Origin: Clostridia bacterium
Lineage (GTDB): Bacteria; Bacillota; Clostridia; Oscillospirales; RGIG8002
Length of the DNA stretch: 43,640 bases
Direction of reading: 5' to 3'
NCBI GenBank assembly: GCA_017438525.1
Contig: JAFRVI010000076.1
Span: 1 to 43,640 of the forward strand
Shown: one piece after another, positions 1 through 43,640 of the stretch
Layout: each line of letters opens with the position of its first letter
Numbering within the stretch: position 1 is the stretch's first letter
Translations under genes and position numbers: made by a program
Notes under the pieces: model-generated
Databases searched by the model: none
What the model was told of the DNA's origin: nothing
The model's input: only the letters and a program-made list of their open reading frames with translations

Positions 1-703
1 CACCGGCATCGGTCTGGCCTCCGTCGCCGCCGCCCGCGGCTACCGCATCATCATCGTCATGCCCGAGACCATGTCCGTCGAGCGCCGCCAGCTCATGAAG
101 GCCTACGGCGCGGAGCTGGTGCTCACCGAGGGCGCGAAGGGCATGAAGGGTGCCATAGCCAAGGCTGAGGAGCTGGCCAAGGAGATCCCGAACAGCTTCC
201 TTCCCGGCCAGTTCGTCAACCCCGCCAACCCCGCGATCCATAAGGCGACCCCCGGCCCCGATATCTGGCGCGACACCGATGGTAAAGACGATATCTGCGT
301 CGCGGGCGTCGGCACCGGCGGCACCGTCACCGGCGCCGGCGAATACCTCAAGGAGCAGAACCCCGCCGTCAAGGTCGTCGCCGTCGAGCCGGATTCCTCT
401 CCGGTGCTTTCGGAGGGCGTCGCCGGCCCGCATAAGATACAGGGCATCGGCGCGGGCTTCGTGCCGGACGTGCTGAACACCTCCGTCTACGACGAGGTCT
501 TCCGCGCGACGAACGAGGACGCCTTCGCCGCCGCAAAGCTGCTGGCGAAAAAGGAGGGCGTCTCCGTAGGCATCTCCTCCGGCGCGGCGCTGCACGCGGC
601 GCTGACGATCGCCGGGCGGCCGGAGAACAAGGGCAAGACGATAGTCGCGCTCCTCCCCGACAGCGGCGACAGATACTACTCCACCGCGCTTTTCACCGAA
701 TGA
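1..703 (+). CDS. cysK: Cysteine synthase (O-acetylserine sulfhydrylase), 5'-truncated by window edge
   Basis: PLP-dependent enzyme that makes cysteine from O-acetylserine and sulfide in the cytoplasm. The reading frame is already open at base 2 ([14 protein letters not shown]...) before the first in-window ATG at 59, so the start lies upstream and the N-terminal part with the PLP lysine is missing. Visible are the start of the substrate loop region (TGIGLA), the glycine-rich PLP-phosphate loop [10 protein letters not shown], the GISSGAA segment and the C-terminal [12 protein letters not shown] motif, where the serine contacts the pyridine nitrogen in this family. About 234 residues remain of the usual ~310. 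A strong hairpin follows the stop. The cysteine synthase family is clear; the split between CysK and cystathionine beta-synthase-like relatives is less certain. Confidence 0.93.
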
Positions 704-728
704 CCGGAAGACGTAATATAAAAAAGAC

Positions 729-757
729 AGCGCCGTTGAGGAGCCCTCAACGGCGCT
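729..757. terminator. Bidirectional intrinsic terminator between cysK and the lipoprotein gene
   Basis: A perfect 13-bp inverted repeat (729-741 and 745-757) with a 3-nt loop lies between convergent genes. On the minus strand the stem is followed by a run of six T (bases 726-721 read in reverse), so it suits the minus-strand operon best. On the plus strand only a short T run follows. Confidence 0.85.
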
Positions 758-779
758 TTGCTGTGCACGGAAAGCGCGG

Positions 780-2918
780 CTATTTATCCGCCGCGATCCC
801 GTTGAAGCGGTATATGAATTTAACTCCGCCGTCGGTCCCGTCGGCGATGCCGGCGAAGCTGCGGTAGTTTTCGGAAACGCGGATGATCGCCTTGAAGCGT
901 TCGATAACGCCGCCGAGCTTTCCGCCGAGCAGCTCGGCGAGCCCGCCGAGTCCCTCGTCCGCGAACTGTTTCAGCCCGTCGGAAAGCTGCATCGCGCCGC
1001 CGCGAAGCTGCGCCGCGCCGCTTGTCAGTGCGGGCAGTCCGTTTTTGAGCGCGGTCAGCCCGTCGGAGAGCTGCGCCGCGCCCGCGGCGAGCCTGCCGGA
1101 GCCGTCTTTGAGCCCTTCGGCGCCGGCTTTCAGCGCGGATGCGCCGCCCGCGGCTTCGGCGACCGCGCCGGTGTAGGCGAGCAGTCCGAGGTAGAAGGCG
1201 TTGAAGCTGTCGAGCGAGGTTTTCAGCGCGATGACCTGCCTTGCGCCCTCGGAGGCGGCTGCGAGCTTCGCCTGCACCTCTTCGCCCGCCATATTGTCGG
1301 CGATCGCCTGCCGCACCTGCGCTTCGGTATTCTGTTCGATCAGCGCCCGCACGCCATCGCTCGCCATCTGCGCCTCGACGTTCTGCGCGATCAGCGCCTT
1401 CGTTTGTTCGGACGCCGTCTGCGCTTCGATCGCGGCGGAAACGGCGGCCTGCGTCGCCTCGTCCACGAGTCCTGCGGCGACGGCGGCTTCATAGTCGCCC
1501 TTGCTCATTCCGGTCGCGGCGGGGATGACCTGCTCCGCGACGCTCTCGCGCACGGCGGCGGCGACCTGCGCCGTCACATTTTCGCGCACGGCGGCGGCGA
1601 CCTGCTGCGCTATGTATCCGCGCTGCGCCTCGACCGCCGCGGTGACTTGCTGCAGCGCCTGACTGTAAACGGCGTCCTCATCGAGCGAAGCGATAACGCC
1701 GGCGAGCGTCTGCGCGTAGTTCTCCGCCGTCAGCGGCGGCACGTCGAGCCCCGCCGCGGAAAGCTGCGTCTGCGCGGCGGCAAGCAGGGAGTCAAAGACC
1801 TGCTTTGCGCCGCCGGAAACAGCTTCATTATTCGCGGCGACGGCGGCGAGCCCCTGCGCGAGCTGCGCGGCGCCGGTCTGAAGCTGTGCGGCGCCGCCGT
1901 CGAGCTGTGCGGCGCCGTCTTTTAGCTCCGCCGCGCCCTGCGCGAGCGCGTCGACTCCGGCGACGAGCTCGGCGGATTTATCCAGCAGCGCGGTCAGCCC
2001 GTCGTAAAGCTGCGAGGAGCCGTCTATGAGCCGCGCCGCCGCGTCGCCGAGCTGATCGAGCCCGCCGGTGAGCGCGGAAGCGTCGAGCCTGCCGACGTCG
2101 ATGCCGTTGAAGATGCCGTTTGCGGCGAGCGTGACGCAGGTGTTGGTCGCGAAGGCGCTCGTCTGCGCGGATATTTCGAAACAGTCCGGTATCTCAAACT
2201 CGCTTCCGGAAACGCCGAGCGATTCGGCGAGGCCGGGGAACGCCAGCCCGATGACGACCGTGCGGTCGCCGTCGTTGATTATCCTGCCGTTGGTGACCTT
2301 CACGTCGGTGAAGGCGTCGTTATCGAGCATAACTCCCGTCAGCATCGCGAAGGGGACGTAAACGCGCACCCTTTCGCCTCCGACGGAAACGATCTCGTAT
2401 TGATTGTTCGTGAAATCGAAGCGCATCGTTACTCTGCCGCTTTTGCCGGCGAGCATCGAAGGCGCCGCCGCCCTGCCGTCGAGAGTATAGCTTACCCTGA
2501 CGGAAACGGGCAGCTCGCGGTCGATATTGCCCTGATAATAGACGTCGCCGCCGGCGGCGTTCCAGACGCGGGTGCCGTCGCCGCCGAGGGTGAAGGTCGC
2601 GTCGCCCTTGGATACTTCGACGTCGGCAAGGTCGGTGCGGTCGGTTATCGAAGCGGCGCCGGCGGGATTCCTGATCCAGTCGCTGACGATCAGCTTTTTG
2701 ACCGCGCCCTCGGCGTCCGCGAGGACATAGACGGTCTCGTCCTTGTATGCGCCCGGCGCCGGAGCGCCTGCGGAGACATCCCTGACCGCGCCTTCGGCGC
2801 CCGTGGCGGCGGGCGCATCGGCTTCCCCGCCGCCGGCGGAGACCACGCCGCCGCAGCCGGCGGCGAGCATCGCGGTGCAAAGGCAGACCGCGAGCAGCTT
2901 CATTAGATTCCTTTTCAT
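780..2918 (-). CDS. Heptad-repeat lipoprotein partnered with an RND/MMPL exporter
   Basis: A 712-residue predicted lipoprotein. It has an N-terminal signal with lipobox LAAGC (Cys22), followed by an Ala/Gly-rich linker. Residues ~60-270 look like a beta-rich extracytoplasmic domain. Two blocks of GA-x-QL-x-x-G heptads (about residues 280-350 and 590-660) flank a long Ala/Gln/Glu-rich helical, probably coiled-coil, region with near-repeats of the type VTAQVAAAVRE. Such Leu-x-x-Gly heptads are known from YhgE/Pip-type and RND-associated surface proteins. The start codon lies one base after the stop of the upstream exporter gene, with a GGAGG site, so the two are translationally coupled. I infer that it is the cell-envelope partner of that exporter; the substrate is unknown. 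Confidence 0.75.
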   Translation of the reverse strand: MKRNLMKLLAVCLCTAMLAAGCGGVVSAGGGEADAPAATGAEGAVRDVSAGAPAPGAYKDETVYVLADAEGAVKKLIVSDWIRNPAGAASITDRTDLADVEVSKGDATFTLGGDGTRVWNAAGGDVYYQGNIDRELPVSVRVSYTLDGRAAAPSMLAGKSGRVTMRFDFTNNQYEIVSVGGERVRVYVPFAMLTGVMLDNDAFTDVKVTNGRIINDGDRTVVIGLAFPGLAESLGVSGSEFEIPDCFEISAQTSAFATNTCVTLAANGIFNGIDVGRLDASALTGGLDQLGDAAARLIDGSSQLYDGLTALLDKSAELVAGVDALAQGAAELKDGAAQLDGGAAQLQTGAAQLAQGLAAVAANNEAVSGGAKQVFDSLLAAAQTQLSAAGLDVPPLTAENYAQTLAGVIASLDEDAVYSQALQQVTAAVEAQRGYIAQQVAAAVRENVTAQVAAAVRESVAEQVIPAATGMSKGDYEAAVAAGLVDEATQAAVSAAIEAQTASEQTKALIAQNVEAQMASDGVRALIEQNTEAQVRQAIADNMAGEEVQAKLAAASEGARQVIALKTSLDSFNAFYLGLLAYTGAVAEAAGGASALKAGAEGLKDGSGRLAAGAAQLSDGLTALKNGLPALTSGAAQLRGGAMQLSDGLKQFADEGLGGLAELLGGKLGGVIERFKAIIRVSENYRSFAGIADGTDGGVKFIYRFNGIAADK

Positions 2919-2919
2919 A

Positions 2920-5028
2920 TCATTTCTCCTCCGTATCGCAGCGGGCGGCGCCCGTTTTCTTCAGATGCCTCATTCCCGCGGTAGTCGCGCAGACGGCCCT
3001 GTCGCAGAGCAGCAGCAGCGCGGGCAGGGCGAGGATGACCATAACCATACTGATTATCGCGCCTCTCGCCATCAGCATACACATCGAGCTTATCATATCG
3101 ATATCGGAATAGAGGGCGACGCCGAAGGTCGCGGCGAAAAGCCCCATTCCGGAAACGATTATCGACGGGATCGAGGTCGCCAGCGCGACGCGGACGGCTT
3201 CGCGCTTGTCTCTGCCGCCGAGGCGTTCGGTCTTGTAGCGCGTGGTCATCAGTATCGCGTAGTCGACCGTCGCGCCGAGCTGTATCGTGCTGATGCAGAT
3301 CGGGGCGATGAAGGGCAGGCTCTGCCCGAAATAGTGCGGCAGACCGAGGTTTATGAATATCGCGAGCTCGATGACCGCGATGAGTATGAACGGGAGCGAA
3401 ACGCTCTTTTCCACCAGCGCGATTATCAGGAATATCGCAAAGATCGATACCATATTGACGACGCGGAAGTCGCGGTCGGTCGTGTCGATCATATCCTTCA
3501 TACAGGGCGCTTCGCCGATCAGCAAGCCGCCGGCGTCGTATTTTTTGAGTATCGCATTGAGCTCCGTGATCTGCGCGTTGACCTCGTCGCCGGCGACGGG
3601 GTATTCGGAGCTGACGAGCATCAGCTCCCACCTGTCGCTGCGCAGCAGGGAGGTAACGGAGTCCGGCAGCGCCTCCGCGGGCACGCGGGAGCCGAGCAGC
3701 GCGGAAAGGCCGATCACGCGCTTCACGCCGTCGACCTGCCGCATTTCACGCGTCATAGCGCGCACGTCCTTCTGCGGCACGGAGGTTTCCACCAGCAGCA
3801 TATGAGTGGACGCCATATCGAATTCGTCACGCAGCTTGGCGGTCGCGATAACGCTCTCCATATCCTGCGGCATAACTTCGGTCATATCATAATATACCTC
3901 GCTGTTGGTCTTTGAGTAGCCGTAATACGCCGGCGGGATGAGCGCGACGAATATGACCAGCAGCAGCGGGAATATCCTGACGATGAATTTTGAAACGCCC
4001 TGCGTTTTCGGTATCAGCGAACGGTGCTTCGTTTTTTGCAGCGGCTTATCGAGCACGAGGATCAGCGCCGGCAGCACCGTCACGCTGCCGATAACGCCGA
4101 GCAGAACGCCCTTGGCCATAACGACGCCGAGGTCGCGCCCTATCGTGAAGCTCATAAAGCAGAGCGCGATGAAGCCCGCCACCGTCGTTACCGAGCTGCC
4201 GACGATGCTCGTCAGCGTCGATTTTATCGCGCGCGCCATCGCCGCCTTCGGGTCGTCCGGCGTCTGCTCGCGCTGCTCGTTATAGCTGTGCCAGAGGAAG
4301 ATGGAATAGTCCATCGTCACGGCGAGCTGCAGCACCGCGGAGAGCGCCTTTGTTACGTATGAGATCTCGCCGAAAAAATAGTTCGAGCCGAGGTTGAGCA
4401 TTATCATCAGCCCGATCGAGAGCAGAAATACCAGCGGGATCAGCCAGCTGTCCATAAAGAGCATCATCCCCGCCAGCGCGAGCGCCACCGCGATCCCGAC
4501 ATAGACCGGCTCCTCACGCTCGCACAGGTCCTTTAAGTCCGTGACCATCGCGGACAGGCCGGAGATAAAGCATTGCTTGCCCGCGACCGAGCGTATCTCG
4601 CGTATGGCGTCCATCGTCACGTCCTCGGACGTGGAGCTGTCGAAAAAGACCGCCATCACAGTCGCGTTTTCGCTGTTGAACGCCTCATAGAGTTCGTCGG
4701 GGAGTATTTGCATCGGCACGGATACGTCCGCAAGCGAATCGTACCACAGCACCGTTTCAACGTGCTCGACCTGTTCGAGCTTCGCCTTCAGCGCGGAAAC
4801 GTCCTTCGCCGGCATCCCCTCCGCGATGATGAAGGAGAACGCGCCCTTGCCGAAATCCTCCATCAGTTCTTTCTGACCGATGACGGTGTCTATGTCCTCC
4901 GGCAGATAATCGAGCATATCGTAATTTACGCGGGTGTGTATATATCCGAACAGCGCCGGTATAAGCAGCAGCAGCGTGATAATGATGATCGGTGCGCGGT
5001 GCTTTACCACCGCCCTTGAGAACTTCAT
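2920..5028 (-). CDS. RND/MMPL superfamily exporter
   Basis: Membrane transporter of about 702 residues with the duplicated RND/MMPL layout: one TM segment (~12-30), a large extracytoplasmic domain, a bundle of about five TM helices including a DYSIFLWHSYNE segment, then a second TM, a second extracytoplasmic domain and a second bundle with DYAILMTTRYK. These two segments match the sterol-sensing/MMPL signature seen in YdfJ-like proteins. The frame is open to an ATG at 5070, but that codon has no ribosome site. The ATG at 5028 (MKFSRAVVKHR) has GGAGG 9 bases upstream and starts right before TM1, so I use it. It is co-transcribed with the lipoprotein gene downstream. Expected to move lipids or hydrophobic compounds by proton motive force; the substrate is not predictable. 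Confidence 0.88.
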   Translation of the reverse strand: MKFSRAVVKHRAPIIIITLLLLIPALFGYIHTRVNYDMLDYLPEDIDTVIGQKELMEDFGKGAFSFIIAEGMPAKDVSALKAKLEQVEHVETVLWYDSLADVSVPMQILPDELYEAFNSENATVMAVFFDSSTSEDVTMDAIREIRSVAGKQCFISGLSAMVTDLKDLCEREEPVYVGIAVALALAGMMLFMDSWLIPLVFLLSIGLMIMLNLGSNYFFGEISYVTKALSAVLQLAVTMDYSIFLWHSYNEQREQTPDDPKAAMARAIKSTLTSIVGSSVTTVAGFIALCFMSFTIGRDLGVVMAKGVLLGVIGSVTVLPALILVLDKPLQKTKHRSLIPKTQGVSKFIVRIFPLLLVIFVALIPPAYYGYSKTNSEVYYDMTEVMPQDMESVIATAKLRDEFDMASTHMLLVETSVPQKDVRAMTREMRQVDGVKRVIGLSALLGSRVPAEALPDSVTSLLRSDRWELMLVSSEYPVAGDEVNAQITELNAILKKYDAGGLLIGEAPCMKDMIDTTDRDFRVVNMVSIFAIFLIIALVEKSVSLPFILIAVIELAIFINLGLPHYFGQSLPFIAPICISTIQLGATVDYAILMTTRYKTERLGGRDKREAVRVALATSIPSIIVSGMGLFAATFGVALYSDIDMISSMCMLMARGAIISMVMVILALPALLLLCDRAVCATTAGMRHLKKTGAARCDTEEK

Positions 5029-5131
5029 ATCGTCAAGCCTCCGTTTAAGTTTATCGGTTCCGGCAAGCATAATTATATAATACGCCGGCGCAGCACAATA
5101 CGGACATTAAATATACACGCGCACAGTTTTT

Positions 5132-5143
5132 GTGCATATGCAC
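5132..5143. promoter_or_regulatory. 12-bp perfect palindrome upstream of the exporter operon
   Basis: GTGCATATGCAC is a perfect dyad about 105 bases upstream of the exporter start, in an AT-rich stretch. It could be a regulator site. A possible -10 (TATAAT on the minus strand, 5071-5076) lies downstream, but I see no convincing -35. Confidence 0.3.
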
Positions 5144-5171
5144 GATATTATCCAACTCAAATCGGACGAAA

Positions 5172-5198
5172 AAAACGCCGTCGCGCGGACGGCGTTTT
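5172..5198 (-). terminator. Intrinsic terminator of the TetR gene
   Basis: Perfect 11-bp inverted repeat (5172-5182 / 5188-5198) with a 5-nt loop. Read on the minus strand it is followed by a T run, 39 bases past the tetR-like stop codon. Confidence 0.85.
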
Positions 5199-5236
5199 GG
5201 GTATGGCGTCAATGGCTTGCGGAGCTTTAAGGCGCG

Positions 5237-5794
5237 TCAGCTCTTCGCGGCGCGGCGGAGCATCTCCTCCGGCACGCCGCGATGCAGAGCGCACAGGCGC
5301 GCCGCCCAGGCGCGCACGTCGGTCTTCATCCCGCCGGCGAGCCAATCCGCCACGATGCCGAAAAATGCGCACTTATAGAAGCCGGCGATCACTCCCCGGT
5401 CGCCTTCGCTTATCGGCGCCGTCGGCGGAACGCGCTTTGAATACGCCTCCACGATATAGTCGCAGACCTTCCAGAGATAGCGCTCAAAGATGTCGCGGCT
5501 GATGGAGTTATAGATGTGCAGTATCGCGCGGCGGTTTTCGCTGCCGAAGTCGATCGCGGCGCTTATCGCGTCCTCGGCGGAGTCGATGGTCGGGTGCGCG
5601 GAGATGATGCGCTCGGCCTCCTCGGTGATGATCTCCTCGATCAGCGCGGGGATGTCGTCATAGTGGTAATAGAAGGAGTTGCGGTGGATCCCGCATTCGT
5701 CAACGATCATCCTGACGGTGATGCGGCTCAGCGGGTTTTTATCAAGAAGAGCCATAAATGCGGATTTTATCGCGGTCTTCGTGAAGTTCGGCAT
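5237..5794 (-). CDS. TetR-family transcriptional regulator
   Basis: A 185-residue repressor. The N-terminal helix-turn-helix is visible (residues ~8-50: ITVRMIVDECGIHRNSFYYH, then YDDIPALIEEI). The C-terminal half resembles the TetR_C_8 type seen in regulators of the dihydroxyacetone-kinase group. The frame continues upstream through the divergent gene as an artefact; the real start is the ATG at 5794, which has a GGAGG site and gives the usual family length. It is transcribed divergently from the TIM-barrel isomerase gene at 5918. A perfect 10-bp inverted repeat in the 123-bp gap overlaps both -35 boxes, so autorepression with co-control of the neighbour is likely. Confidence 0.88.
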   Translation of the reverse strand: MPNFTKTAIKSAFMALLDKNPLSRITVRMIVDECGIHRNSFYYHYDDIPALIEEIITEEAERIISAHPTIDSAEDAISAAIDFGSENRRAILHIYNSISRDIFERYLWKVCDYIVEAYSKRVPPTAPISEGDRGVIAGFYKCAFFGIVADWLAGGMKTDVRAWAARLCALHRGVPEEMLRRAAKS

Positions 5795-5822
5795 AGCGTT
5801 TTCCTCCGTGGAGTTTGATTTG

Positions 5823-5851
5823 ATTATAACATCCGCGCCGCCGGAAATCAA
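5823..5851 (-). promoter_or_regulatory. Sigma-70 type promoter of the TetR gene
   Basis: Minus-strand TTGATT (5851-5846), 17-bp spacer, TATAAT (5828-5823), about 30 bases upstream of the tetR start codon. Confidence 0.75.
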
Positions 5852-5876
5852 GTCGGCGGGCAAAAAGACTTGATTT
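5845..5876. promoter_or_regulatory. Probable TetR operator covering both divergent -35 boxes
   Basis: Perfect 10-bp inverted repeat AAATCAAGTC (5845-5854) / GACTTGATTT (5867-5876) with a 12-bp centre. Each arm contains the -35 hexamer of one of the two divergent promoters, so one bound repressor would block both. Confidence 0.65.
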
Positions 5877-5898
5877 TTCGCGCCGCGCCGGTTAGAAT
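5870..5898 (+). promoter_or_regulatory. Sigma-70 type promoter of the isomerase-like gene
   Basis: TTGATT (5870-5875), 17-bp spacer, TAGAAT (5893-5898). The start codon is at 5918, so the leader is very short. Confidence 0.72.
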
Positions 5899-5917
5899 AG
5901 CGGTGTGGGGTGATGGT

Positions 5918-6772
5918 ATGAAGCTTTGCGTCAGCAGCTACGGATTTTACTGGACGAGAGAAAAAACGCTCGAGGGGCTTATCGCCGTCGTGAACAAGGC
6001 GGCGGAAATGGGCTTTGAGGGCATAGAGTTTATGGAATACGACGAGGTCGGGCTGAAGGAGGCGAAGGCGCTGCGCGCCGCCTGCGCGGCGGCGGGGATA
6101 ACGCCGGTGAACCTCTGCTGCGGCGCGCATTTCGCGACGCCGTCCGCGTCTGAAACGGAAGCGCAGGTCGAGGAACTGAAGCGCCGCGTGGACGTCGCCG
6201 CCGAGCTCGGATGCGTCTTCCTGCGGCACGACGCCGCGCGCGGGCCGCTGCCCGAGCCGTACCCGCAGACCTACGAGGCGGCCGTTCCGTATATGGCGGA
6301 GGGCATACGCCGCGTGACCGAATACGCCGCCTCCGCCGGCGTGAAGACGCTGACGGAGAATCACGGGCAGTTCTCGCAGGACGCCCGCCGCGTCGAATCG
6401 CTCATCAAGGCGGTCGGCCACCCGAATTTCGGCGCGCTCGTCGACATCGGCAACTTTATGTGCGTCGACGAAGACCCGCCCGTCAGCGTTGCCGTTCTCG
6501 CGCCTTACGCGCGCCACGTTCACTGCAAGGATTTCCTTTTCAGACCTGCGTCGGAGGCGGACTCCTGCGCGGACTGGCTGACGACGCGCGGCGGCAACAA
6601 GCTGCGCGGCTGTAATATCGGCCGCGGCGCGGCGAAGGCGGAGCAGAGCGTGAAGGCGCTCCTCGCCGCCGGCTACGACGGCTGGTGGTCGGTCGAATAC
6701 GAGGGCTCCGACCCGCCCGAGCAGGGCATAAGGGAAGGAACGGAAAACCTGAAAAGGTATCTGAGTGAATAA
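5918..6772 (+). CDS. Sugar phosphate isomerase/epimerase-like TIM-barrel protein
   Basis: A 284-residue protein of the xylose isomerase-like / AP endonuclease 2 TIM-barrel superfamily. Likely metal ligands sit in the usual order: Glu in GIEFMEYDE, Glu and His in TENHGQF, Asp in VDIGNFM, His in HVHCKDF, and Glu near the end in WWSVEYEG. These proteins isomerise or epimerise sugars or cyclitols; the substrate cannot be read from the sequence. The ATG at 5918 is chosen because it follows a GGGGTGAT ribosome site, and the longer in-frame opening would start inside the promoter. Single-gene unit, divergent from tetR, ending in a strong terminator. Confidence 0.8.
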   Translation: MKLCVSSYGFYWTREKTLEGLIAVVNKAAEMGFEGIEFMEYDEVGLKEAKALRAACAAAGITPVNLCCGAHFATPSASETEAQVEELKRRVDVAAELGCVFLRHDAARGPLPEPYPQTYEAAVPYMAEGIRRVTEYAASAGVKTLTENHGQFSQDARRVESLIKAVGHPNFGALVDIGNFMCVDEDPPVSVAVLAPYARHVHCKDFLFRPASEADSCADWLTTRGGNKLRGCNIGRGAAKAEQSVKALLAAGYDGWWSVEYEGSDPPEQGIREGTENLKRYLSE

Positions 6773-6776
6773 CGCA

Positions 6777-6804
6777 AAAACGCCGCCCGTGAGGGCGGCG
6801 TTTT
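6777..6804. terminator. Bidirectional terminator between convergent genes
   Basis: AAAACGCCGCCC (6777-6788) pairs perfectly with GGGCGGCGTTTT (6793-6804) around a GTGA loop. It serves both the isomerase-like gene and the alpha-galactoside operon. Confidence 0.88.
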
Positions 6805-6820
6805 CTTACGCGTATACGGT

Positions 6821-8260
6821 TTATTCAATTCCCGCGGCGAGCTTTACGCATTCATAAGCGCCGTCGTAGGCGCCCTGCGCCTTCAGCTCGTTTATGCGCC
6901 CGCAGAAGTGCGGGAGCAGCTCGCGGTCGGTCAGCAGGCGGTCGAGCGCAGCGTTGAGGTCCTTGACGTCGGGGTACTCGTTGTCGGAGTCGCCGAGCTC
7001 GCGGCCGCTGATCGCGCCGTAGACCTCGTGCCCGCCGATGTGCTTCATGAACACCTTCGGGATCGGGTAATAGACGAGCTCGCTCGGCTTCGTCACGAGA
7101 AGGTCGCAGACGGGCATCAGCATGTTCGTGCCGTAGACGGCGCGGAAGATGTCGTCGTCGCAGATGAAGGTCACGCCCTCGGCGTCGCCGTCGCGCAGGC
7201 CGCTGACGAGCTGTTTCAGCCCCGCCCAGTCGTTGCGCAGGAAGCGCGCTTCGTTCTCGACTCCGACCTTCTTCGCCATCATTTCGCAGACGTCGGCGTG
7301 GTCGCCGGCGTTGATGAAGAGCGCCGCCTTCTTCGCCCTGACGTAGGGGAGCAGGTGCTTTATCATCGCGGCGAAGGTGCCGCCTCCGGCTCCGGCTCCG
7401 CCTACGGTCAGCAGGATGCGCAGCGGTCTGCCCGCCTTCGCGCGTTCGATCCTGCGGGCGTTGTCCTCCTCCAGCCCGGCGAGCAGCTCGTGGTCGACGT
7501 AGCGGCCGACCGTCTTCAGCTGCGATTCGGGAATGCCCTTGAGCTGCGTTTTGGCGAAGCCGTCCAGCGTCTTATAGCCGAGGTAGGCGAAGGGCGTCTG
7601 CACGGTGTGTATCGAGCCCTCGGCGAGATGCAGTCCCATCGGCCAGTTATCCGGTATCGCGTTGACGACGTGAGTCATGCCCGCGTGCACCGCGCCCTGC
7701 GCGGGCCAGACGTGGGTGGCGACGTAGGGGATATCCTTCGGGATATTCTTAAAGATCGGCGCGAGCAGTTCGCTGTTTTTCTGATCCTTCGCGTTGTAGG
7801 TTATCTTCTTGAAGCCCTCGCAGTTGAGCGGCTCCCATACGAACCTGTTGAAAAGCCGCGACTTCTGCGAGATGCGGGAGGCGAGGGAATACATGTCGTT
7901 CTGCTTGCGGATCATCTTCGAGCCGGTCGCGTCGAAGGAGGCGAGGTCGAGCCAGTAGGGCGTGAAGCCCAGCGCCTTCGCGCAGGACGCCATCGCGATG
8001 GAGATGCGGTAGTGTCCGAAGCCCATGCGGATGTTGCCGACGATGAGCGGATTCCCGCCGAATTCGGCGTTTTCTTCGCCGAAGACGACGTTTTGAGCGC
8101 CGATGAAGTCGAGCGCCTCGATCGGCTCGAAGGCGAGCTTATAGTCGGCGGCGCTGTCGTCGCCGAACTTTTTGATATAGCTTTTCTTGCTCTTTTCGGC
8201 GGCGCGGACGGTCTTTTTGTCCATCGCGTTGCCAAATATGACGGCCGTTCTGTCGTTCAT
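6821..8260 (-). CDS. GT-B / MurG-like glycosyltransferase-fold protein, function unknown
   Basis: A 479-residue soluble protein. Residues ~65-90 (VGNIRMGFGHYRISIAMA) resemble the N-terminal glycine loop of GT28/MurG and diacylglycerol glucosyltransferases. The C-terminal half has a nucleotide-binding-like LLTVGGAGAGGGTF and a DLLVTKPSELVYYPIPKVF segment like the donor-sugar motif of that clan. No membrane segment or signal is seen. Its ATG overlaps the GH36 stop by four bases (ATGA) behind an AAAGGAG site, so it is the last gene of the alpha-galactoside unit. Family placement is by motif resemblance only. It might transfer galactose freed by the hydrolase or act on a glycolipid; that is a guess. 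Confidence 0.6.
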   Translation of the reverse strand: MNDRTAVIFGNAMDKKTVRAAEKSKKSYIKKFGDDSAADYKLAFEPIEALDFIGAQNVVFGEENAEFGGNPLIVGNIRMGFGHYRISIAMASCAKALGFTPYWLDLASFDATGSKMIRKQNDMYSLASRISQKSRLFNRFVWEPLNCEGFKKITYNAKDQKNSELLAPIFKNIPKDIPYVATHVWPAQGAVHAGMTHVVNAIPDNWPMGLHLAEGSIHTVQTPFAYLGYKTLDGFAKTQLKGIPESQLKTVGRYVDHELLAGLEEDNARRIERAKAGRPLRILLTVGGAGAGGGTFAAMIKHLLPYVRAKKAALFINAGDHADVCEMMAKKVGVENEARFLRNDWAGLKQLVSGLRDGDAEGVTFICDDDIFRAVYGTNMLMPVCDLLVTKPSELVYYPIPKVFMKHIGGHEVYGAISGRELGDSDNEYPDVKDLNAALDRLLTDRELLPHFCGRINELKAQGAYDGAYECVKLAAGIE

Positions 8261-9870
8261 ACGAGCACTCCTTTGTCGGTGAAGTATAGTATCGTTTTCG
8301 TTTCGCCGCCGAGCTTGTATTCGACGCTTATCATATGCCCGCCGCGGCTGAAGCCGGTGACCTCGGCTTCGCGGAAAAGCTCAAGTCCCTGCGCGAGCAG
8401 GGCTTTTTTCGCTTCGTCGTACTCCGCGAGGTTGTCGGAGGTCATCAGCACGCTGCCGAAGAGCGCGTTCAGCGTCAGCAGCGCGCGGCGCTGCTCCGGC
8501 GAAAGCTTCGTATTGCGGTCGCGGAGCAGGAAAACGTCGGGGTCGCAGCCGAACATCCGCCCGTCCGCGAAGGAGCGGTAGACGGTGTTCTGCAGCGTGA
8601 CCTTCGTGGAGACGCGTTCGCGGTGCATATGCCGCATGAACCACTTGTCGTCAAAGTCGAGCGAAACGTCCGGGCCGACGCGCAGGTAGTCGAATCTGCC
8701 TGCGGAGCTCGATAAAGGCGCGCCGCAGCCGAGAATGAGCGCGTCGCCGAGCGCGTCGCGCAGGAAATCGAAGGCGCGGGCGGCGGCCTGCGCGCGGGTG
8801 AGCCCTTCATAGCGCGGCAGGCAGGCGGCGTAGAGGAAGTCCAGCTTGAAGAAGCCGAAGCCCATATCGAGATAATGCTTCAGACAGCGGCGTATATACC
8901 CGAGCGCGTCGGGATTCCCGAGGTCGAGCGCATAGAAACCGGACCAGTTGCAGCCGCACTTGACGAAGCCGCAGTCGTCGCCGCTTTTGAACCAGTCGGC
9001 GTGCTCCGCGAAGAGCTTGCTCTTCTCCTCCGCGACGAACGGCGCGAGCCATATCCCCGGCGTGAAGCCGCGTCCGCGTACGCGTTCGACGACGGGCTCC
9101 AGCCCGTTCGGGAACTTCTCCTTATCGACCTCGAGCCAGTCGCCGACGTGTTCGGCGTAGCCGTCGTCGATCTGGAAGAGGTTGAAGCGGCCGTCAAGCC
9201 CCTCGAGGTCGCGCAGCAGTATTTCTTCGTTGATATTCTGGTAGTAGTTGTACCACGACGTGTAGCCGAAGATCTTTTTGATATCGCGCTTTGGGAAATA
9301 CTCGTCGGGCAGCCCCTTCCACTCGCCGCCGTAAACGAAGTCGCAGACGGTGAACTCCGCGCCGGGCGCGAGCTTCGCGCCGGCGACATCGGAAACGGCG
9401 GAGACTCCGCCTTTCCCGCGGTCGATCTCGAAGACGAGCCAGGCGTTGTTTGAATTGAGGTTTACCGCCCAGCCGCCGTCGCCGCCCTTGGCGTAGAAGA
9501 CGTCGTAGCCGTGAAGCTTGCGGCGCGAATAGGGGTAAAACGTCGCGTCGCCGTAGCGGTCGAATGAGAAGGCGTTGACGAGCTTCCGCGGCAGGCGGGT
9601 GACGTCGCGCTCCTTTTCGCTGAGGCGGCGCTCCGCGCTGTCGGTCCAGGACTGGTAGCCGTTGGTGAAGCAGAGCCCGTCCCTGCTCACGCGGAAGGGG
9701 AGCTCCTCGCGGTATTCGGCGAGCTCGACCTCGTTCTTCGCGCGCGCGGTGACGACGCGGCGCCTGCCGTCGTCGGTCAGGACGACGGCAAGGTCGGCGT
9801 TTTCGGTTTCGTTTATCAGTTCGCGGCGTTCGCCGTCCGCGAAATAGGATAAAGTGAATCCGCGTTCCAT
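8257..9870 (-). CDS. Alpha-galactosidase, GH36-like (clan GH-D)
   Basis: A 537-residue glycoside hydrolase without a signal peptide, so cytoplasmic. An N-terminal beta-sandwich (~1-180) precedes the TIM barrel (~190-460). Landmarks are FGYTSWYNYYQNI, FQIDDGYAEHVGDW, GIWLAPFVAE, and the nucleophile motif FFKLDFLYA (Asp near residue 344). The acid/base candidate is an Asp in RVGPDVSLDFDD (near 400). It is shorter than the ~730-residue classical GH36 enzymes, mainly through a smaller N-terminal region. It lies three bases after the GPH symporter and overlaps the GT-B-like gene, so it should act on the imported sugar. Alpha-galactosidase is favoured; another GH-D alpha-glycosidase activity remains possible. 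Confidence 0.82.
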   Translation of the reverse strand: MERGFTLSYFADGERRELINETENADLAVVLTDDGRRRVVTARAKNEVELAEYREELPFRVSRDGLCFTNGYQSWTDSAERRLSEKERDVTRLPRKLVNAFSFDRYGDATFYPYSRRKLHGYDVFYAKGGDGGWAVNLNSNNAWLVFEIDRGKGGVSAVSDVAGAKLAPGAEFTVCDFVYGGEWKGLPDEYFPKRDIKKIFGYTSWYNYYQNINEEILLRDLEGLDGRFNLFQIDDGYAEHVGDWLEVDKEKFPNGLEPVVERVRGRGFTPGIWLAPFVAEEKSKLFAEHADWFKSGDDCGFVKCGCNWSGFYALDLGNPDALGYIRRCLKHYLDMGFGFFKLDFLYAACLPRYEGLTRAQAAARAFDFLRDALGDALILGCGAPLSSSAGRFDYLRVGPDVSLDFDDKWFMRHMHRERVSTKVTLQNTVYRSFADGRMFGCDPDVFLLRDRNTKLSPEQRRALLTLNALFGSVLMTSDNLAEYDEAKKALLAQGLELFREAEVTGFSRGGHMISVEYKLGGETKTILYFTDKGVLV

Positions 9871-9873
9871 AGC

Positions 9874-11364
9874 TTACTCGGCGTCCTTCGCTCCGGGATT
9901 GCCGGGCATTTCGGGCGCGTTGGGGGCGAGCGGTACGTCGATATACTTGCGGGTCTCGGGCAGCTCGTCGGGCGTCTTTCCGGACTTGTCGATGGTCTTC
10001 ATGACCTTCTTCTCGTTATAGAGGCCGAGGATGACCGCGCCGAGCACGCAGAAGGCGACCGCGGCGAAGGCGACTATCGTCAGGCCCTTCGGGGAAGCGG
10101 TGATGTCGTTCGCGTTGACGTTCTGGGTGGTGCCGAAGATGGCGAGCGAGGTGAAGACGAGCATCGCGATGGACTGTCCCCACTTCATCGCGAAGGTGCG
10201 GGCCGCGAAGAACATACCCTCGCGGTTTTCGCCGGTGACGATGCCGTCGGCTTCCGCGACGTCGGCGACGATGGACTGCGGGATGATGCCGAGCAGCGCC
10301 ATCGGGAAGGTGGCGATGATGCAGATGGCCGCGCCGTAGACGATGCCGGGCAGCGGCACGAAGCGGATCATCGCCGTGACGAGATACGCGAGCGCGAGGC
10401 CGAAGAAGCCGCACATAGTCAGCTTCTTCTTGCCGAACTTACGCACGAGCCCGGAAACGAAGGGGTAGAAGCAGGCGGAGAGCACGGTCATCGCGCCCAT
10501 GAATATCATGGTGTAGCTTTCGTCGAGCGCCATCGAGACCTTGACGAAGAAGGGCAGACCGGTCTGGAAAAGCGTCAGACCGATCCAGTACATGATGTCG
10601 GAGCTGACGAAGACGCGGAACTCGCGGTTCTTGAAGGTCGCGGCGAGCGACTTGAAGACGTTGGCGTTCGAGGGCTTGGTGTCGACGTATTCCTTCTCGC
10701 GGATCAGGAAGGTCGGCAGCAGCATGCATACGCAGGCGACGACCGCGAGCACGATGAAGCAGGCGCGGTAGCTCCAGTCGTAGGCGAGCCCGGAGCCGCG
10801 CAGCATTCCCGCGAAAACGAAGGGGGTGTACGCCAGCAGCGTGCCGAAGAAGAAGGTCAGCGAGATCGCGGTGGAGATGAACATTCTGTCGTCCTGCGTC
10901 TTGCCGTATTCGCTTATCAGTGCGTTATAGGGCGTGCAGTACATAGTCATGAAGGTGTAGAAAAGGACTATGAAGATCGAGATCCACAGCACGTTTGTGC
11001 CGCTGATGGCCTTCACGGGGGCGCAGAAGAGCAGCACCGTCACGACGGAGAGCGGTATCGCCGCCCACTGCATGAAGGGATTGCGCCTGCCCCACTTGTT
11101 GTTGAAGCGGTCGCTCATGTTTGCGATCAGCGGGTCGGTGATCGCGTCGAAGATACGGCTGAGCGCGGTGATCAGGCCGAGTATCGTCAGGAATCCGAAT
11201 ATGACGAGACCGGGGGTGATGTACTGCGTCGCGCCGCCTTCGATGTCGACCTGCGCCGGCAGGTAGAAGGTGACGAGCCAGGTGTTGATGATGCCGCTGA
11301 GCATCGACCAGCCGAGCTGGCCGATCGCGAAGATGATCATCTTCTTTTTGGTCAGTCTTTTCAT
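9874..11364 (-). CDS. GPH-family (MelB-like) sugar:cation symporter
   Basis: A 496-residue, about 12-TM protein of the glycoside-pentoside-hexuronide:cation family in the major facilitator superfamily. Typical marks are GQLGWSMLSGIINTWL in TM1, the Asp-rich loop IFDAITDPLIANMSDRFNNKWGRRNPF (start of the protein, after TM2) and the second-half repeat with VADVAEADGIVTGENREGMFFA. Such carriers import melibiose, raffinose-type or beta-galactosides, or uronides with Na+ or H+. It precedes the GH36 gene by three bases and follows the TetR gene by 108 bases on the same strand. The start has no clear Shine-Dalgarno site, but the N-terminal Lys-rich stretch before TM1 is normal. Confidence 0.9.
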   Translation of the reverse strand: MKRLTKKKMIIFAIGQLGWSMLSGIINTWLVTFYLPAQVDIEGGATQYITPGLVIFGFLTILGLITALSRIFDAITDPLIANMSDRFNNKWGRRNPFMQWAAIPLSVVTVLLFCAPVKAISGTNVLWISIFIVLFYTFMTMYCTPYNALISEYGKTQDDRMFISTAISLTFFFGTLLAYTPFVFAGMLRGSGLAYDWSYRACFIVLAVVACVCMLLPTFLIREKEYVDTKPSNANVFKSLAATFKNREFRVFVSSDIMYWIGLTLFQTGLPFFVKVSMALDESYTMIFMGAMTVLSACFYPFVSGLVRKFGKKKLTMCGFFGLALAYLVTAMIRFVPLPGIVYGAAICIIATFPMALLGIIPQSIVADVAEADGIVTGENREGMFFAARTFAMKWGQSIAMLVFTSLAIFGTTQNVNANDITASPKGLTIVAFAAVAFCVLGAVILGLYNEKKVMKTIDKSGKTPDELPETRKYIDVPLAPNAPEMPGNPGAKDAE

Positions 11365-11472
11365 AGCGTGTTGAAGCGTTACCGTCCGGAGTAACTCTTC
11401 CCTCCCGTATTTGTATTTTGGAAAAACGTATTTTCACCGCCCGGACGAGCGGCAAAGCCCTGATGAGCGCCG

Positions 11473-12075
11473 TTACGGCACGAGGTTATAGAGTATCATG
11501 TCTATCAGCGCGGCGACCTCGTATTCGGGGTGCGCGTTTTCGTCCTGCCGCAGCAGCGTGTCGGCGGAGAGCGCCTTGCAGAGATTCAGCAGCGCGTGGC
11601 AGGAGGCGTAGTAGAAGACGCCAGGCTTCTCGATTTCGCGCACGGTGCCGTCGGCGAGCCCGCGCTCGTAGGCGCGCTGAAAGCGGTGGTAATAGAGAAA
11701 TATGATGTCCTCGTATTCCTCCTTGCTCTCCGCGTCGCGCAGGAAGTAGGAGTCGAGCTCGCGGATGAAGCGAAAGTAGCGGCGGTCGTCCTCGAATACG
11801 CGCAGGAACGCGCGGTAAAACTCCGCGAGCGCGGAGAAGCCGTCCCTGCAGGCGTCGAGGTCGAAGTAGCGTCTCAATACGCCGAGCGCGAGGTGCGAAG
11901 CGGCCTGTACCGCGAGGTTCTGCTTCGTGCCGAAGCGGCGGTAGATCGTCGCCTCGCCGTATCCGGCGCGCGCGGCGACGTCCTTTATCGAGGTCGCTTC
12001 GATGGTGTTTTCGAGGAAAAGGTCCGCGGCCGCGGCGACTATCGCCGTCAGCTCGCTCCGGTTGAGTTTGTTCAT
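11473..12075 (-). CDS. TetR-family regulator of the alpha-galactoside operon
   Basis: A 200-residue repressor with a clear helix-turn-helix at residues ~25-55 (SIKDVAARAGYGEATIYRRF). The C-terminal ligand domain is aromatic-rich (YFRFIRELDSYFL). The start at 12075 (MNKLNRSEL) has a GGAGGT site five bases upstream; the longer frame to 12147 would begin inside the promoter and operator. It is the first gene before the symporter, GH36 and GT-B-like genes, all on the minus strand. A 23-bp dyad sits at its own promoter, so autoregulation of the whole unit with a sugar-related inducer is a reasonable inference. Confidence 0.87.
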   Translation of the reverse strand: MNKLNRSELTAIVAAAADLFLENTIEATSIKDVAARAGYGEATIYRRFGTKQNLAVQAASHLALGVLRRYFDLDACRDGFSALAEFYRAFLRVFEDDRRYFRFIRELDSYFLRDAESKEEYEDIIFLYYHRFQRAYERGLADGTVREIEKPGVFYYASCHALLNLCKALSADTLLRQDENAHPEYEVAALIDMILYNLVP

Positions 12076-12116
12076 TCTGCACCTCCGCGGGAACAGGAAA
12101 AACGGGGAAATGTAAG

Positions 12117-12139
12117 TATTGATAGTCTGACTATCAATA
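12117..12139. promoter_or_regulatory. Probable TetR operator at the operon promoter
   Basis: Perfect 11-bp inverted repeat TATTGATAGTC (12117-12127) / GACTATCAATA (12129-12139) around one central base. It lies directly at and downstream of the -10 box, where bound repressor would block transcription. Confidence 0.75.
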
Positions 12140-12167
12140 ATATACAATATTTTTACCCGTTTGTCAA
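12139..12167 (-). promoter_or_regulatory. Sigma-70 type promoter of the TetR-GPH-GH36 operon
   Basis: Minus-strand consensus TTGACA (12167-12162), 17-bp spacer, TATATT (12144-12139). The -10 box touches the operator. Confidence 0.75.
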
Positions 12168-12209
12168 CGGTTTTTTCACATTTTCTTCACAATTCGGGAG
12201 ATAAAAAGG

Positions 12210-12271
12210 GCAGCCCCGCCGATTTGGGCGTGCAGATAAGGCCTTATCTGCACGCCCTTTGACGGGGCTGC
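12210..12271 (-). terminator. Nested palindrome acting as terminator of the 12368-15142 gene
   Basis: An inner perfect 16-bp-arm palindrome with no loop (12226-12241 / 12242-12257) sits inside outer 9-bp arms GCAGCCCCG (12210-12218) / CGGGGCTGC (12263-12271). Read on the minus strand it is followed by CCTTTTTATC. The whole can fold into one long interrupted hairpin, larger than a normal terminator. Confidence 0.65.
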
Positions 12272-12367
12272 GCGGTTTTTGCCGTATTTGCGGAATTCGC
12301 TTTCCTTATGCGGACGGATGCGAAAGGCGCGGGGCCTCTCGCTTCGCCGGGGACGACGGACGGGAGG

Positions 12368-15142
12368 TTATCCCAGACTGCTTTCGTCGGCGAGCTTCGC
12401 GGCGACGCGGAGGATCGCGAGCGCGTCGTTGACCGCGATATGTCCGTCTCCGTCGATATCGCCTATCTGTAACGCTTCGGGCGTTTCCGCAACGAGTTTA
12501 GCGGCGATGCGGAGCGCGGCGAGCGCGTCCGCGACGGATATGGAGCCGTCCTTGTCGAAGTCGCCCTTTTTGACGGAGGGCGACGCGCCGCCGTTGAAGT
12601 ATACCTCGACCGCGTCGACGTCGAGCACGAACTGATCGGTGCAGTTAAAGTGGCGGATCATAACGCGGATCGTCTTGCCCGCGAAAGCGCTGATGTCGGC
12701 GGTGTACTGCGCGTACGTCCGACCGTAGTTTATCACCGTTTCGGGAATGACCTGTGTTTCGGTACCGTCGGGAGCGGAGCTTTCGCTGACGTAGACGGCG
12801 AAGTGCTCACGGTAGTCGCTGGTATCCTGACCGCACGCCCAGAGCGAGAGGGTGACCAAACCGTCGGCGGGTATGGTGACCGCGGGAGAGACAGCCCAGT
12901 TGTCGGGAGTCAGCGGGCCGACTTGGTTAACGTAGGATTCGGAGATCAGTATGCCCGTACCCTCGTAGACGTCGAATTTGTCGGTCGTGCTCATGTTCCA
13001 CTTCCAATTATAGCCGTCGCCGTCGGAATCGATGAAGGTCCAGCCCTCGGCGGCGGGATCCTGCTCGAAGTAGAAACCCTTTAATACGTCACCCTTGCCG
13101 GGGAGAACGGTGACGGCGCAGCCGGCGGCGAAGCCGCCCTGCGCGGTGGTCGCGGTTATGGTCGCGTAGCCCTCGCCGACGGCGTGGATAACGCCGTCCT
13201 GCGTGACTGTGGCGACGCTTTCATCGGTGGATTCCCAGACGACGTTGCGGTTCGTCGCGAAGAGCGGGAGGACGGTCGCGTACGCGACGAAGTAATCGTC
13301 GACTGTGAGTTCAACTGCGGGGGGCGTAACGATAATGCCGGCGGCGTTGGCCGACGTGAAGGGGCTGGCGGGCTCCGCCGACGGAACTATGAACATACCG
13401 ACCAGCTCGGCTCCGCCGCTGCAGGCGCGTCCGACGAGGGCCGCCTCGCCGGTGTCCTTCGCTATGCGGTAAATGCCGTCGGTATCCTCGGCGCAATGCG
13501 CCCAGTAGAAGCAGTGGCTGTCGAAGTCATAAGCGATATCCTGCGCGTATTCGGCGTCGATGTTGTTGTTGCGTATCGAACGCGCAGAGGCGGTATCGAG
13601 GTCGATGCTGTAGAACGTGCCGTAGGTGTCTACGCCGTAGCCGACGCCGTTCTCGTCCGCGGCGATGGCGATCAGATTCGAGGGGAGCGAGCCGATCGCG
13701 TCATATTCGAGCGTAATCGGATCTATTCTGACGAGCGTCTTGTAACCGTCTGCGGAGAACAGGGCGAAGAGCTTGTTGCGCGTGTAGTCGTAGGTCATTG
13801 AGAGCGGCTTATAATTTGAGTCAAAGCAATTGAAGACGTAGGTGGCGTTGCTCATATCGCTGAGCGGCGCGACGAAGAAGTTGCCTTCCTTTTCGATAAC
13901 GAATACGTAGCCGTACGCGTAGGCCGTGGCATAAGCGGAGGGCGCATCGGCGTATACGCTGAAAGATGAGGGGTTTACGGAGTTGAACGTAGCCCACTTG
14001 CCGTCGTTATTACTATCCGCGTTATCATAAGCGATGATCGCGTGGATATCGACGCTTGCCGGCTGGATTTTGACGACCTTGGGCTCCGAGTTGTCTTTGT
14101 TGAGTACGGAGCCGTTGGAGACTTTCGAGTTCTCGGGGGCGGTCACGGAGCAGGCGTTGAAGGAAATGCCGCCCTTCCAGCCGTTTATGACCTTGCCGTT
14201 TTCGCACTGGGCCTCGACGCTCGATGCCGTGAAAACGAGGGAGTTCGAGCCGGTAGAGACCAGGCCGCCGGTCGCTCCTTGCGCGTAGACGCTGGCGTTG
14301 TCGAAGGTGACGGTCCTGCCGCTGCCGGAGCAGAGCAGAGCGTTGCCCTGCAGCGACATAAGCGAGAGCTTGCCGCCGCGGGAGGTTATCACGGTGTCGC
14401 CCGTAACGGCGAGTCCGGCGTAGGCGCCCATAGACATCAGCGTTGCGTTGGCGGTGACGATTATCTTCAGGCCGCCGATCTCGCTGTAGACGACGTGCTG
14501 GCTGTGGGACGCGCTGCCTATTATGAAGAACTCATTTGCGATCGGGTCGTAGGAAAACTTCCCGTCGCCCGCGGGGTCAAAGCAGTTGACGCTGTTGACC
14601 TGCTGTCCCTTGATATAGAGCGGATAGCTGTCTATGCCGACGCGGACGTTGTCGATGGCGAAGTAGTCGCCCTCCGGGTCGTCGGTATCGTCCTTGTTAT
14701 ATACCCACATAAGGGTGTGAGCGCCGGCGGGAAGGAGCGCAATGAACTGCGTCCAATCGTTATCGAGCGCGCCGAATTGGAAGACGAGCTCGCTGTCGAT
14801 GTAGAATTCACAGGCGTCCCACGCCGTGCTTTGTCCCTCGCCCCACGCCTTGTAGTCGAAGAATACGGAGGTATCCTTCGTCGGCGCGACGCTCATGCTT
14901 ATCGACGAGTATGAGCCGCTCTGCCCGGCGTTGCCGGACATGGCGAAGGTTCGCCCGCCGTCGTTCTGAACGATCCACGGCACGTTGTTGTCGGTGTTGC
15001 TGCTGATGAAGTGCAGGTTGCCGCCGGAAACGTTAAGCGCGGTGTCGAGGTCGCTCGCCGCAGCGGCGGTGATCGCCGTCAGCGGGAGCAGTCCGAGCAG
15101 GAGCGCGAACGCGAGCAGCACGGAGAGTAAGCGTTTTTTCAT
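12368..15142 (-). CDS. Secreted multidomain protein with C-terminal dockerin
   Basis: A 924-residue exported protein with a Sec signal peptide (residues 1-29, LLGLLPLTAITAAAA). Residues ~30-165 look like a jelly-roll domain ending in FAIDNVRVG. Residues ~170-350 hold a beta-helix-like stretch, and ~360-600 show propeller-like repeats (for example NLIAIAADENGVGYGVDTYG). A Big2-type Ig fold follows (~610-685: VVWESTDESVATVTQDG), then a choice-of-anchor-J/cleaved-adhesin-like domain (~690-850: GWTFIDSDGDGYNWKW). A type I dockerin-like pair of calcium loops ends the protein (~857-924: DFDKDGSISVADALAALRIA and DIDGDGHIAVNDALAILRVA). Dockerins bind cohesins on scaffold or surface proteins, but no cohesin is in this window. 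Function beyond surface or glycan binding is unknown. Single gene with its own promoter and terminator. Confidence 0.82.
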   Translation of the reverse strand: MKKRLLSVLLAFALLLGLLPLTAITAAAASDLDTALNVSGGNLHFISSNTDNNVPWIVQNDGGRTFAMSGNAGQSGSYSSISMSVAPTKDTSVFFDYKAWGEGQSTAWDACEFYIDSELVFQFGALDNDWTQFIALLPAGAHTLMWVYNKDDTDDPEGDYFAIDNVRVGIDSYPLYIKGQQVNSVNCFDPAGDGKFSYDPIANEFFIIGSASHSQHVVYSEIGGLKIIVTANATLMSMGAYAGLAVTGDTVITSRGGKLSLMSLQGNALLCSGSGRTVTFDNASVYAQGATGGLVSTGSNSLVFTASSVEAQCENGKVINGWKGGISFNACSVTAPENSKVSNGSVLNKDNSEPKVVKIQPASVDIHAIIAYDNADSNNDGKWATFNSVNPSSFSVYADAPSAYATAYAYGYVFVIEKEGNFFVAPLSDMSNATYVFNCFDSNYKPLSMTYDYTRNKLFALFSADGYKTLVRIDPITLEYDAIGSLPSNLIAIAADENGVGYGVDTYGTFYSIDLDTASARSIRNNNIDAEYAQDIAYDFDSHCFYWAHCAEDTDGIYRIAKDTGEAALVGRACSGGAELVGMFIVPSAEPASPFTSANAAGIIVTPPAVELTVDDYFVAYATVLPLFATNRNVVWESTDESVATVTQDGVIHAVGEGYATITATTAQGGFAAGCAVTVLPGKGDVLKGFYFEQDPAAEGWTFIDSDGDGYNWKWNMSTTDKFDVYEGTGILISESYVNQVGPLTPDNWAVSPAVTIPADGLVTLSLWACGQDTSDYREHFAVYVSESSAPDGTETQVIPETVINYGRTYAQYTADISAFAGKTIRVMIRHFNCTDQFVLDVDAVEVYFNGGASPSVKKGDFDKDGSISVADALAALRIAAKLVAETPEALQIGDIDGDGHIAVNDALAILRVAAKLADESSLG

Positions 15143-15190
15143 AATAAACCGTCCTTTCGTTGATCCCGAAGGGAGTAATATTCTGATAAT

Positions 15191-15220
15191 ATAATAACCG
15201 CATCAAGCGGAATTTGTCAA
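15191..15220 (-). promoter_or_regulatory. Promoter of the large dockerin protein gene
   Basis: Minus-strand TTGACA (15220-15215), 18-bp spacer, TATTAT (15196-15191), about 50 bases before the start codon, which has an AAAGGA ribosome site. Confidence 0.6.
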
Positions 15221-15232
15221 CCGAAAAAATAA

Positions 15233-15877
15233 TTACACTATCAATCCGATCAGCTCGTCGGGTGAATCGACGATCGTTTCCGCGCCGACGGAGCGCAGGA
15301 AAGCGGCGCCGCGAAAGCCCCACGCGACCGCGATCGCGGGCAGTCCGGCGTTGGCGGCGGTCTGCATATCCACCTCGGAGTCGCCGATATAGACGGCTTC
15401 GGAGGCGTCCGCGCCGAGCGCCTTCAGCGCGGCGAAGACGGAGTCCGGCGCGGGCTTCGGCTTCGAGCCGGCGGTGACGCCTATCTGCGCCTCGAAAAGT
15501 CCGGGGAAGAAGCGTTCGCAGAGCGCGCGTACCTCCGGTTGTGACTTGTTGGAAACGACGGCGGTGCGCACTCCCGCTTTTCGCAGCGCGGCGACGGCTT
15601 CGACGACGCCGTCGTAGGGGCGGGTGTTGTCGGCGCAATGCGGGCCGTACCATTCGCGGAAATCCGCGTGCAGCTTATCGAATGCGGCGCCTTCGGCGTC
15701 CGGTGCGGCGCGGCGCAGCAGCATCACGATGCCGTTTCCGACGAAGGAGCGCACCTCGTCGAGAGTCCGCTCGGGGCGGCCGGAGAGCCGCAGCGCGTAG
15801 TTCAGCGCGTCCATCAGGTCGCGCAGCGTGTCAAGTATCGTGCCGTCCATATCGAAGACGGCGCATTTGTATTTCAT
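15233..15877 (-). CDS. HAD-family phosphatase, phosphoglycolate phosphatase-like
   Basis: A 214-residue haloacid dehalogenase hydrolase with all four motifs: I FDMDGTILDT (nucleophile Asp9 and acid Asp11), II VVSNK, III KPKPAPD, IV GDSEVD. A helical C1 cap lies between motifs I and II. The Gph/PpaX-like layout suggests a phosphate-monoester substrate such as 2-phosphoglycolate or pyrophosphate; the motifs cannot settle which. It lies downstream of infB on the same strand, separated by a hairpin terminator, and has its own GGAGAT ribosome site. Confidence 0.85.
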   Translation of the reverse strand: MKYKCAVFDMDGTILDTLRDLMDALNYALRLSGRPERTLDEVRSFVGNGIVMLLRRAAPDAEGAAFDKLHADFREWYGPHCADNTRPYDGVVEAVAALRKAGVRTAVVSNKSQPEVRALCERFFPGLFEAQIGVTAGSKPKPAPDSVFAALKALGADASEAVYIGDSEVDMQTAANAGLPAIAVAWGFRGAAFLRSVGAETIVDSPDELIGLIV

Positions 15878-15903
15878 TCCGGAAATCTCCCTGAAAAGCA
15901 GGA

Positions 15904-15930
15904 AAGCCCCCGAAATTATTTCGGGGGCTT
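15904..15930 (-). terminator. Terminator after infB
   Basis: Perfect 12-bp inverted repeat (15904-15915 / 15919-15930) with a 3-nt loop, just past the infB stop. The following T tract on the minus strand is broken (TTCCTGCTTTT), so read-through into the HAD gene is possible. Confidence 0.65.
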
Positions 15931-15940
15931 CCTCCGTTTG

Positions 15941-18319
15941 TTATTCTCTGTATTCCTCGATCGTGAAGGCCTCCAGCACGTCGCCTTCCTTGATGTCGTT
16001 GAACTTCTCGAGCTTGATGCCGCACTCGAAGCCGCTCTTGACCTCCTTGACGTCGTCCTTTACGCGGCGCAGGGAGTCCATTTCGTCCTCGGCGACGACG
16101 ACGTTGTCGCGCAGGACGCGGATCTTGCTGCCGCGGACGATCGTGCCGTCGGTGACGTAGCAGCCGGCGATGACGCCGAGCTTGGAGACCTTGAAGGTCT
16201 GTCTGACTTCGGCGTGGCCGCCGACGACCTCGCGGAACTTCGGCGCCATCATGCCCTTCATGGCGGCCTCGATCTCCTCGATGCACTGGTAGATGACGCG
16301 GTAGAGGCGGATATCGACGCTGTTCGCCTTCGCGGTCTCGGCGGCGGTGGCGTCCGGACGGACGTTGAAGCCGACGATTATCGCGTTGGAGGCGGAGGCG
16401 AGCATGACGTCGCTCTCGTTGACGGCTCCGACGCCGCCGTGGATTATATTCACGCGGACCTCCTCGTTGGAGATCTTCTGCAGGGAGGCGCTGACCGCCT
16501 CCACGGAACCCTGAACGTCCGCCTTGACGATGATGTTGAGGTCCTTCAGCATACCTTCCTGAATGCGGGAGAAGAGGTCCTCGAGCGTGACGTTGCCGGC
16601 GTTCTTGGACTGATGCTCGCGCTCCTCGACGCGGCGCTGCTCAACGAGCTTGCGGGCGAGGGATTCGTCCGCGACGACGTTGAAGACGTCGCCCGTTTCG
16701 GGCACTTCGGCGAGACCGGTGATCTCGACGGGGGTGGAGGGGCCGGCTTCCTCGATGGTCGCGCCTCTGTCGTTGGTCAGCGCGCGGACGCGGCCGACGC
16801 TCTTGCCCGCGATGATTATATCGCCGGCGCGGAGGGTGCCGTTCTGCACCAGCAGGGTGGCGACGGGGCCGCGGCCTTTGTCGAGGCGGGCTTCGATGAC
16901 GATGCCCTTCGCGGGACGGTCGGGGTTCGCCTTGAAGTCCTTGACGTCCGCGGTCAGAAGCAGCATTTCAAGCAGCGTGTCGAGGCCTTCTCTGGTCTTG
17001 GCGGAGACGGGCACGCAGATGTTTTCGCCGCCCCACTCCTCCGGCACGATGCCGTATTCGGTGAGCTCCTGTTTGACGCGCTCGGGATTCGCGCCCGGGC
17101 GGTCGATCTTGTTTATCGCGACGATGACGGAGACTCCCGCCGCCTTCGCGTGGTTTATCGCCTCGACGGTCTGCGGCATGACGCCGTCGTCCGCGGCGAC
17201 GACGAGGATCGCTATATCCGTCGCCTGCGCGCCTCTCGCGCGCATCGCGGTGAACGCCTCGTGGCCGGGGGTGTCGAGGAAGGTTATCAGCCGGTCGTTG
17301 AGTTTGACCTGGTAGGCGCCGATGTGCTGGGTTATGCCGCCCGCTTCTCCGGCGGCGACGTCGGAGTGGCGGAAGGCGTCCAGCAGGGAAGTCTTGCCGT
17401 GGTCGACGTGTCCCATGACGACGACGACGGGCGGACGCGGAACGACGTTGCCTTCGGCTTCGTCCTCGCCCTCGGCGATGTGGAGGCGCTCTTCTATCGT
17501 GACGTGGACCTCGCGCTCGACCTTCGCGCCGAATTCGTCGGCGATGATCGCGGCGGTGTCGTAGTCGACGGTCTCGGTGACGTTCGCCATAACGCCGACG
17601 CTCATCAGCTTCTTGATGACCTCGGCGGCGGTCTTCTTCAGACGGGTGGCGAGCTCGCCGACGGTGATCTCGTCGGGGATGGTTATCTTGAGCTGCGCGT
17701 TGCGCGCCTTCTCGAAGGCGATGCGCTTCATCTTCTCCGCCTCGGTGTCCTTGCGGCTCAGCACGGGACGGCGGAAGCCCTGCTTCTTGCCGACCTTCTG
17801 CTTCTGGCGGGAGAGCTCCTTCTGACGCTCGGGTACGAGATTGTCGATGCGCTCGTCGTAGCGGGCGAGGTTGACGCCCACGAGGCCGGACTTCGTGTCG
17901 ACGACGCGGACGGTCTGCGCTCCGCGGATGGGGCGCTCGCCCTTCGGCTTATCCTGCTTCTGCGGACGCGGCGGGATCGCGGCGCCCTGCTGCGCGGGCT
18001 TGCCCTCTTTCTGCTCGGGCTTCTGCTCCGGCTTCGCCTGCTTTTCGGCGGGCTTCTCCGGTTTCTTTTCCGGCTCGGCGGGCTTCTCCGGCTCCTTCGC
18101 GCGCGGCTCGTTGGCGGCGGCGAAGTAGGCGAGCAGCGCTTCCGGCTTCGGCTTGCGCGTATCGAGCACGGTCTGGAAGATGATATCCAGCTCGTCGAGC
18201 TCGAGGATCGCGCCCGACGCTCTCTCCGCGTTGAGCTTATCCTTGAGAATGGCGCTTATGTCCTTTGCCTGCATGTCGAGATCTTTCGCAAGATCGCCGA
18301 GCTTGTATTTATTTAACAT
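15941..18319 (-). CDS. infB: Translation initiation factor IF-2
   Basis: GTPase that brings initiator fMet-tRNA to the 30S subunit. The 792 residues show an N-terminal IF2_N-type domain (~1-52), a Pro/Lys/Glu-rich linker (~55-130) with short PEKP/PEQK repeats, a second IF2_N domain (~207-270), then the G domain. Its motifs are GHVDHGKT (303-310), DTPGH (349-353), NKID (403-406) and SAK (439-441). Beta-barrel domains and the C-terminal fMet-tRNA-binding domain follow. The start overlaps the end of ylxQ by seven bases and has GGAGG. Last gene of the rimP-nusA-rnpM-ylxQ-infB operon; rbfA and truB, often next in Bacillota, are not adjacent here. Confidence 0.97.
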
Positions 18320-18630
18320 ACGCTTTCCTCCGTAACTTTCAGAATGGCGGCGGCAAGTCCCTTGTCCCTGACGCCTGCGACGGTAGTTGCTCCCGAGCCG
18401 ACGGCCTTGCCGAGCGCGGCCTTGTCGAAGCCGCCCGTCAGCACGGGCACACCCGCTTCCTCGCAGGCGCGCTTCGCCTTTTCGGCGGTGCGCTCACCGT
18501 CCGAGGCGAACACCGCGAGCTTCAGTTTGTGACGCTTCAGCGCGGCGAGCGTCTTGTCGACGCCCAGCTCGGCGTTCCGCGAAACGACTGCGAGCCCGAG
18601 GTAATGAAGTATTCTTTCGTCAGCGGTCAC
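18313..18630 (-). CDS. ylxQ: L7Ae/L30e-family ribosomal-type protein YlxQ
   Basis: A 105-residue protein of the L7Ae/L30e/Gadd45 fold, which binds kink-turn RNA in the family. The start is a GTG at 18630 overlapping the rnpM stop (GTGA), and its end overlaps infB by seven bases. Position between rnpM and infB is the classical Bacillota order. Recognisable core: residues ~25-60 ([33 protein letters not shown]) and the [21 protein letters not shown] segment typical of the family. Confidence 0.88.
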
Positions 18631-18899
18631 TTTATCGCCTCCGTCAGCTCTTTTTCGAGCATATCATAAACCTCCGGCGGTATCTGCCTGTCGAACGCGC
18701 GTTCGAGCCGACGCGCTTTCCTTGCCTTCGCGAGGCAGGCGGGGTCGGCGCAGACGTATGCGCCTCTGCCGGCGGCCTTGCCGGTCGCGTCGAGGAATAC
18801 CTCGGCGTCCTTCGGCGAGACGACGCGGAGCAGATCGCGCTTCGGCTTCGATTCGCCGCAGCCGACGCATTTTCTCATCGGGATCTTCTTTTCCTTCAA
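18627..18899 (-). CDS. rnpM: YlxR / RnpM, RNase P modulator (DUF448)
   Basis: A 90-residue basic protein with the YlxR signature: MRKCVGCGESKPKRDLLRVV near the start and GRGAYVC with a further ADPACL cysteine in the middle. In Bacillus subtilis this protein binds the RNase P RNA and modulates its activity. It overlaps ylxQ by four bases and follows nusA by 27 bases, in the conserved operon. Confidence 0.92.
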   Translation of the reverse strand: MKEKKIPMRKCVGCGESKPKRDLLRVVSPKDAEVFLDATGKAAGRGAYVCADPACLAKARKARRLERAFDRQIPPEVYDMLEKELTEAIK

Positions 18900-18926
18900 A
18901 TTGACCTCCGGATCATTCGGCGGCGA

Positions 18927-19961
18927 TCACATCGCCGGCTTGATGTCTATCTTCCAGCCGGTCAGCTTGGCGGCGAGGCGGGCGTTCTGGCCCTCCTTGC
19001 CGATCGCGAGCGAAAGCTGATCCGCGGGAACGGTAACGTGGCAGGTGTGCTCCTCCTCGTTGACGTCGACGGCGATGACTTCGGCGGGGGAGAGTGAAGC
19101 GGTGACGAACTCGGCGATATCGTCGCTGTAGCGGACGATGTCGATCTTTTCGCCGCGCAGCTCCGTCTTGATGTTGTCGACGCGGGTGCCCTTCTGGCCG
19201 ATGCAGGCGCCGACGGGGTCGACGGAGGGATCGTTGGAGGCGACGGCGACTTTGGAGCGGCTGCCGGCTTCGCGGGAGATGGCGCGGATATCGACTATAC
19301 CCTCGTTGATCTCCGGCACCTCGAGCTCGAAGAGACGGCGCACGAGGCCGGGATGGGTGCGGGAGATGACGATGCGCGGTCCGCGCTCGGTCTCCTTGAC
19401 CTCGACGACGTAGATGCGCACGCGGCTGCCCTCGGTGAGATATTCGCCCTTGACCTGCTCGGATGCGGGCAGGACGATGCTGTTTCTGCCGACCTCGAGG
19501 GTGGCGTTTCTGCTGACACGGTCAACGCTGGTGACGAGCGCGGTGATTATCTCGTGCTCTTTGCCGCGGAAATCGGCGAGCAGCTTGAGCTTCTCGGCCT
19601 CGCGTATCGCCTGGATTATGACCTGCTTGGCGGACTGCGCGGCTATGCGGCCGAACTCCTTGGTCTGTATCTCCTCGACGACCTCGCCGCCGAGCTTCGC
19701 TTTTTTGTTTATCTTTTTCGCTTCCTCGAGCGTGAGCTGGCAGTTCTCGTCGGTGACGTCGTCGATGACGGTCCAGCGGCGGATGAGACTGATGGAGGAG
19801 GTCTCCTCGTCTACGAGCACTTCGATGTTGTCGATGTTTCCGTCGTCGCGCTTTACCGCCGTTTCCAGCGCCGCGCGGACGCGGTCCAGCATATATTCCT
19901 TGGAAATGCCGTTCTCTTTTTCGAGCATATCCAGCGCTTCAAAAAATTCCTTGTTGACCAT
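18927..19961 (-). CDS. nusA: Transcription termination/antitermination factor NusA
   Basis: A 344-residue RNA polymerase-binding factor that acts in pausing, termination and antitermination. It shows the N-terminal RNAP-binding domain (~1-125: NKEFFEALDMLEKENGISKEYMLDRVRAALETA), an S1 domain (~130-200) and two KH domains (~200-344) with RTHPGLVRRLFELEVPEI and GACIGQKGTRV, ending in LAIGKEGQNARLAAKLTGWKIDI. Length is usual for Gram-positive NusA without acidic C-terminal repeats. Second gene of the operon, 70 bases after rimP. Confidence 0.97.
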   Translation of the reverse strand: MVNKEFFEALDMLEKENGISKEYMLDRVRAALETAVKRDDGNIDNIEVLVDEETSSISLIRRWTVIDDVTDENCQLTLEEAKKINKKAKLGGEVVEEIQTKEFGRIAAQSAKQVIIQAIREAEKLKLLADFRGKEHEIITALVTSVDRVSRNATLEVGRNSIVLPASEQVKGEYLTEGSRVRIYVVEVKETERGPRIVISRTHPGLVRRLFELEVPEINEGIVDIRAISREAGSRSKVAVASNDPSVDPVGACIGQKGTRVDNIKTELRGEKIDIVRYSDDIAEFVTASLSPAEVIAVDVNEEEHTCHVTVPADQLSLAIGKEGQNARLAAKLTGWKIDIKPAM

Positions 19962-20031
19962 TGTTTTGCTCCTTTTCGATTTTCTCCTTTGTATGTGATG
20001 TCGGCCGACCCGTGCCGGCCGTTATTAAAAA

Positions 20032-20481
20032 CTAAAAATCCAGCTCCTCGTGCCGGCGCAGGGAGGCGACGGCGCTTTTCGGCACCGCGGTACCGCCGAT
20101 GACGAAGCCGTCGGCGTCGAAGGAATCGAGCGTGCCGATCAGCTCCTTGCCGCCGCCCAGGGCGGTGTAGAGCTTCGCGCGGACGTTCATTCCGACGGAA
20201 GCGGCGTAATGCTCCGGCGTTTTCAGCTCGCGGAAGATGCCGGGCGAAGAAACCTCGAGGTTGTAGGACTGCTCGATGGGATCGGCCTCGTCGAGCATCG
20301 GGTCGATGGCGCGGCTGACGGCTTCGCAGTCGTCGATGCCGATGCCTTCCGGACTGTCGATATAGAGCCGCAGATAGTATTCGCCGCCCTCGCGGACGAA
20401 CTCGAGATCCCACAGCTCGACTCCGCAGTCGGCGGCGGCCTTCTGCGCCAGCGGGAGCACCTTTTCCTTGATATTCGCCAT
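20032..20481 (-). CDS. rimP: Ribosome maturation factor RimP
   Basis: A 149-residue factor for 30S subunit maturation. The N-terminal domain has the conserved LWDLEFVREGGEYYLRLYID, then the DCEAVSRAIDPMLDE helix and the YNLEVSSPGIFREL motif; the C-terminal part is the SH3-like domain. First gene of the operon, with a GGAGGTGCG ribosome site and a leader hairpin characteristic of rimP upstream. Confidence 0.95.
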   Translation of the reverse strand: MANIKEKVLPLAQKAAADCGVELWDLEFVREGGEYYLRLYIDSPEGIGIDDCEAVSRAIDPMLDEADPIEQSYNLEVSSPGIFRELKTPEHYAASVGMNVRAKLYTALGGGKELIGTLDSFDADGFVIGGTAVPKSAVASLRRHEELDF

Positions 20482-20517
20482 TTATCGCACCTCCGCAAAA
20501 AAGGTCTTAACAAACGC

Positions 20518-20545
20518 TTGAGAGTGGGCGCGAACCCACTCTCAA
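20518..20545 (-). ncRNA. rimP leader hairpin (RNA cis-element)
   Basis: Perfect 11-bp hairpin TTGAGAGTGGG (20518-20528) / CCCACTCTCAA (20535-20545) with a 6-nt loop, in the 5' leader of rimP between its promoter and start codon. A GAGUGGG/CCCACUC hairpin at this place is the hallmark of the conserved rimP leader motif of Bacillota, proposed to autoregulate the operon. The assignment is from stem sequence and position. Confidence 0.65.
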
Positions 20546-20569
20546 AACAAAACCTTCATTAACAATGTC

Positions 20570-20598
20570 ATTCTAACACGCGTTTGCGAAAAAATCAA
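20570..20598 (-). promoter_or_regulatory. Promoter of the rimP-nusA-infB operon
   Basis: Minus-strand TTGATT (20598-20593), 17-bp spacer, TAGAAT (20575-20570), upstream of the leader hairpin. Confidence 0.72.
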
Positions 20599-20615
20599 GT
20601 CTTTTTTGCAAAAAA

Positions 20616-21068
20616 TCAGTGCACGCGCTTATACATTCTTTCGTAAGCCGCGAGCTCGTCCTCCGTCAGTATCTCCGTATCGACGAGATCGAGCTGTTCG
20701 CGGGCGAGGGAATACTTGCCGTTTATGATATGCATACCGGCGCTGGCGATCGCGTCGAGCGAAGCGATGCGCGCCGCGTCCGCCTCCGCCTGCGAGGAGA
20801 GCTCGTCGTTCTGCGCCGTTATTTCGTCGATGCGGTTGTTCGCATCGGCTACGAGCTTGCGGAGCGTGTCGTTTTCCTGCTGGATGTTGACGAGGGTGGT
20901 CTGCGCCCGCTGCGCGCCCTGCTGCGTGACGTCGACTTCGTTTTCAAGCCGCTTTGTGTTGCGGACGTTGATTATCAGCGACATAGTTATCAGCAGCGCC
21001 GCGACGACGAAGAGCACCGCGCCGTAGATGACTACAGACATAACGGATTTCTTTTTTTCTTCTGTCAT
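20616..21068 (-). CDS. Single-pass membrane protein with coiled coil, unknown function
   Basis: A 150-residue protein: short charged cytoplasmic start (MTEEKKKS), one TM helix (~9-33), then an extracytoplasmic coiled coil (~36-100: RLENEVDVTQQGAQRAQ... NDTLRKLVADANNRIDEITAQNDEL) and a small helical end (YSLAREQLDLVDTEILTEDELAAYERM). Its ATG overlaps the parB stop by four bases (ATGA), so it is translated with the partition genes. No family is recognised. The layout is like FtsL/DivIC-type or SMC-like membrane helpers, but the sequence does not support naming it so. Confidence 0.7.
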   Translation of the reverse strand: MTEEKKKSVMSVVIYGAVLFVVAALLITMSLIINVRNTKRLENEVDVTQQGAQRAQTTLVNIQQENDTLRKLVADANNRIDEITAQNDELSSQAEADAARIASLDAIASAGMHIINGKYSLAREQLDLVDTEILTEDELAAYERMYKRVH

Positions 21069-21925
21069 CTGCGATCATCTCCGTTTCCGGAAAGGCGGTT
21101 GACGAGGTCAATCAGATCGCCCTCGCCGCAGTAATCGACGGTGAGCTTGCCTTTTTTATCGCTGCCGCTTATGGTTACCCTGCGGCCGAGTTTTTCCTTC
21201 AGCACTTTTTCGGATTCGACTATCAGCGCGGTGCGCGAAACGGCCTTCGGCGCCGGCTTCTTCGCGGGCTTGCCGGCGGCCTTCGCCAGCTCTTCGCAGG
21301 CGCGGACAGAAAGTCCCTCCGCGGCGCAGCGCGCGGCGAGCGCGGAGGCCTGCGCGGCCGGCAGCGCGGCGAGCGCCTTGGCGTGACCGAGCGAAAGCTT
21401 GTCCGCGCGGAGAAGGTCGAGCACGTCGGCGGGAAGGGAGAGTATGCGGAGCAGGTTCGCGATCGCGCTTCTTGGCTTGCCGAGCTCGGAGGCGAGCGCC
21501 TCCTGTGTCAGCCCGTGTTCGTCCATGAGCTTGCGGCAGCCCTCGGCGGTCTCAACGGGGTTGAGATCCTCGCGCTGCAGGTTTTCGATAAGGGCGATGA
21601 CGGCGGCTTCCTGCGCGTCGGGACGGCGGATCATCGCCGGCACCTTCGTGAGCCCCGCCATACGCGCGGCGCGCCAGCGGCGTTCGCCCGCGATTATGAC
21701 GTAGCCGTCGAGCGCTGTCGGCTGAAGGATCAGCGGCTGGAGTATCCCGCGCTGCTTTATCGAGTCCGCGAGCTCCGCGAGGGATTCCTCGTCGAAGGCG
21801 CGGCGCGGCTGTTCGCGGTTGGGGGATATGTCGTCGATATTCACCAGCTCGCAGGCGCTTTCGTCAACGGTATTTTCGGCGAAGAGCGCGTCGAGCCCCT
21901 TGCCGAGTCCGGTAAGTTTAGCCAT
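21065..21925 (-). CDS. parB: ParB/Spo0J chromosome partition protein
   Basis: A 286-residue CTP-dependent DNA clamp that loads at parS and acts with ParA in chromosome segregation. N-terminal MAKLTGLGKGLDALF is typical. The ParB/sulfiredoxin-like domain has ISPNREQPRR, GERRWRAARMAGL and ENLQREDLNPVE (residues ~35-140). A KorB-like helix-turn-helix follows (LTQEALASELGKPRSAIANLLRIL). The C-terminal dimer domain is preceded by a KPAKKPAPKA linker. The frame opens earlier (21997), but the ATG at 21925 has an AAAGGA site and matches the family start. Downstream of parA by 76 bases. Confidence 0.95.
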   Translation of the reverse strand: MAKLTGLGKGLDALFAENTVDESACELVNIDDISPNREQPRRAFDEESLAELADSIKQRGILQPLILQPTALDGYVIIAGERRWRAARMAGLTKVPAMIRRPDAQEAAVIALIENLQREDLNPVETAEGCRKLMDEHGLTQEALASELGKPRSAIANLLRILSLPADVLDLLRADKLSLGHAKALAALPAAQASALAARCAAEGLSVRACEELAKAAGKPAKKPAPKAVSRTALIVESEKVLKEKLGRRVTISGSDKKGKLTVDYCGEGDLIDLVNRLSGNGDDRR

Positions 21926-21942
21926 ACGTTTTTCCTTTCTGC

Positions 21943-21996
21943 GTTCGGCGAAGCCGAACTCTCGTCCCGAAGGGACACATCGTGCGCAAATGCGCA
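21943..21996. repeat. Three short hairpins between parA and parB
   Basis: GTTCGGC-GAA-GCCGAAC (21943-21959), GTCCC-GAA-GGGAC (21964-21976) and TGCGC-AAAT-GCGCA (21983-21996) follow each other at about 20-base steps. Two have GAA loops, like the larger hairpin arrays at 39186-41074, but the linkers are not the constant 7-mer. Confidence 0.6.
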
Positions 21997-22001
21997 TATC
22001 G

Positions 22002-22766
<765 letters not shown>

Positions 22767-22823
22767 AGCGCACACTTCCCTTCGTTACCGCGGTTGCGGA
22801 TTTCTGCATTTTCCGTTTCATAC

Positions 22824-22832
22824 ATTATAGCA
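22824..22832 (-). promoter_or_regulatory. Extended -10 promoter of the parA operon
   Basis: Minus-strand TGCTATAAT (22832-22824), a consensus extended -10 box. No good -35 is seen, as is usual for such promoters. It lies about 60 bases before the parA start. Confidence 0.5.
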
Positions 22833-22883
22833 CATGCGCGAAGAAAAAGAAAGAGTTATTTTCCGCGCCCTGCAAAGCGCGCC

Positions 22884-23369
22884 CTACTCCGCCATTTTGC
22901 CGGAGTTTTTCAGCTTCGGGAAGCCCCACTGCCGCAGCGCCTCGAAGACGCCGACGGCGACGGAGTTGGAGAGGTTGAGCGAGCGCGCCTCGTTTATCAT
23001 CGGGATGCGGACGCAGCGGTCGCGTTCGCGCTCGAGCAGCTCCTCCGGCAGTCCCTTCGTCTCGCGGCCGAAGATCAGCCACGCGCCGTCGGGATACTCG
23101 ACCTCGGTGTAGGCGCGGGGCGCCTTCGTGGAGAAAAAGAAGCGTTCGCCGCCGCACTCGGCGAGGAATTCGCCGAGCGAGCCGTAGTAGGTGACGTCGA
23201 GCAGCGGCCAGTAGTCGAGACCGGCGCGCTTCAGCTTCGCGTCGTCGATCTTGAAGCCCATCGGGCCGACGAGGTGCAGGCGGCAGCCCGTCGCGGCGCA
23301 GGTGCGTGCGACGTTGCCGGTGTTCTGCGGTATCTCCGGCTCGACCAGGACGATATTCAGCGCGGGCAT
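22884..23369 (-). CDS. trmL: tRNA (cytidine/uridine-34 2'-O) methyltransferase TrmL
   Basis: A 161-residue SPOUT methyltransferase that 2'-O-methylates the wobble base of certain leucine tRNAs. Family marks are NIVLVEPEIPQNTGNVART at the start, the LIFGRETKGLP loop and the knot motif IPMINEARSLNLSNSVAV. Two ATGs are close (23375 and 23369); GGAGG touches the first but stands at normal spacing from the second, giving MPALNIVLVEPEIPQNTGN. Divergent from another SPOUT methyltransferase gene. Confidence 0.92.
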   Translation of the reverse strand: MPALNIVLVEPEIPQNTGNVARTCAATGCRLHLVGPMGFKIDDAKLKRAGLDYWPLLDVTYYGSLGEFLAECGGERFFFSTKAPRAYTEVEYPDGAWLIFGRETKGLPEELLERERDRCVRIPMINEARSLNLSNSVAVGVFEALRQWGFPKLKNSGKMAE

Positions 23370-23433
23370 AAGCATACCTCCGTAAAGCGTTTTCCGCCTT
23401 TTCGGGAGAGGCGGTTTTCAACCTTCACCGATA

Positions 23434-23462
23434 AGTATAACCTCCGCCGGCCGATACCGCAA
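23434..23462 (-). promoter_or_regulatory. Promoter of trmL
   Basis: Minus-strand TTGCGG (23462-23457), 17-bp spacer, TATACT (23439-23434). The leader then holds a GGCGG/CCGCC hairpin near 23394-23413. Confidence 0.45.
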
Positions 23463-23502
23463 TAATTATTGTAATTTTTTTGAAAAACTTGATAAAAAAC
23501 GC

Positions 23503-23531
23503 TTTATATTTGCCGATATATATGGTACAAT
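23503..23531 (+). promoter_or_regulatory. Possible promoter of rlmB
   Basis: TTTATA (23503-23508), 17-bp spacer, TACAAT (23526-23531) in a markedly AT-rich 120-base stretch. The -35 box is weak. Confidence 0.35.
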
Positions 23532-23581
23532 TAGAATCGATAATATATAATCCCACAATATGTAGTATTTCGGGTGAAGAT

Positions 23582-24319
23582 ATGGCGAATTTCGAACAGC
23601 GCGTCGCCCTCGGAAGAAACGCGGTCGCGGAAGCGATGAAGGCGGGCGAGAGCGTACAGTGCGTATACGTTGCCAACGGCGTTTCGGAATCGGAGGTCTC
23701 GCTGCTCCGGCGACTCTGCCGCGAAGCGGGCGTTCCGCTGAAAAACGTCGACCGCCGCAAGCTTGAAAAATACGGCAGCAAAAACCAGGGCGTCGTCGCG
23801 CTTCTCGCGGACGCCGAATACTCCACCCTCGAGGACGTTTTCAAGCGCGCCGAGGAGAAGGGCGAGCCGCCATTCATAATCGTCTGCGACGGCATCGAGG
23901 ACCCGCACAACCTCGGCAGCATAATCCGCAGCGCCAACCTTTTCGGAGCGCACGGAGTCATAGTGCCGAAGCGGGGCGCGGCGGGGCTGACCGCCGTCGT
24001 TTCAAAAGCGTCCGCGGGCGCGGTCTGGCATACGCCGGTCGTCCGCGTGACGAATATAACCGAAACGCTGAAGGAACTGAAAAAGCGGGGGCTCTGGGTT
24101 TACGGAGCCGACGCGGAGGGCGTTTCCGTCGACGGCGACGTCGATCTTTCGGGCGCGGCCGCGCTCGTAATAGGCGCCGAGGGGGACGGTATCTCCCGCC
24201 TCGTGCGCGAGAACTGCGACGTTATGCTTTCGATCCCGATGCGCGGCGATATCGAGTCGCTGAACGCTTCGGTCGCCGCCGGGATCCTTATGTATCTGTT
24301 TATGGAGGGACGCAAATGA
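23582..24319 (+). CDS. rlmB: 23S rRNA 2'-O-ribose methyltransferase, RlmB/TrmH family
   Basis: A 245-residue SPOUT enzyme with the L30e-like N-terminal substrate-binding domain (~1-75: LGRNAVAEAMKAGESVQCVYV) and the catalytic trefoil knot: FIIVCDGIEDPHNLGSIIRSANLFGAHGVIVPKR, ALVIGAEGDGI and IPMRGDIESLNASVAAGI. RlmB methylates G2251 of 23S rRNA in Escherichia coli numbering; some relatives have other targets. Start at 23582 (MANFEQRVALGRN) behind GGGTGAAGAT; upstream in-frame ATGs lack sites. Its stop overlaps the next gene's ATG (ATGA), so it is coupled to the degenerate P-type ATPase relative. Confidence 0.9.
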   Translation: MANFEQRVALGRNAVAEAMKAGESVQCVYVANGVSESEVSLLRRLCREAGVPLKNVDRRKLEKYGSKNQGVVALLADAEYSTLEDVFKRAEEKGEPPFIIVCDGIEDPHNLGSIIRSANLFGAHGVIVPKRGAAGLTAVVSKASAGAVWHTPVVRVTNITETLKELKKRGLWVYGADAEGVSVDGDVDLSGAAALVIGAEGDGISRLVRENCDVMLSIPMRGDIESLNASVAAGILMYLFMEGRK

Positions 24320-26853
24320 GCAAGGAAAGAGAAAAGGAATATCTTGAAAAGTTAGGCGTGCCCTCGAAGGACTATTCGGGAGTGCCTGTCGACCGCACCT
24401 TCTCGCTGGACGACATCCTGCGCGAGATCGAGGGAGACAAGGCGGTGCCGTTCGCGAAGGAGGAACCGAAGCCCGAGCCCAAGCCCGAGCCGAAACCCGA
24501 GCCGAAACCCGAGCCCGTAAAAGCGCCTGTCATCCTGAACGAAGTGAAGGATCCCACGCCTTCCGCAGAACCTCTGCAAAAGGAAGGGGATTCCTCGTCG
24601 CCGGCGGCTCCTCGGAATGACAGTCACGCGCCCGCGCCGGAGGCGAAACCCGCGCCCACAGCGGAAGAAAAGCCCGCGCCCGTGCAGCTTCCGGAGCCGG
24701 AGATCGCCGCGACCGTCCGCGTTCCCGCCGTGAAGAAAAAGCGCCCGTCGCTTGAGGATACCCGCAGTCTGAAGCTTTTCAGCACCATCGAGATCGAGGC
24801 GCAGCCCGAGGAATACGCCGTCACCGTCGAGGAGGGCGGCGAGCCGAAGGTCGAGGGCGGCACGGTCGTTTTCGCGCCGCCGGCGAAGGAGGAGCCACCG
24901 AAGAAGCGCGCTCCGCGCAAGCCGCGCAACAGCGAGGCGGAGCCGGATCAGCTCTTCTTTGACGGAGCCGGACCGGTCAACGTGATGACAAACGCCAAGG
25001 AGCCGCCGGCGGAGAAGGCGGACGCCGACGCCGTCGCCGCGGGCTTCAAGGAGAGCGTTGAGAACAATATCAGAGAAAACGTCCGCAAGACCTACAACGT
25101 GCCCGAGCCGGAAGAAGCGGCTCCGGACGAGGAAGCCGAATACCACGGCGAGCCGGATGATTACTACCTTGTCGAAGAGGAGCTTCGCGCCCGCCGCAGC
25201 GACGGCGTGCTTAAGACCGTTTTCCTCGCGGCGTGCTCACTGCTGCTGCTCATCATCGACGTTTTCGCGCTGAAATCCGAATCCGCGGCGACCGAACGCG
25301 ACATCGCCGTAGTCTATCTTTTCATCAGCGCGGTCGTCAGTCTGCTGACGCTTGCGTTCAGCATTCCCTTCGTCAAGCGCGCGTTCGCGCAGCTTCAGTC
25401 GCTGAAGATCCGGGCGGAATCCGCCGCCGTGATATGCACGGCCGTCGCGGTGATACAGAATATCGCCCTTATAATAGACCCGTCATACATATCCGAGGGA
25501 ACGGTCGGAGTCTATAACTTCCTGCCCGCCGTGATGCTGTTGTTCATACGGCTCGGCGACCTGCAGATGGTGCGCCACATCCGCGGCAACATGAAGTTCG
25601 TCAGCGAGCGGAAGCGGCTCGCCGCCGCCGTGATGGTCGACGACGAGGAGCTCGCGGAGGACGTCTCCGGCGGCCAGATCTCCGGCGAAGCCCGCCTCTG
25701 CGCGCCGCACCGCACCGACGCCGTCGTCGGAGTGGTCGAAGCGTCCTCAAAGGAGAGCGACGCGGATAATTCCGTCGGCAAGCTCTTCATCGGAGCCGCC
25801 GCCGCGGCGCTGCTGATCGCGCTCGTTTCGGCGATCTGGAGGGGAGCGTCCTTCGGCATCGCGCTGTCGGTGTTCACCGCCGCGCTCTGCGCCGGAACGC
25901 CGCTGATGAGCATTTTCGTCACCGTTCTTCCGCTGACGCGTATCAACCGCCGCCTCAACCGCAAGGGAGGCGCGATCCTCAACTTCGAGTCCGCCGTTGC
26001 CATCGCGGAGGCGAACGGCATCGTCATTTCCGATACGGACGTTTTTCCGGACAGATCCATAATCCTGCACGGGATGAGTCTTTTCAACAACGCGCCGATG
26101 GACGGCGTCATAGCGGATACCGTCAGCGTGCTTAACGCCGCCGGCGGAGCGCTCGGCAAGGTCTTTGAGGGCAGCGTCGCCGATAAGTCCATCCTGCGCG
26201 AGATAGACAGCATCGAATGCGTCGACGAAATGGGCGTCGTCTGTCGCAGTCAGGGCAGGGAGCTCCTGCTCGGCAGCCGCGACTTCATGAAGGCGTATCA
26301 GATACCCGTCCCGTCGTCGAGCTACGAGGCGCGCGTTTCCGGCGGAGACCGCCACGTCTTCTACCTCGCCTCCGATATGCAGCTTTGCGCGATGTACGTC
26401 GTGACCTACGGCGTCGCGGACGTCGCCAAGCGCCGCCTGCGCCGCGCCGAGGACGCGGGGCTGACGCTGCTCATCGCGACGAAGGACACCAACGTTACCA
26501 AAGAGATACTTTCCAACCGCATGAAGCTCAGCAACGCGACCGTCAAGGTCATCAGCGCCCGCGCGCTCGACAAGCTGGAGCGCAGGTATAAGAAGGCGCG
26601 GAGCATTTCCGCCGGCGTCGTCGTCGGCGATGACTGCTGCGCCCTGCCGGAAGCGGCCGTCTGCGCGTCGAAGCTCAAGAGCAGCGTGGCGTTCAATATC
26701 GCGGCGCTGATCGCTTCCGCGGTGATAGGCCTGATCTTCGTCGCGGTCTTCTCATTCGCGGCGACGCCGTCGGCGATCGAGGCGTGGAAGATACTCATCT
26801 ACGCGCTCTTCTGGACGCTGCCCGTGCTGGTGCTGTCGTCCTCGCATAAGTAA
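24316..26853 (+). CDS. Degenerate P-type ATPase-like membrane protein with long Pro-rich cytoplasmic N-terminus
   Basis: An 845-residue protein. Residues 1-298 are disordered and cytoplasmic, with PKPEP repeats (~51-68) and a repeat-derived insert (~71-104). TM helices follow (~300-318, 331-351, 370-388, 398-415), then a small soluble part, TMs ~489-507 and 512-535, a large cytoplasmic part (~545-785) and two C-terminal TMs. Order and local sequence match P1B ATPases: CAGTPLMSIFVTVLPL in place of the CPC helix, NRKGGAILNFESAVAIAEANGIVIS before the phosphorylation loop, LLLGSRDFM, ATKDTN in place of TGDN, VVVGDDCCALPEA in place of GDGxND. The DKTGT motif is absent (SDTDVF at 572-577) and no TGES actuator loop is seen. 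So it most likely cannot pump ions. A sensory or scaffolding role is my inference. It is coupled to rlmB by ATGA. Confidence 0.7.
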   Translation: MSKEREKEYLEKLGVPSKDYSGVPVDRTFSLDDILREIEGDKAVPFAKEEPKPEPKPEPKPEPKPEPVKAPVILNEVKDPTPSAEPLQKEGDSSSPAAPRNDSHAPAPEAKPAPTAEEKPAPVQLPEPEIAATVRVPAVKKKRPSLEDTRSLKLFSTIEIEAQPEEYAVTVEEGGEPKVEGGTVVFAPPAKEEPPKKRAPRKPRNSEAEPDQLFFDGAGPVNVMTNAKEPPAEKADADAVAAGFKESVENNIRENVRKTYNVPEPEEAAPDEEAEYHGEPDDYYLVEEELRARRSDGVLKTVFLAACSLLLLIIDVFALKSESAATERDIAVVYLFISAVVSLLTLAFSIPFVKRAFAQLQSLKIRAESAAVICTAVAVIQNIALIIDPSYISEGTVGVYNFLPAVMLLFIRLGDLQMVRHIRGNMKFVSERKRLAAAVMVDDEELAEDVSGGQISGEARLCAPHRTDAVVGVVEASSKESDADNSVGKLFIGAAAAALLIALVSAIWRGASFGIALSVFTAALCAGTPLMSIFVTVLPLTRINRRLNRKGGAILNFESAVAIAEANGIVISDTDVFPDRSIILHGMSLFNNAPMDGVIADTVSVLNAAGGALGKVFEGSVADKSILREIDSIECVDEMGVVCRSQGRELLLGSRDFMKAYQIPVPSSSYEARVSGGDRHVFYLASDMQLCAMYVVTYGVADVAKRRLRRAEDAGLTLLIATKDTNVTKEILSNRMKLSNATVKVISARALDKLERRYKKARSISAGVVVGDDCCALPEAAVCASKLKSSVAFNIAALIASAVIGLIFVAVFSFAATPSAIEAWKILIYALFWTLPVLVLSSSHK
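24527..24623 (+). repeat. Small palindromic repeat inserted in frame in the ATPase-like gene
   Basis: A 97-bp segment bounded by CTGTCAT (24527-24533) and ATGACAG (24617-24623), containing CATCCTGAACGAAGTGAAGG on the left and GGATTCCTCG on the right. This has the form of the widespread intergenic TCATCCTGA...GAATGACA repeats. It is read as VILNEVKDP...RNDS, so the repeat sits inside a disordered coding region without breaking the frame. Single half-copies occur near 29990 and 41076. Confidence 0.7.
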
Positions 26854-26868
26854 AAAAGGAGTACCCCA

Positions 26869-28023
26869 ATGACAGAAAAAGCAGTAGAACATTTCAGACA
26901 GCTCATCGAAGAACAGCTCGCGCGCGTCGAGCGCATGAAGGCGGACGCCGGCTTCGTCGACTACGCGGCGCTGGATAAGCTCGTCATCGGCGTCTGCGGC
27001 GGCGACGGCATCGGACCCGTCATCTCCCGCGAGGCCGCCCGCGTGCTCGAATACCTGCTCGCCGGCGAAGTCGCCGCGGGCAAGGTCGAGTTCCGCTATA
27101 TCGACGGGCTGACGATAGAGAACCGCGTCGCCTGCGGCAAGGCGATACCGGACGACGTCATGGCGCAGCTTAAAGGTTGCCACGTCATCCTCAAAGGCCC
27201 GACCACGACTCCCCAGGCGGGCGGCGATATGCCGAACATAGAGAGCGCGAACGTCGCCATGCGCAAGGCGCTCGACCTCTTCGCGAACGTCCGTCCGGTC
27301 AAGATCCCCGAGCAGGGCATAGACTGGACCTTCTTCCGCGAGAACACCGAGGGCTCCTACGTCCTCGGTTCGAAGGGCGTGAACGTCACCGACGACCTCG
27401 CCTTCGACTTCACCGTCACTACGAAGCAGGGCAGCACCCGCATCGCGCGCCTCGCCTACGAGTTCGCGCGCGCCAACGGCAAGCCCCGCGTTTCGCTCAT
27501 CCAGAAGGCGAACGTCATCAAGACGACGGACGGCAACTTCCTGCGCGACTGCCACGCCGTCGCGGCGGAGTACCCCGAGATAATCACGGACGAGTGGTAT
27601 ATCGACATCACCACCGCGAAGCTGCTTGACGAGAAGCGCCGCCGCGACTTTTCCGTCTTCGTGCTGCCGAACCTCTACGGCGACATCGTCACCGACGAAG
27701 CCGCGGAGCTTCAGGGCGGCGTCGGCACCGCCGGCTCCGCGAATATCGGCACGCGCTACGCGATGTTCGAGGCGATCCACGGCTCCGCGCCGCGTATGGT
27801 CGCCGAGGGGCGCGATATCTACGCCGACCCCTGTTCGATGCTCCGCGCCGCCGTGATGCTGCTCAACCACGTCGGCAGGAACGGCAAAGCCGCGCTGCTC
27901 GAGCGCGCGCTTGATATCTGTATGATAGAAGAAAAACGCCTGACCATAACCGGCCGCAGCGACGGCGCGACCTGCTCCGCCTTCGGCGACTACGTTATGG
28001 AAACGGTGGAAAAGCTGAAGTAG
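26869..28023 (+). CDS. icd: Isocitrate dehydrogenase family enzyme
   Basis: A 384-residue beta-decarboxylating dehydrogenase that likely turns isocitrate into 2-oxoglutarate and CO2. Key residues are GGDGIGP near the start of the fold, the substrate segment ESANVAMRKALDLFANVRPVK (Ser-x-Asn-x3-Arg as in isocitrate enzymes rather than isopropylmalate enzymes), ENTEGSY, IQKANVIK, NLYGDIVTDEAAELQGGVGTAGSANIG and HGSAP. The residues after HGSAP (RMV) do not give a clear NAD or NADP signature. It has a ~37-residue N-terminal helical extension. A GGAG ribosome site lies 15 bases after the upstream gene's stop. An isopropylmalate or homoisocitrate role is less likely but not excluded. Confidence 0.85.
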   Translation: MTEKAVEHFRQLIEEQLARVERMKADAGFVDYAALDKLVIGVCGGDGIGPVISREAARVLEYLLAGEVAAGKVEFRYIDGLTIENRVACGKAIPDDVMAQLKGCHVILKGPTTTPQAGGDMPNIESANVAMRKALDLFANVRPVKIPEQGIDWTFFRENTEGSYVLGSKGVNVTDDLAFDFTVTTKQGSTRIARLAYEFARANGKPRVSLIQKANVIKTTDGNFLRDCHAVAAEYPEIITDEWYIDITTAKLLDEKRRRDFSVFVLPNLYGDIVTDEAAELQGGVGTAGSANIGTRYAMFEAIHGSAPRMVAEGRDIYADPCSMLRAAVMLLNHVGRNGKAALLERALDICMIEEKRLTITGRSDGATCSAFGDYVMETVEKLK

Positions 28024-28035
28024 AGCGTTCGTATC

Positions 28036-28181
28036 GGCTCCCCTGTGCAAGGGGAGCTGTCGTCGCCGGAACGGCGATGACTGAGGGGTTGTCGGCTTCC
28101 GGAAAGCCGGCTGAGTAATTTTCACAACCCCTCCGTCATTTTTGCAAGCAAAAATGCCACCTCCCCTTGCACAGGGGAGGC
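28036..28181. repeat. MITE-like intergenic element R1 with terminal inverted repeats
   Basis: A 146-bp near-palindrome filling the gap after icd. The ends 28036-28058 and 28159-28181 are inverted repeats of 23 bases with two mismatches, and each end is itself a small hairpin (CTCCCCT...AGGGGAG). Inside are CTGAGGGGTTG (28081-28091) / CAACCCCTC and variable hairpins such as TCGCCG-GAA-CGGCGA. No coding sequence. Such elements are frequent between genes in gut Clostridia. Confidence 0.78.
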
Positions 28182-28211
28182 ATACCAACGCCACACAAGG
28201 AGGAACCCCAT

Positions 28212-28955
28212 ATGTCAGTCTACACCAACATCGCCCTGCAGCTCTGGAGCTGCCACGAAGACGCCGAAAACGACCTTGAAGGCACCCTGCGCCGCCTCGC
28301 CGGGACGGGCATAAACGGCTTCGAGCATTTCAAGGTCACCGACTACACGCGCGACGAGTTCGCCGCGCTTATGAAGGAATACGATATGCAGACTCCGTCC
28401 ATCCACCTCGGCTACGAGCTGTTGCTCGAGCACTGGCGGGAATACTGTGACTACCTGCTCCCGCTGGGGCTGAAGCGCTTCGTCATGCCCGGCTGGCATC
28501 CGCAGAACGACGACGAGTACTACCGCTTCGTCGAGGGCTTCGACGAGCTGGGCAGAAAGATCCGCTCCGCCGGCGCGGACCTGCTCTATCACAATCACAT
28601 CGTCGAGTTCACCGAGTGCAAAAAGGACGGCAAGCCATACTGGTTCCGTATGGCGGAGGACTGCCCGGAGATCGCCTTCCAGCTCGACTGCTACTGGGCG
28701 AAGCTCGGCGGCTGCGACATTATGGAAATGCTGGATAAATACCCCGACCGCATCCGCAGCTTACATATCAAAAACGGCAAGGGCGAACACCCCTCCTGCG
28801 ATATCGACAAGGGTATCATCGACTTCGAGCCGATCCTCGCCCGCGCCGAACAGCTCGGTATGGACTGGACGGTGCTGGAGTTCGAGGCGGAGCCGAAGGA
28901 TACCTACGTCTTCTGCGAAAACGCCGTCAGATACATCAAGGGGCTTAAAAAATAA
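28212..28955 (+). CDS. Sugar phosphate isomerase/epimerase-like TIM-barrel protein
   Basis: A 247-residue member of the xylose isomerase-like TIM-barrel superfamily. Possible metal-binding positions include His in LLYHNHIVEF with its Glu, Asp in FQLDCYW, His in SLHIKNGKG and Glu in TVLEFEAEP. The ATG at 28212 has AAGGAGG seven bases upstream; the longer frame starts in the R1 repeat. It is followed 48 bases later by a GH130 phosphorylase gene, so a role in handling a sugar from that pathway is plausible. The substrate is unknown. Confidence 0.8.
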   Translation: MSVYTNIALQLWSCHEDAENDLEGTLRRLAGTGINGFEHFKVTDYTRDEFAALMKEYDMQTPSIHLGYELLLEHWREYCDYLLPLGLKRFVMPGWHPQNDDEYYRFVEGFDELGRKIRSAGADLLYHNHIVEFTECKKDGKPYWFRMAEDCPEIAFQLDCYWAKLGGCDIMEMLDKYPDRIRSLHIKNGKGEHPSCDIDKGIIDFEPILARAEQLGMDWTVLEFEAEPKDTYVFCENAVRYIKGLKK

Positions 28956-29003
28956 TATACTCTCTGTATAATTATTCAAAATAATTCTACCCGGAGGAAA
29001 ACT

Positions 29004-29960
29004 ATGGGAAAAGTAATGCTTAAAAAATACGAAGGCAACCCGATAATCACGCCGAAGGATATGCCGTTCAGGTGCGAAACGGTCTACAACGCCGGCGCCG
29101 CGAAGCTGGGGGACGAGTATATACTCCTGCTCCGCTGCGGCAGAACGGACGGCCGCTCGGTCTTCGGCCTCGCGCGGTCGAAGGACGGCTACAACTTCGA
29201 GATACATCCCGAGCCGGTCTTTCAGAAGGCGGAGAGCGGGATATTCAAGAACCCCGAGAACAAGGGGGTCGAGGATCCGCGCGTCACTCAGATAGGGGAT
29301 ACCTACTACATCTTCTATTCCTGCTTCGCGACCTACGGCTTCCAGATAGGCATCGCGAAGACGAAGGATTTCCTGCACATCGAGCGCATGGGACTTACCA
29401 CCGCGATCGACTACCGCAACTGCGTGCTTTTCCCGGAGAAGATAAACGGCGAATACGTCCGCTTCGAGCGCCCGAACTTCGCGAACGCGGGCAACAGCGG
29501 CATCTTCATCAGCTATTCGCCCGACCTGATCCACTGGGGCAATCAGCAGTTCATCATGACGACCGACCCCTACGATATATGGCAGGATAACAAGATCGGC
29601 CCCGGCGCGCCCCCGATAAAGACGCCGCGCGGCTGGCTGAATATCTATCACGCGACCACGAACACGATGGCGGGGCAGATCTACCGCCTCGGCTGCGCGG
29701 TGCACGACCTGAACGATCCGCGCAAGGTCATCGGCAGGATGCACGACTTCATCCTTGCGCCGGAAGCGCCCTACGAGCGCAGCGGCTACGTCGCGAACGT
29801 CGTCTTCACCTGCGGCGCGGTCGCGGACGACGACGGCACGCTGAAGGTCTATTACGGCGGCGCGGATACCGTCATGTGTGTCGCGGAGGGCAATATCGAG
29901 GAGCTGGTGGACGCCGCCCTCGCCGACGGCCCCGACACTACGGTAAAGGTCGAATTCTGA
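29004..29960 (+). CDS. GH130 family glycoside phosphorylase (beta-mannoside type)
   Basis: A 318-residue five-bladed beta-propeller enzyme of family GH130. It has the N-terminal YEGNPIITP, the catalytic Asp in GVEDPRVT (near residue 91), DNKIGPGAPPIKTPRGWLNIYH, and the closing NVVFTCGAVADDDGTLKVYYGGADT. GH130 enzymes cleave beta-1,2- or beta-1,4-mannosides with phosphate to give mannose 1-phosphate; a minority are hydrolases. No signal peptide, so it acts in the cytoplasm on imported oligosaccharide. Ribosome site GGAGG; a TATAAT at 28967-28972 may serve as its -10 box, though the -35 is poor. Confidence 0.9.
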   Translation: MGKVMLKKYEGNPIITPKDMPFRCETVYNAGAAKLGDEYILLLRCGRTDGRSVFGLARSKDGYNFEIHPEPVFQKAESGIFKNPENKGVEDPRVTQIGDTYYIFYSCFATYGFQIGIAKTKDFLHIERMGLTTAIDYRNCVLFPEKINGEYVRFERPNFANAGNSGIFISYSPDLIHWGNQQFIMTTDPYDIWQDNKIGPGAPPIKTPRGWLNIYHATTNTMAGQIYRLGCAVHDLNDPRKVIGRMHDFILAPEAPYERSGYVANVVFTCGAVADDDGTLKVYYGGADTVMCVAEGNIEELVDAALADGPDTTVKVEF

Positions 29961-30068
29961 CCTCGGCAAAGACCGGGACCCGACCTCTGTCATTCCGGGC
30001 GTAAGCGAGGGATCTCCCATAATAAGCGGGGATTGTAAAGATAAAAAACAAAGGGTAGAGGGAAACGA
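29961..30068. repeat. Intergenic half-copy of a TCATTCC-type repeat
   Basis: The gap contains GTCATTCCGGGCGTAAGCG followed by AGGGATCTCCC (about 29988-30018), one arm of the small palindromic repeat family also seen in the ATPase-like gene. The partner arm is absent. Nothing else is seen in the gap apart from the GAGGGAAACGA ribosome site of the next gene. Confidence 0.5.
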
Positions 30069-30989
30069 ATGAGGCACGTATTCATCATCAACCCGAACAC
30101 AGTCAAAAAACTGCGCTCGAAGCTTGTTTCCGACGTTGAATCCGCCTGCGAAAAGGCGGGCGTCGATTGGGAAATATACTATACCGACGCGCCCCGCGCC
30201 GCTGAAAAGTACGTCCGCGAGCTGGCGGAAACGGGCGCGTCGCTGCGTTTTTACGCCTGCGGCGGCGACGGCACGATAGCGGAGGCGGCTAACGGCGCTT
30301 TCGGCTTCCCGAACGTCGAGATCGCGGCGATCCCGTCGGGAACGGGCAACGACTTCGTGCGAAACTTCGCGCCTGCGGAGGCGTTCACCGACGTCGCCCG
30401 CCAGATAAACGGCAGGGCGGCGGCGTTCGACCTGATAAAAGCGAACGACCGCTTTGCCGTCAACACCATAAACATCGGCTTCGATTGCGCGGTGGTCGAC
30501 CTCGTCGAGCGCAGGCGCGGCTTCCCGCTTTTCAAGGGTGCGAACGCCTACACCGTCGCCGCGTTCCTCGAGATGTTCCCGATGCCGAAGTGCGAGCTGA
30601 AGCTCGAATGGGACGGCAGGGTCGAGGAAAGACGGCTGACGCTCTGTTCGATAGCGAACGGGCGCTACTGCGGTGGCGGCTTCATGTCGAATCCGACCGC
30701 GCGGCTTGACGACGGGCTGATAGACGTCTTCCGCGCCGACGGAAAGGTCGGCCGCGTCGGCTTCCTGAAGCTTGTCGGCGACTACCGCAAGGGCACCCAC
30801 CTCGAGAATCCGAAAATGAAGGATAAGCTCGATTATTTCCAAACGAAAGAAATGACGATCAGCGCCGCCGAGCCGTTCAGATACTGCTCCGACGGTGAAG
30901 TCATGACCGCGGACGAGCTGAAGATATCGGTCGTTCCCGCGGCGCTGCGCTTCGTAATTCCGGAGGGCGCCGCGCTGACGAGCTTGTGA
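30069..30989 (+). CDS. Diacylglycerol kinase-family lipid kinase (YegS/DgkB-like)
   Basis: A 306-residue soluble kinase with the DAGK catalytic domain. It has FIINPNT at the start, the nucleotide motif YACGGDGTIAEAANG (near residue 65), IPSGTGNDFVRNF, GFDCAVVD and the C-terminal beta-sandwich with ANGRYCGGGFMSNPTARLDDGLIDV and CSDGEV. Members phosphorylate diacylglycerol or related lipids at the membrane. The exact lipid is not predictable. Ends in a hairpin overlapping its stop codon. Confidence 0.9.
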   Translation: MRHVFIINPNTVKKLRSKLVSDVESACEKAGVDWEIYYTDAPRAAEKYVRELAETGASLRFYACGGDGTIAEAANGAFGFPNVEIAAIPSGTGNDFVRNFAPAEAFTDVARQINGRAAAFDLIKANDRFAVNTINIGFDCAVVDLVERRRGFPLFKGANAYTVAAFLEMFPMPKCELKLEWDGRVEERRLTLCSIANGRYCGGGFMSNPTARLDDGLIDVFRADGKVGRVGFLKLVGDYRKGTHLENPKMKDKLDYFQTKEMTISAAEPFRYCSDGEVMTADELKISVVPAALRFVIPEGAALTSL

Positions 30990-31009
30990 CGCGCGCCGCG
31001 GCGCGTTTT
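30989..31009 (+). terminator. Short terminator after the lipid kinase gene
   Basis: ACGCGC (30989-30994) pairs with GCGCGT (31001-31006), followed by TTT. The stem is short and the T tract weak. Confidence 0.4.
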
Positions 31010-31040
31010 ATGAAAGAGAGGATAAAGAGAGGATAAACTT

Positions 31041-32873
31041 ATGAAAAAAACCGCTGCCGTCATTCTCACGCTGACGCTGCTGCTCGGACTCTTTCCGGCG
31101 GCGCTCGGACCCGTGACCGCGAAAGCGAACACTTACAAAAATATCGTGAAAACGCTGTATGAAAACGCCTTCGAGACCAACCCCTTCAAAGGGAGCTGGA
31201 CGAGCAAGGACGCCGACGGAGACGGACACGACTGGACTTTCTTCACTTCTTCGAGCGCAGTCGCCCACAGCGGCAACGGCGCTATGATGTCGCGCTCCTA
31301 CGACGACGCCGGCCACCCGCTCTTCCCGAATAACTGGCTCGTTTCGCCCTATATCGATATCCCGCTCACCGGTTATACGTATATCGGCTTCTGGGCGAAG
31401 GGTATGGACGCGGATCGCCCCGAGGAATGCTTCAACATCAGTTATATAGATAAAGAATTACCCGGCGCGCCTACCGTGCTGTCACAGACCTGTACCACCG
31501 GCGGCGAATGGAACTCATACGTTTTTGACCTTACGCAATTCGCCGGCAGGACGATATCCATCGTCATAGCGCATACGCAGCCGGAGTCCGCGTTCAATCA
31601 TTCCGCGCTCTGCATCGACGATTTCCTCGTTGATAATCACAGGTCCGTTGCGTGCATGCTTGACGAGGATTTCGAGACGGATCCCTTTGACAGAGGATGG
31701 GAAGCGATCGAATACGACGGCGACGGCTTCAACTGGGATTACTATTACGGAACGGGCTCACAAGGCAGATCGCACGGCGGAAACGGCTCCGTCTTTTCGC
31801 TGTCTTACGACGAAGCGGCGGGCAAACCGCTCGAAACGATCCACTGGTTGTATTCGCCATACTTCACCGTGCCGGAGGATGACTGGACGACGCTTCGCTT
31901 CTGGGCGAGGGAGTTCGATCCCAAAGGCACGAAGAATGATTATTTCAGAGTCGCGTATAAAGTGCAGGGAGGCACCAACGCCTACGTCATCACGGACACA
32001 ACGAAAACGGCGGCCAACTGGAAAGAATATACCGTCGACCTGACCGGTCTTGCCGGCAAAACGGTGCAGCTCGTTTTTATTCACTCGACTTATAACGGGT
32101 ATCAGCTCTTACTGGACGATATATCCGTCACCAACGAGAAGGACCCCTACGGGATATACAGTTACGATTTCGAGGAAGACCCGTTCCTGAACGGCTGGAC
32201 GAGGACGGACGCGGACGGGGACGGTATCGACTGGTTCTGGTCGCATCCCGTTCCGACGCTGCAAGACGGCACGCGCCTTTCGCGCAGCGGAACGGGCGCG
32301 GTCTGCTCGGAGTCGTTCTACGATACGAAGGCGCTGACGCCGAATAACTGGCTCACGAGCCCCTTCTTCGACGTCCCGGCGGAGGGCGAAACGACGGTTT
32401 ACTTCTGGGCGCGCGGCTCCGCGACCGGAGCGGACGCCGAGAAATTCAACGTCAGCTATTTGATTTACGGCGAGCCGCAGATCCCGACCGTGATTTCGGA
32501 GACCTTCACCTCGAAATACGAATGGCAGCGGTTCTCCGTGACGCTGCCCGATAACCTTAAAGGCAAGCGCGTCCGCGTCACGATCGCGCATTGCGACTGC
32601 ACGGATATGTACCGCCTCTACCTCGACGATTTCTACGTGCGCTGCGTGCCGCCTGAGAAGGCGGACGTGATGAAGGGCGATATGGATAAAGACGGCGAAA
32701 TCACCGTAGCCGACGCCCTCATGGCGCTGCGCATCGCGGCGAAACTCGCCGACGCGAGCGACGAAGCGGTCGCCGTCGGCGACGTCGACGCCGACGGAAG
32801 CATCACCGTAGCCGACGCGCTCGCGATCCTCCGCGTCGCCGCGAAGCTCGCGGATCAGAGCAGTCTGGGATAA
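31041..32873 (+). CDS. Secreted protein with three adhesin-like jelly-roll domains and a dockerin
   Basis: A 610-residue exported protein: signal peptide (~1-28), then three copies of the same ~160-residue domain at about 37-197, 205-363 and 370-535. Each begins with a DFE-x-DPF...GW-x-x-x-DADGDG-x-DW motif, continues with NNWL-x-SP-x-x-D-x-P and ends near DDF-x-V. This matches the choice-of-anchor-J/cleaved-adhesin (MAM-like) type. A dockerin-like pair of calcium loops follows (DMDKDGEITVADALMALRIA and DVDADGSITVADALAILRVA). Its last residues (AAKLADQSSLG) nearly equal those of the protein at 12368-15142, and the jelly-roll copies resemble its penultimate domain, so the two are likely displayed in the same way. 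No catalytic domain seen. Confidence 0.82.
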   Translation: MKKTAAVILTLTLLLGLFPAALGPVTAKANTYKNIVKTLYENAFETNPFKGSWTSKDADGDGHDWTFFTSSSAVAHSGNGAMMSRSYDDAGHPLFPNNWLVSPYIDIPLTGYTYIGFWAKGMDADRPEECFNISYIDKELPGAPTVLSQTCTTGGEWNSYVFDLTQFAGRTISIVIAHTQPESAFNHSALCIDDFLVDNHRSVACMLDEDFETDPFDRGWEAIEYDGDGFNWDYYYGTGSQGRSHGGNGSVFSLSYDEAAGKPLETIHWLYSPYFTVPEDDWTTLRFWAREFDPKGTKNDYFRVAYKVQGGTNAYVITDTTKTAANWKEYTVDLTGLAGKTVQLVFIHSTYNGYQLLLDDISVTNEKDPYGIYSYDFEEDPFLNGWTRTDADGDGIDWFWSHPVPTLQDGTRLSRSGTGAVCSESFYDTKALTPNNWLTSPFFDVPAEGETTVYFWARGSATGADAEKFNVSYLIYGEPQIPTVISETFTSKYEWQRFSVTLPDNLKGKRVRVTIAHCDCTDMYRLYLDDFYVRCVPPEKADVMKGDMDKDGEITVADALMALRIAAKLADASDEAVAVGDVDADGSITVADALAILRVAAKLADQSSLG

Positions 32874-32920
32874 CTCCGCTCGCGATCGCGCTCAAATAAC
32901 AACGAAAGGTCGGTCAAAGC

Positions 32921-33877
32921 ATGCTTGAAACCATACGCATTTCCGCCGAGCAGGTCGCGATGCTGTTCGTGCTCATCGCGGTCGGTATAATCCTGCGCCG
33001 CGCGCACATCTTCGAGGGCAAGGGCATCACCTGCGTGACCGATATCCTCTTTTACATCATCAGCCCGGCGATAATCATCGAGCGCCTCGTGCTGACCGCG
33101 AAGGAGAACGGCGAAAACGCCTTCGCCATCCTCGGCTGGTCTGCGCTCGCTTCGGCGGTCGGCTTCGGAGTGCTATTCGCGGCGGTGACGCTGATATTCA
33201 TCGGCAGGAAATCCCGCGACGTGAACGCCGTGAAGTATTCCGCGATCTTCGCGAACATGGGCTTTATGGGCATCCCGCTGGTCGAAGGCATACTCGGCAA
33301 GGAAGCGACCGCCTACGTCGGCGTTTCCGTCGCCGTCTTCACGATGCTGAACTTCATCGTCGGCATCTCGCTCTTCACCGAGAACCGCAAGAAGCTGCTT
33401 TCGGTCATCCTCAACCCCGGCACTATCGCGATAATCGCGGCGCTCGGGATAATCTTGCTTCCCGACGCGGTCACGGACAGCGAGCCGATGAAAATAATTA
33501 TGAATCCGGTCTCCTGGCTCGCCTCGGCGCAGACGCCGATGTCGATGATGCTCTGCGGAGCGATCCTCGGCGGCGTTACGCTGAAGGGCTGGTATAAGGA
33601 TAAGTATATGTGGATCGGAGTCGTGCTGCGTCTGCTGCTGCTTCCGGCGCTGACGACGGCGGCGCTGCTCGCGCTTCCGCTGATACTGCCGATCCAGCGC
33701 GAAATAGTCGTGGCGCTCGCCATCGCGTTCGCGTGTCCGTCGGCGGTCGCGGGCGCGATGTTCGCCGAGAAGTTCGGCGGCAACACCGACCTGCTGACCA
33801 AGACCGTCGCGATCACCACTCTGCTTTCAATAATCACGATACCCGCCGTGTGCGCCGTCTGTCAGGCGGTCGCGTAG
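32921..33877 (+). CDS. AEC-family (auxin efflux carrier-like) transporter
   Basis: A 318-residue, roughly 10-TM permease of the AEC family, with the MLFVLIAVGIILRRAHIFEGKG start, FANMGFMGIPLVEGILG in the first half and ACPSAVAGAMFAEKFGGNTDLLTKTVAITTLLSIITIP near the end. Bacterial members move carboxylates such as malate or malonate. The gene follows the dockerin gene by 47 bases behind AAAGG. Fumarase and malic enzyme are encoded 4 kb downstream, which fits but does not prove a dicarboxylate substrate. Confidence 0.88.
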   Translation: MLETIRISAEQVAMLFVLIAVGIILRRAHIFEGKGITCVTDILFYIISPAIIIERLVLTAKENGENAFAILGWSALASAVGFGVLFAAVTLIFIGRKSRDVNAVKYSAIFANMGFMGIPLVEGILGKEATAYVGVSVAVFTMLNFIVGISLFTENRKKLLSVILNPGTIAIIAALGIILLPDAVTDSEPMKIIMNPVSWLASAQTPMSMMLCGAILGGVTLKGWYKDKYMWIGVVLRLLLLPALTTAALLALPLILPIQREIVVALAIAFACPSAVAGAMFAEKFGGNTDLLTKTVAITTLLSIITIPAVCAVCQAVA

Positions 33878-33922
33878 GGCTTGAATAAGTTTATATATCA
33901 TTTATAAAGGAGTCTTGTAAAA

Positions 33923-35188
33923 ATGCTTGACATCAGAAGGATCAGAGCCGACCTTGAGGGCTGCAAAAAGCTCCTCGCCGGCAGAAACGGAAACTACGAT
34001 CTCGACGCGCTGCTCGCCGCCGACGACGAACGCCGCGCGCTCATCGCGGAAGCGGACGCCAAAAAGCAGCAGCTGAACGCCGTCTCCAAGGACATCGGCA
34101 TCAGAAAGAGCCGCGGCGAAGACGCCTCCGAGGATATGGCGCAGATGAAGGCGCTTTCCGACAGTATAAAGGAATACGACGTCAAGCTCCGCGAAGCGGA
34201 GGAGAAGGTCAGAAATATGCTGCTTTCGATCCCGAACATCCCGAACGAATCCGTTCCCGTCGGTCCGGACGACACCTATAACCGGGAGGTCCGCAGGGTA
34301 GGCGAGGTGCGCGACTTCGGCTTCGAGCCGAAGCCCCACTGGGAGCTCGGCGAAAAGCTCGGCATCCTCGATCCCGACCGCGCCGCGAAGGTAACGGGCG
34401 CGCGCTTCCACTTCTACAAGGGGCTCGGCGCGCGGCTCGAACGCGCCGTCATGTGCTTCTTCCTGGATACCCACACCGCCCACGGCTACACCGAGATATT
34501 CCCGCCGTTCATGGCTAACCGCGCCTCGATGACCGGCACCGGCCAGCTCCCGAAGTTCGAGGAGGACGCCTACAAGGTGACCGGCACCGACTGCTTCCTC
34601 ATCCCGACCGCCGAAGTGCCGGTGACCAACTACTACCGCGACGAAATACTCGACGGCGGCGAGCTGCCGATAAAGTTCTGCGCCTACTCCGCCTGCTTCC
34701 GCTCCGAGGCGGGCAGCGCCGGCAGGGACACCCGCGGCCTTATCCGTCAGCACCAGTTCAACAAGGTCGAGCTGGTCAAGTTCACCACCCCGGAGAGCAG
34801 TTACGAAGAGCTCGAAGAGCTGACTCACGAGGCGGAGCTGACGCTTCAGCTGCTCGGCCTGCCTTACCGCGTCGTATGCCTCTCCAGCGGCGATATGGGC
34901 TTCTCCTCGGCGAAGACCTACGATATCGAGGTCTATATGCCGTCCTACGGCAGATACGTCGAGATTTCCAGCTGCTCGAACTTCGAGGATTATCAGGCGC
35001 GCCGCATGAGCATCCGCTTCAAGCGCGATATAAAGGGCAAGGCGGAGCTCGTCCACACCCTCAACGGCAGCGGCCTCGCCGTCGGCAGAACCACCGCCGC
35101 GATACTCGAGAACTTCCAGCAGGAAGACGGCAGCGTGGTCGTGCCGGAAGTCTTGCGTAAGTATATGGGCTGCGACGTAATAAAATAA
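33923..35188 (+). CDS. serS: Seryl-tRNA synthetase
   Basis: A 421-residue class II synthetase. The N-terminal antiparallel coiled coil (~30-100) grips the tRNA-Ser long arm. Motif 2 is [21 protein letters not shown] and motif 3 is [17 protein letters not shown]; the TAEVP serine-binding loop lies at about residue 232. AAAGGAG precedes the ATG. No T-box leader fits in the 45-base gap upstream. Confidence 0.97.
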
Positions 35189-35201
35189 AGCGAAACGCCG
35201 A

Positions 35202-35355
35202 ACACCTCCCTCAGACGAGGGAGGTGTCGACGCAGGCGACGGAGGGAGGGAAGGCCCTGCCTTTGCCGCGATGATTTGTATAAGGGAAAGCGTTTTCCCT
35301 CCCTCAGTCTTGAAGGGCGTCGCCCTTCTCGACAGCGTCCTCGGCCGAGGGAGAT
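35202..35355. repeat. MITE-like intergenic element R2
   Basis: Fills the gap between convergent serS and gpr. Left end: 10-bp hairpin ACACCTCCCT / AGGGAGGTGT (35202-35227). Core: GGAGGGAGGGAAGGCCCTGC ... CCCTCCCTCAGTC, shared with R3 and R4. After CAGTCTT comes a 7+3+7 hairpin GAAGGGC-GTC-GCCCTTC. The right end CTCGGCCGAGGGAG is degenerate. Confidence 0.72.
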
Positions 35356-35370
35356 GCGCGCATAACGGGC

Positions 35371-36237
35371 TCAGGCGAGCGCGTGCATGATGTCCTCGAT
35401 CGGCAGCTGCGGATTGAGCGCCTCGTTTATCCCCCGCGAAACTATCCGCGCCGCCGTGTCGACGAGCGCGTCCACCTCGCGCGGAGTGACGAAGAACCCG
35501 TGCTTCTGAAAGTACCCGCCGGAGTAGTCCTCCGCCACCGTCGCGGCGTCCACCACCGTCGGCACGCCGACGGCTATCACGGGCACGCCGAGCGTCTTTT
35601 CCGAAAGCTCCGCCCGCCGGTTTCCGACGCCGGAGCCGGGGGAGATGCCCGTGTCGCATATCTGCACCGTCGTGCCGAGCCGCTCGGTCGATAGCGAGGC
35701 GAGCGCGTCCACGGCGATGACGAGCGAGGGCTTCACCTCGCCTACCGCGCCGCGCAGCAGCTCCAGCGTTTCCACTCCGGTGCGCCCGAGCACGTCGGTC
35801 GCGATAACGCTGACCGGACGGGTATTCTCGATGCCGGCGAACTCCTTGAGCGCCGCCGCGATGTGCCGCGTCGCGAGGACGCCGTCCGCGGCGCGCGGGC
35901 CGAGCGCGTCGGGAGTCACGCGCCTGTTGCCGAGTCCGGCGACGAGCGCGCCGCCCTCGCGGAGCATCGGCTTCAGCTCCTCGGCGATGAGCCGCCCCGC
36001 GTCCTCCTCGTCGATATCTCCGGTTTTCAGACCGGAGAGCTCTATGGTAACGTATCTGCCCGGCGATTTGCCGAGCTTTTCGCCCGCCTCTGCGGTTGAA
36101 ATGACCGTCTCCGTCACGGTAACGTCCTCGACCGTGCGCGTTCTGACCTCGACTCCGTCGAGTTCTCCGTATTCCGTCCGCGCCTCCGCGGCAAGGTCGG
36201 TGCGGTGCGCCATACTATCGCCACTTTCTGCATTCAT
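35371..36237 (-). CDS. gpr: Germination protease GPR (spore protease)
   Basis: A 288-residue aspartate-dependent endopeptidase that degrades small acid-soluble spore proteins at germination. It is made as a zymogen; the RTDLA site after a ~12-residue leader matches the known autoprocessing point, so I choose the ATG at 36237 (MNAESGDSMAHRTDLA), though the ATG at 36213 is also possible. Core motifs are LVAGLGNRRVTPDALGPRAADGVLATRH, VSVIATDVLGRTGVET, LVIAVDALASLS and CDTGISPGSGVGNRRAELSEKTLGVPVIAVGVPTVVDA. The longer open frame upstream is antisense to the ComM-like gene. Single gene; its presence marks a spore-forming ancestry. Confidence 0.93.
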   Translation of the reverse strand: MNAESGDSMAHRTDLAAEARTEYGELDGVEVRTRTVEDVTVTETVISTAEAGEKLGKSPGRYVTIELSGLKTGDIDEEDAGRLIAEELKPMLREGGALVAGLGNRRVTPDALGPRAADGVLATRHIAAALKEFAGIENTRPVSVIATDVLGRTGVETLELLRGAVGEVKPSLVIAVDALASLSTERLGTTVQICDTGISPGSGVGNRRAELSEKTLGVPVIAVGVPTVVDAATVAEDYSGGYFQKHGFFVTPREVDALVDTAARIVSRGINEALNPQLPIEDIMHALA

Positions 36238-36279
36238 TCTGCCCCGCGAAAGACGAAATAAAACAACGGGAGGGAAAAT

Positions 36280-37815
36280 ATGTTCGCGAGAATAAACTCC
36301 TTCGGACTTTTCGGCCTCGACGCCTACAAGGTGGAGGCGGAGATAGACGTCTCCGGCGGCCTGCCCGGCTTCGACGTGGTCGGCCTGCCGGATACGGCGG
36401 TGCGCGAATCGCGCGACCGCGTGCGCTCCTGCATAAAGAACCGCGGCTTTATCTTCCCGGTCAGCCACATAGTCGTGAATCTCGCCCCCGCGGACCGCAA
36501 AAAAGAGGGCGCGATGTACGACCTGCCCGTCTTCGTCGGCATCCTTTTTGCAACGGAACAGCTCCGCGCCGATATTTCGGACGCCGCCTTCGTCGGCGAG
36601 CTTTCGCTCGACGGGGAGGTGCGCCGCGTCAACGGCGTGCTGCCGATAGCGGTCAGCGCGGCGCAGTTCGGGATAAAGCGCCTTTTCATCCCATACGACA
36701 ACGCCGCCGAAGCGTCGGTGGCGAAGGACGTGGAGATCTACCCCGTCCGCGACGTGACCGAGCTTGTCGACCACCTTAACGGCGGCGCGAAGCTCACTCC
36801 CGTCACCGAAATGAACTTCCCCGTCGCGGAGCAGACCTACGCCTGCGACATGGCGGACGTAAAGGGCCAGCCCGTCGCCCGCCGCGCGCTTGAAATAGCC
36901 GCCGCAGGCGGACACAATCTGCTCATGGTCGGCCCTCCCGGCACGGGCAAAAGCATGCTCGCCCAGCGTCTGCCGACGATCATGCCGCCGATGACTACGG
37001 CGGAATCCCTGCAGACGACCAAAATATACTCCATCGCCGGCCTGCTCCCCGAGGGAGTGCCTACGATGCTTTCGCGCCCGTTCCGCGCGCCTCACCACAC
37101 GATGAGCAAGATCGGCATGACGGGCGGCACCCACAATCCGCGCCCCGGCGAGCTTTCGCTGGCGCACAACGGCGTGATGTTCCTCGACGAGCTGCCGGAA
37201 TACCCGCGCGATACGCTCGAGGCGCTCCGCCAGCCGCTTGAGAACGGCAGCATCACCATAACCCGCGCCGTCGGGAGCATGACCTTCCCCTGCGAAATGA
37301 TCCTCGTCTGCGCGATGAACCCCTGCCCCTGCGGCAACTTCGGCAACCCGAAGAAGCGCTGTACCTGCTCGCCCGGGCAGATCCATAAATACCTGTCGAA
37401 AATATCCGGCCCGCTGCTCGACCGAATGGATATCCACGTCGAGACCGAGCCGCTTGAATTCAACGACCTGCGCAGCGAAGCGCCCGCCGAGAGCAGCGAA
37501 GCCGTCCGCGCCCGCGTCGCCGCCGCGCGCAAGCGGCAGGAGGAACGCTACGCGGATATCGGCGTTTCCTGCAACGCCCGCCTCTCCGGCGGCAAGACGA
37601 AGAAGCTCTGCGCGATATCGGACAGCGCGGCCGAGCTGCTGCGCCGCTCGTTCGAGAAGATGTCGCTTTCCGCCCGCGCCTACGACAAGGTCCTGCGCGT
37701 CGCGCGCACGATCGCCGACCTCGCCGCCGAGGACGGCATCCGCGAGGAGCACGTCGCGGAGGCGCTTCAATACCGCTGTCTCGACCGCAAGTATTGGGAC
37801 AGAACGATTTTCTGA
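36280..37815 (+). CDS. comM: YifB/ComM-family Mg-chelatase-like AAA+ ATPase
   Basis: A 511-residue protein with an N-terminal Lon-like fold (~1-165: PGFDVVGLPDTAVRESRDRVRSCIKN and NLAPADRKKEGAMYDLP) and an AAA+ core with Walker A GPPGTGKS (~218), the GTHNPRPGELSLAHNGVMFLDELPE Walker B region and Arg-finger region. Four cysteines (CPCGNFGNPKKRCTC) form the family's zinc-like site. In Gram-negative bacteria ComM is a branch-migration helicase in natural transformation; in Clostridia the role is untested. Divergent from gpr, nine bases before fumC. Confidence 0.92.
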   Translation: MFARINSFGLFGLDAYKVEAEIDVSGGLPGFDVVGLPDTAVRESRDRVRSCIKNRGFIFPVSHIVVNLAPADRKKEGAMYDLPVFVGILFATEQLRADISDAAFVGELSLDGEVRRVNGVLPIAVSAAQFGIKRLFIPYDNAAEASVAKDVEIYPVRDVTELVDHLNGGAKLTPVTEMNFPVAEQTYACDMADVKGQPVARRALEIAAAGGHNLLMVGPPGTGKSMLAQRLPTIMPPMTTAESLQTTKIYSIAGLLPEGVPTMLSRPFRAPHHTMSKIGMTGGTHNPRPGELSLAHNGVMFLDELPEYPRDTLEALRQPLENGSITITRAVGSMTFPCEMILVCAMNPCPCGNFGNPKKRCTCSPGQIHKYLSKISGPLLDRMDIHVETEPLEFNDLRSEAPAESSEAVRARVAAARKRQEERYADIGVSCNARLSGGKTKKLCAISDSAAELLRRSFEKMSLSARAYDKVLRVARTIADLAAEDGIREEHVAEALQYRCLDRKYWDRTIF

Positions 37816-37824
37816 GGTAACGAA

Positions 37825-39183
37825 ATGGAAGAAAACTACCGTATCGAAAAGGACTCGATGGGGGAGATGAAGGTCCCCGCCGACAAGCTCTGGGGAGCGC
37901 AGACGGCGCGGAGCTTAAAAAACTTCCGCATCGGAGGCGACCTTATGCCGTCGGTCGTCGTCCACGCGCTCGCGATGCTGAAACAGGCGGCGGCGACGGC
38001 GAACCGCGACCTCGGCAAGCTTGACGAAGCGCGCCGCGCCGCGATCTCCGAGGCGTGCGCCGAGGTCTTCACCGGCAAGCTGGACGCGCATTTCCCGCTC
38101 TCCGTCTGGCAGACGGGCAGCGGCACGCAGACGAATATGAACGTCAACGAGGTCGTCGCCAACCGCGCGATGCAGCTCCATCCTGAGCTGAAGATCCACC
38201 CCAACGACCACGTGAATATGTCGCAGAGCTCTAACGATACCTTCCCATCGGCGATCTCCGTTTCCGCGGTGCTGACGCTGGAAGGGCTGCTCCTTCCCGC
38301 CGCGGAGAAGCTCGTCAAAGCGCTTTCCGCGCTTGAGGAACGCTACGCGGAAACGCCGAAGGCGGCGCGTACGCATATGCAGGACGCCGTACCGATGACC
38401 TTCGGTCAGGAGGCGAGCGGCTGGCGCGCCGCGATCGAATCGGATATCGACGGCGTGCAGCTTTCGCTTCACAAGCTCCGCGCTCTGCCGATAGGCGGCA
38501 CCGCCGTCGGCAACGGGCTCAACTGCCCGGACGGCTTCGACGAAGCGGTCTGCGCCTTCATGACGGAAGCATGCGCGACTGACTTTTATCCCTGCGAAAA
38601 CAAATTCGCCGGCCTCGGCTCAAAGAACGCAGTCCTCGCCGCGCACGGCGCGCTGAAAACGCTCGCCGCCGACCTGCACAAGCTCGCTTCGGACGTCCGT
38701 CTGCTCGGCAGCGGACCGCGCTGCGGCATCGGCGAGCTGAAGCTGCCCGCCAACGAGCCGGGCAGCTCGATAATGCCCGGCAAGGTCAACCCGACGCAGT
38801 GCGAGGCGCTGATAATGGTCTGCCACGAGGTCTTCGGCAACGACGCGGCGCTGACCGGCGCCTGCGCCGCCGGCGTCCTCGAGCTGAACGTCTGCATGCC
38901 GCTGATCGCCTTCCGCTTCCTGCGCTCGGTCTACCTGCTGACCGACGCGATGACCTCCTTCACGGATAACTGTCTCGCGGGTCTGACCGCGGACGAAGCC
39001 GTGATGCGCGAATACCTCGAGCGTTCGCTCATGACGGTCACGCGCCTGACGCCCGTCATCGGCTACGACGCCGCGGCGAAAGCCGCAAAGTGCGCGCTTG
39101 AAGAGAACATCACCCTCCGCGAAGCCGTCGTCGGCGCCGGCCTGATGGACGCGGATAAGTATGACGAAATAATGAAGATATAA
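37825..39183 (+). CDS. fumC: Class II fumarate hydratase
   Basis: A 452-residue enzyme of the fumarase/aspartase superfamily that interconverts fumarate and malate. It has the start IEKDSMGEMKVPADKLWGAQTARS, the TGSGTQTNMNVNEV active-site segment, HPNDHVNMSQSSNDTFPSA, THMQDAVPMTFGQE and the signature GSSIMPGKVNPTQCE (near residue 313). An aspartase would be similar; the GEMKVPADKLWGAQT start and HPNDHVN favour fumarase. Follows the ComM-like gene by nine bases. Malic enzyme, which uses its product, is the next gene after a 463-base repeat region. Confidence 0.93.
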   Translation: MEENYRIEKDSMGEMKVPADKLWGAQTARSLKNFRIGGDLMPSVVVHALAMLKQAAATANRDLGKLDEARRAAISEACAEVFTGKLDAHFPLSVWQTGSGTQTNMNVNEVVANRAMQLHPELKIHPNDHVNMSQSSNDTFPSAISVSAVLTLEGLLLPAAEKLVKALSALEERYAETPKAARTHMQDAVPMTFGQEASGWRAAIESDIDGVQLSLHKLRALPIGGTAVGNGLNCPDGFDEAVCAFMTEACATDFYPCENKFAGLGSKNAVLAAHGALKTLAADLHKLASDVRLLGSGPRCGIGELKLPANEPGSSIMPGKVNPTQCEALIMVCHEVFGNDAALTGACAAGVLELNVCMPLIAFRFLRSVYLLTDAMTSFTDNCLAGLTADEAVMREYLERSLMTVTRLTPVIGYDAAAKAAKCALEENITLREAVVGAGLMDADKYDEIMKI

Positions 39184-39185
39184 AA

Positions 39186-39289
39186 GCGCGCTGCGGCGCG
39201 CATGATTTGCAAGCTTCGCTTGCATGATTTGCTCGCGTTGCTCGCATGAATTGATTGCTTCGCAATCATGATTTGTCGCCGCGGGCGAC
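39186..39289 (+). repeat. Variable hairpin array A (ATGATTT linkers, 22-base period)
   Basis: Right after fumC. Units: GCGCGC-TGCG-GCGCGC (39186-39201), GCAAGC-TTC-GCTTGC (39209-39223), a degenerate unit (39231-39245), GATTGC-TTC-GCAATC (39253-39267), GTCGCC-GCG-GGCGAC (39275-39289). The linker ATGATTT occurs at 39202, 39224 and 39268, with ATGAATT at 39246. The last four units start exactly 22 bases apart. Stem sequences differ completely while pairing is kept. Confidence 0.82.
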
Positions 39290-39318
39290 ATAGGTTTCCG
39301 AACGCTGACACGTCGGCC

Positions 39319-39474
39319 GGCTCCCTCAGACGAGGGAGCTGTCGCCGAAGGCGACTGAGGGAGGGAAAAGCCCTGCCCATATCGCTTCGTTTGCGTTTGA
39401 GACGCCGTCTTTCACTCCCTCAGTCTTGCCGTCGCTTCGCGCCGTCAATCCAGCTCCCTCGTCTGAGGGAGCTC
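39319..39474. repeat. MITE-like intergenic element R3
   Basis: Ends are matching inverted repeats, each a hairpin: GCTCCCT...AGGGAGC (39320-39339) and AGCTCCCT...AGGGAGCT (39452-39473). After the left end comes the variable hairpin GTCGCC-GAA-GGCGAC (39341-39355), then the TGAGGGAGGGAAAAGCCCTG core shared with R2 and R4. It lies between hairpin arrays A and B. Confidence 0.78.
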
Positions 39475-39483
39475 TGATACGTT

Positions 39484-39592
39484 CAAATCGCCTGCGGCGA
39501 TTTGTTCCTTCATGCAAGCGCGCCGCGCTTGCAATTCACGGCGAAGCCAAATCATGACGGCGGAGCCGTCAAATCATGCCGTCGAAGACGGC
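39484..39592 (-). repeat. Variable hairpin array B (AAATCAT linkers), mirror image of array A
   Basis: Units: TCGCC-TGC-GGCGA with AAA/TTT flanks (39484-39504), GCAAGCG...CGCTTGC (39514-39532), a short GGC-GAA-GCC (39540-39548), GACGGC-GGA-GCCGTC (39556-39570), GCCGTC-GAA-GACGGC (39578-39592). Linker AAATCAT at 39549 and 39571, the reverse complement of array A's linker. Loops here are GAA-like, the reverse complement of array A's TTC. Bases 39593-39646 hold only the ribosome site of the next gene. Confidence 0.78.
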
Positions 39593-39646
39593 GCACAAAA
39601 AGCTGACCTCTCGTTTTAGCTCAACTTCTCGAAAAAGGAAAAAACC

Positions 39647-40819
39647 ATGGACGTATACGAAAGATCGCTCGCCCTGCACGAAGAGCTCGGCGGAAAAATC
39701 GAAATCTCGGTCCGCGCCCCGCTTGAAACGCGGGAGGACCTCTCGCTCGCCTACACGCCGGGCGTCGCCCGCCCCTGCAAGGAGATCGAAGCCGACTACG
39801 CGAAAAGCTTTACGCTCACGCGGCGCGGCAACGTCGTCGCCGTCGTGACGGACGGCTCGGCGGTGCTCGGCCTCGGCGACGTAGGAGCCGCCGCCGGCAT
39901 GCCCGTCATGGAGGGCAAGTGCGCGCTCTTCAAGCGCTTCGGCGGAGTCGACGCGGTGCCTATCTGCGTCGACAGCCGCGACACGGAGGAGATAATCCGC
40001 ACCGTGTATCTCATCAGCAAGTCCTTCGGCGGCATCAACCTCGAGGATATCTCCGCGCCCCGCTGCTTTGAGATCGAGGCGCGGCTGAAGGAGCTCTGCG
40101 ACGTGCCCGTCTTCCACGACGATCAGCACGGCACGGCGATAGTCGTCGCCGCCGCGATGCTGAACGCCGCGAAGGTAACGGGCAGGAAGCCGGAGGAAAT
40201 GCGCGTCGTCGTCAACGGCGCGGGCAGCGCGGGCATCGCGGTGTCGAAGCTGCTGCGCGACATCGGCTTCGGCGAGCTGACCGTCTGCGATATCGGCGGC
40301 GTCCTCGATCCCGAAGGCGATATAAATCCCGCCCAGCGCGAGCTTGCGCTGACGGTCAACCGGAGCGGCATACGCGGCTCCCTCGCGGACGCCGTTCGCG
40401 GCGCGGACGCCTTCGTCGGCGTTTCGGTCGGCAGGGTGCTGACCGGAGAAATGGTCGCAGCGATGAATGAGCCGATAATCTTCGCTATGGCGAATCCCGT
40501 TCCCGAGATAACGCCTGAGGAAGCCCTCGCCGCCGGAGCCGCCGTCGTCGGCACCGGGCGCAGCGACTATCCGAACCAGATAAACAACCTGCTCGCGTTC
40601 CCGGGCATATTCAAGGGCGCGCTGAAATGCCGCGCGAGAGCGATAACGGAAGAGATGAAGCACGCCGCCGCCCGCGCCCTCGCCGCGCTCGTGCCGGAAG
40701 CGGAGCTTTCGCCGGCGAAGATAATCCCCGACGTCTTTTTCCCCGGCGTCGCCGACGCCGTCGCCGCGGCGGTGATCGCGGCTCGCTTCGCGAGCAATGA
40801 TATATCACGCGATGCGTGA
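39647..40819 (+). CDS. maeB: NAD(P)-dependent malic enzyme
   Basis: A 390-residue oxidative decarboxylase (malate to pyruvate and CO2) of the short bacterial type without a phosphotransacetylase domain. It has LAYTPGVARPCKEI, VTDGSAVLGLGDVGAAAGMPVMEGKCALFKRFGGVDAVPI, the metal site FEIEARL...VFHDDQHGTAIV (near residue 155), the Rossmann motif VVNGAGSAGIAVSKLL (~188) and GTGRSDYPNQINN. AAAAAGGA precedes the ATG. The final 12 codons (from 40781) and the stop lie inside hairpin array C, so the ARFASNDISRDA tail is encoded by repeat units. With fumC it forms a fumarate-to-pyruvate route. Confidence 0.93.
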   Translation: MDVYERSLALHEELGGKIEISVRAPLETREDLSLAYTPGVARPCKEIEADYAKSFTLTRRGNVVAVVTDGSAVLGLGDVGAAAGMPVMEGKCALFKRFGGVDAVPICVDSRDTEEIIRTVYLISKSFGGINLEDISAPRCFEIEARLKELCDVPVFHDDQHGTAIVVAAAMLNAAKVTGRKPEEMRVVVNGAGSAGIAVSKLLRDIGFGELTVCDIGGVLDPEGDINPAQRELALTVNRSGIRGSLADAVRGADAFVGVSVGRVLTGEMVAAMNEPIIFAMANPVPEITPEEALAAGAAVVGTGRSDYPNQINNLLAFPGIFKGALKCRARAITEEMKHAAARALAALVPEAELSPAKIIPDVFFPGVADAVAAAVIAARFASNDISRDA

Positions 40820-40883
40820 TATGATATACGCTATTCGCGTATGATATATCGCCGGCGCGATATGATATATTCGCTGCGCGAAT
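40781..40883 (+). repeat. Variable hairpin array C (ATGATAT linkers), overlapping the malic enzyme 3' end
   Basis: Units: GCTCGC-TTC-GCGAGC (40781-40795), ATCACGC-GAT-GCGTGAT (40804-40820), ATACGC...GCGTAT (40826-40842), ATCGC-CGGC-GCGAT (40848-40861), ATTCGC-TGC-GCGAAT (40869-40883). Linker ATGATAT at 40797, 40821, 40841 and 40862. Unit starts are 20-24 bases apart. The stop codon of the malic enzyme gene (40817-40819) is in the 3' arm of the second unit. Confidence 0.85.
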
Positions 40884-40892
40884 ATTAAGGAA

Positions 40893-40922
40893 CAAAGCGG
40901 CTCCCGAAAGGGAGCCGCTTTG
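40893..40922 (+). terminator. Hairpin after malic enzyme, possible terminator
   Basis: 13-bp perfect stem CAAAGCGGCTCCC (40893-40905) / GGGAGCCGCTTTG (40910-40922) with a GAAA loop. The following tract is AATTATT rather than T-rich. A second hairpin AAACCGCGC / GCGCGGTTT (40931-40955) follows. Confidence 0.5.
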
Positions 40923-40966
40923 AATTATTCAAACCGCGCTCATCGGGCGCGGTTTGCTCCTTAATG

Positions 40967-41074
40967 CTCGCAACGCGAGTATATCATATTTGACTTCAGG
41001 CAAATATATCATGCGGCTTTAAGCCGTATATCATATCGGCGAAACGCCGATATATCATTGCGGCACCTTGCCGC
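40967..41074 (-). repeat. Variable hairpin array D (ATATCAT linkers), mirror image of array C
   Basis: Units: CTCGC-AAC-GCGAG (40967-40979), ATTTG...CAAAT (40988-41005), GCGGCT-TTA-AGCCGT with one G-T pair (41013-41027), ATCGGCG-AAA-CGCCGAT (41035-41051), GCGGCA-CCT-TGCCGC (41060-41074). Linker ATATCAT is exact at 40981, 41006, 41028 and 41052. The linker is the reverse complement of array C's, so the two arrays face each other across 40884-40966. Confidence 0.87.
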
Positions 41075-41248
41075 CGCTCAGGATGACAAACCGCCCGCGC
41101 CGTGCGCGGCCTTGCCTCCCTCTGGGGGTGACGAGCCCGACCGCCGCCTGCGGCGGAAAAAGGGAGGGCGAGGAAGTGCCGCGGTCGATAGGCGCGAGGG
41201 TGATTTATCGCCCGAAGCGCATATCGGGCACCGCAAACGGGCAAAGGT
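41075..41248. repeat. Repeat remnants between array D and element R4
   Basis: Holds a CGCTCAGGATGACAAA half-repeat (about 41075-41090, partner of the TCATCCTGA family), GCCTCCCTCT...AAAGGGAGGG with an inner CCGCC-TGC-GGCGG-type hairpin (about 41115-41167), and CGCCCGAAGCGCATATCGGGC (41210-41230). No supported gene. Confidence 0.45.
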
Positions 41249-41392
41249 GTTATTTTTTGCTCCGCAAAAAATAACGGAGGGAGGGAAAGAGCCCTGCCTT
41301 TGTCGCGAAGTTTGCGGTTGAGATGAGGTTTTTCCCTCCCTCAGTCATCGCCGTTTTCAACGGCGCTGACAGCTCCCTCGTCTGAGGGAGCT
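41249..41392. repeat. MITE-like intergenic element R4
   Basis: Starts with a hairpin TTATTTTTTGC-TCC-GCAAAAAATAA, continues with the CGGAGGGAGGGAAAGAGCCC core and CCCTCCCTCAGTC, then a variable hairpin GCCGTT-TTC-AACGGC (41350-41364) and the end AGCTCCCT...AGGGAGCT (41371-41392) as in R3. Together with arrays C and D it fills most of the 772-base gap before the last gene. Confidence 0.72.
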
Positions 41393-41475
41393 CCCCGCAC
41401 ACGTCCGTCAGCCTCCGGCTGTGCCGCCGGCGCGCAAAAAACTTGAAAAAACCGGCGCTTTTTCACAATTTTTTC

Positions 41476-41504
41476 TTGCAATCCCGCCGAGCAGGTGATA
41501 GAAT
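41476..41504 (+). promoter_or_regulatory. Promoter of the repetitive surface protein gene
   Basis: TTGCAA (41476-41481), 17-bp spacer, TAGAAT (41499-41504). The roughly 80-base leader contains a 7-bp hairpin GCTCATT / AATGAGC (41517-41535) and ends in an AAGGAGG ribosome site. Confidence 0.68.
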
Positions 41505-41591
41505 AAAAAAGATGTGGCTCATTTTGAGAATGAGCGTGCTTTTACATATAAAATAAATATATAAAAAAGCCGAAAGGCAAGGAGGAAAAAT

Positions 41592-43640
41592 ATGAAAAAC
41601 AAACTGACGAAAAAACTGCTCAGCGCGGTGCTCAGCGTCGCGATGCTGCTCTCGCTCGTGCCTGCCGCGAGCCTGACGGCGTGGGCGGATAATGCCGCTG
41701 TCACCTATCTCGATGCGGACGGTAATGAACAGACCTGCACGGAGTACACCGTTTTCGACAGCAGCATGACTATGATCGAAGAGGCGGGCTGGTATGTGGT
41801 CAAGGAAAATGTGCCGATCAGCGGGGAAATGTACATTAGCGCTGACGTGAACCTGATCCTTTGCGACAGAGCGACGCTTACCGTAACGGCGGAAACTTAT
41901 GGCGGAGCTGTCAATGGATATAAAAACCTTACGATATATGCTCAAAGCACCGGCGAAGACATGGGTGGATTGAGCGTGACGAATCAACAAAGCTATGGCT
42001 ACGCCCTTGATTTCTCAGACGGCAGTATTATTATCAATGGCGGCAAGATCAGTGCGACCGGTGGAATAAGTATTTATAATGGCGATATTACTATCAATGG
42101 CGGGAACGTTACAGCCGCCGGTGTTTATACTAATGGGATCTGCGCCAGTACTAATAACAACCTTACGATAAATGGCGGAACCGTTACCGTGTCGACAACT
42201 GACAATAGTCACGGCGGCATCGAAATGGGCGGAAATGTGATCGTAAACGGAGGAACTGTCAGCGCGATCGGCGGCTACAACAGTGCCCTCTGCTCCACCG
42301 GTGTAACGGTCAGCGGCGGCGCCCTGACCGTAGCGACAACCATGAGTGGAACTTACGGCATCAACTGCGAAAACAAGGGAGACGTAACGATCAGCGGCGG
42401 CGAGCTTACCGCAAGCGCTCCCGGAGGCGGCATTGCATATGCCAACGTCAAGAACGCCGTCCCCGGCACCGGCTGGACGGATGTCGCCGGCACCTCGGGA
42501 GAGACCGAGATCGCCGTCAGCACCACCGGACAGGATCTGAGCGCCTATAAGAAGGTAGTAATAGGGACCCCCGCGCCCGAACCCGTATCCTATAAGAACG
42601 CGGCGTATGACTCTGCCACCAACACGGTAACCTATACCGACGCAACCTGTGATGATTACACGGCTGTTGCCGCGACCACCACTGAGTGGGGCGCGAGCGG
42701 TACGACGAGCTGGTACGTCGTCAACGACACCGTGGAGATCACAAGCAGCATCACCGTTTCCGGCACGGTCAATCTGATCCTCTGCGACGGCGCGTCGCTG
42801 ACTGCGAGCGCGGGCGTCAACGCCTCCGGCGCGACGCTGAACATTTACGGCCAGAGCGCGGGCACCGGCGCGCTGATCGCCAATGCGGCCAATGGCAGCG
42901 ACGGCGATGATGATTCTAATGGTGGCGCCGGCTCCACCGCCATCACCTGCGGCACGTTGTCTGTCAATGGGGCCGCGGTCACGGCCACCGGCGGCAACGG
43001 CGGCTACGGCTTCAACGGCGGCAATGGCGGCAGCGGTATTTCCGGCAATGTGACCGTCAACGGCGGCACGGTCACGGCCACCGGCGGCAACGGCGGCAGC
43101 GGCTTCTACGCCGGCAATGGCGGCAGCGGTATTTCCGGCAATGCGACCGTCAACAACGGCACGGTCACGGCCACCGGCGGCGTCGGCGGCCAAGGCCATC
43201 AGTTTGGCAGCAACGGCAGCGACGGCAAAGCGGTCACCGGAAACATAACCGCGACCGGAACCGGCGCGACTGTTCAGGAAAGTGATAATAATATCGATTG
43301 GAGTTATGTTTCCGGCGGTTCTTCCGATAAGCGGTTTATACACGGTGAAGCTACCGCCTCCGCGCCCGTATCCTATAAGAACGCGGCGTATGACTCTGCC
43401 ACCAACACGGTAACCTATACCGACGCAACCTGTGATGATTACACGGCTGTTGCCGCAGACACTACAACCTTTGAGGACGGCAAGTGGTACGTTGTTAATT
43501 CGAATGTAACCGTTAACGGAAGCATTACCGTAAACGGCGCTGCAAACCTTATTCTTGCCGACGGATATACGCTGACGGTAACGAAGGGCGTTGCAGTTAC
43601 AGACCCGAGCAGCCTGACGATTTTCGGTCAGGAAAACGGC
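41592..43640 (+). CDS. Repetitive secreted surface protein, 3' end beyond the window
   Basis: Open frame from the ATG at 41592 to the window edge (683 codons, no stop). It has a signal peptide (~1-33, LLSLVPAASLTAWA), then a modular region: a NAAVTYLDADG start, repeats of the form TI-NGG-x-VTATGG that suggest a right-handed beta-helix or Cthe_2159-like carbohydrate-binding fold, and a linker PVSYKNAAYDSATNTVTYT that occurs twice. Residues ~450-550 are a Gly/Asn/Ser-rich GGNGGSG tract. Codon use in the first 600 bases is more AT-rich than in neighbouring genes. Anchoring signals (dockerin, LPXTG or SLH) would lie downstream. A large antisense open frame here is a shadow of the repeats. Confidence 0.8.
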   Translation, partial: MKNKLTKKLLSAVLSVAMLLSLVPAASLTAWADNAAVTYLDADGNEQTCTEYTVFDSSMTMIEEAGWYVVKENVPISGEMYISADVNLILCDRATLTVTAETYGGAVNGYKNLTIYAQSTGEDMGGLSVTNQQSYGYALDFSDGSIIINGGKISATGGISIYNGDITINGGNVTAAGVYTNGICASTNNNLTINGGTVTVSTTDNSHGGIEMGGNVIVNGGTVSAIGGYNSALCSTGVTVSGGALTVATTMSGTYGINCENKGDVTISGGELTASAPGGGIAYANVKNAVPGTGWTDVAGTSGETEIAVSTTGQDLSAYKKVVIGTPAPEPVSYKNAAYDSATNTVTYTDATCDDYTAVAATTTEWGASGTTSWYVVNDTVEITSSITVSGTVNLILCDGASLTASAGVNASGATLNIYGQSAGTGALIANAANGSDGDDDSNGGAGSTAITCGTLSVNGAAVTATGGNGGYGFNGGNGGSGISGNVTVNGGTVTATGGNGGSGFYAGNGGSGISGNATVNNGTVTATGGVGGQGHQFGSNGSDGKAVTGNITATGTGATVQESDNNIDWSYVSGGSSDKRFIHGEATASAPVSYKNAAYDSATNTVTYTDATCDDYTAVAADTTTFEDGKWYVVNSNVTVNGSITVNGAANLILADGYTLTVTKGVAVTDPSSLTIFGQENG
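42582..42673 (+). repeat. Exact 92-bp direct repeat, copy 1
   Basis: Identical to 43365-43456. It encodes the start of a repeated module beginning PVSYKNAAYDS. Confidence 0.92.
43365..43456 (+). repeat. Exact 92-bp direct repeat, copy 2
   Basis: Identical to 42582-42673, 783 bases downstream and in the same frame. The sequence after it diverges from that after copy 1. Confidence 0.92.

Follow-up and report, generated by a model that had tools for sequence, protein, structure and literature searches.

A P1B-ATPase homologue lacking the catalytic motifs is encoded behind rlmB and retained across the Oscillospirales

The window, meaning the whole 43,640-nucleotide stretch that was analyzed (contig JAFRVI010000076.1 of the Clostridia bacterium assembly GCA_017438525.1), contains two overlapping genes on the forward strand. 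The upstream gene encodes a normal SpoU/RlmB protein, as in known RlmB/SpoU methyltransferase operons, and the downstream gene encodes the protein described here, which is referred to as the pseudo-pump. The features assigned to this pair were as follows.

23582-24319, forward strand: rlmB-like gene for a SpoU-family 23S rRNA 2'-O-methyltransferase (Pfam SpoU_methylase, 6e-43; SpoU_sub_bind, 8.9e-11)
24304-24309, forward strand: Shine-Dalgarno-like GGAGGG for the pseudo-pump, within the 3' end of rlmB (from the sequence)
24316-26853, forward strand: pseudo-P1B-ATPase gene, 845 aa, ATG start (from the sequence, the family profile, and the fold)

The longest open reading frame of the rlmB-like gene begins at 23480, and its probable start is the ATG at 23582. 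A promoter-like site was located upstream of it at 23503-23531, the pseudo-pump being the second gene behind this site, and the pseudo-pump ATG overlaps the rlmB-like stop codon by 4 nt (ATGA). The region of about 22000-23500 contains parA/parB and a trmL-like gene in divergent orientation to rlmB, the point of divergence being at about 23.4 kb. The cumulative GC skew has its maximum near 24-26 kb, and together with this divergence a large-scale strand switch is possible there. Elsewhere in the window, Cleaved_Adhesin domains occur in two proteins predicted to be secreted (12368-15142, reverse strand, and 31041-32873, forward strand), which are unrelated to the pseudo-pump. An open reading frame for a 712-aa lipoprotein-like protein without a Pfam match lies beside a gene for an MMPL-family transporter (780-2918 and 2920-5070, both reverse strand), and a large secreted-type open reading frame, also without a Pfam match, is cut by the window (contig) end (41592-43640, forward strand).

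As a single query, the pseudo-pump of the window gave no match in Pfam, NCBIfam, or PDB sequences, and its homology was detectable with family profiles only. When the PDB was searched with a profile built from 26 family members, copper P1B ATPases were matched (3rfu, E=3.6e-31; profile positions 146-420 on CopA 335-611), with the A-domain not covered by this match. The NCBIfam CopA model was likewise matched by 20 of the 26 members, though not by the window protein alone. The fold was then considered on the following predicted core.

25156-26850, forward strand: P1B-like membrane and P/N core, residues 281-845, with eight transmembrane helices (MA, MB, M1-M6) (AlphaFold pLDDT 93.1, pTM 0.89; Z 23.6 to 3rfu)

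The AlphaFold model of residues 281-845 was obtained from a 60-row alignment, the pLDDT given being the mean. Its best Foldseek match was LpCopA (4bbj, E 8.7e-20), and VIA-align superposed it on LpCopA 3rfu over 474 residues with an rmsd of 8.9. The predicted topology is that of P1B pumps, with the eight-helix layout of MA/MB and M1-M6 together with P and N domain folds. This agrees with the first-pass annotation, which had proposed a P1B membrane layout and segment order and had named profile search and structure prediction as the check; an unrelated fold, which would have refuted it, was not obtained. The structural match reflects the homology already detected by sequence and says nothing on function. 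The similarity to P1B-1 (Cu+) ATPases such as CopA (LpCopA 3rfu/4bbj; ATP7B; HMA4) lies in the order of the eight helices, the P and N folds, and the order of segments.

Unlike CopA-type pumps, the pseudo-pump has no DKTGT, TGES, GDGxND, SEHPL His, or CPC, and its A-domain is about half size. These differences were assessed in alignments of up to 92 homologues, with 30 sequences as motif controls, and are located in the window protein as follows.

25609-25758, forward strand: vestigial A-domain between M2 and M3, residues 432-481, without TGES (core model, segment lengths)
25888-25902, forward strand: CAGTP in M4 at the CPC position, residues 525-529; Pro529 in 78/92 (alignment)
26029-26049, forward strand: SDTDVFP at the DKTGTLT position, residues 572-578 (profile match, alignment)
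26146-26148, forward strand: Gly611 at the position of the SEHPL N-domain His (no His in this column, 0/92)
26479-26493, forward strand: TKDTN at the TGDN position, residues 722-726; Asp724 in 90/92 (alignment)
26623-26655, forward strand: VGDDCCALPEA near or at the GDGxND hinge, residues 770-780 (GDGxND in 0/92)

The four replacement motifs SDTDVF, CAGTP, TKDTN, and VGDDCCALPEA had been read from the window protein at first pass, and all were present and in register with CopA. Neither DKTGT nor the GDGxND Mg2+/hinge motif was found in any of the 92 homologues, compared to 30/30 controls for each. Homologues keeping DKTGT would have pointed to a local pseudogene, and none was found. The N-domain His was absent from the aligned column 611 in all 92, and no flanking CPC/CPH/SPC pattern occurred in the aligned M4 columns. 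The absence of a TGES loop, also proposed at first pass, was borne out, as loose [TS]GE[SPAT] tetrapeptides occurred in only 8/92 members versus 28/30 controls. Beyond this, the whole M2-M3 segment was found to be shortened to about 65 aa (47-82 in the family) versus 130 aa in CopA of the same genome. Metal-coordinating residues of M4-M6 were not conserved in the family.

A different set of residues was conserved instead: D/E575, F577, P578, K/R588, Y698, and T722-x-D724-x-N726-I-T, with G640 and G653 invariant and Trp833 of M6 conserved (93% weighted). The remaining Asp at 572/573 and the Asp of TGD could be relics or a hint of residual chemistry. An unorthodox phosphoenzyme acting through Asp572 or Asp573, where SDxDxFP is reminiscent of the HAD phosphatase DxD, was considered on this basis, since Asp is present at 572 or 573 in 83/92 members, Asp or Glu at 575 in 84/92, and the TGD Asp in nearly all. 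However, the putative acceptor is not fixed to one column but shifts between the two, and neither Asp is present in 9 members. All members have lost GDGxND and the N-domain His, the actuator loop is missing as well, and this activity was judged very improbable. We read the data as an active site that is dead and a surface that is preserved; residual chemistry is unlikely but not excluded. It was concluded that the pseudo-pump is a homologue of P1B ATPases but not a functional member, that is, a pseudoenzyme, the absence of ATPase activity being inferred. A passive conduit, in which the membrane domain would be a gated channel or lipid scramblase with the P/N head as its gate, is in keeping with the complete eight-helix bundle and the conservation of Pro529 in M4 and Trp833 in M6. 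It remains doubtful, as M4-M6 are lined by no conserved charged or metal-coordinating residue.

The distribution of the family was deduced from protein and profile searches. Homologues were found by protein search in 91/98 genomes of the order of the window, mostly one per genome, with identities of 83-91% within the genus and about 20-28% beyond. A census with the full-length profile gave 275/295 genomes of this order, the Oscillospirales, and 220/226 of those of good quality (about 97%). Named members include Anaeromassilibacillus (NCBI family Acutalibacteraceae), Caproiciproducens, and Pseudoruminococcus. With the same profile, no member was found in about 370 genomes from the rest of the class, nor in 296 genomes outside the order in a phylum sample; in the class search, members scored 417-628 bits over the full length, whereas the scores of other proteins did not exceed 144 bits and were confined to the P/N part. 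Six well-assembled genomes scored as lacking the gene were examined. One of them, G029, proved to be a contig-end artefact in which the beginning of the gene, including its N-terminal motif, stands behind rlmB. The other five also had no close rlmB match, which may reflect loss of both genes together or a gap in the assembly that spans both.

Phylogenetic analysis of the P/N region grouped the family into a single clade (SH-aLRT 100), set off by a long branch from all of the P1B pumps. Within the genus, dN/dS was 0.09-0.15 for the core and 0.15-0.24 for the tail, indicating purifying selection on both. From the single clade on a long branch and the low dN/dS it was deduced that the loss occurred once, long ago, and was followed by constraint. 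A decaying pseudogene or relic is suggested by the motif loss and by one in-frame TGA in the family gene of each of two genomes (G024, loci L013/L040, and G648), which is either a sequencing error or a real interruption. This explanation is refuted by the selection and census data, namely the dN/dS of the core, the order-wide retention, and the invariant residues, and is given practically no credence. A role in sporulation was not supported with SpoIVA as the marker, as the family occurs in good genomes without SpoIVA (G028, G040, G053, G068, G076, and G082) and is missing in genomes that bear it (G063 and G089).

Real P1B pumps were present elsewhere in the genome in 14/14 genomes checked for them, so the catalytic loss did not cost pump function. 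Their presence, together with a profile closest to Cu-type P1B ATPases, would also suit a dead paralogue that regulates an active P-type ATPase, e.g., CopA, by dimerization or inhibition. Among the conserved neighbors, however, there is no pump gene and rlmB is found there instead, and we consider such regulation improbable.

The neighborhood was compared over 64 loci. In 63 of them, the gene immediately upstream is rlmB, in the same orientation, with a gap mostly of -4 to +60 nt across more than 20 families. In one of these loci, L040, the gap of 1106 nt is only apparent, as it holds the first half of the gene, which is split by the TGA. Coupling to an rRNA methyltransferase gene, as claimed at first pass, was thus right, and the linkage is conserved order-wide. 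The sole exception is L086 (G004, 5469-9784), where the gene lies behind rplU and an obgE-like GTPase gene, both named from sequence without a profile search; this is a move from one ribosome-related (50S) neighbor to another. No other constant operon partner was found in the 64 loci, and an EF-G-like gene lies downstream of the pseudo-pump in 20 of them. In B. subtilis, the gene downstream of rlmB is rae1 (yacP), whose place the pseudo-pump takes in the order of the window. With the clade, the motif losses common to its members, the census, and this linkage, the orthologous clade with a conserved neighborhood that the first-pass annotation had suggested looking for does exist.

These data raise a membrane factor tied to RlmB or 50S assembly, e.g., one whose tail places RlmB or the pre-50S particle at the membrane. 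It is supported by rlmB being the only constant neighbor, by the exception again following 50S genes, and by the five good genomes without the gene, which also have no close rlmB match. Each of these points can be weakened: the linkage may be only a frozen operon, whose neighbors need not share function; the exception is a single locus; and the joint absence may represent one assembly gap across two adjacent genes. Furthermore, members without the tail retain the rlmB linkage. Such a factor, which would be a special case of the platform proposed below, was therefore rated as rather unlikely.

The N-terminal region, in which the pseudo-pump differs from CopA-type pumps, was analyzed separately. 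It contains the following features.

24400-24432, forward strand: N-terminal linear motif FSLDDILREIE, residues 29-39 (24/61 members; motif profile; helix 31-42 in the full-length model)
24433-25023, forward strand: disordered linker, residues 40-236 (pLDDT <50; dN/dS of residues 1-285 0.15-0.24)
24528-24622, forward strand: interspersed repeat of about 95 bp with palindromic ends (TGTCATCCTGAACGAAGTGAAGGATCC...CCTCGGAATGACA), in frame in the linker at about residues 72-103 (repeat matches)

A disordered cytoplasmic front end of about 300 residues had been proposed at first pass. It is indeed mostly disordered, with pLDDT below 50 for residues 40-236 in the full-length model, but its length is closer to 280 residues and two short, weak helices were predicted, at residues 31-42 and 238-259. 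The first of these coincides with a motif, [FY]S[LIV][DE]xILxE, found near the N terminus in members from many families, although the confidence of this helix is modest (pLDDT about 57). A loose form of the pattern was matched within the first 130 residues by 24/61 members, compared to 0.3 expected in shuffles. When 12 genomes were searched with a profile of the motif, the family gene was retrieved in 9 (E 1e-5 to 1e-9) and weakly in one more (0.009), and no other convincing protein was found in the 12. The motif was also present directly behind rlmB in G029, a locus from outside its derivation. An address tag common with LytR-CpsA-Psr proteins was rejected, as the readable N termini of these proteins in six genomes lack the motif and the motif profile was likewise negative. 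In contrast to CopA-type pumps, no N-terminal metal-binding domain was seen, and the pseudo-pump instead bears the disordered tail with its private motif.

The repeat has 36 further matches in its own genome and occurs in dozens per genome in most of the genus. The number of copies within the orthologous gene varies among sister species, with one in the window, two each in G002 and G001, and none in G003. The length of the linker is free between two conserved ends, tolerating repeat insertions while the motif and the core stay. Two findings are new, the helical motif [FY]SLDDILxE and the in-frame insertion of a mobile repeat into the linker that follows it. In the two Ruminococcus-type members L123 and L124, the open frames are longer than 1600 aa, of which more than 1000 residues belong to the tail. 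The f9 members (541-548 aa; L050, L058, L066, and L074) lack a tail, and the motif pattern is matched in only part of the family; therefore, a tether cannot be the whole function.

The explanation that we favor, with moderate confidence, is that a Cu-type P1B ATPase was turned once, early in the order, into a dead, single-copy, non-catalytic membrane platform that is co-expressed with RlmB. Descent from a Cu pump rather than from another P1B class is inferred, as are the platform role and the existence of a partner. The predicted fold was kept while the phosphorylation site, the Mg2+ site, the ATP-binding His, the actuator loop, and the metal site were lost. In the proposed mechanism, the eight-helix bundle would serve as a membrane anchor, and the frozen P/N head may provide a binding surface with the new conserved set from D/E575 to T-x-D-x-N-I-T. 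In most members, the flexible tail is presumed to expose FSLDDILxE as a short docking helix for a partner in the cytoplasm. The first-pass annotation was correct on the sequence and, to the extent that the present data can test it, on its interpretation. The role as a sensor, scaffold, or regulator suggested there remains an inference, and nothing shows what the pseudo-pump binds. A more ambitious proposal is a membrane hub, belonging to the core gene set of the whole order and possibly essential, that would use its private tethered motif to recruit cytoplasmic machinery, perhaps for 50S assembly via RlmB; this is unlikely on present evidence but not negligible.

The defining feature of P-type ATPases is the DKTGT Asp that becomes phosphorylated, and no non-catalytic family was retrieved from one review by a word search for pseudo, inactive, and degenerate (PMC10654040). 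Our literature search found no paper on a bacterial pseudo P-type ATPase. The guanylate cyclases of Plasmodium and Toxoplasma with an appended P4-ATPase domain are similar in that an ATPase body is used for signalling rather than as a plain pump; they retain the Asp of DKTGT, and their ATPase domain is reported to matter through its activity (PMC7858053). Unlike these eukaryotic P4 proteins, the pseudo-pump has lost the site, is of the P1B type, and is bacterial.

The order of the window includes many common gut and rumen bacteria. The pseudo-pump is an order-specific core gene in this group without a Pfam or NCBIfam name, and its N-terminal motif offers a direct handle on the partner. A clade that lost DKTGT once, together with the ion site, and that is kept in about 97% of well-assembled genomes would imply that the P1B scaffold is useful without pumping. 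If the hub proposal were true, the family would stand as a bacterial class of non-catalytic P-type ATPases.
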